Translations under genes and position numbers: made by a program
Assembly: GCA_029260715.1 (NCBI GenBank)
Contig: JAJDCS010000023.1
Span: forward strand, 1 to 64,000
Reading direction: 5' to 3'
Source of the DNA: Phycisphaeraceae bacterium
Lineage (GTDB): Bacteria; Planctomycetota; Phycisphaerae; Phycisphaerales; Phycisphaeraceae
DNA: 64,000 nucleotides
The notes under the pieces: generated by a model
Told to the model about the DNA's origin: nothing
Database searches by the model: none
Seen by the model: the letters and a program-made list of their open reading frames with translations, nothing else
Shown: positions 1-64,000 of the stretch, piece after piece
How the letters are laid out: each line of letters opens with the position of its first letter
Numbering within the stretch: the stretch's first letter is position 1

Positions 1-6336
<6,336 letters not shown>

Positions 6337-6564
6337 GGAAACCCCTTCTGCGCCTACACCGCCCCACCTCCACTTCCCGAACGGCCGTTCCGTGAGCGGG
6401 CCGGTTCAGACGCCAAGCTTAGTTCAATAATAACTATTACCGTACACAGGCCCTCCCGTGGCACATACCAGTAACCACCGAGCATTGCCTCACTGTCTTC
6501 CGAGCCGCTGCGTGGGAGGCAGCATGCCCGACAAAGCGGGCCTTCACGCTACGGGTCCACGCAA

Positions 6565-7209
6565 TTAGTTTCTTCGAATGGCGTCTCTTCTCAAACGCCC
6601 AACGATCCCAAACGCCATCATAAGGAGGGAGAGCGATGCCGGTTCTGGGATCACGACCTGCACCGAAGACGAACCGAAGCTGATCTGCTCATCGAGCACC
6701 TCAAAATCTCCGGTAATGAACACGTCGTCGGTGGGGAAGTCGCGCAAAAGACTGGTGGTTAATGAAGACGAGCCCTGGGCAACGCCCGTGAGCGTCAGCG
6801 TCGCCAAACGCATCCGCAGACCACCCATCCCGTCGTCTTCGCCCTTGTAAATATCGGCAAAACTAAAACTCGCCGGCAACGCCGCGCGGATCTCCAACAC
6901 CCCCATCGCAAACTGAAGATCAGGCCCACCGCCTAGCCCGTTGTCGTCCAACGCGGCAGGCAGGTCCACCGAATCCAGCGTCACCTTGGCTTCGTCAATC
7001 TCGACCGCCATTTTCATTGAGAACAGCCCGCTAGCCACCGCCTGGTTGCCGGGCTGTTGGTCGTCGGCGTCCAAAACAATATCCACTTCCACCGTCTGCC
7101 CTTGCTCGATCATGATCTGTGTGCTCTCAGCACCCACCACAATCCCGCCGTGAGCAATCGCCGCAGACAAACACACCGCAGACAAAAAACAGATTCCCCT
7201 CAGCATCAT
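6565..7209 (-). CDS. PEP-CTERM sorting domain protein, cohesin-like
   Basis: 214 aa. It begins with a signal peptide (hydrophobic stretch about residues 4-20 ending in Ala-His-Gly). The C-terminus is a textbook PEP-CTERM tail: Ile-Pro-Glu-Pro-Ala-Ser, a hydrophobic segment, then an Arg-rich end (GRLRRD). Such tails are recognised by exosortases in EPS-producing bacteria. The middle is beta-rich and Asp-rich, with VEVDIVLDADD and a later FADIYKGEDDG segment, resembling cohesin-like domains seen in other PEP-CTERM proteins. AGGTG upstream serves as Shine-Dalgarno. It lies between the giant LEPR-XLL gene and a second PEP-CTERM gene, and probably works in the envelope or EPS matrix. The precise role is unknown. 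Confidence 0.85.
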   Translation of the reverse strand: MMLRGICFLSAVCLSAAIAHGGIVVGAESTQIMIEQGQTVEVDIVLDADDQQPGNQAVASGLFSMKMAVEIDEAKVTLDSVDLPAALDDNGLGGGPDLQFAMGVLEIRAALPASFSFADIYKGEDDGMGGLRMRLATLTLTGVAQGSSSLTTSLLRDFPTDDVFITGDFEVLDEQISFGSSSVQVVIPEPASLSLLMMAFGIVGRLRRDAIRRN

Positions 7210-7332
7210 CTTTTTTCACCTATCAGGCTTGGATAATTGTCGTTCATGCTAATTTCCACGACCGCGATAGTCCCAACACGTCAACCGTACGCACGTGACG
7301 GCAGCCCACTATTCAAGAAGGCTGCATTAAAT

Positions 7333-8064
7333 CTACCGCACGCGACGGCTTGTAACCCCTAGCACCGAGCCAACCAGCAGCATAAGGCCGGCTGCGGGCT
7401 CGGGAATCGGAGGCGCGGCAGCCGTCGGCCTCTGCAGCATCTGGAAAGCCGTAGCGCTTACGCCCGGGATACCGGCGTCGCCAATGTCGCCAATGTCAAA
7501 CCTGAGCCGGAAGCTCTCGCCGACAGCGACCGTGTCACCAAAATTGATCGTCAAAGTCCCGTTTTGACCGTCCCGAACGATGTTGGAATCAGTCACGGAA
7601 ATCGTGGAACCGGTAAGCGCGTTGATATCAACAGTAGCATCACCCGCGACACCGTCTAATTCAACTGGGTTTGTTTTTGGAGCGATCAGGTCTGTGCCCG
7701 TCCGACCAAAAAAGTCGGCGCCAACTAAAATAATCCGATACGAACTCCACGCGTCTGACGTGTTGTTCGTAATGATTTCGACAATCGTCTGCGTGATCAA
7801 CGCGGAAGCGCCGTTGTTGTCGGCGTCGTAATCGTATATCAGGCTGTGCTGCGAGATTGAACCAAACGTCGCTGAAGAGCCCAACAACGCGGTGCCTTCA
7901 GTAAAACCAACATCCACAACACCCGTACCCGCCGGCACTGAACTGACAGTCCCATTGTGGCTCACTACGGCACCGTGCGTCGAAGCGGCAAAACCGATTA
8001 CCGCTGACGCTGCTACAACAAAGCCACTCATACGTAGGGCTGATAAATCCTTAGCTCGCCTCAT
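7333..8064 (-). CDS. PEP-CTERM sorting domain protein
   Basis: 243 aa. A signal peptide (hydrophobic part about residues 12-31, ending Ala-Ser-Thr-His-Gly-Ala) is followed by a beta-rich secreted domain with no catalytic motif I recognise. The tail reads Pro-Ile-Pro-Glu-Pro-Ala-Ala, a hydrophobic stretch, then Ser-Arg-Arg-Val-Arg, which fits PEP-CTERM. A strong GGAAGGAA Shine-Dalgarno lies 8 bases before the ATG. A sigma-54-like -24/-12 element is placed about 40-50 bases upstream (separate entry). It is likely exported and processed by an exosortase encoded outside the window. Confidence 0.85.
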   Translation of the reverse strand: MRRAKDLSALRMSGFVVAASAVIGFAASTHGAVVSHNGTVSSVPAGTGVVDVGFTEGTALLGSSATFGSISQHSLIYDYDADNNGASALITQTIVEIITNNTSDAWSSYRIILVGADFFGRTGTDLIAPKTNPVELDGVAGDATVDINALTGSTISVTDSNIVRDGQNGTLTINFGDTVAVGESFRLRFDIGDIGDAGIPGVSATAFQMLQRPTAAAPPIPEPAAGLMLLVGSVLGVTSRRVR

Positions 8065-8101
8065 GATTAAGATTCCTTCCGCTCCACAGGGTTTGTGTGT
8101 C

Positions 8102-8116
8102 GCAAATTAAAAGCCG
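8102..8116 (-). promoter_or_regulatory. Candidate sigma-54 (-24/-12) promoter of PEP-CTERM gene
   Basis: On the minus strand the sequence CGGCTTTTAATTTGC has GG and GC in exactly the register of the TGGCAC-N5-TTGC consensus. Three positions of the -24 box differ. The predicted start of transcription is near 8091, leaving a leader of about 27 bases with a good Shine-Dalgarno before the ATG at 8064. Sigma-54 control of PEP-CTERM genes through PrsK/PrsR is known in other bacteria. This single match is suggestive, not proof. Confidence 0.4.
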
Positions 8117-8543
8117 TACTGGAGCAGTACCTACGGCCTAGAAACTGGATAGCTGAAACTCTCCCTTAACCTGAATTACCGGCATAATTACTACAAAAAT
8201 ATAACCTGCATAGGTATTCGTGTCAATACATAAACACTAATTTCCTACAATAAAAAGTTGTCCTATTGAGATTTGTTGGGCGGCTTGCTTCTCTTAATTC
8301 ATACCGCATTCTTCTCCCGCGCGTCGAATGTGCGATAAGTCATTATCACGCCTATTGTCACACTCAAAAACCCCATACGCTTTTAATCACGAGGGGCTCA
8401 CCAGCGTACTTGTAAAAATAGGTAAAGCCGGCGGTTTAGAAAGAATGGCTTTATATCGCCCGCACACGCTTGTTAGTAGCCCGCCGTCCGTTGGGAAGAT
8501 CACTACGGGCTTTGACCCGTATCCCCCAATAGATGATAGACTT
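8117..8543. other. Intergenic region without recognisable gene
   Basis: About 430 bases between the PEP-CTERM gene and the end of a glycosyltransferase gene, more A+T-rich than its surroundings (especially 8160-8330). A short inverted repeat (GTACT-N5-AGTAC) sits at about 8117-8131, just upstream of the sigma-54-like element, where an activator site could lie. A short plus-strand reading frame (8328-8672) has no family features and runs into the coding part of the neighbour, so it is not called. Confidence 0.5.
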
Positions 8544-9521
8544 CTAAATCAGCAGGGCCCGGAACCGCACGCTGCCCGCCAACAGCAGCAGCAAGGAAAT
8601 CAAGTCACGAGGCAGATAAACGACCGATCGCAGCAGCCGCAGCGGCCCCTTGAGCGTGCCTGTCGGCTCTGAAGACCGCGACAAGATATAGGGCAGCCAA
8701 CCCAGCAACCACAGCGGCGACCACAGCGACAAAACCGTAGAAATCAGCCCCGCCAGCAAACACGCCTGGTTCCTGTCGTAAAAATACCGCCAAAAAAAGT
8801 ACTGCCTCAACTCCGGGAACTTACCCACCAGGCGGGGCCAATAAAAATTGTATTTGTTGACGAGCCACTTGTGCACGGGCATCGGCCGAACCTCGTGATA
8901 CACCAACGCCCCGGCAGCGAAACCGGTGCCCCAGCCCAGCCGCTTCAGCCGCCACGCCAGGTCGATGTCCTCGCCACCCATCCGGTAGTTCACGCCCGAC
9001 CCCATGTCGTACTGAAAGCCGTTGCCCTGCTCAAAGGCTTCACGGCGGTAAAAGATATTGGCCGTTGCATAGATGAAGCCCTCAGATTCGACTTGGATAT
9101 AGTCGCTAAACACACCCCGCTTGACGACCGGCTCGGGCATCGTCTTGCCCAGAATAATCCCCACGCCCGGCTCAAACGCCGCCAACCCCTCTTCAAGCCA
9201 ACGCGGCGTGGCCACGCAGTCGCTGTCCATGAACGCAAAAAACTCCCCCCTGCCAAACCCCGCCCCCATGTTCCGCGACGGACCCGGGCCCTCCGGCTCT
9301 TTGGTGCAACACTTGAGCGTAAACGGCGCCTCGGCTGCCAACCCCTCCACCACCGACACAACCTGATCGTCCGGCGAGCTGTCCGCCACGATCACCTCAT
9401 ATTGCGAGGCTGGCAATGTCTGACCAAACATCGACCGCACCGCCGCGCGCACCATCTCCGGGCGTTTGTACGTTGGGATCACAACCGTCACCGTCGGCAC
9501 AGGGCCTTGCTCAGCCAACAC
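8544..9521 (-). CDS. Glycosyltransferase family 2
   Basis: 325 aa. The N-terminus has the GT-A start TVVIPTYKRP (about 10-20). A DSD metal-binding motif in FAFMDSDC lies near residue 100, and a GGEDIDLAWRL motif near 195 marks the acceptor/catalytic Asp region. Two hydrophobic segments near the C-terminus suggest membrane association. It probably transfers a sugar from a nucleotide donor to the growing lipid-linked EPS unit. It lies 48 bases downstream of the C-methyltransferase gene and seems to close the minus-strand EPS gene run. Its layout and last residues (GSVRFRAL) match the GT2 at 30146-31174, so the two are probably paralogues. Donor and linkage cannot be told from sequence. Confidence 0.88.
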   Translation of the reverse strand: MLAEQGPVPTVTVVIPTYKRPEMVRAAVRSMFGQTLPASQYEVIVADSSPDDQVVSVVEGLAAEAPFTLKCCTKEPEGPGPSRNMGAGFGRGEFFAFMDSDCVATPRWLEEGLAAFEPGVGIILGKTMPEPVVKRGVFSDYIQVESEGFIYATANIFYRREAFEQGNGFQYDMGSGVNYRMGGEDIDLAWRLKRLGWGTGFAAGALVYHEVRPMPVHKWLVNKYNFYWPRLVGKFPELRQYFFWRYFYDRNQACLLAGLISTVLSLWSPLWLLGWLPYILSRSSEPTGTLKGPLRLLRSVVYLPRDLISLLLLLAGSVRFRALLI

Positions 9522-9569
9522 TGTCCTCCTTTGATCTATTTACAAGGGCAAAAACACACAAAATTAATA

Positions 9570-10799
9570 TCAGGGGATAATCACCGGCGTCGGCAGCGGC
9601 ACGATGAAGCTGTTGCGGTACCCGTGTTTCGACTTGAAGAGAAAGATAATCTCGTCCTTAAAGTTCCACGCACCGATGACGATGTAGTCCGGGTCCATCG
9701 CCATCAGGTCTTCCGGACTGACCACGGGGATGCGCACGCCCGGGCACAGCAGCCCCTGTTTGCGCGGGTTCGCGTCGCCCACGGCGCTCATCAGGTCGGT
9801 CCCCACACCGCAGTAATTCAGCATCGTCATGCACTTGGCCGCCGCGCCGTACCCCACCACACGTTTGCCCTGCTTGGCTAGCTTCTCCAACAGGCCCACA
9901 AACGCCTCGCGCTGGTGCTTCACCGCCTCGGCGAACGGCTGCCACCCCTCGGGTGTGTTGAGTTGGATCATCGATTCGAAATCAATAAAAGCCTGGTCCG
10001 CCCGCGGGGTCGGCGACCGCTCGTGCTTGATCTCGCACAAAAGCGATCCGCCGTTCATGTTGACGAATGTGATATCGGTGATCTTCATGCCGAACCGGCG
10101 CATCAGGTTCGACACCGACCCGACCGTCAGGTACGACAGGTGCTCGTGGAAAACCGTGTCGTATTGCAGCTCGTTCCTAAGCATGAACGCGTAGGGCACC
10201 TCAAGCACCAGCACCCCGTCCGGGGCCAGCAGCTTCTGTATCCCAGCCACCAAGTCTTGCAGCTCACACGAGTGCCCCAACACGTTCCTCGCCACCATCA
10301 CGTCCGCCGGGCCGTGTTCCTTCAGGACGCGTTCGACCACAGCCACCCCGAAAAAATCGCGGATCGACGGCAGGCCTTGCGCGTTGGCTTCCACCGCGAG
10401 GTTCGACGGATCGACACCCAATATGCCAAACCCGGCATCTCGGTAGTGCCGCAAGAAGAACCCGTCGTTGCTAGCGATTTCGACTAAAAAAGATTTCTCT
10501 TTGTGGTGGTGACGCTCGCGTAGTCGCTGCGAAAACCACTGGGCGTACTTCTTGACCGTCTCTGATGTGGACGTAACCCACAGGTATTGGCCAAAGAGCT
10601 TCTCGCGCGGCACCTCTTCCATAATCTGGATCAAGCTGCACGCCTTGCACATCACCAGCGTCAGGCTCTCGGTGAACCGGTCTTCGGTCGACGCGTTGTC
10701 CCCGACAAACGCATTGGCCAGCGGCAGCTTGCCCATGTCAAGCAGCACCGCGTAATCGGTGCTATCACAACCGCGGCATGTATACGGCCCGTGACTCAT
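9570..10799 (-). CDS. NDP-sugar C-methyltransferase (Methyltransf_13/14 type)
   Basis: 409 aa from the ATG at 10799, which has a GAGGAG Shine-Dalgarno; the previous gene ends 10 bases earlier, so the longer frame to 10853 is less likely. The N-terminus has CRGC and CKAC pairs typical of the zinc-binding domain of sugar C-methyltransferases. A SAM motif (LVEIASNDGFF) follows at about 95. The C-terminal third is a Methyltransf_14-type domain with GYGAAAKCMTMLNY. Relatives methylate carbon 3 of 4-keto-6-deoxy sugars (TylCIII, NovU type). It sits directly behind a CDP-glucose 4,6-dehydratase, so the likely substrate is a CDP-4-keto-6-deoxyhexose and the product a branched-chain sugar for the EPS. 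The exact sugar is inferred. Confidence 0.85.
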   Translation of the reverse strand: MSHGPYTCRGCDSTDYAVLLDMGKLPLANAFVGDNASTEDRFTESLTLVMCKACSLIQIMEEVPREKLFGQYLWVTSTSETVKKYAQWFSQRLRERHHHKEKSFLVEIASNDGFFLRHYRDAGFGILGVDPSNLAVEANAQGLPSIRDFFGVAVVERVLKEHGPADVMVARNVLGHSCELQDLVAGIQKLLAPDGVLVLEVPYAFMLRNELQYDTVFHEHLSYLTVGSVSNLMRRFGMKITDITFVNMNGGSLLCEIKHERSPTPRADQAFIDFESMIQLNTPEGWQPFAEAVKHQREAFVGLLEKLAKQGKRVVGYGAAAKCMTMLNYCGVGTDLMSAVGDANPRKQGLLCPGVRIPVVSPEDLMAMDPDYIVIGAWNFKDEIIFLFKSKHGYRNSFIVPLPTPVIIP

Positions 10800-10809
10800 G
10801 TCCGTCTCC

Positions 10810-11931
10810 TCATTGCCCTGGCAGTGCCCAGGCGATTCCTTGCTCTTGGGCACACCGGGTGTACCGCTCGATCTGCTCTACCGCGTAGCTGCACATGTCC
10901 TGGCTGGGGTCTTCGTAGAACCGCTTGTACCACTCTACGATCGCGTCGAGTGTCTGCTCGATGCGCCACGCCGCGTGCCAGCGCAGGTGGTGCGTGGACT
11001 TGCTGCAATCCACCCGCAGCATCATGGCCTCACCGCCGGGCTCACCGGGCTGTACCACCAGTTTGGTGTGCGGGGGCGACCACTTATCAAGAATCTGTTG
11101 AACGACTTCGCCCGCGGGGAGCATCTGAAACTCCGTAGGCCCGAAGTTCCACGCCGAGCAGTACAGGTCCCGATTCGTGTGCATCACCGCGCCCAGCCAC
11201 AGATACCCGCTAAGCGCCTCGAGCACGTGCTGCCAGGGCCGCGTGGCGTTGGGGTGACGCACGATAATGTTCTCTTGATCCATGATCGCGCGGACGATAT
11301 CGGGGATCAGCCTGTCCGCTGCCCAGTCCCCGCCGCCGATCACATTCCCCGCCCGCCCCGACGCGATCGCCAAGTCACTGGGCGGATCAGAGAACTTCTG
11401 AAACCGCTTGTCTTGGAAGCTGGCCACCACCAATTCCGCACAGGCCTTGCTCGCCGAGTACGGGTCATGGCCGCCCAGGTGATCCGTCTCGCGGTACCCC
11501 CATTCCCACTCCATGTTTTTGTAACACTTGTCACTGGTCACCACCACCGCCGCCGAGACCGAATCCGCCCGACGCGCCGCCTCTAAAACATTCACCGTCC
11601 CCATCACGTTGGAGTTGAACGTCGACCGGGGCTCCCGATACGACACACGTACCAGCGACTGCGCCGCCAGATGGAAAAGAATGTCGGGTGAGTGGTCCTT
11701 AAAGACTTTGCTTACCGACTCGAAATCGCACACATCGCCGCTGATGTGTGCGATCCGCTGATCCAGGCGGCAAGCCTGAAAATGCGAGGGGTTTGTCGGT
11801 GACTCCAGGGCATACCCCACCACGTTCGCGCCCAGGTGGTGCAGCCACGCCGCCAGCCACGAGCCTTTGAATCCCGTATGCCCCGTGATGAGCACGGTCT
11901 TGCCGGCGTAAAAATCTTTAAACGGCCTCAT
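10810..11931 (-). CDS. rfbG: CDP-glucose 4,6-dehydratase
   Basis: 373 aa from the ATG at 11931 (GGAG 8 bases upstream; overlaps the preceding gene by 14 bases). Extended SDR fold: NAD-binding GHTGFKGSW near the N-terminus, a VTSDKCYKN stretch containing the active-site Ser/Thr-Asp-Lys, and catalytic YSASK. The WEWGYRE and RPWQHVLE segments are characteristic of RfbG rather than of dTDP-glucose dehydratases. It converts CDP-glucose to CDP-4-keto-6-deoxyglucose in the cytoplasm. Its donor would come from the RfbF-like enzyme at 33494-34198. The C-methyltransferase follows 10 bases downstream. Confidence 0.92.
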   Translation of the reverse strand: MRPFKDFYAGKTVLITGHTGFKGSWLAAWLHHLGANVVGYALESPTNPSHFQACRLDQRIAHISGDVCDFESVSKVFKDHSPDILFHLAAQSLVRVSYREPRSTFNSNVMGTVNVLEAARRADSVSAAVVVTSDKCYKNMEWEWGYRETDHLGGHDPYSASKACAELVVASFQDKRFQKFSDPPSDLAIASGRAGNVIGGGDWAADRLIPDIVRAIMDQENIIVRHPNATRPWQHVLEALSGYLWLGAVMHTNRDLYCSAWNFGPTEFQMLPAGEVVQQILDKWSPPHTKLVVQPGEPGGEAMMLRVDCSKSTHHLRWHAAWRIEQTLDAIVEWYKRFYEDPSQDMCSYAVEQIERYTRCAQEQGIAWALPGQ

Positions 11932-12934
11932 CTCTGGTTCTCCATGCTCTGGCGGCATCGCAGCCGTTCCGGTACCAATCGGCCGTCTTTCGAAGGCCTT
12001 GTTCAAGTGAATACCCGGGGTGCCAGCCTAATACATTCCTGAGTTTGTAAGACGAACTCTTCTTCATCGAAACCTCATCCGAAGACGACCGCCCAATCTC
12101 CGGCGTTAGGTCCGGCCGTTCAAGCACGCTCAAAATTAACTCCACCATCTGCAGCGCGCTGACCGGTCGCTCACTGCTGATGTTGAACACCTGGCCGTTA
12201 ACACCCTCTTGCCGGGCACAATCCGCCAACGCCACAATCGCCCCGGCTGCGTCTTCCACGTAGATATAGTCACGCACCGCGCGCCCGTCGCTCCGCATTT
12301 TAAGACGCTCGCCCGCCAACGCCGCCCGGATCGTACCCGGGACAATCCGGTTGAAGTTAACGTCACCCGGCCCATACACGTTGCTGAGCCTGCCGATGCA
12401 GACCGCGACCCCGTAAGCCTCAAAATACATCCGCCCCACCATCTCCGCACAAGCCTTGGAAACTTCATACGGAGCCGTACACCGCAGCGGCGACTCTTCC
12501 GTGCTCAGGTGGTCGCCCGTCTCGCCGTAAACCGCGTCCGTGGACATCAATACCACCGCCGGGCGACGCTCCGACAGGCGAACGGCTTCCAGCACGTTCC
12601 ACGTGCCCCGGGTATTCGCTTCTAGCGTGGCGCGGGGCTGCTGCCGCGCGGCCAGCACGTCCGTCTGCGCCGCCATGTGCAGAACCGTGTCAACGCTGTT
12701 TCTTGCGATCGCTTCTTTGATAACCGCCGCGTCGGCAACATCACCGTTGAGAAGGGTGGCCCGCTCGGAGAGGCCTAACTGTGCGAACAGGCTCCCCGCC
12801 GCGGGTGGCCGCCGTACCAGGCCAACGACCTGGGTACCGCGATCACACAGCAATTGGACGACCCAACTGCTGACGAAACCGGTGCACCCGGTGATCAAGA
12901 TCGTTTGGTTACTAAATTCAGGCATCGCCGCCAC
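11918..12934 (-). CDS. NAD-dependent epimerase/dehydratase (SDR)
   Basis: 338 aa. Rossmann motif TGCTGFVSSW at residues 15-24, a STDAVYGE segment holding the active-site Ser/Thr, and catalytic YEVSK at about 155. It resembles the CDP/dTDP-glucose dehydratase and 4-epimerase branch of extended SDRs. Its stop overlaps the rfbG start by 14 bases, so the two are probably translated together. It is a candidate 4-reductase or epimerase acting on the CDP-4-keto-6-deoxy sugar. A second dehydratase is possible; substrate not determined. Confidence 0.82.
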   Translation of the reverse strand: MAAMPEFSNQTILITGCTGFVSSWVVQLLCDRGTQVVGLVRRPPAAGSLFAQLGLSERATLLNGDVADAAVIKEAIARNSVDTVLHMAAQTDVLAARQQPRATLEANTRGTWNVLEAVRLSERRPAVVLMSTDAVYGETGDHLSTEESPLRCTAPYEVSKACAEMVGRMYFEAYGVAVCIGRLSNVYGPGDVNFNRIVPGTIRAALAGERLKMRSDGRAVRDYIYVEDAAGAIVALADCARQEGVNGQVFNISSERPVSALQMVELILSVLERPDLTPEIGRSSSDEVSMKKSSSYKLRNVLGWHPGYSLEQGLRKTADWYRNGCDAARAWRTRDEAV

Positions 12935-13121
12935 GCTTGAGACCTCAGATCATAGTTTGGTGAGGGCTATACGATCCGCAGGCACAAACGAGCACTAGCG
13001 TATCCTGAAACCCACTATGGACACCAACCTTCTACTCAATCAGTTTATCGACACGCACCCCGTAAAGTCCATGGCTGCCTGCACTAAATCAGCACACCCC
13101 ATTCAGACGCCGATGAGGCTA

Positions 13122-14189
13122 TTAATACCCCCCCGTCTCCGCTTTACCCCTCCCGGCCTCGTTTAAAACCTCTGTGTAGATGCACTGTAGCGTAGCGCTG
13201 AACTGCTCCCAGGTGTAAGACTCCGCCAATTCCCGGTTCCGCCGCCCCTGCGCTGATACCCGGGCCGGGTCGTCCCACAGCCTGGCGATCGCATCGGTCA
13301 GTTTGTGCAGATCGCCCTGGGGCACTTGCTCCCCGGCGTACTCAAGCGGCAGGGTCGAAACCACGGCGCACCCCGAAGCCATCGCTTCGAGCAACGCGAT
13401 CGGGAACCCCTCGGCTTTTGAGGGCAGCACGAAGACACTAGCCCGGCTGAAAGCGTCCCGCAGCGGAGCCCCGCTCTCAAACGCCACAAATTCGACGTTA
13501 CCCGGAGCCGCTTTGCGGACCTCGCGCTCGCCCGGCCCCCAACCCATCACGCGGAACCGCGCCCTCGGCAGCGACCGCGCAGCCGTCAGAACGTCGTAAA
13601 TACCTTTGCGCTTATCAAACTTACCCGCGTAGAGAATGACGTGTTCCTTCGGGTCAGCCGGGACGTACTTTTCCAGGTCGATCCCCACTTTGATCACCCG
13701 GCACCGCCCAGCCAAAGCGCCCAACTCAACCGCCCTGTCCAGTGAATATTCGCTTAGAAAGACCGACCGGGCGAAACCGCGCGTGACCAAAAATTTTTCA
13801 TACATCATGATCGCCCGCCCCACCACCGGCCCACGCATCTCCTTCCAGGCTCGCCCGTACACACCGAGATTCATACACACCACCGGCTTGCCCAGTACCT
13901 TCCCCGCCAACCAAGAAGGCAAAATCGCCTGGTAGTTGAATGTCTGGATAAGGTCTTTGTCGCGCGCCATGGCGATAATTTTCCGAACCGCGAGGTTAAA
14001 CCGGTAGCGGTGGACCGGCAGCCTCGTGGTGGACACGCCTTCATAGACCGTCAGGTCGGCGGGCCCCGTGGTAAGCACGTCGACACCTATGCCCTGTCGC
14101 ATCAGATGCTGGGCCGCACGTAAAACCACGTACTCGCCCCCGCCGCCCATATCGGGCGCGAATCGCTCATGCGTCAGCAATACCTTCAC
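13122..14189 (-). CDS. Glycosyltransferase family 4 (GT-B)
   Basis: 355 aa. The GTG start at 14189 has AGGAG 6 bases upstream. The N-terminus has the Gly-rich loop DMGGGGEY of GT4 enzymes. The C-terminal domain has LYAGKFDKRKG and the nucleotide-sugar binding EX7E motif in SKAEGFPIALLEAMA (about 275). It is a cytoplasmic or membrane-peripheral sugar transferase in the EPS assembly line. It sits 27 bases downstream of a GT2 gene, in the same operon. Donor sugar unknown. Confidence 0.88.
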   Translation of the reverse strand: MKVLLTHERFAPDMGGGGEYVVLRAAQHLMRQGIGVDVLTTGPADLTVYEGVSTTRLPVHRYRFNLAVRKIIAMARDKDLIQTFNYQAILPSWLAGKVLGKPVVCMNLGVYGRAWKEMRGPVVGRAIMMYEKFLVTRGFARSVFLSEYSLDRAVELGALAGRCRVIKVGIDLEKYVPADPKEHVILYAGKFDKRKGIYDVLTAARSLPRARFRVMGWGPGEREVRKAAPGNVEFVAFESGAPLRDAFSRASVFVLPSKAEGFPIALLEAMASGCAVVSTLPLEYAGEQVPQGDLHKLTDAIARLWDDPARVSAQGRRNRELAESYTWEQFSATLQCIYTEVLNEAGRGKAETGGY

Positions 14190-14216
14190 GTTCTTCTCCT
14201 GACACGGCTCGACCCC

Positions 14217-15143
14217 TCAAGGGTGAGCCGACAATCGCTTGAGACGGTTGGCCCGCCAAGCCTTAAACGCGCGCACGCCCCTGCCCGGGGAACGCAACAG
14301 ATACCCGAGCGCCGGCCACGCGTGGCGTAACGCACAAACCACCCGGCCTTGACGCAGGCCGCAGAGCGCCAACGCAGCGTGGTTGCGTGCGTAAGCCTCA
14401 CGGAAAACCGCCCGGTGCTCTTTAGACAAATCTGAGAAACAAACCTCGATCTTCCGAAGCACGAGCAAGACCCGCTCACGCACGGCTATTTCATCCCGGC
14501 TGATGCTCCCCTCGTGGCGGCGGACCGCGGCCACCCGGCCGGGGGCGTACACAACCGCGTGCCGCGCCGCCAGACGCAGCCACAGATCGTAGTCTTCCAC
14601 CGCCCGGAGGCGGGGGTCTTCGTCGAACCGGCCCACCGCGTCAACGCAGCGACGCCGCACCAACAGCGTGGCGACAAACAAAAAATTACCTCGCAAAAGG
14701 TGGGGAAACAGGTTGCCCGACCTGACCGTAACCCCGTCAAGGACCGAACCCGTGGGCCGGCCCGGGTCATCCCGGAAAAAAACACCGTCCGAGTACACCA
14801 ACGCAGCGTCGGCGTGATCGTCCAAGGCCGCGACCTGCCGTTGCAATTTGTCGGGAAGGAACAGGTCGTCCGAATCCAGGAAAGCGACATACTCGCCACG
14901 CGCCTCCCGCAGCGCCGCGTTCCGAGCGACCGCCGGAAGACCGCAATGATCAAGCCCCAGGTATCGCACCGCACCCCCAAACGCCTCTACAACTTGACGC
15001 GTGTCGTCGGTGGACCCGTCATCGGCAACGATGACCTCCCAATCCGTAAAGGGTTGGGCTTGAACGCTGCGGATCGCGTCGGCCACATAACCCGCGCGGT
15101 TATACGTCGGGATGATCACGCTGACTTTGGGTTCTTGTGTCAC
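14217..15143 (-). CDS. Glycosyltransferase family 2
   Basis: 308 aa from a GTG at 15143. The GT-A domain has VSVIIPTYNRAGY, VADDGSTDD and the metal-binding FLDSDDLFLP, then VEDYDLWLRL near 190. The C-terminal 90 residues are basic and helical. It probably adds one sugar to the lipid-linked repeat unit. It lies between an SDR gene and a GT4 gene in the EPS run. Confidence 0.88.
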   Translation of the reverse strand: MTQEPKVSVIIPTYNRAGYVADAIRSVQAQPFTDWEVIVADDGSTDDTRQVVEAFGGAVRYLGLDHCGLPAVARNAALREARGEYVAFLDSDDLFLPDKLQRQVAALDDHADAALVYSDGVFFRDDPGRPTGSVLDGVTVRSGNLFPHLLRGNFLFVATLLVRRRCVDAVGRFDEDPRLRAVEDYDLWLRLAARHAVVYAPGRVAAVRRHEGSISRDEIAVRERVLLVLRKIEVCFSDLSKEHRAVFREAYARNHAALALCGLRQGRVVCALRHAWPALGYLLRSPGRGVRAFKAWRANRLKRLSAHP

Positions 15144-15202
15144 AGCAGGCTCGGTTCATGAACCGCGCGATCCACTCGCGGCGGCGGGCCCCACGGCCGG
15201 TA

Positions 15203-16291
15203 TCACGATCCCCTCTCAACCCCCTCGCGGCCGCACGCCGACACACTCAACCAATGATCAACCGAAGCCCTGATCGCTTCGATGACTTGCTCATGCGTGG
15301 GCACCCCGACGCTCAAGACACGGGCAGTCTGCTCCATGTCTAACACAACGGATTGCGCTTCTCCGGCAACGAGCGGGCTGCCCCAGTCGATTTTTAGCCG
15401 TATGTCTTTTTCTTCCAGCGCCTCCTGGACAATCGCCGCGACTTCGCCGTTTGTCATAGGTCTACCCGTTCCGACATTCAGCGCCAACGCGCCGCCCGGC
15501 TCTCTTTGGACAGCCATGGCTTTCCTGACAATCTCCACGACGTACCCGACCGGGACGTAGTCGCGGATGATCCGCCCGTTGCCCCTGGCCTTGGCTGGCA
15601 CCGCCCCGTCCGGGTATCGCCGGGCATGAGCCACCAGATACGGAACGAAGCCCCGGCACCCAGCACCCACCACATTGCCAAAACGAAGGCTCACCACGGT
15701 GTTGTTGGTTTCTCTGGCCCACTCACCGCACATCAACTCGGCCGCGGCTTTGGACATGCCGTAGCTACCGATCGGGGTGACGTTCTCCCACCGCGTGCTC
15801 ACGCCCGCTACGCCCGTGTCGCCATACACCGCGCTGGACGAAGCGAAGACCACCAGCTCCGGCCGTGCCACTTGAAGAACACGCAGCGTGCCGGAGATGT
15901 TCGTTGCGACCAAATCAGACAACCCCTCAAACGGAAAAACGACCTCGGCCTTGGCAGCCAAGTGCATCACAACGGGGTGACGGAGCTGGTCAGGCGGGGC
16001 CGTTGTGCCCAACTCGCTGATATCCGCCTGAACAAAGCCAGGTGGCTTGACGGAGCCGCCGGGCGCGACAAGGTCCAGCCCCGTCAGGCGCAACCCCGGT
16101 TGGCTGTCGAGCATGACGCGACACAAGTGTGTTCCAATGAAACCCGACGAACCCGTGACCAGCACGTCGGCGTCGGAGCCCCCCCCTCCATCCTTGCGTG
16201 TCTCTTGTTTGGCTGACTGATTCATTCTTTCATCACACGCTGTGTAACCCGAATCTAACGACCCCTGTTGCCCGACGCGGCGGGGATACAT
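15203..16291 (-). CDS. NAD-dependent epimerase/dehydratase (SDR)
   Basis: An extended SDR with TGSSGFIGTH at the nucleotide-binding loop, FASSSAVYGD near the catalytic Ser, and YGMSK as the Tyr-Lys pair. The ATG at 16291 shares its first base with the stop of the preceding sulfotransferase gene (TGATG). A GTG at 16294 or an ATG at 16225 are alternatives, the last giving a more usual N-terminal length. It probably makes or epimerises an NDP-sugar for the EPS (UDP-galactose 4-epimerase-like). The substrate is not readable from sequence. Confidence 0.82.
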   Translation of the reverse strand: MYPRRVGQQGSLDSGYTACDERMNQSAKQETRKDGGGGSDADVLVTGSSGFIGTHLCRVMLDSQPGLRLTGLDLVAPGGSVKPPGFVQADISELGTTAPPDQLRHPVVMHLAAKAEVVFPFEGLSDLVATNISGTLRVLQVARPELVVFASSSAVYGDTGVAGVSTRWENVTPIGSYGMSKAAAELMCGEWARETNNTVVSLRFGNVVGAGCRGFVPYLVAHARRYPDGAVPAKARGNGRIIRDYVPVGYVVEIVRKAMAVQREPGGALALNVGTGRPMTNGEVAAIVQEALEEKDIRLKIDWGSPLVAGEAQSVVLDMEQTARVLSVGVPTHEQVIEAIRASVDHWLSVSACGREGVERGS

Positions 16292-16965
16292 CACGCCCGC
16301 TCATGCGGAAAGTCTACCCCAGGGCGCTCCTTGCCTAGAAACGAGCAAAGCCGATCCCACCCGTCGCCCTCGAAGATATTCATGACCAACAAATCATCAG
16401 GCCGGTCTTTGAAATAGTCACGCACGTTTTTAACGTGTGTGTCGTACACATACGACAGGCGAGACTCATCCGCGAAACAAACACCCCCGTATGTCGCGAT
16501 CGACTGGAAGTCGATCCGAGGCTCAATCCCCACTTCGTTCTTCATGTACCCCACAAAATGCATTGAGAAAAGAAAGCCCACGCCATACCGTCTAACGTGT
16601 GCGGACAACCGCTCCCAGAATTTCCCTTTGCGTCTGCCCAGCGGGTTGCCCTCGGGCGCGCCGTAGATCTGCATCATCCGACGCAGCCAGGACGCCTTGT
16701 CTCGCAGCGTGAGGATAAATTTGCTCGACGGGTACACCCCGTCGAACTGCGCGTAGTACGGCGCCGCGGTGATATCCGTAAGCCCCTGGTATCGTTTTAG
16801 GAGCGTGAGGTCATACACCCCGTGGCTTAACTCCCGGTAGGTCCGCCGGTCCGTAGCCCAGTGGTAAGACGGGATGCCCAAGACCTCCAACGCGGCGTTT
16901 AAGCTCCTGGTCCCGGTGTGGCTAAGGCCGAGACCGAATACTTTGTTGATCGTGTCTTTGCTCAT
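16291..16965 (-). CDS. Sulfotransferase, Sulfotransfer_4-like
   Basis: 224 aa. The N-terminus FGLGLSHTGTRSLNAAL is the PAPS-binding 5'-phosphosulfate loop of the branch where P is replaced by SHTGT/GRTGT, followed by LGIPSYHW. KFILTLRDKASWL is the region that normally contacts the 3'-phosphate. The short size fits this family. It sits within the glycosyltransferase operon and overlaps the next gene. It would move sulfate from PAPS to a sugar hydroxyl on the EPS unit or a lipid-linked intermediate. That the acceptor is the EPS is inferred from context. Confidence 0.78.
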   Translation of the reverse strand: MSKDTINKVFGLGLSHTGTRSLNAALEVLGIPSYHWATDRRTYRELSHGVYDLTLLKRYQGLTDITAAPYYAQFDGVYPSSKFILTLRDKASWLRRMMQIYGAPEGNPLGRRKGKFWERLSAHVRRYGVGFLFSMHFVGYMKNEVGIEPRIDFQSIATYGGVCFADESRLSYVYDTHVKNVRDYFKDRPDDLLVMNIFEGDGWDRLCSFLGKERPGVDFPHERA

Positions 16966-17010
16966 GAGTTCATCACTATAAAACGGTTTGCCACTCGGTG
17001 TGCCACCCTG

Positions 17011-18177
17011 TCACGCCACCTTCCCCGCCGGCCGACGCTGGGCGATCAGCCGCTCGTAGATCGCCTCGTACTTCGGCCCGATGGCGTCCCAACTGTATTT
17101 CTGTGCGTGCTCCCGGCATCGCCGGGCTGTTTCCGGGTTCCGGCTCAGGTCCAGTGTTTCAATAACCGCCCGGGCTAACCCCTCAGGGTTGTTAGGCGCT
17201 ACGGAATCCTCATTTACCTGCGGCTCGAACAACCGCCCCACATCGGGCGTGCTGATCGTCTCGATCAACGCCCCGTCCCGGGCGCCGACCACGGGCGTGC
17301 CCGTAGCCATGGATTCAATCACCACCATGCCAAACGCTTCCCACAGCGACGGCAGCACCGACACCGCCGCGCGCCCGTACACCGCCGGCAAGTCCTCGGG
17401 CCGCCCCACGCCGACAAACACCGCGTCCGCCCGCCACTTCGGCTCCACCAGCCCCAATAACCGCTCAGCGACCAAGCCCGCCGTCGGGCTACACACCTCC
17501 AGCCGCACGCCGGGCCGCTCACGCTTGATCAAATTAAACGCACGCATCAGCACTTCCCCACCCTTGCGCTTGTCGCCCAGGTCCGCGGCGCAAAGCAGCA
17601 CCGGGTGATCGTGGTCGCGCTGCGTGCACAACTTGAAAAACCGCGTATCCACCGGCACCGGCAGCGCCACGCCCCCGCGACCGAACCGCGCTTGGCAATA
17701 AGAACGCGCATACTCGCTGATCGGGATCAACTCATCAGCGCCAAGCACCGCCCGCCTTAACACCCCCCCACCCAAGCTAGCCGCACGGAAATACTTCACC
17801 TTCGGCGGGATGCTATTCACGAAAAACGCGTAAGGCACACCCGTGAACCGCCGCGCCAGGCGTGCCGCGTAAGCGTCGGTAAACGAGCAACACTGGATGA
17901 CGTCGAAACGCTGTTTGACCATCTCTAAAAATGAGGTAACGAGAAACGCGTGGGACTCAAGAACCCCAAGCCGCCCCATCGCCGGGTGCCACCACCGCCG
18001 GTGCACGTTGCGCAAATAATTCCCGACTCTCACCCGCTCCCTTCGGCCGGGCTTGCAAGAAATAACCTGCACCTCGTGGCCCCGGTCGGCCATATACACA
18101 GCCAACTCATGCATAAACCGCTCCGTGCCGCGACGGATACGCTCAAAACCCGTGGGGTAGGTAATCGCGATCTTCAT
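17011..18177 (-). CDS. Glycosyltransferase family 4 (GT-B)
   Basis: 388 aa from the ATG at 18177 (MKIAITYPTGFE). The longer frame to 18270 would run into the neighbouring SDR gene and adds no family sequence. GT-B signatures: an N-terminal RRGTERFMHEL segment, LLCAADLGDKRKG in the middle and the EX7E motif in SLWEAFGMVVIESMA. It probably adds a sugar on the cytoplasmic face. It lies 46 bases downstream of an SDR gene and 45 bases upstream of the sulfotransferase. Confidence 0.87.
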   Translation of the reverse strand: MKIAITYPTGFERIRRGTERFMHELAVYMADRGHEVQVISCKPGRRERVRVGNYLRNVHRRWWHPAMGRLGVLESHAFLVTSFLEMVKQRFDVIQCCSFTDAYAARLARRFTGVPYAFFVNSIPPKVKYFRAASLGGGVLRRAVLGADELIPISEYARSYCQARFGRGGVALPVPVDTRFFKLCTQRDHDHPVLLCAADLGDKRKGGEVLMRAFNLIKRERPGVRLEVCSPTAGLVAERLLGLVEPKWRADAVFVGVGRPEDLPAVYGRAAVSVLPSLWEAFGMVVIESMATGTPVVGARDGALIETISTPDVGRLFEPQVNEDSVAPNNPEGLARAVIETLDLSRNPETARRCREHAQKYSWDAIGPKYEAIYERLIAQRRPAGKVA

Positions 18178-18223
18178 AAATCCGCATCCGGTGCTGCCGG
18201 CGATTGATCGCAAGGCTGTGTGC

Positions 18224-19213
18224 TCACTTGTCCTTATCTCCGTTAAAACAGCGGTCACACGCTTGCTCAAAGGTCCGCAGCGGCTGCCAGCCGAGTTGTT
18301 CGGTTAGCTTGCGGCTGCTGAACCGCAGCGGTTTAAAAAACGCGACACGACGCGGGGTGAGCATGCTAGGCAGCCGCCCTTTGGAACCGAACAGCAGTTT
18401 CCTGGTCAGGTCCGCGCACCGGGCCAAAACCGCCATGCATATATATGGCAGCGGCACCCTGACCCCGCCGATCCCGGATTTGGCGATGTACTGCCCGGCG
18501 TAACGCCACGCCGTCACACGCTCCGGGTCAACAACATTAAACGTCTGCCCCTCGCTCTGCTCGACACGCTCCACCGCAAGCACAAAACTCTCCGCGCAAT
18601 TGTCGATATACGTCAGCGGCACCTGCCGACCCACCCCAAATACAAACCGCAGCGGCCCAAGGCTCAAAATCGCGCCCGGCACCGACTCATGCCCCGGCCC
18701 CCAAACAATCCCCGGGCGCATCACGGTCAGGCCCCACTGGCGCTCCTCACTAAACCGACGGGCGACGCGCTCCTGCCACAGCTTGGCCACGGCGTAACCG
18801 CCGCGCTCGTAGACATTCGTTTCAAGCGCGGTGGTTTCATCAAAAACACCCTTGGCTTGCGACCAGCCGTAAACGGAGAAGCTGCTGGCTAAAACCAACC
18901 GCCGGGTCTGTGTGCCTGCCATGGCTTGCAAGAGCCGCTCCGTGCCGACCACGGTGCAATTGAAATGCGTGTCGTCGTCGGCGGTGACGGTCGCGGCCAG
19001 GTGAACCAAAACGTCAACCCCGTCGAAAAAAGCGGCCAGGCCGTTGTGATTGCGGAGATCGGCCCGGACAATTTCAACGCGATCCCGCCAGGGGATACCG
19101 TCCATCTGTGCCGTTGGCCGAACCAAGGCACGCACCTCGTGGCCGTGCTCAAGGAACGCGGCGACAATGCCGCGGCCAAGGAAGCCGTTCGCACCGGTGA
19201 CTAATACTTTCAT
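18224..19213 (-). CDS. NAD-dependent epimerase/dehydratase family protein
   Basis: 329 aa. TGANGFLGRG nucleotide-binding loop at residues 6-15, LASSFSVYG near the active-site Ser, and the catalytic pair in YAVAK. The family includes sugar epimerases and 3-beta-HSD-like oxidoreductases; this one has a rather divergent C-terminal half. The ATG overlaps the stop of the upstream Gfo/Idh/MocA gene (ATGA), so the two enzymes probably act in the same sugar-modification branch. Substrate unknown. Confidence 0.82.
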   Translation of the reverse strand: MKVLVTGANGFLGRGIVAAFLEHGHEVRALVRPTAQMDGIPWRDRVEIVRADLRNHNGLAAFFDGVDVLVHLAATVTADDDTHFNCTVVGTERLLQAMAGTQTRRLVLASSFSVYGWSQAKGVFDETTALETNVYERGGYAVAKLWQERVARRFSEERQWGLTVMRPGIVWGPGHESVPGAILSLGPLRFVFGVGRQVPLTYIDNCAESFVLAVERVEQSEGQTFNVVDPERVTAWRYAGQYIAKSGIGGVRVPLPYICMAVLARCADLTRKLLFGSKGRLPSMLTPRRVAFFKPLRFSSRKLTEQLGWQPLRTFEQACDRCFNGDKDK

Positions 19214-20271
19214 AACCGCGGCGCCCCCTCAACAAGCTCAGCCATCAGCCGGTGTGTTGCGTCGATCTGCTCAACACTCACCGGCGCGGGCCCGCCCTGC
19301 TCTATCGCGGTGTAGGTTCGTCCGATCAATTCCCACATGCCCTCGTACGGCCCGGGCGTGTCGGCGATACGCTGGTGTAAACCCAGAAACGCCGCTTTTG
19401 TCAGCGACGCCGCCTGGCTCATGCCGCTGACAAAAGTGCCCCAAAAAGGCGGACCCTTGCGCGGCCGCACAACCGTCAGGTGAGGCTCCAGCAGGTTCAA
19501 CTCGACGCGGCACTGTTCGCCGTAAACGCGCAGGGCAAAAAGATTCGGTTGCGCGTTGGCGCTAAAGCCGAGGCTTACCGTCCCGTGGTCGTGACGCAAT
19601 GTCGCCATGAACTGCTCGCAAGGCAGCAAGCTGTCAGCCGGCGCGGGTAGCCACAGCTTGTCCGCTAGCGTGACCGGCCCCGAAAGCGCCAGCGCCAGGT
19701 AAGCCATGTGTGGCAGGAAGTCATAGACCACGCCCCCCGGGAGGCTCAACGCCGGGTGGCGAACATTGCGGTCAGCAAACGGGCTGCCCGGCCCAAGAAC
19801 CCCTACGCAGAACAGAATCTCCACGTGCGAAATTCGGCCCAAGTCACCGGCCTCTTTCATCGCAACGACTTTCCGCACCAACGGGTTGAACAGGTAGTTG
19901 TGGTCTTCCACCACCATCAACCCCTTTTCCTCCGCACGGGCGGTTAGGACAGCCAAGTCTTCATAAGCGACCACCGCCGGTTTTTCGATAAAGACGCTCG
20001 CGCCGGCGTCAAGCGCACTGAGCGCCAATTGAAAATGGCTTTGCGGCGATGTGGTGACATGGACCACCTGGGGGGAAACCTCCTGAAGCATCCGGGCGTA
20101 GTCCGTGTAAAAACACGGAACGCCGAACCGCTCGGCCACGCTCTGAGCCTTGGCCTGAGACAGATCACAGACCGCGGCGATTTCAACGCCACGTAGCTCT
20201 CGCAGACAGGCGAGGTGCTGGCGTGCGATCTGCCCGGCACCCACAACGGCGGTTTTGATTGGGCTCACCAT
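19210..20271 (-). CDS. Gfo/Idh/MocA family oxidoreductase
   Basis: 353 aa from the ATG at 20271. The Rossmann start AVVGAGQIARQH is followed by VHVTTSPQSHFQLAL and the family EKP motif (VFIEKPAV, about 95) whose Lys is catalytic. VEDHNYLFNP and a C-terminal beta-sheet domain complete the fold. These enzymes oxidise or reduce sugar hydroxyls with NAD(P), for example NDP-sugar 3-dehydrogenases. It is the first gene of the minus-strand run ending at 8544, and is coupled by ATGA to the SDR gene behind it. Confidence 0.85.
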   Translation of the reverse strand: MVSPIKTAVVGAGQIARQHLACLRELRGVEIAAVCDLSQAKAQSVAERFGVPCFYTDYARMLQEVSPQVVHVTTSPQSHFQLALSALDAGASVFIEKPAVVAYEDLAVLTARAEEKGLMVVEDHNYLFNPLVRKVVAMKEAGDLGRISHVEILFCVGVLGPGSPFADRNVRHPALSLPGGVVYDFLPHMAYLALALSGPVTLADKLWLPAPADSLLPCEQFMATLRHDHGTVSLGFSANAQPNLFALRVYGEQCRVELNLLEPHLTVVRPRKGPPFWGTFVSGMSQAASLTKAAFLGLHQRIADTPGPYEGMWELIGRTYTAIEQGGPAPVSVEQIDATHRLMAELVEGAPRL

Positions 20272-20676
20272 TTTTCTAAGAACCAACCTCTGCGATACCT
20301 ATTTCAATATCCATCACGCGTGCGGCCGAAGCCGGCTGATTACAACTCAGTCTTTCTGCGTAGCCCCAACCCGGTTTGATCAGGAGACACAAACCCCAAA
20401 GGCACCCCGCATACCCGCTTGATCGTCCCCGCTCTTCTCTACACCCACCTATCAAAAGCACACAAGCTTAGCTGCCACCATATTATACATCACAAAAATC
20501 CTTCCATGTCGGGGATTCCACCCATCGACACACAGCCCCCTATAATAGGCGGCCCGGATCGTAGATGTCTGTAAAGCTAGATGGAATACCGACTTCCTTG
20601 CCGTTGATAAGGCAAGTGACCGGCCGCAAGGTACAGGCTCCCTCGGCTGGGGGTAACATCTCAAGGCGATCGCGCT
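20272..20676. promoter_or_regulatory. Divergent intergenic region with stem-loops
   Basis: About 400 bases between the minus-strand EPS run and the plus-strand sulfotransferase gene, so promoters in both directions are expected. The last 110 bases before the plus gene hold a perfect 6-bp stem (CTTGCC/GGCAAG, about 20600-20619) and a second weak G/C hairpin around 20636-20655. I do not recognise a known riboswitch, and no convincing -35/-10 pair is visible. Confidence 0.4.
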
Positions 20677-21762
20677 ATGAACGGTAAACCCACAACCGAC
20701 CCAACCCACCCAGAGCCGGTTTTCATTGTCGGCCCGGCGCGCTCGGGCACGACGCTATTGGGCAAGGTTCTGAGCGATCACCCGGCGATCCATATTACGG
20801 ATGAGACCCACTATTTCGACGACCTGCGAACGAAGATGAAAGGGCGAGAGAAACAGGGCCTTACCCAAGAAGACACCGAACTGTGCATCAGGTACTTCCG
20901 CTCGCTGTCGCACTTGCCGTACGGCCTGAACGGCGACCCGGAACAAGGCAAGGTCGGCCGCGAAGAGCTGCACGCCATGGCTAAACAGATCGGCAAAGGC
21001 GCGGACGCGTTCTTCGAGGCGTACTGCCGGATCACGGCTTCCAAAGAAAACAAGCCCCGCTGGGGAGAGAAGACCCCGCGCCACGTGTTCCGTATCCGTG
21101 AGCTACTCGAAACCCACCCACGCGCGAAGATCATCTGCATGATGCGCGACCCGCGTGCCGTGGTGGCGTCATACCGCGACTGGCAGAAAAACCTGAAAGT
21201 ACCCCAAACCGTGCCCGCCCCCATCCGCGCACGCATGGACGAGGAATACAAACGCAAACGAAAATCCTACCACCCACTCATTATGACGCTGATGTGGAAG
21301 GCCACCGCGAGCGCGATACTCAAAGCCCAGGCGGATCTAGACACGGCCAACGTCTACGTCCTGAAATACGAAAACCTGGTGCAAGAGCCCGCCAAGACGA
21401 TCCAGAGCCTGTGCCAATGGATCGGCGTGCCTTACGAAACGGGGCTAGGTGACGAACTGCCCATGTGGAACAGCTCTTACACCGCTGGGTTCTTGGGCAC
21501 GGCTGTGGAAGCATCAAAAGCCAAAGACCGCTGGCACCAGACCCTGACCGCTCATGAAATCGCGGTGATACAGACTGCATGCGGGCGTCTGCTGGCGGAC
21601 CTGGGGTATGAGCGACACCCGGTGCGTCTCTCGCTTCTGCGCTACGCCTGGTCTTGGGTAACGCTGCCGCTGGCCGTTGTACGCGCGACCCTGGCCAATC
21701 GCGGGCGTGTGGGGCGGTTGCTGCCCTACATGTACCGTCGGATCAAGCTGGCGCTGGGGTGA
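20677..21762 (+). CDS. PAPS-dependent sulfotransferase (Sulfotransfer_1/3 type)
   Basis: 361 aa. The 5'-phosphosulfate loop is FIVGPARSGTTLLGKVL (about 15-31), and the 3'-phosphate binding segment is ICMMRDPRAVVASYRD (about 150). Both are intact. A conserved RWGEKTPRHV precedes them. A basic, hydrophobic C-terminus may attach it to the membrane. It should transfer sulfate from PAPS to a carbohydrate. It is the only plus-strand gene among the EPS genes between 8544 and 35167, and its last 20 bases overlap the end of the convergent Wzy-like gene. A second sulfotransferase of another family lies at 16291-16965. Confidence 0.88.
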   Translation: MNGKPTTDPTHPEPVFIVGPARSGTTLLGKVLSDHPAIHITDETHYFDDLRTKMKGREKQGLTQEDTELCIRYFRSLSHLPYGLNGDPEQGKVGREELHAMAKQIGKGADAFFEAYCRITASKENKPRWGEKTPRHVFRIRELLETHPRAKIICMMRDPRAVVASYRDWQKNLKVPQTVPAPIRARMDEEYKRKRKSYHPLIMTLMWKATASAILKAQADLDTANVYVLKYENLVQEPAKTIQSLCQWIGVPYETGLGDELPMWNSSYTAGFLGTAVEASKAKDRWHQTLTAHEIAVIQTACGRLLADLGYERHPVRLSLLRYAWSWVTLPLAVVRATLANRGRVGRLLPYMYRRIKLALG

Positions 21763-23293
21763 CGCGGCGTTGGTTAGGCGGGCCCGACAGCGGATCACCA
21801 ACCGCCCCGGGCGCGGTGTTCAGCAAGCCGACCACCAGCGCGAAGGTGTAAAAACTCGGGTCAACCCACAGTGAAAAATCCATGGTCTGTTGGATAAACT
21901 GCCCACCGATGGCAACCAGCAGCCCGATGCAGGCTCCCTGTGCAGCCCCGCTTGTGCGGTGTACCCCGTGCAGCCCAGCCCTTACCACCCCGACAATCAC
22001 GATCAAGATGCCCACAAAACCCAGCGTGCCCGTTTCAGCGAGGATCAGCAGGTAAAGGTTGTGCACCGGGATGATTGCCCTGCTGGAGACGAGTTTTCTT
22101 AGCGGCTTCCACTTCTCGTGCTTCTCGGATAGCTCCGTGTCGTAACGCCCCAGATCACCCATAAAATGGTTCAGTCCGATGCCCAGCACCGGCCGCTCCG
22201 TCCACATCGCGATCGCGATGTCGTTGTAACGGTCGCGGAACTCAACAGACTCAGTGAAGTTGCCCATGAACCGGTCGTAGATAAAGTCGATCTGCGGCAG
22301 CAACGCCGTGAGAGTCAAGAGCGAGCCCACGATCAAGACCGCCAAGTTGCTACGGACCCTGTCCTTGTTCCACCACGTCAGCAAGACCAGCAGCATCACC
22401 AGGTCAAACGCCATGACCGCCCACGGCAGCCTTGAAAGCGTCAACGCCACGGCTGTCACCCCCGACACCACGACCACCCCGCACAGCAGCCGCAACGCCA
22501 TGTGCCGAAACGTTAATACCAACCCGAAAAACATCGGCACGACCAGCAGCAGGTACGGGCCGTAGATGTTCGGGTTGACCATCGTTCCCACCGCGCGGCG
22601 GCGTTTACTGCCCATGACCTCGATGGCGACGTGTTCGTGAACCGTTTCGCTGCGCACCAAGTCGCTTAGCGACCCACCGAAATTGAAAGCCACCTGCAAC
22701 ACGCCCAGCGCCGATTGGGCGAGAATCGCGCAGCCCACCCCCGCCACCGCCGTCCACCATTCGGCCTTGCCAAAGTTGTACCGGATATACAGCAGGATCA
22801 ACCCGAACTTGACCAGCCGTGCCAGCTCATTAAAGCTCCACACCATGTGCTGGGCTGTCAACGCGGACACCGTACACGCGATCACAAAAGGCAACACCCA
22901 AGGCCAAAGCGCCCGGCTCGGCGCCACCGGCGCCAGACGCCCCGTGATCCGCTCCCAAACCCAAATCAGCAGCAGCGCCGCAAATACAGGGTCCGCCGGC
23001 ACCCAATACAGCCCGTGCGAGTCGTAATCGCCGATAATCGAGTCAAATGAAAAATACTGACGGTTGTACGTCAGCGCGACAATCCAAGTGAACAGCAGCA
23101 CCCGCTTGGGCTGTCGGGTGACGGCTATCACCGTCATCAGACACACGAACAAGACCAATTTAATGATCTTCTTAAGTGTCGGATCGCCTAGCTGCACCGC
23201 CAACGCACACGCCAACACCCCCGTCAGCACAGCGGCCACAAGAACGACGGCCTTGTGCAACGGCGGCTGAGCGATCGTGCGGGTGTTGTCCAC
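21743..23293 (-). CDS. O-antigen ligase/polymerase-like membrane protein (Wzy type)
   Basis: 516 aa with about ten to twelve hydrophobic segments and a large loop before the C-terminal helices holding PVLGIGLNHFMGDLG and PVHNLYLLILAETG. This Arg/His-containing loop pattern is typical of the O-antigen ligase/Wzy family (Wzy_C). It probably polymerises lipid-linked repeat units, or ligates the chain, on the outer face of the cytoplasmic membrane. It lies 27 bases downstream of a methyltransferase gene and ends the second minus-strand run. Its 3' end overlaps the convergent sulfotransferase gene by 20 bases. Polymerase versus ligase cannot be decided. Confidence 0.83.
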   Translation of the reverse strand: MDNTRTIAQPPLHKAVVLVAAVLTGVLACALAVQLGDPTLKKIIKLVLFVCLMTVIAVTRQPKRVLLFTWIVALTYNRQYFSFDSIIGDYDSHGLYWVPADPVFAALLLIWVWERITGRLAPVAPSRALWPWVLPFVIACTVSALTAQHMVWSFNELARLVKFGLILLYIRYNFGKAEWWTAVAGVGCAILAQSALGVLQVAFNFGGSLSDLVRSETVHEHVAIEVMGSKRRRAVGTMVNPNIYGPYLLLVVPMFFGLVLTFRHMALRLLCGVVVVSGVTAVALTLSRLPWAVMAFDLVMLLVLLTWWNKDRVRSNLAVLIVGSLLTLTALLPQIDFIYDRFMGNFTESVEFRDRYNDIAIAMWTERPVLGIGLNHFMGDLGRYDTELSEKHEKWKPLRKLVSSRAIIPVHNLYLLILAETGTLGFVGILIVIVGVVRAGLHGVHRTSGAAQGACIGLLVAIGGQFIQQTMDFSLWVDPSFYTFALVVGLLNTAPGAVGDPLSGPPNQRRVTPAPA

Positions 23294-23320
23294 GCTATTG
23301 ACCCGATGCGGGGTGATGTG

Positions 23321-24253
23321 TCACGGAGACGCCCGGAAGACGGCGTGAAACAGAGTGTCGCTGCCGCTACGCGTCCCGTACCGGAATGTGCTGAGTAGCT
23401 CGACCTTGTTGAAACCCACGCCACGGATCATCTGCTCCAGCGCGTCTAGGCCGCACCACCACCAGACGTCCGAATCGCCCCGGCCGCCGTGGTACTGCAC
23501 AAGGCGCTCCATGCCCAGGTGGCCTAGGTCGGGCACGTAGCAGTCAGAGATCAAGGCGTACCCCCCGGTAACACTCAGGACGTTTTCAAGAGCCTTGAGC
23601 GGGTGCCTTAGGTGCAGCAAGACGTCGCCGATGTGCACAATGTCGAACTTGCCCAGCGCGTCGGGAGAAAGATCGTAGACGTTGATGTTCTCACGCTTGA
23701 CGCGAGACCCCAGCGCCTTGTGGGCAATTCCGAACCCCCGGTTGAGCTTCTGGTCGAGCTGCTCTTGGGTGAAAGTGGCGCGTCTGGAAGGTGAGAAGTC
23801 GATGTCGCCGAACCGCTCAACGTCGATGGCGACAACCTCTTTTGCCCCGCGTCTCTCAAGCTCGAACGCCCAGAACCCGTCGAAAGTGGCTACGTCCAAT
23901 ACACGCTTCCCCTCCAAGCTCGCGGGCAGTTGGTACGCGGGCAGGTTCGGGCGGTGGTCAAACTTGCCGGGGGTTATTACGCCGTGCCCCAGATCAATGG
24001 TGTGGTACCAATTGGTCGCGGCGATTTGCTCGCGTAGCTCGCGCTGCTGCGGTGATTCGTCCGCCGCTTGTGTCGGCTGGGCGGGTGTGGTTTGCGTTGT
24101 GTCTTTTTGTTCGCCGCCGCCCAATAACCCCCGCAGCCACCGGTAAAACTCCCGCCACAAGCCGTTGCGAACGGAGCCGCGCACGGTGACCGCGTCTTTG
24201 TTCACGACGACGGACAACTCGAACCCCGCGAATTTGATCCCTTTGCTAGCCAT
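23321..24253 (-). CDS. SAM-dependent methyltransferase, CmoB/DUF1698-like
   Basis: 310 aa. Residues about 85-310 follow the DUF1698 pattern: WYHTIDLGHGVITPG, RVLDVATFDGFWAFELE (SAM motif I), VAIDVERFGDID, and FDIVHIGDVLLHLRHPL. The N-terminal 80 residues are not part of that family and contain a Gln/Thr/Pro-rich linker. CmoB itself carboxymethylates tRNA, but the length and context point to a different job, perhaps methylating a sugar in the EPS. It lies between the GH51-like gene and the Wzy-like gene with short gaps. Confidence 0.75.
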   Translation of the reverse strand: MASKGIKFAGFELSVVVNKDAVTVRGSVRNGLWREFYRWLRGLLGGGEQKDTTQTTPAQPTQAADESPQQRELREQIAATNWYHTIDLGHGVITPGKFDHRPNLPAYQLPASLEGKRVLDVATFDGFWAFELERRGAKEVVAIDVERFGDIDFSPSRRATFTQEQLDQKLNRGFGIAHKALGSRVKRENINVYDLSPDALGKFDIVHIGDVLLHLRHPLKALENVLSVTGGYALISDCYVPDLGHLGMERLVQYHGGRGDSDVWWWCGLDALEQMIRGVGFNKVELLSTFRYGTRSGSDTLFHAVFRASP

Positions 24254-24277
24254 GGGCTGTTTCCAAATGCCTCCTGG

Positions 24278-27037
24278 TTAATTGCGACGTAATTCAACCG
24301 CCGTCACCGAGCAAGGCGGGAAGGTGTATGTCCAGTCCGAGCCCACACCCTGGACGCCGTCTGAAGATACCTTCACTTCACCCAGCTTGCGTGAATAAAA
24401 CCGGCTGAGTGGTTTGACCTGTGCCTGCTTGGCCCACTTGAGACCGGGCACCCAGTTGGGCAGCTCGGTGCCGGTGTTGGCGTCCAGCGCGGTGCCGTGG
24501 AGGGTGTGCGTGGTGGCGTTTGGGCCGGGCGTAAACCCGTCAATGCGGATCTGTGTCTCCATCGCTTGGTCGAAGTGTTTGTTGATCACCATCAGGTAAA
24601 GCGTTTGGCCGTCTCGGCTGGTGCTGGCACGAGCCTCTAGATAGGGCACGCCCCGCACAGCGTCAACCCTGCCGACAGCCGGCGAATCGTAGCTGGGCGA
24701 TTCGGTGTTTGTCCGCACCAGCACATCGCCGAAATGCTGGGTGTACAACTGAAACGCGTAGTAAGGGGCCTTGGGGATCCAGCTACCGTTGAACGGGTTT
24801 GTGAAGCCGCGGGGGCCGATCCAGCCCATGAATGTGTGCTCGCTAAGCTTAAAGAAGTTGGCGATCTCCACACGGGGCATATCGATAAACGTCCCAAGCA
24901 TGCTGGCCACGAACAAAGCCGAACCCAGCGTCTTGGTGTGGTCCACGTACGGGCTGTCGATGCTCGGAGAGAAGTAAGGCCCCCACTCCGTAATGGCGAT
25001 CTTGATCCGGTCGGCGTGATTGCCCGTGAATTCTTCGATCTGGCTGCCGATCAGCTCCAAGTTCTGACGGACATTGATCGGCGCCGCGAGCAGCGCCGCG
25101 TAAAGAGACCGACCGTCGGGGCTTTCGTGCGGGTCAAGCAGCGGCGCGTACGCGTTGTGTACCGCGAAAAAATCCACGTGCTTAGCCACTCGCCGCAGCA
25201 CTTTACGGTTCCATTCCGGGTAGTGGACAAACTGATACTTGCCGAAATTCTCTCCGCCGATCGCACCGACCTTGATCGTACGATCAACGCGTTTCATGGC
25301 CTTGGCGTAATCAATGAAACGAGAGGCGTACTCGTCGGGCTCCATGGTCAGGTGGTGCGACTTGCGCTCGAAGTACAGCTCGTTACCGATCTCCCAGTAG
25401 GTGACGTGCTGCTGTTGACGGTTCTTGTCGGTGTTGATGTATCGAACCCATTCGGCGGCTTCGTCGGCGGTGCCGGTGCCCATGTTCGCCACAATCAGCA
25501 GCTTGGCCCCGATGCTCTGCGCAAAGTCCAAGGCCTCATCGGTGCCGACGGTGTGCCGGTCTGGCTTGCCTTTGCCGTACTTGGGCTTGGACGGGCGGGC
25601 GTTTTGAGGGCCAACGCCGTCACGCCAGTGGTAATAATCACCCAGCGTACCGCCTGGGAAGCGTACGAGAGAAACATTAAGATCCTTAGCCAAGTCAATA
25701 ATCGTGGCGTTGGGCTTGTGAGTACGAGGGTCGAATATGGAGTTGCCGCTGTCGACCCAATTAAGGTTTGTGCCGTACAGCGACCGCGGGATATCGCGGA
25801 CCTTCTCGTCGGCGTAAATGTTGATCTTCGCCTGAAGCGATCCCCCCGGTCCGGGCACCACCACATCGCTATCGTCTCCGCCGACGGGCTCGATGACGAT
25901 GTCGTCGAAGTACGCGGCGCCTTTCGTCCCCGCGACCGTGACGAACACGATCAGGTGCTTGGCCTCCGCGTCGGGCATCCGCAAGATGCCTTCTTTCGTC
26001 TCCAACCGACCCCCGTTGCTTTCCTGGCTAAAGCGGAGTTTCCCGACCTTCTCACCGCCTTGGCCTAAAACGGTGACACCAGCCACCGCCATAGCGCCGC
26101 CATCGGCGCCGAGCCGGAGAGACACCTTCAATTCCTTCCCGCTCAGACCCGCTGCCGGGAGCACCTGGGCAACACCTAACGGCTGGCCACCTGGAGTGTT
26201 GGATTGATTGGGCGAAAGCATCAACGCTTGGCCGCTTACGCCTTGCTTCGACCGCACATGCGCGACCCTACCCTTGGCAGCCGTCGCTTTTTGTATGGTC
26301 CACCCCTGAGGCAGATCGCCGCCCCCCGCCTCAAAGCCACCGTTGGCCAAGAGATTCTCCGACGGATTTGATTGATCAGAAGCTGGACCCGCTCCCCAAT
26401 CACCGTTATCAGCCCCTTGGCCGTGCCCATCAATGGGCTCGATGACAATATCGTCGATGAACGCAGCCCCCTTAGCGCCAGCCACAGCCGTGAACACAAT
26501 CAAGTGCTTGGCTTGCGCATTGGGTATCTCCAGGAAGCCTTCCTTCGCCTCCAACCGACCGCCGTTGCCGCCCTGGCTGAAATGGAGCTTCCCTAATTTC
26601 CCGCCGCTTTCGTCCAAGATGGTGACACCGACGACCGCCATGGCGCCGCCCTGTGCGCCGAGCTTGGCCGAGACTTTCAACCGTTTGCCGCTCAGACCCG
26701 CAGCCGGGACCACCTGCGCCAGGCCTAGCGGCTGAGCGCCGGAGGCGTTGGCTTGATTCGGCGAAAGCTTGAGTGTCCGGCCGCTGCCCTGCCCCCCCAC
26801 ATCGACAAGTGACACACCGCCCTTATTGGCAAGCGTTTTATCTAAAGACCAATGCGTAGGGACCCCGCCGCCCGGAGCCTCAAAGTCTCCGTTTCGCACC
26901 ACGTTTTCTTGTGCGTGTGCCGCCGCTCCGGAATTAGGCCCGTCGTACTGGGCACAGGCCATCAAAACGTACGCCAGCAGGATTAACGGGGACATGCGCC
27001 CGATTTTCACGGCCGATAAAGGGTTTCGTCTCGTCAT
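24278..27037 (-). CDS. GH51-like lipoprotein with tandem carbohydrate-binding-like domains
   Basis: 919 aa. The ATG has an AAAGGAGG Shine-Dalgarno with 7-base spacing. The signal peptide ends in the lipobox-like LMAC (Cys28), so it may be a lipoprotein. Residues 44-204 and 227-387 are two copies of a CBM_4_9-like domain, 62% identical by hand count, joined by a short linker. The catalytic part (about 405-919) resembles GH51/GH-A alpha-L-arabinofuranosidases: LVRFPGGTLGDYYHW, acid/base Glu in WEIGNE (about E553), nucleophile Glu in ITEWGPY (about E684). It may trim, remodel or free the EPS outside the cytoplasm. The family is read by eye; GH39, GH79 or a new family is possible. Confidence 0.75.
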   Translation of the reverse strand: MTRRNPLSAVKIGRMSPLILLAYVLMACAQYDGPNSGAAAHAQENVVRNGDFEAPGGGVPTHWSLDKTLANKGGVSLVDVGGQGSGRTLKLSPNQANASGAQPLGLAQVVPAAGLSGKRLKVSAKLGAQGGAMAVVGVTILDESGGKLGKLHFSQGGNGGRLEAKEGFLEIPNAQAKHLIVFTAVAGAKGAAFIDDIVIEPIDGHGQGADNGDWGAGPASDQSNPSENLLANGGFEAGGGDLPQGWTIQKATAAKGRVAHVRSKQGVSGQALMLSPNQSNTPGGQPLGVAQVLPAAGLSGKELKVSLRLGADGGAMAVAGVTVLGQGGEKVGKLRFSQESNGGRLETKEGILRMPDAEAKHLIVFVTVAGTKGAAYFDDIVIEPVGGDDSDVVVPGPGGSLQAKINIYADEKVRDIPRSLYGTNLNWVDSGNSIFDPRTHKPNATIIDLAKDLNVSLVRFPGGTLGDYYHWRDGVGPQNARPSKPKYGKGKPDRHTVGTDEALDFAQSIGAKLLIVANMGTGTADEAAEWVRYINTDKNRQQQHVTYWEIGNELYFERKSHHLTMEPDEYASRFIDYAKAMKRVDRTIKVGAIGGENFGKYQFVHYPEWNRKVLRRVAKHVDFFAVHNAYAPLLDPHESPDGRSLYAALLAAPINVRQNLELIGSQIEEFTGNHADRIKIAITEWGPYFSPSIDSPYVDHTKTLGSALFVASMLGTFIDMPRVEIANFFKLSEHTFMGWIGPRGFTNPFNGSWIPKAPYYAFQLYTQHFGDVLVRTNTESPSYDSPAVGRVDAVRGVPYLEARASTSRDGQTLYLMVINKHFDQAMETQIRIDGFTPGPNATTHTLHGTALDANTGTELPNWVPGLKWAKQAQVKPLSRFYSRKLGEVKVSSDGVQGVGSDWTYTFPPCSVTAVELRRN

Positions 27038-27089
27038 TACTGAACCTCCTTTTAGAAAAAGCTCACAGCTTGAACCGGTGATCGAGATG

Positions 27090-27896
27090 TTAAAACTCCG
27101 TCAGTGAGCTGGTGCGCTTCGCGGTTTTTACCGCCCACTCGAACGCGCCCACGCCGATAGCCAAGAAGACCACCGCGAAGGCGATGAGTATGGTTAATTC
27201 ACCCGAAAGCTCGACAAAACCCTTGTTCTGAAGCAACGCCCCGCGCATCCCATCCAACGCGTGGGTCAGCGGCACAAGGTTGGCGCACCACTTTAGCCAA
27301 CCGGGGAGCATGCCCGTTGGGAACAACACACCGCTAAGAAAGACCACGACAAAAACCCCGATCTGAATGACAGGCCGGCCGCGTTTCATCAGAAGCACGA
27401 CACTCGCCCAGAGCATCCCCACACCGACGAAACACAACACCGTGAGAATGAAAATCGCCATCGCCGGGATCACGTTCGTCCAGGCGATGTCGACCCCGTA
27501 AACAATCACCGCCAGCACGATGTAGACCACGAACCGCAACGCATTGAAGAAGTAAGACCACAGCGACGAATACACCAGGATCAGTGGCAGCGGGACCGGC
27601 GACATGAGCGTTGCTTCCAGCGACCCGCTTAACTGGCCCTCTCTGATCTGGTCGGCGAACCCCACCAGGCTGGTCACCACGCACTCGGTCAACGCCACGC
27701 CTATCAGCAAGAACGCCAGGTAGTTCCCTCCGTAAGGTTTCAAAGCCGGCAACTCGGTTTCACCAACGGTTTGGCCGATGTAAAAAAATACACCCAAAAC
27801 CAACACGATATTTACAATCTTAAGCGCGAACGATACGCGGTAGCTCATCGCGGTCATGGCGTCCCGCTTAAAAAATGCCCAGGCCAGACTCGTCAC
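27090..27896 (-). CDS. ABC-2 type transporter permease
   Basis: 268 aa with about six hydrophobic segments, the topology of ABC-2 permeases. The GTG start overlaps the stop of the ATPase gene (GTGA), so the two subunits are translationally coupled. SPVPLPLILVYSS and GVLFPTGMLPGWLKW fit the family's conserved loops. It would form the membrane channel of an exporter for a glycan, lipid-linked sugar or other cargo. It lies 52 bases upstream of the GH51-like gene in the EPS run. Confidence 0.85.
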   Translation of the reverse strand: MTSLAWAFFKRDAMTAMSYRVSFALKIVNIVLVLGVFFYIGQTVGETELPALKPYGGNYLAFLLIGVALTECVVTSLVGFADQIREGQLSGSLEATLMSPVPLPLILVYSSLWSYFFNALRFVVYIVLAVIVYGVDIAWTNVIPAMAIFILTVLCFVGVGMLWASVVLLMKRGRPVIQIGVFVVVFLSGVLFPTGMLPGWLKWCANLVPLTHALDGMRGALLQNKGFVELSGELTILIAFAVVFLAIGVGAFEWAVKTAKRTSSLTEF

Positions 27897-29035
27897 GACG
27901 CCACCCCCTCTTTCTGAGTTTCCAACTCGGGTTGGCCCCCGTCTTCCAGACCCACGGGGTGCTCCCCCCCCGCCCGGGCGACTTCGAGTAATTCACAAAA
28001 CACCTTGTCGAAAGGCTCTTGTTCGGTGTGGCAGCGCACGACCGTGCCACCCGCGTCGAGGATCACCCCCAACACTCGCGACAACGCTTCGGACCCCTTC
28101 CGGGTCCGCAACGTCAATGAAGCCTCGGCGTCGCCGTTGGATGGCGTGTCGGTCACCTCGATCAAACCCGCTTCGGGCTGGGCTCGCAGCCCGCCGTCAA
28201 GGCGACAGCCGTGGTAAGCCAAGTGGTGAACCTCGTAATCCTGTTGCCCCCACCGCCTGCGGATTTCGTTGATGGTGCCCTGGGCGATAATCCGCCCGTG
28301 GTTGATGATCACCACACGGTCGCAGAGATTCTCGGCTTCGTCGAGTGTGTTGGTCGCGATGAGGTGGGTCTGATGCGGCGACCGCTTGCGCTTGTCGGCG
28401 ATCCACCGGCGGATGTTCTGGGCGGACAACGGGTCGAGGCTGCGGGTGGGCTCGTCGTACAGCACGATGTGCGGGTCGCTCAGCAGCCCGCGAGCGATGG
28501 CCAGCTTCTGCTTCATGCCCGACGAGTAGCCGTGGTACGGGCGGTGGGCGGCTTGCGCCAGGTCCAGCGCGTCGAGCAGTTCATTGATCCGCACCTTGGC
28601 GACGGCCTTGGGCACGCCGTAGAGCGCCGCGAAAAACAACAGGTTGTGATACCCCGTTAGCCGCCAGTAAAAGCTGCGCTCATCGCACGTCACCAGCCCC
28701 ATCATCCCACGCCTGCGTATCGCCCTGGAGTCTATGCTCTGCCCGTAGACCGAAACCCGACCGGACGTCGGGTAGAGCAACGACGCGATGATCTTCAGCA
28801 GCGTCGTTTTGCCCGCGCCGTTGGGACCCAATAGACCAATCATCTCGCCTTCGTTCACCGAGAAAGAAACATCGTCGAGCGCCTGCTTGTGCGCCCCTTT
28901 CTTGGACGAAGCCACGTCACGCGCGAAGAGGGAGCGTGTGTAAACCTTGGACACACACTCCACCGACACCGCGGGCTGGCCCGGGTTGATCTTGTCTACA
29001 TGTTCCTGCAGTTGAGCCATAACATCCGTTTCCAT
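27893..29035 (-). CDS. ABC transporter ATP-binding protein
   Basis: 380 aa. Walker A GPNGAGKTTL (about 70), Q-loop region, signature YSSGMKQKLAIARGL (a variant of LSGGQ usual in NatA/drug-type ABC-2 exporters), Walker B IVLYDEPT and a switch-like TNTLDEAE. The signature is of the NatA/DrrA kind rather than the Wzt O-antigen kind, and the C-terminal 120 residues are an extra domain without a Wzt carbohydrate-binding look. It powers the permease encoded next. Cargo is unknown; the context suggests envelope or EPS export. Confidence 0.88.
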   Translation of the reverse strand: METDVMAQLQEHVDKINPGQPAVSVECVSKVYTRSLFARDVASSKKGAHKQALDDVSFSVNEGEMIGLLGPNGAGKTTLLKIIASLLYPTSGRVSVYGQSIDSRAIRRRGMMGLVTCDERSFYWRLTGYHNLLFFAALYGVPKAVAKVRINELLDALDLAQAAHRPYHGYSSGMKQKLAIARGLLSDPHIVLYDEPTRSLDPLSAQNIRRWIADKRKRSPHQTHLIATNTLDEAENLCDRVVIINHGRIIAQGTINEIRRRWGQQDYEVHHLAYHGCRLDGGLRAQPEAGLIEVTDTPSNGDAEASLTLRTRKGSEALSRVLGVILDAGGTVVRCHTEQEPFDKVFCELLEVARAGGEHPVGLEDGGQPELETQKEGVAS

Positions 29036-29170
29036 CGGCTCCGCTCACAACGGGATAAGTAATTATCGCGCTCCCCCCACCGCTTGGGCGTCACAAGCCC
29101 CTGATTGTGACCGACCGCACATTCTAGGAGGGGTAGGCCCAGCGGGACAGCGACGGGTGACGCTGTGTGG

Positions 29171-30046
29171 TTACGAACCGTGCGTGCCGTGCTTTTGGGC
29201 CATCGCCACAACGTTCGCGTATTGCTCGTTTCGATTAAGCTCATCCACGAACGCGTCCAACCGCTCGATCTCAGCGAGCGAGCCCGCGTGAAAAAATCGG
29301 TACCCCTCGCTCTGCAGAAGGCCCAACAACTCGCGAGCGGATGATTCTTTCGAGGCGAGTTCGGCAGGGAAAAACTCGAAGACGATGCTGGGGTGGAACC
29401 GCCTCAAGGTTTCGATAGAGCCCTTGACAACCCGTGTCTCCCAGCCGTCCGTGTCGCACTTGATCAGGTCCAGCCGGGGCACGGGCTGCTCTTCAAGGTA
29501 ACGATCAAGCGTGCTCCACCGGATCGTCTGCTGCTGGGCGCTGTCCTGCTTGGCCCCGAGTCGGTACCCACAGGCCACCTCCACTCCCTCAGCCTCACCC
29601 GTCTCGTCGACCAGACCCATCTGGACAGTCGTGACCTGTGACACGCCGTTCAATTGAATGTTCGCGTTCAGCCTCTGGCTGGCCCAATCCGTGGGCTCGA
29701 ACGCGATCACCTTGCCGTTTTCGCCGACGCAGCGGGCCATGGTGAGCGTCAAGTAGCCGATGTTTGCCCCCACGTCGACCGCGACCCCGCCCGCCGGCAG
29801 GAGTTTCTGGATCGTCTCAACAACGCTCGGCTCCCAGGCGCCGCTGTAGTAGATCTTCGCGTCGATGGTCTGCTGAAGATCGATGTTCATCAGAAACGAG
29901 CCGGTGTCATGCACAAACACCCCACGCGGGCGCAACCGATTCACAAAACCCAGCACAGCCATGAGGTACCGGTTGAGACCCGGGTACAGCGGTGTTTTCC
30001 GGTAGACCCTGAGGGTCACGCGTATCATCGATTGAAGTGGTTTCAT
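29171..30046 (-). CDS. FkbM family methyltransferase
   Basis: 291 aa from the ATG at 30046 (GTG at 30055 is an alternative). SAM motif GGVAVDVGANIGYLTLTMA (about 85-103), VIAFEPTDWASQRLNANIQLN, and DLIKCDTDGWETRVVKG are the standard FkbM blocks. These enzymes usually O-methylate sugars or polyketides. It lies between a GT2 and the ABC transporter, so O-methylation of the EPS sugar is the natural guess. Confidence 0.85.
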   Translation of the reverse strand: MKPLQSMIRVTLRVYRKTPLYPGLNRYLMAVLGFVNRLRPRGVFVHDTGSFLMNIDLQQTIDAKIYYSGAWEPSVVETIQKLLPAGGVAVDVGANIGYLTLTMARCVGENGKVIAFEPTDWASQRLNANIQLNGVSQVTTVQMGLVDETGEAEGVEVACGYRLGAKQDSAQQQTIRWSTLDRYLEEQPVPRLDLIKCDTDGWETRVVKGSIETLRRFHPSIVFEFFPAELASKESSARELLGLLQSEGYRFFHAGSLAEIERLDAFVDELNRNEQYANVVAMAQKHGTHGS

Positions 30047-30145
30047 CCGCTGCACCCGCCTAAAAAATATCCAGTCCCAAGGGGCTATTCTATAACCCCC
30101 AACCTCTCAAAGCGGGCCCCAAAAGCCCGCCAAGCAAACCAACCG

Positions 30146-31174
30146 TTATAGCGCCAACGCGCGGAAACGGATGCTCCCGTAAATCAACCCCGCGCAGACC
30201 ACTGCCTGCCGCATGGCCATGGCCACCGCCCGCGCCACCAGCTTCGGCACTCTCGCCACTGAAAACCCCGTGCCGCCGATCGTCATCGTCCATAGCAGGT
30301 ACGGCAGTGTCAGCAACAACAACCACACGCTGCCCGCAACCCCCAGCACCAAACCCGTAATCAGCATGTAAAACAGCGCATTCTCCTTGAAAACGAACAC
30401 CCGCCAGTGCAGCAAGCAACGCCGCAACTCGGGGTGACGCTTCACCAAAGCGGGGATCACATAGTAATTAAATGGGTTAAGCAGCCAATCGGTCGGCCGC
30501 TCGTTCTGCACCTCGTGGTAAACGATCATCTCAGGAACAAACACGTTGCGCGACCCGCTCTTCTTGACCCGCCAGGCCAAGTCGGTGTCGGCGCATTCGT
30601 TGCGCATCTTGCGGAAATCCTGGAAGCACAGGCCCTGGTCAAAACCGCCCAGTTCAAGAAACGCGCTTTTTCGGTAAACGATGTTCGCCGTGGGATACGT
30701 CGGGTGCTCTTCGAGCACGCGCATACTCGTGCGCGTGAGAAAACCGACTCTCTCACCGGGCTTGAAGTGTACCGGCCCCGTGACGAACCCCACGCCGTCG
30801 TCGGCCATCGCGGCCAAGGCCAACTCCAGCCACCGCGCACACGGAGCACAGTCGCTATCGGTAAACGCCACGATGCCCGCCGCCGCAAGCCCCACGCCCG
30901 TGTTGCGAGAGTGCGCCGGGCCGTTGTTCTCTTGCATCCGGTGGTACACCATCTTCACCGGCGACTCACGCTGCATCTCCTTAACCAGATCGGGCGTGTC
31001 GTCCGTGGACAGGTTGTCGACAACGATGACCTCAAACGCAGCGGGGTCGAGCGTCTGCGCCCACAGCGCATCGATCAGCTCGCGCAACTCGCGGCTGCGG
31101 TTGCGCACCGGCACCACCACCGACACACGCACCCCGTCGCTCGCGGGCGTGGCTGGTCCAGCCGCCCCGGTCAT
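30146..31174 (-). CDS. Glycosyltransferase family 2
   Basis: 342 aa from the ATG at 31174, which overlaps the upstream gene by ATGA. GT-A motifs are VSVVVPVRNRS, VVDNLSTDDTPD, FTDSDCAPCARW and ADTDLAWRVKK. Two hydrophobic stretches lie near the C-terminus. The last residues (GSIRFRAL) match the GT2 at 8544-9521, and the two share the same plan, so they are probably paralogues. Donor unknown. Confidence 0.88.
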   Translation of the reverse strand: MTGAAGPATPASDGVRVSVVVPVRNRSRELRELIDALWAQTLDPAAFEVIVVDNLSTDDTPDLVKEMQRESPVKMVYHRMQENNGPAHSRNTGVGLAAAGIVAFTDSDCAPCARWLELALAAMADDGVGFVTGPVHFKPGERVGFLTRTSMRVLEEHPTYPTANIVYRKSAFLELGGFDQGLCFQDFRKMRNECADTDLAWRVKKSGSRNVFVPEMIVYHEVQNERPTDWLLNPFNYYVIPALVKRHPELRRCLLHWRVFVFKENALFYMLITGLVLGVAGSVWLLLLTLPYLLWTMTIGGTGFSVARVPKLVARAVAMAMRQAVVCAGLIYGSIRFRALAL

Positions 31175-31818
31175 CGGATGAACACCCTGTAAAGCCAACC
31201 CGGTATGAAATCTCGGTGGCGGTTGAGGATCGCACCGAGGACCGTGATTTTCTGATTGGCCAAGTCCCGACGCACCCGGTCGATCATCTCGTACCGCGTC
31301 TTGCCCGCCTGCACCACCAGCATCATATTGGGCAGCACAGCCCCGGCGATCATTGCGTCGGCGTAGACCAACACCGGCAGCGCATCGACCAGCACAATGT
31401 CATAAACCTGCTTCGCCTGGTCCAGTGTGCGTCTCAGGGCAGCGTCCACGGGGGTCAAGCGGCCGTTGTCGCCCGTGTGGTCCGAAGCCGTCACCACCTC
31501 CAGCCCGTCGGGGCATACCTGCACACACTCGTGCAGGGGCACGCCCGCCGCGATCGATTCGATCGTCTTGTCATAAGCCGGGAGCTTGAGCGCCGCACGC
31601 ACCGCGGGTTTCTTCCTGCTCATCTCCACCACCAACGGCCGCAACCCGAACGAAGCACGCAACTCGCGAGCCACGTGCAGCACCGCGGTCGTTGTCCCTT
31701 CACCGCCCCGCAGCCCCGCGAACAGGACCGCGTCGATGCGCTGCTCGCGCACCGCGTTGAATAGGAACATCGCCGCTCGACGGAAGCTCTCAGTGATCGC
31801 CTCGGGCGCGTTCGACAT
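31171..31818 (-). CDS. Small BY-kinase-like ATPase (CpsD/CapB type), degenerate P-loop
   Basis: 215 aa. The fold matches the cytoplasmic BY-kinase/ParA-like domain: AVREQRIDAVLFAGL, then a Walker A position reading GGEGTTTAV, then IVLVDALPVLVYAD (Walker B) and VLGAILNRH. The invariant P-loop Lys is replaced by Thr (about residue 42), and the Walker A' Asp region reads VVEMSRKK. The C-terminus lacks the Tyr cluster of active kinases. Its start overlaps the end of the Wzz-like gene, the usual CpsC-CpsD pairing. It may be a regulatory partner that no longer phosphorylates itself. Confidence 0.78.
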   Translation of the reverse strand: MSNAPEAITESFRRAAMFLFNAVREQRIDAVLFAGLRGGEGTTTAVLHVARELRASFGLRPLVVEMSRKKPAVRAALKLPAYDKTIESIAAGVPLHECVQVCPDGLEVVTASDHTGDNGRLTPVDAALRRTLDQAKQVYDIVLVDALPVLVYADAMIAGAVLPNMMLVVQAGKTRYEMIDRVRRDLANQKITVLGAILNRHRDFIPGWLYRVFIR

Positions 31819-33346
31819 CTGTGGCTGACTCCAGAATTAGATCGACATTTCTAGGGTGGCGCCGCCAATAGTCGAGGCGCTTGTGGACGGGGACCACGGT
31901 GACGACGGGCGCGTGCAGGTGTTTCTCAATCGCCTCGGAGGTGTACACGCCGTGATCGAAGAACTCCGCCAGCACCGCCCACGACCCGGCGGCCAACACC
32001 CCGAAAACCAACGCCAACGCCAGCAGGATCGACTTGCTGACCCCCACCGGCAGCAGCGGGTTGACCGCGCGTTGGATCACCGAGACGCCACCGACTTGCT
32101 TCCGCCCCAACGCCACAATCGCGGACGCCTCTTGGAGCTTGTCTTGATTAAACAGGTAATCCTGCTCGCTGATTTTCGCGTCACGCACCAGCGACTGCCA
32201 GACGACCTCCGTGTCGTGCAGGTCGCGCAGCGATGCCTCCAGTTCAACGAGGACCGTCTTCTGCGACTCGTAGACGTGCTCTTTCTCGGTCAGCACAGAC
32301 CGCAGGTGCGTCGCCGTCAGCGCCATCAAAGCCTTGAACTGGTCGCGGTTGTTCTCGATGCGTACGCTATCGTCGAGTTCGACCATGCGCAGCTGCTCGC
32401 GCTGCCGCTGCAAGGCTGCCATCTCTTGCTGGAGGTTCGCAGGGAAAGAGTTGGGGCTAAACTGCCCGATGGCGGCGAAATCGGGGTTGGGCTTGGCTAG
32501 CTCCTTATCAAGACGGCCCACTTTTGATTCCGCCTCGTCCAGTTCGATCTTCGCGTGACGCGTGTCGGTTTGTGCCTGGGCGATCTGCCGCAGCAGGACC
32601 GATTTCTGCTCGGCGAAGTTGGTGATGCCGTGCCGGCGTTCGAACTGGTGCAGTTCATCCTGGGCGCGGGTGAGTTCATCGAGTGATTGCCGCCGCTGCT
32701 CTGTAAAAAACTCAACCGCGCTAGCGTCTTGAAAAATCTTGAGCCTGAACTCGAGGTACGAATCGAGAATCTTATTAAGAATGAAGCGGGCCTCTTCGCG
32801 TCCGGGGTAGATCAGGTGCACGGCGATGACATTCGACGCGGCCTTGGCCTCGACCTTGACGCCTCTCTCGAGCATCCACCTCGCCGCGTCACGCGGGGGC
32901 AGCGCTTCGCGGACGCCCAGGGTGATCAGCGTGTCCTTGTACCAAGTCTTGACGCTCTTGATCCCCTGCTTGACGTCGTACCGCAAGCCGGAAATAAACG
33001 ACGTGGGGCGGGGCGGCGGTGCGGACGGCTTATCAAGACCCAGCCGCTCGACTATGCCCTCTAGTAGCTGGGCGCTGTTAAGGATGTCCACCTCCGAGTT
33101 CACGTCTTGGATGCGGTTGGCGATGATGTTCGGCCGATCGCCCAAGACCGTGGTGGGAACAGCTTGCTCTTGACCAAGCTTGACCAGGACCTTGGCGGTG
33201 GCCTGGTAGAGGTCTTCACGCAGTATGAATAAGTAGAACAACGCCGAAAAAATGGTGACCAGGAAAATCGTCAACAACCACCACTTGCGCTTGAAGACGA
33301 TAAACATCAGATCGCGTAGCGATGTTTCAAGCCCAGAGGGATCCAT
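31790..33346 (-). CDS. Chain-length determinant (Wzz/GumC-like)
   Basis: 518 aa. An N-terminal helix (about 22-42) and a C-terminal helix (about 430-455) flank a large periplasmic region with long coiled-coil segments (about 215-340) typical of GumC/Wzz proteins. RAVNPLLPVGVSKSILLAL before the second helix is the Pro-rich family motif. It controls the chain length of the polymer together with the Wzy-like polymerase. Its 3' end overlaps the BY-kinase-like gene by 29 bases. Confidence 0.88.
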   Translation of the reverse strand: MDPSGLETSLRDLMFIVFKRKWWLLTIFLVTIFSALFYLFILREDLYQATAKVLVKLGQEQAVPTTVLGDRPNIIANRIQDVNSEVDILNSAQLLEGIVERLGLDKPSAPPPRPTSFISGLRYDVKQGIKSVKTWYKDTLITLGVREALPPRDAARWMLERGVKVEAKAASNVIAVHLIYPGREEARFILNKILDSYLEFRLKIFQDASAVEFFTEQRRQSLDELTRAQDELHQFERRHGITNFAEQKSVLLRQIAQAQTDTRHAKIELDEAESKVGRLDKELAKPNPDFAAIGQFSPNSFPANLQQEMAALQRQREQLRMVELDDSVRIENNRDQFKALMALTATHLRSVLTEKEHVYESQKTVLVELEASLRDLHDTEVVWQSLVRDAKISEQDYLFNQDKLQEASAIVALGRKQVGGVSVIQRAVNPLLPVGVSKSILLALALVFGVLAAGSWAVLAEFFDHGVYTSEAIEKHLHAPVVTVVPVHKRLDYWRRHPRNVDLILESATDVERARGDH

Positions 33347-33493
33347 CGATTAAATACCCCATGCTCTGTTAAGACCGGCGCCCGCCGACCGCGACCGGCC
33401 CGCCACCACTGTCCCTTGACTCGGCGGTCGTCTCTACTAGAAATTCTATCGCACCCGGTACCCGCGACGCCGCGAGCCCCCGCGTGCGATCAG

Positions 33494-34198
33494 TCACCCG
33501 TCCAGATTCGGCATCCAGGGCGTCTTGCCCAACTGGTACATCTGCTCTATTTCCTGCTGGTCTTTGTAGGTGTCCATCGATTTGAAAAAACCGTCGTGGC
33601 CGTACGCGTAAATCAGCTTGTGGTTGACCAAGCCAGGCAGCACGTGCTTCTCCAAGTTCGTCCCTTCCCAGTGATCAAACACCGCCTTGTCGAACACGAA
33701 AAAACCAGCGTTGATCCTGTAATCGCGTAGGACCGGCTTCTCTCTAAACGCGCCGACCCGCCCCTGGCCGTTCATCTCGATCGTGCCGTACTGCGAGACC
33801 AGCGGCACGCTCGTCACCGTCGCCAGCCCGTCATGCGCGTTGTGGAACTCAAGAAGCTTGTCGATCCGCACGTCAGACAACCCATCGACATAGGTGGCCA
33901 TGAACTGGTCGTCGAGTTGATCGCTCAGGTTCTTGATCCGCCCGCCTGTGTCCGTGTCCTCACCCGTGTCGATAAACTGCACGTCCCAATCAAGCCGCTT
34001 CTTGTCGAAGTAATCTAAAATCACTTCCTTCCGGTACCCCAGCGACAGGATAAACCGGTTGTAGCCCTGCGCGGCGAAGATCTGCATCACGCGCACCAAG
34101 ATGGGCTTGCCCGCCACGGGCATCATCGGCTTGGGCAGGTACTCGGTATAGGGGTACGCGCGGGTACCTTTTCCACCACAAAGAATCACGACTTGCAT
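33494..34198 (-). CDS. rfbF: Glucose-1-phosphate cytidylyltransferase-like nucleotidyltransferase
   Basis: 234 aa. ILCGGKGTRAYPYTEYLPKPM is the nucleotidyltransferase signature in its RfbF-like form, and its catalytic Arg is present. IDTGEDTDTGGRIKNL, TYVDGLSDV (metal-binding Asp), VGAFREKP and GFFVFDKAVFD follow in the order expected for RfbF. It should make CDP-glucose from CTP and glucose-1-phosphate, feeding the RfbG homologue 21.5 kb away. It is slightly shorter than typical RfbF (about 257 aa). A UTP-type enzyme is possible but less likely with rfbG present. Confidence 0.85.
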   Translation of the reverse strand: MQVVILCGGKGTRAYPYTEYLPKPMMPVAGKPILVRVMQIFAAQGYNRFILSLGYRKEVILDYFDKKRLDWDVQFIDTGEDTDTGGRIKNLSDQLDDQFMATYVDGLSDVRIDKLLEFHNAHDGLATVTSVPLVSQYGTIEMNGQGRVGAFREKPVLRDYRINAGFFVFDKAVFDHWEGTNLEKHVLPGLVNHKLIYAYGHDGFFKSMDTYKDQQEIEQMYQLGKTPWMPNLDG

Positions 34199-34381
34199 AC
34201 GAAACCCTTCCTTCTCTCATCTCACCACGGTAAAAAATCTTCCGGTCTCTCCACAAACTGCTGCCTTGCTATCCGGACGGCGGGCTTCCGCCTCGAACGG
34301 CCCGCTTCAGAGCACACCCGGTGCCCGAGTTTCTTTCATCACGCGGCCGTACCGCCGACGCTAAACCAGACACCCCCCCGT

Positions 34382-35167
34382 TTAATTGCCGTCGGTGTCA
34401 CCGAATATATACGTGACACTAAGATTCTTTGAGATCGGCACGAGCTTGTCGATGTACTCGTTAACAAACTGGTTGAGCTTGGCGATGCGCGACTTGGGCA
34501 CAAAGACAATATCCCGTGAAGCCAACAACACGTCGCTGCCTTTGCGAGGCTCCGTCAGCCGCTCGTTGAGGTTGAGCACCATAAACCCCGGGGTCGCGTC
34601 CCCGTTGTCCCGCAACACCACGATGTTGCGAGGCTCAGCCGAGTCGGTGAACCCCCCCACTTCCATGATCGCCTGGAGCGCTGTCAGCGGGCCTCGCATC
34701 ACCACCGACCTTGGCGTGCGAACCTCCCCGCCGACGTAGATCTTTTGCGGCGAGAAGCCCGTGACGATCACCGCCAACTCCGGGCGCCGCAGCCGCGCGG
34801 CGTACCGCTGGGTAAGCAACTCGCTAAGGTCAGCAGGCGTGCGGCCCGTGGCTTCGATCTCGCCGACGCCACGCAGCGCGATCTTGCCGTCAGGACGGAT
34901 GGGGACTTCCTGGTCGTACTCCGAAGCGTACGTAAATTTTACTTCCAGCACATCACCAAACTGCAACCGGTAATCCGCGCCGGCTTCGGGCAAAGGCGAC
35001 GGCTCTGTAATATCCGACGACGCCACATCGTCGCTGACAAACTCGGGGTTCCCCCCGGTCTCACAGCCCGACAAGCCAAGCGCCGCCAGCCCCAAGAGCC
35101 AAACAGCCGCGAGCCGTTTACACCGGCCGGCTTGAGCTAAAACATATTGTAAAAACAGACCTGTCAT
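34382..35167 (-). CDS. Polysaccharide export outer membrane lipoprotein (Wza-like)
   Basis: 261 aa. A signal peptide ends in LGLSGC, a good lipobox with the lipidated Cys at about residue 34. A Poly_export domain follows (YRLQFGDVLEVKF, about 65-77) and an SLBB-type segment (KIYVGGEVRTPRSVVMRGPLT, shown here in part). It is much shorter than E. coli Wza, as in many GumB-like proteins. It should form the outer-membrane channel of the EPS export path. It is the first gene of the minus-strand run that continues with rfbF and the Wzz-like gene. Confidence 0.88.
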   Translation of the reverse strand: MTGLFLQYVLAQAGRCKRLAAVWLLGLAALGLSGCETGGNPEFVSDDVASSDITEPSPLPEAGADYRLQFGDVLEVKFTYASEYDQEVPIRPDGKIALRGVGEIEATGRTPADLSELLTQRYAARLRRPELAVIVTGFSPQKIYVGGEVRTPRSVVMRGPLTALQAIMEVGGFTDSAEPRNIVVLRDNGDATPGFMVLNLNERLTEPRKGSDVLLASRDIVFVPKSRIAKLNQFVNEYIDKLVPISKNLSVTYIFGDTDGN

Positions 35168-35689
35168 ACGAATACCGGCTTACTGAAATAAAGTTCAATC
35201 CCCCCTCTGTCGAACCACGGATTCCCGGCATTGAAGGCATTTGCCGTATCGGCGCATCCCGCTCACACCGCCCGAAGTGCCGCTGTTGGCACAAACTTAA
35301 TGATATAGGCCGGTTCGGAAGAATTCCACTTTCTTTATCCGCCCCGATTTGTACGCTGTGCGGCGGGTATTCGTAGCGGCATAGCGCCATGCTGCCGCTG
35401 CTCATGTGCACCCCAACCCCGTTTAAACCCTTTTCAGCGGTGTATATCAACACACACCACCATCCATACCCAAATTATATCGCCATCGCGTTGGAGATGA
35501 GAAATAAAAAACGGAAAAAGTGGTAAAATCCTCGGTTCGGCACATAGAATCACACGTTTTATGGGGGGAGCTTCGGCATCGCCTCGATACCGATAAACGT
35601 GCGATTATTCTTTGATTGACCTTGTAGCAGGCCCGGCCAGGCCCATGCGGCAGTTCGGCGCCCTCTGCTTAGCATCACGGAAACGACCG
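35168..35689. promoter_or_regulatory. Divergent intergenic region (wza-like / gmd)
   Basis: About 520 bases between the start of the Wza-like gene and gmd. A+T-rich parts with a TAAAAT hexamer (35524-35529) could be a -10 for the plus strand, but no good -35 is at the right distance. The reading frame of gmd can be extended upstream to a TTG at 35612, which lies in this region. No RNA element was recognised. Confidence 0.35.
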
Positions 35690-36697
35690 GTGCAGAACAC
35701 AAAAAAGAGACGCGCCCTGATCACCGGCATCTCGGGTCAAGACGGCTCATACCTGGCGGAGCTGCTTCTCGAAAAGGGTTACGAAGTACACGGCCTGGTC
35801 CGCCGCGTGGCGATCGAAGACCCTAGGCACCGCATGTGGCGGATCAAGCACCTGCTGGGGGACATCGAGCTGCACTCCGTCTCATTCGAAAGCCACCCCA
35901 GCCTGTACAAAGCGATGAAACGGGTCCAGCCCGACGAGTGTTACCACCTCGCAGCCGAAAGCTTTGTCAGCTACGCCCTGGGCGACGAATTCGCGGCGTT
36001 GAACTCAAATATCAACGGCACGTACCACGTCCTGTCTTCGATCCAAGACGTCTGCCCTCAATGCCGCGTGTACTTCGCCGCGTCCAGTGAGATGTTCGGG
36101 GAAGCCAGAGAGGTGCCCCAAAACGAAGACACCCCCTTTTACCCGCGGTCGGCCTACGGCATCTCGAAAACCACGGGTTACCACCTCGCCCGGATCTACA
36201 GAGACACCTACGGGTTCCACATCACCTCGGGCATCCTCTTTAACCACGAATCGCCGCGGCGGGGCCACGAATTCGTCACACGGAAAATCACCCACCACGT
36301 CGCTCAAATCGTCACGGGAAAAGCCGACAAGCTGCCACTGGGCAACCTCGAGGCCAGGCGAGATTGGGGCCACGCCGCGGACTACGTCCGGGCCATGTGG
36401 CTGATGCTCCAACAGGATCAACCCACCGATTACGTGGTGGCTACCGGCCAGACACACTCGGTGCGCCAGTTCTGCGAACTCGCGTTCAGCGCCGCCGGCC
36501 TGGATTACCAAGACTACGTCGTCGCCGACCCAAGGTTCTTCCGCACAGCCGAAAAGAGAGAGCTCCGAGGCGACGCGTCAAAAATCCACCGCCTTCTGGG
36601 CTGGAAGCCAAGCTATCAATTCGAAGACATTGTTAAGGAGATGGTCCAGCACGACATCAAGACGGCTAAAGAAAACACGCCAAACCCAGCCTCTTAA
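35690..36697 (+). CDS. gmd: GDP-mannose 4,6-dehydratase
   Basis: 335 aa from a GTG at 35690 with GGAA 7 bases upstream; the frame could start at a TTG (35612), but family members begin near ALITGISGQDGSYL, which favours the GTG. ITGISGQDGSYLAELLLEKG is the Gmd NAD(P)-binding start, followed by HLAAESFVSYALGDEF, ASSEMFGEAREVPQNE, catalytic YGISK and LFNHESPRRGHEFVTRKI, all diagnostic. It converts GDP-mannose to GDP-4-keto-6-deoxymannose, the precursor of GDP-fucose, rhamnose or perosamine. No fcl or rmd is adjacent. Confidence 0.9.
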   Translation: MQNTKKRRALITGISGQDGSYLAELLLEKGYEVHGLVRRVAIEDPRHRMWRIKHLLGDIELHSVSFESHPSLYKAMKRVQPDECYHLAAESFVSYALGDEFAALNSNINGTYHVLSSIQDVCPQCRVYFAASSEMFGEAREVPQNEDTPFYPRSAYGISKTTGYHLARIYRDTYGFHITSGILFNHESPRRGHEFVTRKITHHVAQIVTGKADKLPLGNLEARRDWGHAADYVRAMWLMLQQDQPTDYVVATGQTHSVRQFCELAFSAAGLDYQDYVVADPRFFRTAEKRELRGDASKIHRLLGWKPSYQFEDIVKEMVQHDIKTAKENTPNPAS

Positions 36698-36807
36698 GCG
36701 GATACCCGGAACACACCCAGCCCCACCCACGAAACGGCACGCCGGTGCCCGTTATGATGACCCAAACCGCAAACGGACCACCCCGACGCCAACACCAGGA
36801 CTGCTCC

Positions 36808-37980
36808 ATGAAGATCGCGATGTACTACCCGTGGGTTTACCTGAAAGCAGGCCCCGAACGCACCATGATCGAGCTGATCCGCCGCAGCCGCCACGACTGG
36901 ACCATTTTCACAAGCCACTACGACCGGGAAGGCACCTTCCCCGAGTTCAAGCAGATGGACCTCGTCGAGCTAAAGCGGGTGTCCGTCAAGCGGCGGTACG
37001 GGGCTGTGATCAAAGCCGCCACACGCATCGCCTCGACCAAGCTCGACCTCGCCTCGTACGACGCGTTGGTCATCTCCTGCGACGGGCTGGGCAGCCTGAT
37101 CAACTTCCGGAACGCGGCGAAACCGATCGCCTGCCTGTGCTTCACACCGCTGCGAGCGGTCTACGACGAAGCCTACCGTGAACGCCACCTGAAAAAATAC
37201 CGCAGGCTAAAACCCTTGTGCCTGGCGTTTGAAGCCCTGTACCGCATGGTCGATCGCCCCGCCTGGAAACGCTACAGCCACGTCTTCTGCATCAGCGAAA
37301 CGGTCAAAAAACGCGTGCTGCGAGGCCGACTCTGCAATCCCCAAGACATCAGCATCGCCTACCCCGGCATCGACGGCGACGAGATCGCCTACTGCGACAC
37401 CCGCGAGCCGTTCTTTTTCCTGCCGGGACGTATCATGTGGACCAAGAACATCGAGTTGGGCGTCGAAGCCTTTCTGAAGTGCAAAGGCAGCGACACCAAC
37501 GGACACAAACTGGTCATCGCGGGCATGGTCGACCACAAGAGCCAGCCATATTTCCAGCGGCTCCAGCAGATGGCAGGCGGCCGAAGCGACATCGATTTTG
37601 TCCAGGACCCCACCGACGACCAGATGCGCCAGCTCTACAAAACGTGCTACGCCACGCTCTTTACTGCTTTCAATGAAGACTGGGGGCTCACCCCGATTGA
37701 GGGCATGATGCGCGGCAAGCCTGTCATCGCGGTCAACCGCGGCGGGCCAACCGAGACCGTCGTCCACAATGAAACCGGCTTGCTGGCACCAGCCGACAGT
37801 GACGCTTTCTGCGACGCCATGACACAGCTCATCGCCGACCCCGACCGCGTTGAATCCATGGGCAAAAAAGCCGTCGAACGCGCAAAGCGGTTCACCTGGA
37901 CAACGTTTGTTGACCACGTCGATTCTTGTTTGGATCAGATCGCCGCGGGAGTAGCCACCGGCGCATCGCCGGTTAAGTGA
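36808..37980 (+). CDS. Glycosyltransferase family 4 (GT-B)
   Basis: 390 aa from an ATG at 36808 with AGGA upstream (the longer frame from 36745 lacks family sequence). An N-terminal MKIAMYYPWVYLKAGPERT, a central FFLPGRIMWTKNIELGVEAF and a C-terminal EDWGLTPIEGMM (EX7E-type) motif and NRGGPTETV define GT4. It follows gmd and probably uses a GDP-sugar donor. Its last 8 bases overlap the end of the convergent PGT gene. Confidence 0.87.
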   Translation: MKIAMYYPWVYLKAGPERTMIELIRRSRHDWTIFTSHYDREGTFPEFKQMDLVELKRVSVKRRYGAVIKAATRIASTKLDLASYDALVISCDGLGSLINFRNAAKPIACLCFTPLRAVYDEAYRERHLKKYRRLKPLCLAFEALYRMVDRPAWKRYSHVFCISETVKKRVLRGRLCNPQDISIAYPGIDGDEIAYCDTREPFFFLPGRIMWTKNIELGVEAFLKCKGSDTNGHKLVIAGMVDHKSQPYFQRLQQMAGGRSDIDFVQDPTDDQMRQLYKTCYATLFTAFNEDWGLTPIEGMMRGKPVIAVNRGGPTETVVHNETGLLAPADSDAFCDAMTQLIADPDRVESMGKKAVERAKRFTWTTFVDHVDSCLDQIAAGVATGASPVK

Positions 37981-39922
37981 AGAACGCCCTTGCTACGAGC
38001 CTGGCGGTTTGAAGCAGGATGTACATGTCTCGCCCCATTGACCGGGAACGGGCGTAGTCTGTGTCATGCCGGATCCATTCGTGGAAACCCAAGTCGGTGT
38101 GCCCGTAGACCTGCCACGGGCCGGTCATCCCCGGCTTAACCGACAGACGCATGTCGCGCCACGCCGGGGCAAACCGCATCTCGTCCATCGTCAGTGGACG
38201 CGGCCCCACAAAGCTAAGCTCACCCTTAAGCACGTTGACAAGCTGGGGCAACTCGTCGATGCACGTTTTACGCAACACACGCCCGACGCGCGTAACGCGG
38301 GGGTCGTGCGTCATCTTGAACATGGGTCCGTCAACCTCGTTACGCGACATCAATTCCCGCTGCCGCTGCGGCGCGTCTTGGACCATGCTCCTGAATTTGA
38401 GCATGGTGAACGGGCGCCCGCCACGCCCACACCGCTTTTGCCGGAACAACACGGGGCCCGGCGAGTCGGCCTTGATCGCGATAGCCGCGACAGCCAGCAG
38501 CGGCAACGCCAACAGCAGGCCCAGCGATGAACCGACAATGTCAAACAACCGCTTGCATACCCGGTAACAAGCCCGGGCTAGGGCGCCGCGCGACGCCGAC
38601 GTAAGCCGCCCGTTATCTGAAACAAACCGGGTGAAAGAGCTTGGGGCTGTGTCTGGCGTCAAACGTGGCGTCCCGCCTGGATCGCCCGACTCTAGCACAA
38701 CCCCGGCGCTGAGCTTACGCCCCGGGGGAACCACAGACCGTGTACACAGGATGCTGCGGTCCACCCGCGCGCCCGCGGAGACACGGACGCCGGACCAAAG
38801 AATGCTGTCACTGATCGAAGCGCCGCTCATCACCGAGCAGCCGTCGCCGATCGACACGGGCCCCACAACCGAGGCGCCGGCCTCCACCCGGCAGTTCTCC
38901 CCCACAACGACCGGCCCGATCAACCGCGCCTTGGGTGACACGGTAGCGCTGCGGGCTACCCAAACACCTTGTGCAACTTCGTCGTAAGCCGATCGCCGTT
39001 GCTGGACGGGGCCGGGAAAGTTATCAAGTAGTAGATCGCGGTTCGTATCAAAATACTCCGTCAAGGTGGTAAATCTTCGGGCGCGCCCGGTCACGGAATA
39101 CGCAAAAACCGGCACCCCGAGGCGGTGCAAAAGCGGGATCAACTGCTCTTTGAGATCGAAGTGCCCGTGTTGGGGGATCATCTCAAAAACCCGCGGATTG
39201 ATGAAGTAAACACCCAGCGAAGACAGCACCGCCCGCCCCGGTTCGGGCGCGTATGGCACGCTGATACTCTCGACACGGCCGTCGCGGCTCTCGATCACCT
39301 GGTCACGGCTCTGACCGCTGTCAGCCGGCTGGACCAAAACCGTGATGCCCGCCCCTTGGTCGGTGTGAAACCGCTCGGCCTCTTGGAGGTCCAGATCGAG
39401 ACCGACCACACCGCTGTCAATCAACAAAAAGCTTGAATCACCGACAAAATCCCGGCAATAACGCAGTGAGCCGGCGGTGCCTTGGGCGACCCGCTCTTGA
39501 AAAGTACGAAAACGCGGGACGGTGGTGAGTTCAGCGTCGAAAGCCGATCGCAGCCGGTCCGCACACGGATGAACAACACCGACGTCCATAACCCCGCACC
39601 TGCGAAGAAAACCAGCCTGGTGAAACAGCAACGGCACATTCGCCAAGGGGAAAAGAGACTTGGGGTGAGAATCCGTAATCGGCAGCAGTGCGCTGCCCGT
39701 GCCCCCCGCAAGGACCACCGCTTTTTGTGTGACGGTTAGAGAGTGACGACCACCGCCATGCCGACGGTGGTGTTCGGCCTGGGCCTCTTGTGGCAGTTGG
39801 ATTTGTTCGATCGCTTCACACACCGAACACGACTTTGCGTGCACAAAACCGTCGGCGGAAAGCAACTCGACACCCTTGCGCCGAGGGTGGGTATCCGTGA
39901 TGTTGTCCGTCTGGTACCGCAA
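37973..39922 (-). CDS. Fusion: nucleotidyltransferase-like + hexapeptide + initiating phosphoglycosyltransferase
   Basis: 649 aa as called from a TTG at 39922; the true start is uncertain because no good Shine-Dalgarno is seen. Residues 66-300 look like a sugar-phosphate nucleotidyltransferase, but the signature reads GGTGSALLPITDSHPK without the catalytic Arg, the metal-binding Asp region reads LLIDSGVVG, and the EKP motif is absent. Residues 320-410 are left-handed beta-helix repeats. Residues 455-649 are a WcaJ/EpsE-type bacterial sugar transferase: one helix, then RLFDIVGSS, LFRQKRCGRGGRPF, KFRSM, DELPQLVNVLKGELSFVGPRP and KPGMTG. The C-terminal enzyme should start the repeat unit on undecaprenyl phosphate. 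The N-terminal part may bind a nucleotide sugar without making it. Confidence 0.85.
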   Translation of the reverse strand: MRYQTDNITDTHPRRKGVELLSADGFVHAKSCSVCEAIEQIQLPQEAQAEHHRRHGGGRHSLTVTQKAVVLAGGTGSALLPITDSHPKSLFPLANVPLLFHQAGFLRRCGVMDVGVVHPCADRLRSAFDAELTTVPRFRTFQERVAQGTAGSLRYCRDFVGDSSFLLIDSGVVGLDLDLQEAERFHTDQGAGITVLVQPADSGQSRDQVIESRDGRVESISVPYAPEPGRAVLSSLGVYFINPRVFEMIPQHGHFDLKEQLIPLLHRLGVPVFAYSVTGRARRFTTLTEYFDTNRDLLLDNFPGPVQQRRSAYDEVAQGVWVARSATVSPKARLIGPVVVGENCRVEAGASVVGPVSIGDGCSVMSGASISDSILWSGVRVSAGARVDRSILCTRSVVPPGRKLSAGVVLESGDPGGTPRLTPDTAPSSFTRFVSDNGRLTSASRGALARACYRVCKRLFDIVGSSLGLLLALPLLAVAAIAIKADSPGPVLFRQKRCGRGGRPFTMLKFRSMVQDAPQRQRELMSRNEVDGPMFKMTHDPRVTRVGRVLRKTCIDELPQLVNVLKGELSFVGPRPLTMDEMRFAPAWRDMRLSVKPGMTGPWQVYGHTDLGFHEWIRHDTDYARSRSMGRDMYILLQTARLVARAFFT

Positions 39923-40430
39923 TCCTTCACCCGTTTTCCATCGCGATCCGCGGCATGGCCCGTAAAGACTTCGCCATCAGGCTTGAGTCGGGCTGTCGGC
40001 CACGTCCGTGGTGTCTATTGTGTACCCATGCCCAAAACAGGCATACATATCATAAGCCGATTATTAATAGATACCAGTTACAAATACCTATACACACCCT
40101 CACCCAATAAACATACTGACCACACTTCTCCCATTCTTGCTTAATTACGAATGCGTCAAGGGAGTGGCCCCGTCATAGATCGTAGATATCAATGACGTTG
40201 GATATCAACTCGCATGACAAAACCAGGCTCTTCTCCACTCACTGGCTTGTTATTAATGTAGTCTCGATCTCCGGCAAGTCAATAGTTTAATTCGTATCTA
40301 TTTTGCACATCAGTGGTTCACAGATATTGTAGGCGGCACTTTGGTGTTTATTTCTGGATACAGTGAAAAAAATACCCTATGCGGATTAGCCTGCCCCCAC
40401 GTCGGGCCAGATGAATATTCCGTTAACCGA

Positions 40431-40454
40431 CTCACGGAATGGCGGAGCCGTGAG
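40431..40454. promoter_or_regulatory. Inverted repeat CTCACGG-N10-CCGTGAG
   Basis: Perfect 7-bp arms with a 10-base spacer, about 170 bases before the RND operon. It could be a repressor operator or a short hairpin. No regulator gene is next to it, so the assignment is tentative. Confidence 0.35.
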
Positions 40455-40528
40455 GTGTCACCAACAATTTTCGCTCCACAATCAAGCCGCCATTTTTCCC
40501 TGTTGAGGTATCGTGACGCTTATACGTC

Positions 40529-40542
40529 TTCTATATATAGAA
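40529..40542. promoter_or_regulatory. 14-bp perfect palindrome upstream of the RND operon
   Basis: TTCTATATATAGAA is a perfect 14-bp palindrome, 85 bases before the ATG at 40627 and 23 bases before a TTGACA hexamer. A dimeric repressor such as a TetR-type efflux regulator would be a plausible binder, but no regulator gene lies nearby. Confidence 0.4.
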
Positions 40543-40626
40543 CGGGTCTAGTTGAGGGCTCACAGTTGACAACAATCAGAGTTACATTCAGATCAATCTT
40601 CCAGTCCAACCGACTATAATGTGGTG

Positions 40627-42087
40627 ATGTATAACCAGATAGGCCGCCACACCATCCGTTCGTGGGCCGGTGCGCGCCAATCGGGCTTCAGACCGATCGT
40701 GTCGGTCTGCGCCGTGTTGGTTGTCGCTGTGGGCTGTCACCAGGACAAACCCACGCTAACGAACCCGATCCCCCTACCCGACACCTTTTCGCATAGCGGC
40801 ACTGCGCCGGTTCAAGCCGTGTGGTGGGAAAGTTTTGACGACACCGGCCTGCATCGGGCCATAGCGATCGCCTTGGCGGATAATCTCGATCTGCGCGGCG
40901 TATGGGACCGTTTGTCCCAAGCCGAGGCCGTGGCGCGGCGCGAGGGGGCGGGCCGGTACCCGGGCGTGGATTTTGTGGCCGGGGCCGGGCGAACGGGCCA
41001 GCGGCTTAGCGGCAACACGTCTCACACCGGCAGCTTCCTCTTAGGACTCGCGGTGGAATACGAGGTCGATCTGTGGGGGCGGGTCCGTTCGGCACATGAA
41101 GCGGAGCGTTACAACGTGGCCGCCACGGAGTGGGACGTCCAAGCCGCGGCGCTGTCGCTCAGTGCCTCGGTCGCCACCGCGTGGTACCGCCTGGCCGAAG
41201 CATCCGCACAGGTCAATGTCCTAAGCGAACAGGCCCAAACGAATCGCGAATTGCTCGAACTCGTCACCGAGCGTTTCCGGCAGGGTCAGGTTCAGGCAGC
41301 CGATGTCTTGCGACAACGCCAGTTGCTCGAATCGACACAGGGGCTGCAATCGTTGGCCCAGCAGGACCGGGCGGTTTTGCAACACCAATTAGCGGTGCTG
41401 CTAGGCCGACCGCCGACCGATGAATTGAATATGCCCCAGCCCGCCCTTGTCCACGCAGCGCCGCTGCCGCGAACGGGTATCCCCGCGGAGTTGCTGCAGC
41501 GTCGCCCCGATGTGCAAAGCGCCCGGCTCGGTGTCCTGGCCACCGACCGACGCATGGCGACAGCCATACGCAACCAGTACCCGCGCATCAGCCTAGTCGG
41601 CGACCTGCAAACCGGCGGCAGCCACACACGCGATCTGTTCAACAATTGGCTTGCGAGCCTGGCGGCGAACCTTGTCCAACCGCTGTTTGACGCCGGCCGG
41701 CTCGCCTCCGAGGTCGATCGCCACCGGGCGTTGGTGTCCGAAGCGATCCATCAATACGGCCTGGCCATCCTGACCGCGTTGCGGGAAGTGGAAGACGCCC
41801 TATCCTCCGAGTCTTATCAGACGATCTACCTGTCCAGCTTGGACGAGCAACTCAAGACCGCTGACGGGGTCATCGAACGCACCCGCGCCAGCTACCTCAA
41901 CGGCCAACTCGATTACCTGCGCGTACTCGACGCGGTCACCAGCCGCCAGAGCCTCGAACGCGAACACCTCCGCGCACGCTTGGTGTTGCTGGAGTTTCGT
42001 ATCCAGTTACACCGTGCGCTGGCCGGCCCGATATCCATCAACCGGCCCGACTTGGCCACACTTGAAGAACCGATTGACGCACCGTGA
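40627..42087 (+). CDS. RND outer membrane factor (TolC/OprM/NodT family lipoprotein)
   Basis: 486 aa from the ATG at 40627 (a GTG at 40621 is an alternative). The signal peptide ends in VVAVGC, a lipobox, so it is a lipid-anchored outer membrane factor as in the OprM/NodT group. Long helical repeats follow (SEQAQTNRELLELVTERF about 195-212, LLQRRPDVQSARLG about 295, RASYLNGQLDYLRVLDAV about 420-437). It forms the trimeric channel of the pump. The next gene starts inside its stop codon (GTGA). Confidence 0.9.
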   Translation: MYNQIGRHTIRSWAGARQSGFRPIVSVCAVLVVAVGCHQDKPTLTNPIPLPDTFSHSGTAPVQAVWWESFDDTGLHRAIAIALADNLDLRGVWDRLSQAEAVARREGAGRYPGVDFVAGAGRTGQRLSGNTSHTGSFLLGLAVEYEVDLWGRVRSAHEAERYNVAATEWDVQAAALSLSASVATAWYRLAEASAQVNVLSEQAQTNRELLELVTERFRQGQVQAADVLRQRQLLESTQGLQSLAQQDRAVLQHQLAVLLGRPPTDELNMPQPALVHAAPLPRTGIPAELLQRRPDVQSARLGVLATDRRMATAIRNQYPRISLVGDLQTGGSHTRDLFNNWLASLAANLVQPLFDAGRLASEVDRHRALVSEAIHQYGLAILTALREVEDALSSESYQTIYLSSLDEQLKTADGVIERTRASYLNGQLDYLRVLDAVTSRQSLEREHLRARLVLLEFRIQLHRALAGPISINRPDLATLEEPIDAP

Positions 42088-43520
42088 ATACCACCCCTTC
42101 AAAAACACCGTCCCCGGGAGTGCCCCCCGAAAGCAACGCCGATGACACCGCCTCGCGCGATGCGCCCCCTCAGCCGCCCCCGCGCCCTTTGATGCGGAGC
42201 CTGATCGCGGTCCTGCTGAAGGGCGTCTTGCCGTTGGTGATTCTCGCGGTAACGATCCTGGTTGCCCGGCTCATGATGGACACCGCGCCCCGCCCGCCCC
42301 GCCGGCCCGCCCAGCGCCACGCAAAACTGGTCGAGTTTTATGAAGCAACAGCCGCCACCCAGGCCATCACGGTTGAGGCCATGGGCACCGTCATGCCCGC
42401 CCGCCAGGTGGAACTAAAACCGCAAGTATCGGGGCCGCTCGTCTGGCTTGCGCCCCGTCTGATACCGGGTGCCTATTTCCGTCAAGGCGAACCGCTGCTG
42501 CGGATCGAGCCCCGCGACTATGAGCTAGCCACAACCCAGCGCGAACAAGACATTGGTGTGGCTGAGGCAGCGGTGGTCGAAGCCCGACGGCGTTTGGTTT
42601 TGGCAGAACGTGACTTGACCATGGAGATGGGCAGCCAGTCGGTGGCACAACGCGAGTACGACTTGCTCGGGGATCAGACCAGCGATCAAAACCGCGAATT
42701 GATCCTGCGGGAGCCCCAATTGCGAGCGGCCAAGGCCGAGGTGGAAGCCGCCCAGGCCGGGGTCAAATCAGCTCAAGCATCGCTACAAGCCTCGCACGCG
42801 AGGTTAGAGCAGGCGCGACTAGACCTGAAGCGAACCCACATCCTCGCCCCATTCAATGCCGCCGTGATGGAAAAACTTGTCGAACTAGGCGACACGGTCA
42901 CCAACGGCACACCCCTGGTCAAGCTTGTCGGCACCGACGAGTTCTGGGTGGAGTTGGCGGTGGCGATGCGCGATCTGAAATGGATCGACGCGCCCGTTGA
43001 ACCGGACCGGCTGGGCTCACCCGTGCGGCTTTATGACACGGCGGCTTGGGGCCGGGGCGTCTACCGGGAGGGCCGCGTGCTGATGCGGTTGCCCGGCGTG
43101 GACCCCAAAGGCCGGATGGCGCGCCTCCTCGTCACCGTCAAAAACCCCTTGGCGCTGGCGCAAGAAACCGCCAACACACCGCCGCTGCTGGCTGGCACCT
43201 ACGTGCGAGCCGAAATCACAGGCGGTTCAACGGAAAACGCCGTCGTGATACCGCGTGAGCTGCTGCGGGATGATGACCACGTCTGGGTTATTTCACCCGA
43301 CAGCACGCTGCAGATCCGCAGCGTCGAAGTGCTCTACCGCGGGCGTGACCGGATTATGATCACCGCCGGCCTCGATGCGGGTGAGAAGATCGTCACAACC
43401 GACCTTTCCGTCCCCGTCGAAGGGATGCCCCTCCGCACCGGGGCCGGCGACCCGGGCGACGGCGTTGCGGTCGGTTCTTCTGGGACAACGCCACCGGCAG
43501 CCAACGGGGGGCGGCCATGA
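42084..43520 (+). CDS. RND efflux periplasmic adaptor (HlyD/AcrA family)
   Basis: 478 aa from a GTG that overlaps the previous stop. A single N-terminal helix (about 36-60), the lipoyl-like start QVELKPQVSGPLVWL, a long coiled-coil hairpin rich in Glu/Ala/Gln (about 150-250), and the second lipoyl half LDLKRTHILAPFNAAV. It links the inner-membrane pump to the outer membrane factor in the periplasm. A low-complexity Pro/Gly/Thr tail ends the protein. Confidence 0.9.
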   Translation: MNTTPSKTPSPGVPPESNADDTASRDAPPQPPPRPLMRSLIAVLLKGVLPLVILAVTILVARLMMDTAPRPPRRPAQRHAKLVEFYEATAATQAITVEAMGTVMPARQVELKPQVSGPLVWLAPRLIPGAYFRQGEPLLRIEPRDYELATTQREQDIGVAEAAVVEARRRLVLAERDLTMEMGSQSVAQREYDLLGDQTSDQNRELILREPQLRAAKAEVEAAQAGVKSAQASLQASHARLEQARLDLKRTHILAPFNAAVMEKLVELGDTVTNGTPLVKLVGTDEFWVELAVAMRDLKWIDAPVEPDRLGSPVRLYDTAAWGRGVYREGRVLMRLPGVDPKGRMARLLVTVKNPLALAQETANTPPLLAGTYVRAEITGGSTENAVVIPRELLRDDDHVWVISPDSTLQIRSVEVLYRGRDRIMITAGLDAGEKIVTTDLSVPVEGMPLRTGAGDPGDGVAVGSSGTTPPAANGGRP

Positions 43521-46500
43521 CACCGTCGCTACACGACGACGACCGGCGTGGCTTCATTGCGTGGATGGTTCACCACCGCGTCACGCCCAACATCCTCATG
43601 CTTGTGCTGATCGTCGGCGGGCTGATCACCAGCACACGCATTAAGCAAGAGGTGTTCCCCGAATTCGCACTCGACACAGTCACGGTAAACGTGCCCTACT
43701 CCGGTGCCAGCCCCGAAGAAGTTGAGCAGGGCATTATCCTAGCCATCGAAGAAGCGATCCGCGGGGTCGAAGGGATCGAGGAACTCCGCGCTACCGCGTC
43801 CGAGGGATACGGCACCGTGACCGCCGAGCTCCTGGAAGGCGCCGACCGCCAGAAGTCGTTCCAAGACATCAAACAGGCGATCGACCGGATCATCACCTTC
43901 CCCGCCGAGGCCGAGGAAGCGCAAGTCATACTGAATACCCGCCACAACGACGTGCTAGACATCGAACTATACGGCGACGTGAGCGAACGGGCCTTGTCCA
44001 ACGCCGCGGAACACGTCCGCGACCGGCTGCTCCAGAGCGACCAGATTACGCAGATCGAACTGGACGGCGCCCGCGATTACGAAGTACACATCGAGGCACC
44101 GCATGAAAACCTCCGGCGGTACGGCCTAACGCTGGCCGATATCGCGACCAAGGTGCGTCAGTCGGCCCTGGAACTGCCCGGCGGAAAAATCGAGACCCGC
44201 AACGGGGAGGTCTTGTTGCGCGTCGCCGAGCGCCGGGACTGGGCCAGGCAATTCGGAAGCATCCCCATCATCGTCGCGGACGACGGGACGCTCGTCCGCC
44301 TTGAAGACATCGCCCAGGTCTACGAAGGGTTTGAAGACACCGACTACGAAAAGGCCTTCAACGGCATGCCAGCCATCGGGATCGACGTGTTCCGCGTCGG
44401 CGACCAAACGCCCATCAGCATCTCCGACGCCGCCAAGAAGTTGCTGCCGCAGATTGAAGCGGAACTGCCGCCTGGGATTAACCTCGTCCTGCGCCTCGAC
44501 GACTCGGACATCTACCGCCAGCGGCTAGAACTGTTGCTTAAGAACGCTTTCATCGGGTTGGTGCTGGTCTTGCTTCTGCTGGGGCTGTTCCTCGAATTCA
44601 AGCTGGCGTTCTGGGTCACCATGGGCATCCCGATCTCGTTTCTCGGCGGGCTGCTGTTCCTGCCGATGGTCGGGGTGACGATCAACATGATCTCGATGTT
44701 CGCGTTTATAATCGCTTTGGGCATCGTGGTGGACGACGCGATCGTCGCCGGCGAGAACATCTACGAATACCGCCAGCGTGGGATGGGGCTGATAGAGGCA
44801 GCCATCCGCGGCGCCCGCGACATCGCCGTGCCCGTCATATTCGCGATCCTCACAAACGTGGTCGCGTTCTCGCCCCTGCTGTTCGTGCCGGGCTACATCG
44901 GTAAGACATGGAAAGTCATCCCACTGGTCGTCTGCACGGTGTTTTTGATTTCACTGTTCGAGGCGCTGTTTATCCTGCCCTGTCACCTGGCGCACATCAA
45001 AAGCGAGGGCCGCACGGCATTCACACGCGCGCTGCACCGCCGCCAGCAGGCGTTCAGCGAGCTGGTGCGGCGGTTCATTTACGGCGTGTACGGCCCTTTT
45101 CTCCACCGCTGCCTGCGCTACCGCCTGCTATCGGTCGCGATCGGCGTGGCAACGCTGATCCTCACACTTTCCTATGTCGCCTCCGGGCGGCTGGGTTTTA
45201 TCCTCATGCCGCGGGTCGAATCCGATCGCTCCGTGGTCACGGCGACACTGCCGCTTGGTAGCCCAATCACAAGCGCCCGGCGGGTGTGCCAGGCCCTGAT
45301 CGCCGCAGGGCAACGCGTTGTGGAGGCGCACGGCGGCGATCGGTTATCGACCGGGGTGTTTACGGAGATCGATAACAATATCGTCGAAGTCGTGTTTTAC
45401 CTGACCGACCCGGACACCCGCCCGATTTCCACAATGGAGTTCACGCGGCTGTGGCGAGCCCAAACCCCACCCCAGCCCGACGCCTCTTCAATGCGATTCG
45501 AGTCCGACCGCGGGGGGCCGGGGTCGGGCGCCGCGCTGACCGTCGAGCTGAGTCACCGCAGCATCGACACACTCGACCACGCCGCCGCCTCGCTGGCTGA
45601 CCGCCTGGCACAGTTCGCCGTGGTCAAAGACATCGACGAAGGGTACAGCCCCGGTAAGCGTCAACTGAGCTTCAAGATCACACCCGAAGGCGAGAGCCTC
45701 GGGCTGACCGCCGAAAGCCTAGCCAGCCAAATCCGTAACGCCTTCCAGGGCGCCCGCCCGATCCGCCAACAGCGAGGCCGCAACGAAGTCACCGTCAGGG
45801 TCCGCCTGCCCGAATCGCAGCGGGTCAACGCCTATGACCTTGAGCAGATGATTGTGCTGACACCCGACGGCGGCCACGCGCGGCTGATGGACGTCGCCTC
45901 CGTCGGGCACGGACGCGCGTTCACCACCATCGAACGCCGCGACGGGAGACGAATCCTGACCGTCACCGCCGATATCGATCCGATCGGTGAATCCGCCCGC
46001 GTCCAAACAGAGCTTGATACCGAAATTCTGCCGCAACTGGCGATGGAGATGCCAGGCCTAACCTACGGTTACGAAGGCAGGCAGGCGGCGTTCCAGGACA
46101 GCTTCCGCGCTCTGATTAACGGCTTCGGCATGGCGATGTTAATTATCTATGTCCTGCTAACCATCCCGTTCCGAAGCTACGTGGAGCCGCTGATCGTCAT
46201 GCTCGCGATACCGTTCGGCTTTGTCGGCGCGGTGCTCGGCCATCTGCTGATGGGTTACAACCTCTCGATCATCAGCATCATGGGCATCGTGGCGCTGAGC
46301 GGCGTGGTGGTCAACGACTCGCTCGTGCTGATCGACTACACCAACCGATTGCGTCGTCAAGACCGGTTGACACCCGCCGACGCGATCCACCAAGCCGCCG
46401 TGCGGCGGTTCCGCCCAATTTTGCTCACCACGCTCACCACGTTCGGCGGCCTGGCGCCGATGATCTTCGAGACCTCCCGCCAGGCTCGGTTTATGATCCC

Positions 46501-46675
46501 CATGGCTATATCGTTAGGCTACGGCATTCTTTTTGCGACCTTTATCACGCTGCTGATCTTGCCGTGCCTGTACTTGTTGCTGAACGATGTGATGCGCGTC
46601 TTCCAGGCCCTCGGCGGCGCGATCGACGCACGGACCGCCGACGGTAGATACGACCTACCCCAAGAACAGATTTAG
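43517..46675 (+). CDS. RND efflux transporter, AcrB/MmpL-like inner membrane pump
   Basis: 1052 aa, the usual size for this family. Twelve transmembrane helices are expected; visible ones include the AFIGLVLVLLLLGLFLEF helix and the TM4 segment GIVVDDAIVAGENIYEY, whose paired Asp residues form the proton relay. Two large periplasmic domains (porter halves) and GVVVNDSLVLIDYTN in the second half support the assignment. It pumps drugs, metals or lipids using the proton gradient. Its ATG overlaps the adaptor's stop. The substrate cannot be read, and no regulator is adjacent. Confidence 0.92.
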   Translation: MTPSLHDDDRRGFIAWMVHHRVTPNILMLVLIVGGLITSTRIKQEVFPEFALDTVTVNVPYSGASPEEVEQGIILAIEEAIRGVEGIEELRATASEGYGTVTAELLEGADRQKSFQDIKQAIDRIITFPAEAEEAQVILNTRHNDVLDIELYGDVSERALSNAAEHVRDRLLQSDQITQIELDGARDYEVHIEAPHENLRRYGLTLADIATKVRQSALELPGGKIETRNGEVLLRVAERRDWARQFGSIPIIVADDGTLVRLEDIAQVYEGFEDTDYEKAFNGMPAIGIDVFRVGDQTPISISDAAKKLLPQIEAELPPGINLVLRLDDSDIYRQRLELLLKNAFIGLVLVLLLLGLFLEFKLAFWVTMGIPISFLGGLLFLPMVGVTINMISMFAFIIALGIVVDDAIVAGENIYEYRQRGMGLIEAAIRGARDIAVPVIFAILTNVVAFSPLLFVPGYIGKTWKVIPLVVCTVFLISLFEALFILPCHLAHIKSEGRTAFTRALHRRQQAFSELVRRFIYGVYGPFLHRCLRYRLLSVAIGVATLILTLSYVASGRLGFILMPRVESDRSVVTATLPLGSPITSARRVCQALIAAGQRVVEAHGGDRLSTGVFTEIDNNIVEVVFYLTDPDTRPISTMEFTRLWRAQTPPQPDASSMRFESDRGGPGSGAALTVELSHRSIDTLDHAAASLADRLAQFAVVKDIDEGYSPGKRQLSFKITPEGESLGLTAESLASQIRNAFQGARPIRQQRGRNEVTVRVRLPESQRVNAYDLEQMIVLTPDGGHARLMDVASVGHGRAFTTIERRDGRRILTVTADIDPIGESARVQTELDTEILPQLAMEMPGLTYGYEGRQAAFQDSFRALINGFGMAMLIIYVLLTIPFRSYVEPLIVMLAIPFGFVGAVLGHLLMGYNLSIISIMGIVALSGVVVNDSLVLIDYTNRLRRQDRLTPADAIHQAAVRRFRPILLTTLTTFGGLAPMIFETSRQARFMIPMAISLGYGILFATFITLLILPCLYLLLNDVMRVFQALGGAIDARTADGRYDLPQEQI

Positions 46676-46961
46676 AAAATGAGGGGGCGCCCGGATTGCT
46701 TCCTGTTTTGACCAGAACGGTAGACGCACGCAAGCGAGCGGTTTACGACACGGGGCAGACCCGTCAATCGGCGCCCTGACACGGCTTCCTTCAAGATCGC
46801 GATAATCTGCTGCTCGCTATAGCACGTTGCATTTATAAATTTGATTGACTGGGTGGCACGGCTTGCTTGCAAGCCGTGAAATGCGGGTTCGCCATGTCAA
46901 CGACCACCGAACATCCATCAAAGATAATCACGCCAGGTGCTCTAAACTTCATCCGTTTCAT
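46676..46961 (-). pseudogene. Decayed IS3-family orfA, split by a MITE-like insertion
   Basis: An AAGGAG site 6 bases before an ATG at 46961 starts MKRMKF. The frame is then cut by a 123-bp insertion (46820-46942) flanked by TA. Removing it restores MKRMKFSEQQIIAILKEA, the helix-turn-helix start of IS3 OrfA. Behind it, the residues LTGLPRVVNRSLACVYRS fit the family's helix-turn-helix in register, but key positions have changed, and the frame ends at the RND gene stop. Only the first 50 or so codons remain, with no OrfB. Confidence 0.7.
46820..46942. mobile_element. 123-bp MITE-like palindromic element with TA target duplication
   Basis: Flanked by TA on both sides (46818-46819 and 46943-46944); excising one copy with the element gives back the IS3 orfA reading frame exactly. 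Both ends begin with AGCAC one base in, and the outer 24 bases match imperfectly in inverted order (about 15 of 23 positions by eye), with further inward similarity. The core holds a perfect 10-bp inverted repeat, CACGGCTTGC-TT-GCAAGCCGTG (46858-46879). The TA site suggests IS630/Tc1-type transposition. It has no coding capacity. Confidence 0.7.
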
Positions 46962-47023
46962 CGAGTTCTCCTTGAATCAACCTCTTGATCCGGAAAACTC
47001 TACTACAAAACGGTAATAATCTA

Positions 47024-47036
47024 GGGGATCAGGACA
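47024..47036 (-). repeat. Possible IS3-family terminal inverted repeat
   Basis: On the minus strand TGTCCTGATCCCC lies 63 bases upstream of the orfA ATG, the place where the left end of an IS3 element would be, and begins with TG as these ends do. It abuts the tRNA-Pro terminator. The matching right end is not present, consistent with a truncated element. Confidence 0.35.
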
Positions 47037-47052
47037 CTTTTAGGGCAGCCCA

Positions 47053-47087
47053 GAAAAAAATACCCGCCAGCCAAAGATGCCAACGGG
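47053..47087 (-). terminator. Rho-independent terminator of tRNA-Pro
   Basis: On the minus strand a 9-bp stem (CCCGUUGGC pairing with GCUGGCGGG, with three G-U pairs) closes a 7-base loop and is followed by TATTTTTTT. It lies 10 bases past the tRNA end. Confidence 0.8.
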
Positions 47088-47096
47088 CGTCAAAAA

Positions 47097-47170
47097 TCGG
47101 GGTGACAGGATTTGAACCTGCGGCCTCGTCGACCCGAACGACGCGCTCTGCCAAGCTGAGCTACACCCCG
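47097..47170 (-). tRNA. tRNA-Pro(CGG)
   Basis: A cloverleaf of 74 bases: acceptor CGGGGTG pairs with CACCCCG, D-arm TAGCTCAG, anticodon stem CGTCG/CGACG with loop TTCGGGT (anticodon CGG, reading CCG), and T-arm GCAGGTTCAAATCCTGT. The CCA end is not encoded, so it is added later. It neighbours IS remnants, as tRNA genes often do. Confidence 0.93.
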
Positions 47171-47518
47171 TCTCAAAGCAGACGGATGGGCATTCTATCT
47201 TATTAACCCACTTTAGCCACACACACCCGACCGGGGCGGCAAGCAAGCCTCAAACCCCGCCGACAACGCACAAGCCCAACACCTCGCCCCAGAGCCACTT
47301 GTATCTTTGCGTGCCGCTGGTCCGCCTAAGGTGGACCCACCAGCACGAAACGCCCCGCAACACGCTGTTGGAACCGACAAAAAGGGTGCGCGTGGCTCTA
47401 GGATTTGTGGCGGTGTCACACCGCTGAACAACGCGCATAAAAAAAGAGGCCCACGCGTGGCGCGTCGTGGGCCCCCGATTAGCCAGCACTAAGGCCGAGC
47501 TGTTTTCCTATGAAACTA
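47171..47518. other. Intergenic region between tRNA-Pro and purC
   Basis: Holds the purC terminator (separate entry) and a small 6-bp hairpin near 47410-47424. Short minus-strand frames at 47213-47489 have no family features and cross the terminator, so they are not called. Confidence 0.5.
47439..47473 (-). terminator. Rho-independent terminator of purC
   Basis: On the minus strand an 8-bp GC-rich stem (GGCCCACG/CGTGGGCC, 10-base loop) is followed by TCTTTTTTT, about 46 bases past the purC stop. Confidence 0.8.
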
Positions 47519-48478
47519 TTATAGACTCAATTCTTGTCCTGTCAGCAACCGGTAAGCCTCAAGATACTTCTCCAAAGTGTTGCGGACAATCTCGTCGGGC
47601 AGCGCCGGGCCGGGCGGCGTCTTGTCCCACTGTTTATTATCGACCAATCCTTGCAGATAGTTTCGTACATACTGCTTGTCGAAGCTAGGTTGATCGTGGC
47701 CGGGCTCGTACTGATCAGCAGGCCAGAAGCGCGAGCTGTCAGGCGTCAACGCCTCGTCAATTAAGATCGGCGATGCGTCCGCGTCATCTTGACCCAGCGG
47801 CAGGCCGAACTCGAACTTCGTGTCCGCCAGGATAATCCCCCGCTGCTGGGCGTAGTCGTGGGCCATCCGGTAGATCGCGATGCTCAGGTCGCGCAGCCGC
47901 GTCATCAAATCGCTGCCGGCAACCTCGCACGCCTGCTCAAAAGAAATATTCTCGTCGTGCCCCGTTTCCGCTTTCGTTGACGGCGTGAAGATCGGCTGGG
48001 GCAGTTTCTCACACTGCTTAAGCCCCTCCGGCAAGCTGATCCCACACACGGTCCGCGACCGCTTGTACTCCTTCCAACCCGACCCCGCCAAGTACCCCCG
48101 CACGACACACTCGATGGGCACAACCTTGGTCTTCCGCCCGACCATCACACGCCCCCCTAGCGGCTGACGCTGCTCATCGGACAAGCCGGGGATGTCAGCC
48201 GGATCGGTCGACCGTAAGTGGTGGCTAACCTCGGCGCCCAGCTTCTTAGCGATCATCTCAAACCAAAACCGGCTGATCTGCGTCAACACAATGCCCTTGC
48301 CCGGCACGCCGTTGGGCATCACCACATCAAACGCGCTGATCCGGTCGGTGGCAATAATAACCAACGCCGGCGTCCCATCGCCCAGCGTGGCGTCGTAGAT
48401 ATCACGTACCTTGCCCTGCCTGCGGTTCGCAAGCGGCAAGCCTGTCTCCATCACGGCCCCGGCGGCGGCTTCGATCAT
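47519..48478 (-). CDS. purC: Phosphoribosylaminoimidazole-succinocarboxamide synthase
   Basis: 319 aa. RRQGKVRDIYDA, ATDRISAFDVVMP, ECVVRGYLAGSGWKEY, FTPSTKAETGHDENIS and ILADTKFEFGL are the standard SAICAR synthetase blocks, in order and intact. It makes SAICAR from CAIR, aspartate and ATP in purine synthesis. It belongs to the longer PurC type (about 300 aa). The gene stands alone with its own terminator. Confidence 0.95.
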   Translation of the reverse strand: MIEAAAGAVMETGLPLANRRQGKVRDIYDATLGDGTPALVIIATDRISAFDVVMPNGVPGKGIVLTQISRFWFEMIAKKLGAEVSHHLRSTDPADIPGLSDEQRQPLGGRVMVGRKTKVVPIECVVRGYLAGSGWKEYKRSRTVCGISLPEGLKQCEKLPQPIFTPSTKAETGHDENISFEQACEVAGSDLMTRLRDLSIAIYRMAHDYAQQRGIILADTKFEFGLPLGQDDADASPILIDEALTPDSSRFWPADQYEPGHDQPSFDKQYVRNYLQGLVDNKQWDKTPPGPALPDEIVRNTLEKYLEAYRLLTGQELSL

Positions 48479-48723
48479 GCTTCGATCCTTTTGACTGCGA
48501 TCAACTCTGATTTAAATGCCCGCATCATTCTAATGCCCGTCACACGCAGGGGCCCATTACACACACATTATATATCACATGCCTCGCGGTTTGAATAATT
48601 GACCGGCGGGTACACCACGCACCCCGTTTGCTAGCCCACAACGCGCTGCTACCATGCAAAAAGCCGTTAGCACCAGTCAGATGTTTCCGCTCGCGGCGTT
48701 GTGTTGACAAAAGGAACCACGCA

Positions 48724-50526
48724 TTGCTCGAGAACCCGATTGCCGCATTAGCCAGTGTGATTGTGTTAGGCGTCGGCGCCCAGTGGCTTTCGTGGCGGCT
48801 CCGGTTCCCATCGATCTTGTTGCTGCTTGTCATCGGCGTGACCGCGGGGCCCATTACCGGCCTGCTGCACCCAGGCGACCTGTTCGGCGCGTCGCTGCTG
48901 CCCATTGTCTCGCTATCGGTCGGGTTGATCCTCTACGAAGGCGGCTTGAGCCTACGCCTCGATGAGCTATCAAAAGTCGGACGCGTTGTGCGCAACCTGC
49001 TGACCGTCGGCGTGGGGGTGGGTTGGGTGTTGTCGTCGCTGTTGGCCTGGCTGATCCTGGGCATGGAGCCCCCGCTGGCGATACTGCTGGGCGCGATCCT
49101 CGTGGTCACGGGCCCAACCGTGGTCGGACCGCTGCTGCAACTGATCCGCCCCGTCGGCCCGGTCGCGCCGATCCTCCGGTGGGAGGGCATCGCCATCGAC
49201 CCGATCGGCGCGCTGCTGGCGGTCCTTGTCTTCGAGGTCATCTCATCAGGCGAAGGGCACAACCTGCTCACGCACAGCGGCATGGCCCTAGCGAAAACCA
49301 TCGTGGTCGGCGGCGGGCTGGGGCTGTGCGCCGCGGGGCTACTCACACTGCTCTTGAAGCGGTACTGGGTCCCCGACGAGCTGCAAAACCCCGTCTCGCT
49401 CATGCTTGTTGTCGCGGCGTTCGGCGCGTCGCACATGATCCAAGAAGAATCGGGGCTACTCGCCACAACCGTGATGGGCATCGCCTTGGCGAACCAAAAA
49501 TTCGTCACCGTCGAGCACATCATCGAATTCAAAGAAGACCTGCGCGTCCTGCTGATCGGCATGCTGTTTATCCTGCTCGGGGCGCACCTGAAACTCGAAG
49601 CTATCATGCGCGTCGGGCCGCCCACGGTGGCTTTTGTCGTGCTGCTGATCGTCGTGGTCAGGCCGCTGGCCGTGTGGGCGTCAACCCTGAGGTCCGACTT
49701 GCAGCGTCACGAGCGGCTGTTCCTGGCGTGGATGGCCCCGCGCGGGATCGTCGCGGCCGCGGTCTCCTCCGTCTTCGCCCTGCGGCTCGAACAAGCAGGG
49801 TACGAACAAGCCGGGGTGCTCGTGTCGTCCACTTTCGCGGTCATCCTGGGCACGGTGTCGGTGTACGGGCTCAGCGCGCCGTGGCTTGCCAGGAAACTCA
49901 AAGTGGCGGACCCCAACCCGCAGGGGCTGGTGATCGCCGGCGCGGACGTGTGGGCACGCGCCGTTGCCGAAGCGCTCAAGGGCCGCGGCCTGCGCGTCAT
50001 CCTGATCGATACCAATTACAACCGCATCGCAGCAGCCCGTACCGTCGGTATCGAAACCTACCGTGGCAGCATCCTATCGGAGCACCTGCTAGACCGCTTA
50101 GACCTAGGCGGCACGGGCCGCTTCCTCGCGGCCACACCCAACGACGAGGTAAACACACTCGCCACACAGCGGTTCGCCCCCGTATTCGGCACCGCCAACG
50201 TCTACCGCCTGACACCCAATAAAAACTCGCCACGCAACGCCGACCAGCAAGACACCGCCCACAGCCGGCTGCTGTTCGACCCCGAAGCCACCTACCGCAA
50301 CTTGCACGACCGCGTCGCCGCCGGGCACATCGTCAAGGCAACCCCCTTGACGGAAAAATTCGACTACACAGCCTTCCGCAACCTCTACGGCCCAACCGCC
50401 ATCCCACTGTTCACCGTGGACGACAGCGGCAAGCTCTCGGTCATCACAACGGACAATACCGCCGAGCCCAAGCCCGGCCAAACCATCGTGAGCCTGGTCG
50501 AAGAGCGGGAGTCTGAAAAGGAATAA
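48724..50526 (+). CDS. CPA1-type cation:proton antiporter with RCK/TrkA-N domain
   Basis: 600 aa from a TTG at 48724 with AAAGGA 8-10 bases upstream, which fits better than the longer frame to 48628. About 12 hydrophobic segments hold the antiporter core, with VGLILYEGGLSLRL, AILVVTGPTVVGPLL and GIAIDPIGALLAVLVFE (the Asp of the ion site). The C-terminal GLVIAGADVWARAVAEALKG and LIDTNYNRI form an RCK/TrkA-N nucleotide-binding domain that would gate transport. It probably exchanges Na+ or K+ for H+ at the inner membrane. Confidence 0.88.
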   Translation: MLENPIAALASVIVLGVGAQWLSWRLRFPSILLLLVIGVTAGPITGLLHPGDLFGASLLPIVSLSVGLILYEGGLSLRLDELSKVGRVVRNLLTVGVGVGWVLSSLLAWLILGMEPPLAILLGAILVVTGPTVVGPLLQLIRPVGPVAPILRWEGIAIDPIGALLAVLVFEVISSGEGHNLLTHSGMALAKTIVVGGGLGLCAAGLLTLLLKRYWVPDELQNPVSLMLVVAAFGASHMIQEESGLLATTVMGIALANQKFVTVEHIIEFKEDLRVLLIGMLFILLGAHLKLEAIMRVGPPTVAFVVLLIVVVRPLAVWASTLRSDLQRHERLFLAWMAPRGIVAAAVSSVFALRLEQAGYEQAGVLVSSTFAVILGTVSVYGLSAPWLARKLKVADPNPQGLVIAGADVWARAVAEALKGRGLRVILIDTNYNRIAAARTVGIETYRGSILSEHLLDRLDLGGTGRFLAATPNDEVNTLATQRFAPVFGTANVYRLTPNKNSPRNADQQDTAHSRLLFDPEATYRNLHDRVAAGHIVKATPLTEKFDYTAFRNLYGPTAIPLFTVDDSGKLSVITTDNTAEPKPGQTIVSLVEERESEKE

Positions 50527-50561
50527 CCGACCACGGCAGCCGCCGAACGCGGGTGAAGCTT

Positions 50562-51038
50562 TTATTGCCCCGTGTGCCCGAAGCCGCCCTCGCCGCGACC
50601 CGTGTCGGGCAGTTCCTGCACTTCCTGCCACTGCGTGTGGGGCACCGGCTTAATCACCATCTGAGCGATACGCATGCCCCGCGTCACCTCGAACGCCTCT
50701 TTCCCCAGGTTGATCAACGGCACCTTCACCTCACCGCGGTAGTCGGCGTCGATCGTGCCGGGTGTGTTGGGCATGGAGACGCCGAACTTGGCCGCCAGGC
50801 CAGACCGCGGGCGAATCTGGGCCTCGTAACCCACAGGCACCGCCATCGCGAACCCGCAAGGCACCAGCACGATCGCACCGGGCTCGATCACCACCGAAGC
50901 TTCGCTGGGCACACCCGCGTGCAGATCCATCCCCGCCGCGTGCTGCGATTGGTATGTAGGCAACGGCAAATCACCCTGCCCCGGCAGCCGCCTGATCGGC
51001 ACCGTAATCGTTTCTTGATAGGTCAATGGTGTAGACAT
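50562..51038 (-). CDS. dut: dUTP diphosphatase
   Basis: 158 aa from the ATG at 51038 (upstream ATGs at 51047-51050 and 51080 are possible). The five dUTPase motifs are visible: [26 protein letters not shown] (catalytic Asp), GMRIAQMVI and the C-terminal [11 protein letters not shown] that closes over the substrate. It hydrolyses dUTP to dUMP. It converges with the antiporter gene, 35 bases away. Confidence 0.95.
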
Positions 51039-51221
51039 GCCGTCCATCATACCCCCCCTGCCCCAGATATGGCTAACCAATTGTCAATGTAACCCTTACA
51101 ACCGATAAAAAAATGCGGTAACCAGCGGCCATAACCTCGCTTGGGCCAAAACCTAAGCGGAAAAGTAGACCCCACCCCCCCGCATTGTCGATACCGATTC
51201 AAGCAAATGGAGGCTCGACCC

Positions 51222-51380
51222 ATGCGACGAACAGGCTGGTTATGGCTCACAGCGATCCTCGTGGTCTTCGCCGCGGCGGGTTGCAACATGATGAAGGGGC
51301 TAGGCAAAGACATCCACGACAGCGCCGACTCTGTCCAAAAAGCGCTCGAATACGAGATGGGCGCTAACAAGGATTGGTAG
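51222..51380 (+). CDS. Entericidin-like small lipoprotein
   Basis: 52 aa from an ATG with GGAGG 8 bases upstream. A signal peptide ends in AAAGC, the lipobox, and the mature part begins Cys-Asn-Met-Met-Lys-Gly-Leu-Gly-Lys-Asp-Ile, close to the EcnA/EcnB pattern (CNTxxGxGxDI). It is probably a small membrane lipoprotein of unknown job; no antidote partner is adjacent. Confidence 0.75.
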   Translation: MRRTGWLWLTAILVVFAAAGCNMMKGLGKDIHDSADSVQKALEYEMGANKDW

Positions 51381-51480
51381 ATCACAGGCGATCTGTATTG
51401 GCCCGCTACGAAGCGGACACGACTTACTAAACTCAAGCCCCCGGATCGCTGCCCCATACGCCGCTGCTATGCTAGCGTGT

Positions 51481-52197
51481 ATGAAGATTGTCGTCGCCAC
51501 GTCCAACCCGCACAAAATCGACGAGATCAAAGCTGTCTGGTACCGCTTGATTAGCCAGCGGGACGCGCACAACTTTCAACTCATCGGCCTAAGCGACATC
51601 GACCCCGGGTCAACGATCCCGGAACCGCTTGAAGACCAAGACACCTTCGAAGCCAACGCACTGTTGAAAGCCAGGTACTACGCCGCAGCCACCGGCCAGG
51701 TGTGCCTCGCCGACGACAGCGGGCTGGAGGTCGACGCGCTGGGCGGGCAACCCGGCGTGAGAAGCGCGCGGTACGCGGGCGTCACAGGCCCACGCCCGGT
51801 CGTCGACCAAGCCAACAACAAACGGCTGCTTGAGCAACTCCAAGACGTGCCGGCCCAGCAGCGCGCCGCACGGTTTGTGTGTGCCATGGCTTTGGAGACG
51901 CCAAAGCCATTACAGAACGACTCCCCCTCGCCACCATACCGCCCACAAATACTTCATCAATCAGATATTACGGCGCATACGCCCATCATCGTCCGAGGCG
52001 CCGTCGAGGGTAAAATCATCGGCCCCGGCGAGCGAGCACGTGGGCACAATGGCTTCGGATACGACCCGCTGTTCTTCGTGCCCCACCTAGGCAAGACCAC
52101 GGCCGAACTCTCACCGCAAGAAAAAAACGCCATCAGCCACCGCGGTCAGGCCGCCAGGCTGATGTGGAACAAGATCGAACAGCTCGCTGTGAAATAA
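51481..52197 (+). CDS. rdgB: Non-canonical purine NTP pyrophosphatase (RdgB/HAM1)
   Basis: 238 aa from ATG at 51481. VVATSNPHKIDEIKAV at the start, EANALLKARYYAAATG, LADDSGLEVDALGGQPGVRSARYAG, GRAHNGFGYDP-like GHNGFGYDPLFFV and SHRGQAARL are the Ham1 blocks. It removes dITP, XTP and similar bases from the nucleotide pool. A Pro/Ser-rich insert of about 30 residues, less conserved, sits before VRGAVEGKI. Confidence 0.92.
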   Translation: MKIVVATSNPHKIDEIKAVWYRLISQRDAHNFQLIGLSDIDPGSTIPEPLEDQDTFEANALLKARYYAAATGQVCLADDSGLEVDALGGQPGVRSARYAGVTGPRPVVDQANNKRLLEQLQDVPAQQRAARFVCAMALETPKPLQNDSPSPPYRPQILHQSDITAHTPIIVRGAVEGKIIGPGERARGHNGFGYDPLFFVPHLGKTTAELSPQEKNAISHRGQAARLMWNKIEQLAVK

Positions 52198-52200
52198 AAA

Positions 52201-52230
52201 GGAAGCGGCGGTCAAAAAACCGCCGCTTCC
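52201..52230 (-). terminator. Terminator of flagellin 1
   Basis: A perfect 11-bp GC-rich stem with an 8-base loop; on the minus strand it is followed by TTTTTATTT. It lies 108 bases past the flagellin stop and 3 bases past the end of the convergent rdgB gene, so it may act for the minus-strand flagellin and incidentally shield rdgB. Confidence 0.8.
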
Positions 52231-52337
52231 ACGTCAGTGATCGGGTGCCCGCTTAAGAGCACGCATGTCAAACTAAGTTGTATGCCGTCTAGTCGCCCGT
52301 AAAGGATGGCCACTAATTTCTTACCTCACCGCGCGGT

Positions 52338-53870
52338 TTATCCCAGTAGCGACAGCACACTCTGCGGGTTGGCATTGGCGATGCCCAGTGTTTGAGTCGC
52401 CGCGTTCACCAGGATCTGCGACCGCGTCAACTCAGCTGTCTCAGCCGCGAAATCCGTGTCGCGGATCACGCTCTCGGCGGCGCTGGTGTTCTCAAACGCC
52501 ACGCCCAACGCCCGGATCGTCGAGCCGATCACGTTCTTCTGGAACGCGCCCAACCGCCCTCGGAGCGTGGAAATCTGGTTGATCGACCTATCGACGATCT
52601 TCTGGGCTTCCTCTAAGTTGCCGTCCACCAAATTTCGGGCATTACCCGAGCCCAAATCGTCCAAGAACCCGATCGTCAATGCCCCTAAGTGGCGCGACGC
52701 CACGTTCTCAACACCGATGCTAACCTGATTGGAAATATCAACTTGTGGCCCGAGCATAAACTTGGCGCCGCCGCCTTCAATGGTAAACGCGTTAAACGTG
52801 GCCAGCGTCTGAGCGCCGGTGTTGTCCAACTCAATACTCAGGTCAATAAAGTCTGTATTCACCTTGGCGACCTTGCCGTCGGAGGTTGCGTTGATCGCGT
52901 TAATGATCGCCTGCACGTCCTGCCCGATATCACGCGCCGCGTTGGTGGCGCCCACAAACGTCGTGTTGATCGTTGTGTTGGCTGTGTTTTCATCGGTTGA
53001 CGACAGGTTATAGATACCCGCTGTGGCGCCGGCACCCGACGTGGCGTCGTTAACACCACCGTCGCTGACCACCTTGACCGACACAAAATTCCGAGAGCCG
53101 AATTCCGTGCTCTTGAGCACCAACCCGGTGTTGTTGCTGCTGGCGGTGGCCGAGACGCCGGTCGTCGCCTTGAACGTGTTGATCTGGGTCGCCGCGTCGG
53201 CCAGCGATGTGCCCGACGCGAACGTGAACTCACGGGAACCGATTGTCCCGGCGACTTCCAGCACCAAGCGGTTCGCCGCCGCTGACAGGTTGACCGTCGC
53301 GGCACCCAGCGACAGGTAAAAACCTCCGTGCTGAGCCGAGTTCGTCACCGAAATCTGCACGGTACGTGTCTGCCCGAACTCGAGCTTCGCCGCGTTCACG
53401 GTGAACTCGTCCACGTTGGTGTGCTGGTTATTAATATTGAAGTCGAACGTCCCGTTGAGCAGCTTAGCGCCTTGGAAGCTTGTGGTGTTGGCGATCCGGT
53501 CGATCGTCTGGAGGATCGAGTCGACCTGGAGCTGGTTCGCCTCTCGCTCCGCGCGGCTCTGGCCGGCGTCGTTGGCCGTCCCTGTCACCAAGTGCTGCAA
53601 CTCGAGGAGCATCACGTTGATTTCCTGGAGCCCGCCTTCGGCGATGTTGATCACCTGGTCGGCGCGTTCGGCGTTGCTGATCGCCGCGTCGATGGAGACC
53701 TTCTCCGACCTGAGGTTTTCGCTGGCAATCAACCCAGCCGGGTTGTCCGCCCCTCGGTTGATCGACAAGCCCGTGCTCAGCCGCTCCAGCGACCTGACAA
53801 GGTCTTTGTTGTTTTGCCCTAAGATCCGCTGGGCTAATATTGAAGATACGTTTGTGTTGATACGACTCAT
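52338..53870 (-). CDS. fliC: Flagellin 1
   Basis: 510 aa. The N-terminal D0/D1 region (MSRINTNVSSILAQR, LERLSTGLSINRGADNPAGL) and C-terminal D1/D0 region (FENTSAAESVIRDTDFAAETAEL, ending SVLSLLG) are classic flagellin ends. The middle (about 140-410) holds a Flagellin_IN-like repeat. A Shine-Dalgarno AAGGA lies 9 bases upstream. It builds the flagellar filament after export through the flagellar type III system. It is the last of three tandem flagellin genes and closely resembles the second. No flagellar regulator is adjacent. Confidence 0.95.
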   Translation of the reverse strand: MSRINTNVSSILAQRILGQNNKDLVRSLERLSTGLSINRGADNPAGLIASENLRSEKVSIDAAISNAERADQVINIAEGGLQEINVMLLELQHLVTGTANDAGQSRAEREANQLQVDSILQTIDRIANTTSFQGAKLLNGTFDFNINNQHTNVDEFTVNAAKLEFGQTRTVQISVTNSAQHGGFYLSLGAATVNLSAAANRLVLEVAGTIGSREFTFASGTSLADAATQINTFKATTGVSATASSNNTGLVLKSTEFGSRNFVSVKVVSDGGVNDATSGAGATAGIYNLSSTDENTANTTINTTFVGATNAARDIGQDVQAIINAINATSDGKVAKVNTDFIDLSIELDNTGAQTLATFNAFTIEGGGAKFMLGPQVDISNQVSIGVENVASRHLGALTIGFLDDLGSGNARNLVDGNLEEAQKIVDRSINQISTLRGRLGAFQKNVIGSTIRALGVAFENTSAAESVIRDTDFAAETAELTRSQILVNAATQTLGIANANPQSVLSLLG

Positions 53871-54342
53871 GGCAGTAAGTCCTTCGTGAACGCTGCTACT
53901 GGGACCTTGCTTTGATCACTGAAACGTTTGAGGCGTCCTGCCACTTCCGACGGTTCCGATCCAATTTATCTTCTCTGAGTCGCGGGCACGGGCGTGTCTT
54001 CTCAAGCCCGTTGGCCGGCGCCGCTGCGAGCGGCCGTGACCCAGTTCGTTATTGGGCACTAGTCAATTCGGAGGATCGAGGCCCGAAAAATCACTTTGTA
54101 TTGGACCCTTGTTTATCGGACACTCACTTATAGGACGCACCCACCGCCGGGGGGGGCACGCAGGCCTGCACCCAACCTGATGAGTAACCCCTTAAATTGT
54201 GAATGTTGAAGACCGAAAATTTGACGCCGGACGCCTGATGCAAGTCCCTAAAACAACACGCCTTATACCCTAAAAAGCGGGTGGTTTTGCCCGTCATAAA
54301 CGCGGCGGGAGGATGGGCTGACTGAACACCCCTCCAATAAAA
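53871..54342. promoter_or_regulatory. Upstream region of flagellin 1
   Basis: About 470 bases before flagellin 1, longer than needed for a leader, so its own promoter probably lies here. On the minus strand TCCGATAA (54113-54120) resembles the -10 of sigma-28 promoters, but the -35 TAAA is not at 15 bases. A small GC hairpin occurs near 54270-54290. Nothing else is recognised. Confidence 0.35.
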
Positions 54343-54370
54343 GAAGCGGCGGCCGTTTGGCCGCCGCTTC
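54343..54370 (-). terminator. Terminator of flagellin 2
   Basis: A perfect 12-bp stem (GAAGCGGCGGCC with its complement) closed by a 4-base loop, followed on the minus strand by TTTTATT. It lies 57 bases past the flagellin 2 stop and shares the GCGGCGG stem with the terminators of flagellin 1 and 3. Confidence 0.8.
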
Positions 54371-54426
54371 CGCATCAGTGATCGGATGTTCGCGTGGATG
54401 CGAACATACGTTAGGTTGGCTAGTTC

Positions 54427-55953
54427 TTAGCCGAGTAGTGACAACACGCTCTGCGGGTTGGCGTTGGCGATGCCTAACGACTGGGTCGCGGCGTTCACCA
54501 AGATCTGAGAACGTGTCAATTCGGCTGTCTCAGACGCGAAGTCCGTATCGCGGATCGAGCTCTCAGCTGCACTGGTGTTCTCAAACGCCACACCCAGTGC
54601 TCGGATCGTCGAACCAACCACGTTCTTCTGGAACGCACCCAGGCGGCCACGGAGGCTCGAAACCTGATTGATGGCGTTGTCGACGATAATCTGAGCCTCT
54701 TCCAGGTTGCCGTCCACCAAGTTCCGGGCGCTGCCCGAAGCCAGGTCATCCAAGAAGCCCGCGGCGAGGTCGCCTAGGTTCCTGGCAGCGACGTTCTCAA
54801 CGCCGATGCTCACCTGGTTGGAGATGTTCACCTCCGGCCCAAGCATGAACTTGGCACCGCCGCTCTGGATAGTGAAGGCGTTGAACGAGGCCAGCGTCTG
54901 TGCACCGGTTGTATCCAGGTTGATACTCAGGTCCAGGAAGTCGGTGTTGACCCTGGCGGTGGTGCCGTCAGACGTGGCGTTGATCGCGTTGATAATTGCC
55001 GAAACGTCTTGACCGACGTCACGCACCGGGTTGGTCGCGGCTGCGAACGTGGTATTGATCGTCGTGTTAGCGGTGTTCTCATCGGTTGACGACAAGACGT
55101 GGATACCCGCTGTGGCACCGGCACCTGAAGTCGCGTCGTTGATGCCGCCGTCGCTGACAACCTTGACCGACACGAACTGTTGAGACCCGAACTCGGTGCT
55201 CTTGAGCACCAGGCCCGTGCCACTGGTGGAGGCCGAGACACCTGTGATCGACTTGAAGGTGTTGATCTGTGTTGCCGCCTCTGTCAGCGTCGTGCCTGAC
55301 GAGAAGCTGAATTCGCGTGAGCCTTCCGCGCCGGCGATTTCCAGCACCAACCGGTTGGCCACGGCCGACAAGTTGATGTTGTTCGCACCGGCGGAAAGAA
55401 ACACACCCGCGTGCTGGGCGGACCCGGTGACGGAGACCTGGACGGTCCGCGTCTCGCCGAAGCCCAGCTTGGCGGCGTTGATGTTGAACTCGTTGACGTT
55501 GGCGTGCTGACCGGTGACGTTGAAGTCAAACGAACCGTTGAGCAGCTTCGTGCCTTGGAAGTTCGTGGTGTTGGCGATACGGTCGATCGTCTGAAGGATC
55601 GAGTCGACCTGGAGCTGGTTGGCTTCCCGTTCCTCGCGACTGAGCCCCGCGTCGTTCGCGGTGCTGGTCACCAGGTTCTGGAGTTCCAGCAACATGGTGT
55701 TAATCTCCTGGAGTCCGCCCTCGGCGATGTTCACCACTTGGTCGGCGCGTTCGGCGTTGTCGATCGCCGCGTCGATGGAGACTTTTTCCGATCTGAGGTT
55801 TTCGCTGGCAATCAGACCCGCCGGGTTGTCCCCGCCGCGGTTGATCGCCAGACCCGTGCTCAGCCGCTCGAGCGATGTGACGAGCGACTTGTTGTTCTGG
55901 CCCAGGATTCGCTGAGCCAGCAATGACGATACGTTTGTGTTAATACGGCTCAT
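54427..55953 (-). CDS. fliC: Flagellin 2
   Basis: 508 aa, with the same ends as flagellin 1 (MSRINTNVSSLLAQRILGQ; SVLSLLG) and a similar middle with Flagellin_IN-like sequence. A strong GGAGGA Shine-Dalgarno lies 10 bases upstream, and the leader just before it (GTTCACG) matches that of flagellin 1. Its ATG overlaps the stop of the small 103-codon gene upstream (ATGA), so the two are probably coupled. It forms the filament with its paralogues. Confidence 0.95.
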   Translation of the reverse strand: MSRINTNVSSLLAQRILGQNNKSLVTSLERLSTGLAINRGGDNPAGLIASENLRSEKVSIDAAIDNAERADQVVNIAEGGLQEINTMLLELQNLVTSTANDAGLSREEREANQLQVDSILQTIDRIANTTNFQGTKLLNGSFDFNVTGQHANVNEFNINAAKLGFGETRTVQVSVTGSAQHAGVFLSAGANNINLSAVANRLVLEIAGAEGSREFSFSSGTTLTEAATQINTFKSITGVSASTSGTGLVLKSTEFGSQQFVSVKVVSDGGINDATSGAGATAGIHVLSSTDENTANTTINTTFAAATNPVRDVGQDVSAIINAINATSDGTTARVNTDFLDLSINLDTTGAQTLASFNAFTIQSGGAKFMLGPEVNISNQVSIGVENVAARNLGDLAAGFLDDLASGSARNLVDGNLEEAQIIVDNAINQVSSLRGRLGAFQKNVVGSTIRALGVAFENTSAAESSIRDTDFASETAELTRSQILVNAATQSLGIANANPQSVLSLLG

Positions 55954-56261
55954 GGTAGTTGGTCCTCCGTGAACGCTTGCCTTTGTTTGTTTGGTTCACT
56001 TGGGTGCGTTGGCATCATGCCGGCTGACTGCTTCTCCATTCCCGAAAGTATCTGCACAGGGCCGCTCGACCGGGGCGGACGCTCGACGCGTTCAGCCCCC
56101 TTTCGATTCGGTGCTGGCGGGTCTCGCCCCAGCGCCTCCATGTCGTAGCCACCTTCTGACAACCCAGGCCCTGAGAAACCTGTGAACTCAAACCGCGATG
56201 CGGTTGTGTTGCCCACGCTCGGCTGCCCGGCGGCTAATTTGTTCTGCGATGCCAGTTGCAT
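55950..56261 (-). CDS. Small protein coupled to flagellin 2, unknown function
   Basis: 103 aa. The ATG at 56261 has AGGAG 8 bases upstream, and the TGA stop overlaps the ATG of flagellin 2 by 4 bases (ATGA). The protein is hydrophilic, rich in Pro, Gly, Ser and Gln, with no hydrophobic segment and no known domain. The sigma-28-like promoter at 56304-56330 is well placed. This arrangement argues that it is real; a role in flagellin regulation, export or filament capping is only guessed. A leader reading frame controlling flagellin 2 translation is another option. Confidence 0.5.
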   Translation of the reverse strand: MQLASQNKLAAGQPSVGNTTASRFEFTGFSGPGLSEGGYDMEALGRDPPAPNRKGAERVERPPRSSGPVQILSGMEKQSAGMMPTHPSEPNKQRQAFTEDQLP

Positions 56262-56303
56262 CTTGTGATCTCCTGGGCGCGTTTTTCGCCCGTCTGACCG
56301 CTT

Positions 56304-56330
56304 GCATCGGCACAAACGGTACACCCCTTA
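56304..56330 (-). promoter_or_regulatory. Sigma-28-like flagellar promoter
   Basis: On the minus strand TAAG, 15 bases, then GCCGATGC matches TAAA-N15-GCCGATAA at 9 of 12 positions with exact spacing. The start of transcription would be about 36 bases before the ATG at 56261, so one message would carry the small gene and flagellin 2. Flagellins are commonly sigma-28 dependent. Confidence 0.55.
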
Positions 56331-56507
56331 AGCTCGCCACATTCAGAATGCGCAGAAAAAGCAGAATGATCGCCTTAGCCGCCACCAGCGGTACGGACAA
56401 AACGATCGCTAGCCACTGAACATCAGGAACTTACGGCACAGACGGCCAACCGGACGCGGCATCGCGCGATCGGTTAACCATTGCAGAGAAAGATGTTAAA
56501 ACAAAAA

Positions 56508-56532
56508 AGCGGCGGCCGTTAAGGCCGCCGCT
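56508..56532 (-). terminator. Terminator of flagellin 3
   Basis: A perfect 10-bp stem (AGCGGCGGCC) closed by a 5-base loop, followed on the minus strand by TTTTTGTTTT. It lies 67 bases past the flagellin 3 stop. Confidence 0.85.
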
Positions 56533-56599
56533 GCGTGGGTGGGTGTGTAACTTAAATTATTGGAACCGCTTTGCGATTCGCAAGTCTAATGAATCGGGC

Positions 56600-58129
56600 T
56601 TAACCGAGCAGGCCCAAAACGTTCTGCGATGAGTTATTCGACAGGCTCAACGCGCTGCTTGCCGCCTGCACAAGAATCTGTGACCGCGTCAACTCGGCGG
56701 TCTCTTTCGCAAAATCCGTATCCCGGATCAAACTTTCAGCAGCGGAGGTGTTCTCAAACGCGATGTTGAGCGACCGTATCGTCGACTGAATCACGTTGCC
56801 CTGGAACGCACCGAGGCGGCCTCTGATCTTAGAGACTTGGTCGATGGCTTCACCAACAACCTGCTGAGCACCGTCGACGTTATTGGAATTAATAATCGAC
56901 AGGCTCCCGCCCGTGCCCACGTCGTTGAGGAAACCTAAGGCCACGTTGCCCAAGTTACGCGCGGCTACGTTTGGCAAGCCCAAGCGGATCTGGTTGGCAA
57001 GGGTCACGTCGGTGCCCAGGTTGAACTTGGCTCCACCCCCGGTGATCGTCAAGGCGTTCAGGTTACCGGGCGTTGTGCCAGCCGTTGAATTGACCGTAAT
57101 TTTGATATCCAACGCGTCGTTGGACACGCTGACTTCCAGGCCCTTTCCTCGGGCAGCCGAGCCGTTGACCGACGCACCAATATCTTGCCCCGCGTCACGA
57201 ATCACGCTGTTGGCAGCTACAAAAGTAGAATTGACCGTCGTGTTGGCCGTACTCTCATCGGTGGACGTTAGGTCGTAGATACCTGCGGTGGCGCCGGCGC
57301 CTGCAGTGGCGTCGTTGATGCCTCCATCCGTGAGCACCGATACCGAAACAAACTGATCAGACCCGAACTCGTCACTCTTGACCACCAAACCCGTGCCGCT
57401 GATTGAAGCAGACACACCGGTAGCCGTCTTGAAAGCATTGATCGAGTCCCTCGCGGCTGCCAGTGTCGTGCCGGACCCGAACGTAAACTGACGCGTGCCT
57501 TTCGAACCGGCCAGCTCAATCGAAAAACTGTTCCCCGCAGCCGACAGGTTGATGTTATTCGCGGCGAATGACAGCAAAAACCCGCCGTGCTGAGCCGATT
57601 GAGTGATGATAACGTTCACGTCCAAGTTCACGTTGTCAGCGAACTTGGCGGCGTTGATCTCAAAGTCGCTAACGCTGGTGCTGACGCTGCTGGTGTTGAA
57701 GTCAAATCCACCGTTAAGCAGCTTCAAGCCGTTGAACGTCGTCACCGCGGCGATCCGGTCGATCGTGGATAGGATCTGGTCCACCTGCTGCTGGTTGGCT
57801 TCCTTTTCGTCGGAGCTCAAACCGGCGTCGTTGCCGTTCTGGCTCACCAGACTCTGAGCCTCAAGCAAGAGGTTGCTGATCTCAACCAAGCCGCCTTCGG
57901 CGATGTTGACGATCTGGTCGGCACGCTCAGAGTTGCCGATCGCCGCGGTCAGTCGGGACTTCTCTTGCCGCAGCCGCTCGCTGACGATCAGCCCGGCCGG
58001 GTCGTCACCCCCTCGGTTGATCCGCAGACCGGTGCTCAGCCGCTCAAGCGACTTCGACAGCAACTGGTTGTTCTGCCCAAGCACGCGCTGGGCAATCAGG
58101 GACGTGATGTTGGAGTTGATGCGACTCAT
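56600..58129 (-). CDS. fliC: Flagellin 3
   Basis: 509 aa with flagellin N-terminus MSRINSNITSLIAQRVLGQ and C-terminus ending QNVLGLLG, and flagellin-type middle. It is more divergent from the other two, with different surface residues in its centre and a separate leader (GGAG 9-10 bases upstream). It could be a minor filament type or the one made under other conditions. It is the first of the three in the transcription direction. Confidence 0.94.
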   Translation of the reverse strand: MSRINSNITSLIAQRVLGQNNQLLSKSLERLSTGLRINRGGDDPAGLIVSERLRQEKSRLTAAIGNSERADQIVNIAEGGLVEISNLLLEAQSLVSQNGNDAGLSSDEKEANQQQVDQILSTIDRIAAVTTFNGLKLLNGGFDFNTSSVSTSVSDFEINAAKFADNVNLDVNVIITQSAQHGGFLLSFAANNINLSAAGNSFSIELAGSKGTRQFTFGSGTTLAAARDSINAFKTATGVSASISGTGLVVKSDEFGSDQFVSVSVLTDGGINDATAGAGATAGIYDLTSTDESTANTTVNSTFVAANSVIRDAGQDIGASVNGSAARGKGLEVSVSNDALDIKITVNSTAGTTPGNLNALTITGGGAKFNLGTDVTLANQIRLGLPNVAARNLGNVALGFLNDVGTGGSLSIINSNNVDGAQQVVGEAIDQVSKIRGRLGAFQGNVIQSTIRSLNIAFENTSAAESLIRDTDFAKETAELTRSQILVQAASSALSLSNNSSQNVLGLLG

Positions 58130-58837
58130 GGGGTGTTTCTCCTGCTCCTAAGACCGCCGACTCTCGGCGTCTGATGTAATTCAAATCCTCTATCTCAAAC
58201 CTGCCCAACGCTCCGATCTATGCTCTCTGCGTGCCGCGTCATCGAATCGCCTTGATCCGGATACGCCCGCACGCAGCTAATCGCCCTCAAAGTCCTATAA
58301 TGCCGATTTTCTCGGACGCTTCGCATGACCCTTCCCGTTCCTACAGGCTTGCGATTGTGTTTCTTCATTGCCCAGCGCCTATTCACCGCAGCCAGGATTC
58401 ACGGTCCGATTTCCTATGACCGTTGCATCTGGCCCCAGTGTGATCGGGCGGGATCTTTACGGAAATGACTCAACCGTTAGCCAAGACCCTAAATTCAATA
58501 CAAACATGGCGTTAAAGACGTGACGCCCATTACAAAAGTTCCATCTATCTCAACCGATTTTAACTGACCTCAGCGACACAAAACCTGCGATGTGCTTAGG
58601 GCGCCCAGCCGGTATCGACGACAACAAACGCGCAAAGCGTCACAACCCGCCCCTGAAAGGAAGAAGCGTTTTCTCCGTTAACCTATCCTGTTACAGGCAG
58701 TAAAGGCGGGAATAACCGCGGCGTTGTTATAGGCCGTTATGCAACAATCCGCCGTCTTGCAGCCCACGACGCACCCGCCTGATGGGCTGGCGCCCATTAA
58801 AATGCACGAATTAAAGCGAACTCCGCACGCCGACCCG
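58130..58837. other. Intergenic region upstream of flagellin 3
   Basis: About 700 bases with no gene that I can support. The flagellin 3 promoter must lie here, but no clear sigma-28 match is present. Only a short GC hairpin near 58155-58174 is visible. Short plus-strand frames (58231-58419, 58739-58987) have no family features. Confidence 0.45.
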
Positions 58838-59428
58838 TCACGCCACGGGGCCTGGGCCTACCCCCGGCTCATCTATATTGACGCCGTCTTGTCCCGACGC
58901 ATGGTCTTGACGTGTTTGCCCGGGGTCAACCTCTCGCAGGTAGGCCACCGTCCTGTCCAACTCCCGCTTCATGTGGCGGATCCGTAGCAGCGACTTGACG
59001 CGTGTAATCAGCTCTAACTTGTTGACAGGCTTCGATAGGAAATCGTCGATGCCGCACTCCACCCCACGCTCGATATCGCCAAGCTCATTCAACGCCGTGA
59101 CCATGATCACGGGTATGGACCTTGTGTAGGGGTCCTCCTTGATCTTGCGGCAAACCTCAAACCCGCTCATGCGGGGCATCATGACGTCGAGAAGAATAAG
59201 GTCCGGTAACGGGTTGGACCGGTTTTCGAACAGCTTCATGGCCTCAATACCATCCCGCGCGGTCACGGTTTGGCATGGCAGCACTTCCAGATACGCCTGG
59301 AGCAATTCCACGTTCTGTGCGTTGTCATCAACGATCAGAATGGTCGCCCCCTCTAACTCGCGGTCCTGCGCACCCGGATCCTGCCCGGCTACAGGCTGCC
59401 CCGTCGGTACGGCGTCTTGATTACTCAT
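58838..59428 (-). CDS. Response regulator, single receiver domain
   Basis: 196 aa. A CheY-like receiver (about 28-150): ILIVDDNAQNVELLQAYL with the acidic pair, the phospho-acceptor Asp in DLILLDVMMPRMSGFE, VMVTALN (Thr/Ala switch) and LSKPVNKLELI with the Lys. Long unordered N- and C-terminal arms and no output domain. PleD/Spo0F-like in plan; partner kinase not in the window. Its ATG overlaps the stop of the upstream gene by 8 bases. Confidence 0.88.
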   Translation of the reverse strand: MSNQDAVPTGQPVAGQDPGAQDRELEGATILIVDDNAQNVELLQAYLEVLPCQTVTARDGIEAMKLFENRSNPLPDLILLDVMMPRMSGFEVCRKIKEDPYTRSIPVIMVTALNELGDIERGVECGIDDFLSKPVNKLELITRVKSLLRIRHMKRELDRTVAYLREVDPGQTRQDHASGQDGVNIDEPGVGPGPVA

Positions 59429-60125
59429 TGGCGTTACCCTGTAAAATCTTGTTCAGTTTGGACCGTAACACGGTCAGCGCCGGCTCTCGCGTATCAACTA
59501 GGCGGCGGCGCAATGCCCTCAAGTCCTTCGGCTCATCCACGTCGTGCCACCGCCTCAAAACCGCCATCCGCAGGCCGGCATTCTTCGCGGCACACCGTGT
59601 TTGATGGTACACGGCCCGTGTCCCCCAGTCGATCCCAGTCAACACCTTCGGAACGAAAGCCCTGGCGGCCAGCGTCCAGTACCCGCCATCCGTTACCGGG
59701 CCCACCGCCAAATCCGCGTGCCCCAGCGCCCCCGCGACCGAGCCCAGTGCCTCAGCCGGCACATCGGGGCTATCCGTCCCTAAAAACACCGCCGGCCCGC
59801 CACCGACAGCCCGCCACACACGGGTCAGCCGCTGACCGAGGTCGCCCCCCCCCTGCTCGATACACTGCCACAGGCGACACGGATTAGGTGGAGCAGACAC
59901 AACACGACCACCCGGCACACGACCCCCCTCTAACGGGTTCGTCGCCAAGTAATAACGAACGCCACCAGATGGCGCGATCCACATTGAGGCACGCTCCAAC
60001 ACGCACGCGAGCATCGCCGCGTGAATGCGCGCTGCCGCGACCGGGGTCAACGGACCGATAAGCCGCGTCTTGACCAGACCCGGAACCGCAGGCTTCGACA
60101 TCACAATGACACTGACTGGTTCCAC
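59421..60125 (-). CDS. TIGR04282/DUF2064 family glycosyltransferase
   Basis: 234 aa. VIVMSKPAVPGLVKTRL is the start of the family (KTRL), FLGTDSPDVPAEAL the metal/nucleotide part, and AVGPVTDGGYWTLAAR the conserved DGGYW motif. Members resemble MobA-like nucleotidyltransferases and are called TIGR04282 arsenosugar-synthesis-like glycosyltransferases. The substrate is unknown. Confidence 0.8.
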   Translation of the reverse strand: MEPVSVIVMSKPAVPGLVKTRLIGPLTPVAAARIHAAMLACVLERASMWIAPSGGVRYYLATNPLEGGRVPGGRVVSAPPNPCRLWQCIEQGGGDLGQRLTRVWRAVGGGPAVFLGTDSPDVPAEALGSVAGALGHADLAVGPVTDGGYWTLAARAFVPKVLTGIDWGTRAVYHQTRCAAKNAGLRMAVLRRWHDVDEPKDLRALRRRLVDTREPALTVLRSKLNKILQGNANE

Positions 60126-60191
60126 GGGTATGACTCGCGTCTACACACAGTCACCCCGGCATAACGATACCGCCGGATTGGCCGTGTGTGA

Positions 60192-61337
60192 TCAATCAGG
60201 CTTGCCTACTCCGAGCATCTGCTCATAGATCGCTTGATACGCACCGTGCATGCGATGCTGCGTGAAGCACTCGTGCAACCGCTCACGCCCCGCACGCCCC
60301 ATGCGCCCGCGAAGGTCTTCGTCCCGCAACAGCCGGACCAAGTTTTGCGATAGCTTTTCGGGGTCCGCGCGTGGCGACAGCAAACCCGTCTGACCCTCCA
60401 CCACAATCTCGCTGTTGCCGCCGACGTCCGTCGTGGCAATCGCAAGCCCCGCAGCCATCGCTTCGAGCAGCGTCACGGAGATCCCCTCGCTAAGGCTGCT
60501 GAGTATGAACGCATCGGCGCCGGCCATCAGATTCGGGATGTCCTGACGCACGCCTAAAAACCGGGTGTTACCCGACACACCCAGCCGCTGGGCCAACCCT
60601 TCCATCTCCTGAAGACGATCACCGTCGCCAGCCATGACCAGCACTGCATTGGGAACCTCCCGGACAACACCAGCTAAAGCGCGTATGGCGGTGGCGTGGT
60701 CTTTTACCGGGTGAAACCTGGCGACCTGCAAAATCACAGGCTGATCGTCGGCAACCCCCCACTCGCCGCGCACCGCCGCTCGGGCCGTGGGCGTACACGC
60801 CTGTTCAAATATTTGAGGGTCGATCCCGTTGTGAACCACCTCGATCCGGCCCGAGCCGATCCCTTCATGATCGATCAACGCCTGTTTCACAAACTGGCCC
60901 ACAGCCGTCACGCGGTCAGCCCGACGCAGCAAGAACCGGTTGGCGATCACCCGCTTAGTTCGCCGGTGGTCGGGGTAGTGGCGGCCGTGTTCGGTAAACA
61001 GGACCGGCGGCGTAGCCCGCAGCCCACGCGCCGTGGCGGCGTAGAAAAAAGGCGTGTATTGGTGGGCGTGAAGCAGGTCGATCCCGTGTTGTTCGACACA
61101 CCGACGCAGCCGCCCGGCTACCGACCAATCAACACCCGGGCGGCGACGAAGGTCTTCAACCGCAAAACCCTCTTCAGATAGCTGACGACCAAGCGGACCC
61201 ACTTCATCCAGACACAGGTACACAAACCGATACCGGTCTTGGAGCCGCCGCCCCAACGCCGCTGCCAAAACCTCCGCGCCGGCCAGATACAAGCGGTGCA
61301 GCACATGGGCGATTGTGGGACGCTGGGCGTGTGGCAT
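60192..61337 (-). CDS. Glycosyltransferase family 4
   Basis: 381 aa. HVLHRLYLAGAEVLAAAL at the N-terminus, ILQVARFHPVKDH and a C-terminal SSLSEGISVTLLEAMAAGL with the EX7E pattern. It is a cytoplasmic sugar transferase. It is next to an O-antigen-ligase-like gene, so it may belong to a second glycan or glycoprotein pathway in this region. Confidence 0.86.
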   Translation of the reverse strand: MPHAQRPTIAHVLHRLYLAGAEVLAAALGRRLQDRYRFVYLCLDEVGPLGRQLSEEGFAVEDLRRRPGVDWSVAGRLRRCVEQHGIDLLHAHQYTPFFYAATARGLRATPPVLFTEHGRHYPDHRRTKRVIANRFLLRRADRVTAVGQFVKQALIDHEGIGSGRIEVVHNGIDPQIFEQACTPTARAAVRGEWGVADDQPVILQVARFHPVKDHATAIRALAGVVREVPNAVLVMAGDGDRLQEMEGLAQRLGVSGNTRFLGVRQDIPNLMAGADAFILSSLSEGISVTLLEAMAAGLAIATTDVGGNSEIVVEGQTGLLSPRADPEKLSQNLVRLLRDEDLRGRMGRAGRERLHECFTQHRMHGAYQAIYEQMLGVGKPD

Positions 61338-61476
61338 GGCGGTAGTCTAGCCGCTCGACGCGATGTGTGGACACCGCGCAGCCTAGGCTACCGAAAAATA
61401 AGATAATCAGAGACGGTGTTTGGTTTGATACAGGCGTAGCCACGCCGCTCAAGCCCGACGAAAACCCCGGCACGGC

Positions 61477-62817
61477 TCACGCCGTCGTGACTTCGCCGTA
61501 TGGGTCAGGCAGCGAAACCTGCTCCATTTCCGGCAACTGGCCGGGCAGCTCAACCTTGTGCGACGCTTCGATCCGGTACACGTACGCGGTCGTGCACATC
61601 CCCAACATCGCGATAAGGTAGCCAACCTCCACGGACTCCATGCCGATGAACGTGCTGCAAACAAGCAACCCGCCTAAAGACAAACACGTGACGTGCCCGT
61701 AGTACCGCGGCCACACGAGCTTTTTCGCCGTTGCCGTACGCGTCATAAAGTAGGCGTTGATGATCGACCCCAAGTAAAAAATAATCAGCCCGAACATCCC
61801 CGCAAACCCGTAATCCGCGCCGGTCTGCAGGAAAAGATTATGCACACTTTTGTTCCGCGACAACCCGTAGTATTGGCTAATGAGGTTGAAGTTGCGCGCC
61901 CCAACACCCATCGGGTGGTCCTTCATACACCGCCACGCGGCGGACCAAGTATCGAACCGGCTCGCTGCTGAAGCGTCGCGATCCTCCGCATCAACAAAGA
62001 TACTCCAGAACTCGTCTCGGACCTCGGCCCCCGCAAAGTTAAACGCCAGAATAGCGAACATACCAGCCAGCAAGAGCGTCAGTCCTTTGCGGGGGAGTTG
62101 GAACAACGCGATAAAAATGATCCCAAAAAATACAATCGCCAGCCCAAGCTGACCGCCACGGGAGAAAGAAAACAAAATAACGTGCATCAGCAGCAAAGCC
62201 ATGAAGAAGCAAAGCCCCCGGACCCACTGCCGCTTGGCTAACACGCCCAAGAAGAACGCCGGGGCGATCCCCGTCACCATGATCATCGCCACGCCGTTGT
62301 TGTCGATCCCGCCGAAGCCGTTCCAGTACACGCGGTTCCAACCGTCGAAGTAGTATTGGCTGTTAAACACCCACGCCAAGTACCCAAGCGATAACAAAAT
62401 CACCCACGCGAACGTGCGGATCTCCTTCTCGCTACGGACAAGCGAGATGGTGGCCAATATCATGATCCCGACAGTCAACTGAGGGTACAGGAAGTGCCAC
62501 GCGCGCGGCGCGGAGATGGCCGTAAAGCGCCACGTAAACACACCCGCAAACAAGTACAACGCCAAGCCGAACACCGGTAGCCAAACACCTCGCAAACCCG
62601 ACCACTCGCCGAAGCCTTTGAAAACCCACCCGATCAATACCGTCAACGCCAGGTAAAAGCTGTATCGCTCGGTCGGCCAATCCGACCAGAACCACAGCAT
62701 GGTCGGGCGCAAGATCGAAAAGCAGTAATAGACCATCAACCCGTAGTACGGGTTCATCCAACCGTAGACCACACCGGTCACAGCCAAGATATTGGTAAAT
62801 AGCCAGCCGGATTCCAT
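61477..62817 (-). CDS. O-antigen ligase-like membrane protein (exosortase-associated type?)
   Basis: 446 aa with about ten hydrophobic segments. It begins with a short loop and WMNPYYGLMVYYCFSILRP, which resembles the start of the TIGR03097 group of exosortase A-associated ligases, and has FSFSRGGQLGLAIVFFG and SRFDTWSAAWRCMKDHPMGVG of the ligase family. It may glycosylate proteins or polymerise EPS on the outer face of the inner membrane. The TIGR03097 assignment is by eye. Confidence 0.75.
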   Translation of the reverse strand: MESGWLFTNILAVTGVVYGWMNPYYGLMVYYCFSILRPTMLWFWSDWPTERYSFYLALTVLIGWVFKGFGEWSGLRGVWLPVFGLALYLFAGVFTWRFTAISAPRAWHFLYPQLTVGIMILATISLVRSEKEIRTFAWVILLSLGYLAWVFNSQYYFDGWNRVYWNGFGGIDNNGVAMIMVTGIAPAFFLGVLAKRQWVRGLCFFMALLLMHVILFSFSRGGQLGLAIVFFGIIFIALFQLPRKGLTLLLAGMFAILAFNFAGAEVRDEFWSIFVDAEDRDASAASRFDTWSAAWRCMKDHPMGVGARNFNLISQYYGLSRNKSVHNLFLQTGADYGFAGMFGLIIFYLGSIINAYFMTRTATAKKLVWPRYYGHVTCLSLGGLLVCSTFIGMESVEVGYLIAMLGMCTTAYVYRIEASHKVELPGQLPEMEQVSLPDPYGEVTTA

Positions 62818-62884
62818 TGTCGCAGCGCCTCACCCAGCAGACCGCTTCAGCAAGCCGTCTGTTAACAGCCGAACTTTACGCCTG

Positions 62885-64000
62885 TTATACCTCTTCGACC
62901 AGTTGGCAGATACGGTGTACAACTTTAGGCCAATCAAACTCTAAAGCGTGCTCTTGACCGGCTTTGCCCAACCGCTGCCGCAAAGCCGTGTCCTCCAAAA
63001 GCTTCCCGAGTGACCCAGTCACCGCCTGGGCGTCCGTGCCGTCGACCACCAGGCCGGTCTTCTGATCGATCACCGCCTCGGCCTGGCCTCCGACCATACC
63101 CGCCAGCGTGGGCTTGCCACACGCGCCGGCCTCCAAAAAAACCATGCCGAACCCTTCCACGTCCGTCCCGTCTTGAATCGCGGGCATCGCGAACACATCG
63201 CACCCGCCGTACATCGCCAGCTTCGTCGGCGTGTCCACCGCGCCCGCAAAGACCACCCGGTCGGCCACACCCAGCTTTGCAGCCTGGTCGCGCAGCGCCT
63301 GCGTCTGCCGCCCCTGACCCGCGATGACATAAACCAGTTGTGGGAACTTCTCCCCAAGCCCCGCGACCGCAGCGATCACCGCCGCGTGGTTCTTCCGCGG
63401 GTCGAGCCTGCCGAGCGTCAGCACCACCATCTTATCCTTGTAACCCTGCTGGGCCCGCCACTTCAACCCCTTCTCCGCCACACCGTCAAACTCGGATATC
63501 TCCACACCGGGGTTGACCACCCGGACCTTGTCAGGGTCGATGTGTTCTTTCAGTACGGCCGCGGTGTATTGGCTGTTCGCGATCATCAGGTCAATCGCTT
63601 TGTGGGCCCGGTGCATCAAGAAACGCAACTGCCGGCTTGAGCAGCAGGCTGTTACTTCCTCGCCGTGCGCGTAGCACACGATCTTGACACGATCGCCGTA
63701 CAGCTTGCGCAGCGGAAGCAGGCTTACCACCTCCGGCACCGCGTGCGTGCAGTGGACACGGATGGCTTTGTGCTTGCGGATGCGCTCGTATACCGCCTTG
63801 GTCATGCGCGCGTACCGCAATACCCGCTTCGGGCTCTCCATACCCCAGTCGTTGATGAATATCTTCCTGCGGTCCATCAGCAGGTTCGCGTCCGTCACAT
63901 GGTCACGCCCGTTCGGCGGGGGGGGCACATCGGGAAACTCGGGCGTGTTCGGCGGGTCCGCGTAATAGTCGTGCGTGATCACCTCGATCGGACGCGGCCA
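62885..64000 (-). CDS. Glycosyltransferase family 4 (5' end beyond right edge)
   Basis: The visible 371 residues read into the right edge with no start; the frame continues upstream of 63982. VVLTLGRLDPRKNHA, FAGAVDTPTKLAMYGGCD and VEGFGMVFLEAGACGKPTLAG (EX7E) are GT4 blocks. It acts in the same direction as the ligase-like gene, 67 bases upstream of it. Confidence 0.85.
   Translation of the reverse strand, partial: WPRPIEVITHDYYADPPNTPEFPDVPPPPNGRDHVTDANLLMDRRKIFINDWGMESPKRVLRYARMTKAVYERIRKHKAIRVHCTHAVPEVVSLLPLRKLYGDRVKIVCYAHGEEVTACCSSRQLRFLMHRAHKAIDLMIANSQYTAAVLKEHIDPDKVRVVNPGVEISEFDGVAEKGLKWRAQQGYKDKMVVLTLGRLDPRKNHAAVIAAVAGLGEKFPQLVYVIAGQGRQTQALRDQAAKLGVADRVVFAGAVDTPTKLAMYGGCDVFAMPAIQDGTDVEGFGMVFLEAGACGKPTLAGMVGGQAEAVIDQKTGLVVDGTDAQAVTGSLGKLLEDTALRQRLGKAGQEHALEFDWPKVVHRICQLVEEV

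Follow-up and report, generated by a model that had tools for sequence, protein, structure and literature searches.

Why should an enzyme that initiates a polysaccharide carry, ahead of its catalytic domain, what looks like a sugar nucleotidyltransferase without an active site? The question is raised by one gene of a Phycisphaeraceae bacterium, found in the stretch of 64,000 nucleotides that was analysed here (the window). An original prediction for this gene proposed that its first domain has lost catalysis and may have become a sensor or scaffold that binds a sugar nucleotide and gates the first EPS step. The matter touches a wider question, namely when bacteria spend undecaprenyl phosphate on polysaccharide, and the regulatory parts of phosphoglycosyltransferases (PGTs) are poorly known.

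The fusion gene and its locus

The gene (37973..39922, minus strand) joins a dead nucleotidyltransferase, a left-handed beta-helix and an initiating PGT. Its open frame runs from 39922 to 37973 over 649 codons, and Pfam matches cover all three parts that had been predicted to share it: NTP_transferase (PF00483) at residues 67-249 (48.1 bits against a cut-off of 21.2), LbH_EIF2B (PF25084) at residues 319-412 (48.4 bits, short of the 54 required), a beta-helix part in which Hexapep (PF00132) does pass its cut-off, and Bac_transf (PF02397) at residues 457-643 (208.7 bits). On the minus strand these correspond to a nucleotidyltransferase-fold domain, here called the head, at 39014..39727 (profile, model and alignment), the beta-helix at 38699..38986 (Pfam and model) and the monotopic PGT catalytic domain at 37985..38581 (Pfam, NCBIfam and a structure match by sequence). 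The predicted beta-helix repeats are present and can be specified as the left-handed, hexapeptide kind. Among NCBIfam models, the PGT part is nearest to TIGR03025 and the head to a mannose-1-phosphate guanylyltransferase model, with neither match reaching its cut-off. The true start of the protein is uncertain because residues 1 to ~65 match no Pfam family and the only in-frame starts there are TTG and GTG.

In the PGT part, the active site appears intact. The Asp-Glu pair of IDELPQ (38252..38257, minus strand), known as the catalytic dyad of monotopic PGTs, is invariant in an alignment of 13 fusions (13/13), and the PGT part matches the WbaP and PglC structures by sequence. The fusion has a single TM-like hydrophobic segment, located within the PGT part; a four-helix membrane bundle was not encountered, and the PF13727 DUF gave no Pfam match in the window protein at E 1.

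By its gene content, the region is an EPS locus. The minus strand encodes a kinase-like AAA_31 partner of the Wzz protein (31171..31818, below the Pfam cut-off), a Wzz/GNVR chain-length protein (31790..33346, PF02706), a further, separate nucleotidyltransferase whose GGKGTR signature is intact (33494..34198) and a Wza-type polysaccharide export protein (34382..35167, PF02563). The plus strand encodes a GDP-mannose 4,6-dehydratase-like gene (35612..36697, PF16363) and a GT4-type glycosyltransferase (36745..37980) that is convergent with the fusion and overlaps its 3' end by 8 bases. The intact nucleotidyltransferase of this locus invites the reading that the dead domain pairs with an active locus enzyme, such as that at 33494-34198, and hands NDP-sugar to the PGT; GMPPA-GMPPB and VTC1-KJC2, which are among the best structure matches, regularly combine a dead with an active member. 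We consider such a recruiter improbable, as the neighbouring enzyme lacks a beta-helix and what recurs as a neighbour throughout the class is a second dead copy rather than an active one, as described below.

The fusion recurs in other genomes. The search covered 392 genomes of the window's phylum, 397 of its class, 55 of a further class and 395 of the phylum of a metagenome-assembled genome (MAG) labelled as Deltaproteobacteria. A look for the same fusion in other Phycisphaerae had been proposed; a full-length relative of 39% identity occurs in another family of the window's order, and the fusion extends beyond the phylum, with 38-39% identity in the MAG deposited as Deltaproteobacteria. Altogether, 19 full-length fusions were found in 18 genomes of two phyla, seven copies in the window's phylum and 12 in the other, not counting one cut by a contig end (L044) and a second copy in G664 that lies in two pieces at contig ends. 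A frameshift or mis-assembly joining two genes, which the original prediction had named as a danger, is ruled out by this recurrence in 18 genomes. A Wza-type gene directly follows the full fusion in 12 of the 19 neighbourhoods, one of which is cut by a contig end, and is present somewhere in 15.

Residues lost and kept in the head

The active-site columns of the head were scored against active enzymes drawn from the same genomes. In the window, the degenerate signature loop GGTGSALLP (39680..39706, minus strand) carries Ala in the column of the catalytic Arg and Pro stands in the column of the EKP Lys, so both predicted absences hold. The first metal-Asp segment, FLLIDSGVVGL (39398..39430, minus strand), is there as described, and its aligned column holds Val with an alignment gap or Gly without one; the claim that the metal Asp is missing nevertheless needs a reserve, since an Asp two residues upstream, in LID, makes a shifted first Asp conceivable for the window alone. 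The second metal-Asp column holds Arg, and the PKP motif retains its Lys. Even if the first Asp is shifted, the Arg, the EKP and the second Asp are missing, and the alignment found neither the Arg nor the second Asp at a shifted position.

Among the 19 fused copies, the EKP Lys is lost in every one, the signature Arg in 18 (L071 is the sole keeper) and the second metal Asp in 18 (kept in L088). The first metal Asp is lost in 13, with Glu in two of these, and kept in six; the PKP Lys is kept in ten. Loss of the pyrophosphorylase active site is well supported by these alignments, as several essential positions are gone jointly in 19 fused copies from two phyla. The retention of the first Asp in six copies and of the Arg in L071 counts against a sensing module.

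The predicted structure of the window protein has a pLDDT of 80.9. Its first ~380 residues match eIF2B-epsilon with Z 34.8 (3.4 A, 357 residues), and GMP pyrophosphorylases, plant VTC1, ST0452, tlr0611 and GMPPA/GMPPB (7d72 chains) are tied or nearly so at Z 34.8-32. As modelled, the dead head keeps the fold and beta-helix of GMPPA-like pseudo-subunits. Part of the pocket is conserved as well: all 39 dead domains examined retain the two nucleotide-loop glycines, and a new motif, D-L-K-E-Q-L in the window (39140..39157, minus strand), stands where active GMP-pyrophosphorylases have D-F-S-K-D-L. Its core, D-x-K-E (Asp-x-Lys-Glu), is found in 38 of the 39 and occupies the place of Asp-Phe-Ser-Lys in GMP-pyrophosphorylase-type enzymes. 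The most conserved positions of the dead family (G85, G88, D193, K195 and E196) belong to this old substrate site and not to the core alone.

A motif that replaces the old substrate-site residues, together with the first metal Asp kept in six fused copies, could be read as residual catalysis by rearranged residues or as another transferase reaction. This is very improbable, because sister proteins have lost different combinations of the Arg, the two Asp and the two Lys, which is incompatible with a conserved chemistry, and the head is eroding in many relatives.

The dead head is under purifying selection, like the PGT, and is not free to drift. Nei-Gojobori dN/dS for the head is 0.16 against 0.15 for the PGT part in one fused pair (L078/L079) and 0.08, near saturation, against 0.10 in another (L076/L114); these two pairs were measurable, and head-domain dN/dS was saturated in a third. 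Values for eroded heads are 0.09-0.11 and those for stand-alone heads 0.04-0.08. Together, the dN/dS values and the newly conserved motif support the prediction that the domain is retained for some job.

In the nucleotidyltransferase tree, the dead heads form one clade: a single branch with support 100/99 parts 40 dead heads from 14 active ones, the references numbering only 14 because 16 of the extra reference loci yielded no signature-bearing frame and were dropped. The window's head adjoins the stand-alone group (96/80). This topology fits one loss of activity and does not date the fusion. A single origin of the fusion is not borne out by the PGT tree, on which the full fusions are not one group and the fused PGTs need three changes; all fused and eroded PGTs fall in one weakly supported clade of 64 rows (88/60), to which a 233-aa PGT (L059) also belongs. 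The absence of a single fusion origin on this tree is a further observation that counts against a sensing module.

Eroded PGTs and a stand-alone dead paralogue

In many relatives the head of the PGT is eroded, and profiles detect the beta-helix far better than the head. Eroded-type PGTs (E <= 1e-80, with the match beginning in the head or helix part) were found in 90 of 397 class genomes and a stand-alone dead copy (E <= 1e-75) in 86 of 397, with both in 72. At these cut-offs, 18 genomes have the eroded PGT alone and 14 the stand-alone copy alone; in the two of the 14 that were opened (G1100 and G1075), an eroded PGT does exist on the same contig as the stand-alone gene. The Fisher p for co-occurrence is 3e-47, a value that takes no account of kinship and does not test independent events. 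The stand-alone gene lies upstream on the same strand in all 74 of 74 pairs on one contig, at a distance of 0.5-4.6 kb.

Twenty neighbourhoods of eroded PGTs give the same picture. A stand-alone dead nucleotidyltransferase-beta-helix gene lies upstream on the same strand in 19; the twentieth contig begins at the PGT, and the stand-alone gene is on another contig of that genome. A Wzz-kinase gene stands between the two in 5/5 loci whose gap was read, and a Wza-type gene directly follows the eroded PGT in 12/20 neighbourhoods. Outside the window's class, one genome (G169) has a stand-alone copy and a PGT side by side. The stand-alone copies are dead too: in an alignment of 20, the first and the second Asp are lost in all 20, and the Arg is lost in 17 of the 19 in which it is readable (kept in L134 and L179), L180 being cut at the signature. 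Frames of at least 630 aa account for 31 of 98 stand-alone matches, and both such frames tested contain a fused exosortase (PF09721). Two further candidates for stand-alone copies were rejected, G1000 C197 as a GlmU-like frame and G664 C172 as a piece of the second fusion of that genome.

The kinship of these heads was followed by profile-profile comparisons made without the beta-helix. The stand-alone head matches the full dead head at E 2e-51, and the latter matches active enzymes at E 3e-39. The eroded head matches the full dead head at E 4e-12 over 206 columns and active enzymes at E 5e-7; the best of twenty column-shuffled controls reached E 0.048. In the window's family, the remnant N-domain of the PGTs matches the eroded head at E 7e-9 and the full dead head at E 0.0035, which is not significant alone, so the remnant is tied to the full dead domain only stepwise. 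That comparison used 14 of the 21 PGTs of the family, as the beta-helix of the other seven was missed by the pattern. For these most eroded PGTs of the window's own family, no stand-alone partner was found at E 1e-20, and the module can therefore apparently be dispensed with, which counts against a sensing module. The graded erosion series, at whose end some PGTs of this family keep remnants only, could be taken as the gradual decay, towards loss, of a once bifunctional enzyme that no longer has a use. That explanation is already disfavoured and quite improbable, given that dN/dS of dead and eroded heads lies far under 1 and that the stand-alone dead copies are retained as separate genes.

A pure structural scaffold, in which the PGT is dimerised or positioned by the dead domain with its beta-helix and no ligand is sensed, deserves more weight. 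GMPPA/GMPPB, eIF2B and AGPase oligomerise through the beta-helix and head domains of this fold. The better detection of the beta-helix in eroded relatives fits such a role, as does an eroded head that still folds in the model: an eroded-type PGT (L168; pLDDT 80.4, pTM 0.54) matches GMP pyrophosphorylase in its head (Z 21.1, 4.6 A, 297 residues, 13% identity) and WbaP in its tail (Z 22.2, 165 residues). A pure scaffold does not need conservation at the old substrate site, however, and the strongest conservation is found there, which speaks against it; we regard it as somewhat unlikely. The kept nucleotide-loop glycines and the new motif favour a ligand over a bare scaffold, as probable indications rather than proof. 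That the same data fit a pure scaffold counts against a sensing module.

Most full fusions occur on their own, with no stand-alone copy seen in 16 of 18 full-fusion genomes. Of the two others, G1127 has a full fusion, two stand-alone copies and an eroded PGT. In G965 the full fusion is accompanied by a stand-alone copy in two contig-end pieces that are not joined, the head on C36 and the beta-helix and exosortase on C24, and no eroded PGT was detected there. The division between a module in cis and one in trans is not strict, as G965 shows.

Possible function and known systems

In our tentative reading, held at slightly less than even confidence, the dead module serves polysaccharide initiation, in cis or in trans, by sensing a nucleotide or NDP-sugar and by oligomerising. 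The N-terminal half of the fusion would be a pseudoenzyme, a GMP-pyrophosphorylase-like nucleotidyltransferase with a beta-helix that makes no sugar nucleotides and retains its fold and part of its pocket. It would take the place of the membrane bundle and UMP-binding DUF of ordinary large PGTs, bind a nucleotide or NDP-sugar and set the oligomerisation and activity of the PGT. The commitment of undecaprenyl phosphate to polysaccharide would thereby track the nucleotide-sugar supply. In many relatives of the class, the module would act mainly in trans, as a stand-alone dead paralogue encoded in the operon of the PGT, whose own copy erodes; stand-alone and fused copies may form a complex. From analogy with GMPPA and the WbaP DUF and from the locus context, it can fairly be inferred that the dead domain binds a sugar nucleotide and gates the first EPS step. 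Of the original prediction as a whole, the dead site and the retention for a function stand, and the role of sensor is what we infer from these analogies.

A bolder version of this sensing reading is rather unlikely. In it, a two-part receptor of dead nucleotidyltransferases, one on the PGT and the other stand-alone or joined to an exosortase, would read the nucleotide-sugar pool, switch the PGT and control polysaccharide initiation in the class, and would perhaps couple the PGT to exosortase-dependent surface attachment. The window would then represent the ancestral-looking one-piece form, which reveals where the domain came from.

The stand-alone dead paralogue in trans and the class-wide erosion series go beyond the original prediction. 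They offer a natural series in which a donor-making enzyme would become a dead appendage of the donor-using enzyme, then a separate subunit, and then be worn away. They also provide a probable, sequence-based origin for an unannotated N-terminal PGT domain in many genomes of one class, link dead nucleotidyltransferases to exosortases and make the question of a sensor directly testable.

No description of a dead nucleotidyltransferase fused to a PGT was found in a literature search over CC-licensed PMC papers. A close parallel that also matches in fold is GMPPA, which likewise combines a dead nucleotidyltransferase with a beta-helix; PMC11228364 describes it as non-catalytic, able to bind GDP-mannose and an allosteric inhibitor of GMPPB. 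GMPPA regulates sugar-nucleotide synthesis, whereas the dead domain of the fusion is joined to a consuming enzyme, is bacterial and has its own D-x-K-E motif. Non-catalytic regulatory subunits made by reuse of a nucleotidyltransferase and beta-helix are also seen in eIF2B gamma/epsilon and KONJAC (KJC2), which are the best structural matches but are eukaryotic and have unrelated targets.

The large PGTs (WbaP, EpsZ and WcaJ) share with the fusion the PGT catalytic domain, the EPS/O-antigen role and an N-terminal regulatory region ahead of the PGT domain, as described in PMC10942596 and PMC12802240. The former reports uridine-nucleotide binding and dimer contacts for the WbaP DUF and inhibition of WbaP by UMP, and the latter reports activation of the PGT EpsZ by EpsW. 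In the fusion, the four-helix membrane bundle and PF13727 DUF are absent and a dead nucleotidyltransferase stands there instead. Bi-PGTs, in which functional domains are joined to a monotopic PGT core, are a kind described in PMC10942596. The fusion resembles them in its extra domains and differs from them in that its fused enzyme domain is dead and that a dead stand-alone paralogue lies beside the eroded forms. A 2021 network study of monotopic PGTs reportedly covers these bifunctional enzymes. The dead-domain fusion is a variant of the Bi-PGT kind and is less surprising than the dead stand-alone partner and the erosion series.

Stand-alone dead nucleotidyltransferases and their partners

The dead nucleotidyltransferase-beta-helix unit also occurs as a separate gene, and two such stand-alone copies, at 15682-17682 (-) of L182 and 13907-15814 (-) of L183, carry an exosortase (PF09721) joined at the C-terminus. 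In the window's class, 31 of the 98 stand-alone matches fall within frames of at least 630 aa. Outside this class, locus L134 encodes a stand-alone dead copy (9394-10668, -) that is immediately followed by a phosphoglycosyltransferase (PGT) with an eroded nucleotidyltransferase head (7688-9553, -), and the stand-alone copy retains the TR of the signature. A dead stand-alone copy of 340 aa (L185, genome G039) lies on the same contig as another eroded PGT (L021), about 6 kb apart.

Long frames and genes adjoining the EPS locus

Three fusion-bearing genomes of the second phylum, that of the MAG deposited as Deltaproteobacteria, contain frames of 849-870 aa (L148, L156, and L161), in which an N-terminal nucleotidyltransferase with an intact signature and a beta-helix precede a long C-terminal part. 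In the window, the EPS locus is adjoined at 40621-46675 (+) by genes whose translations resemble an efflux protein of the outer membrane, a membrane-fusion protein, and an RND-type transporter.

Further-eroded PGTs in the window's family and order

The PGTs of about 480 aa in the window's family and order (L011-L034) have a head eroded further and a beta-helix reduced to a remnant, and a stand-alone partner is apparently absent for them (cut-off E 1e-20 for PGTs of the window's family). The window's genome, in contrast, carries the full form, a difference that may reflect transfer or differential loss.
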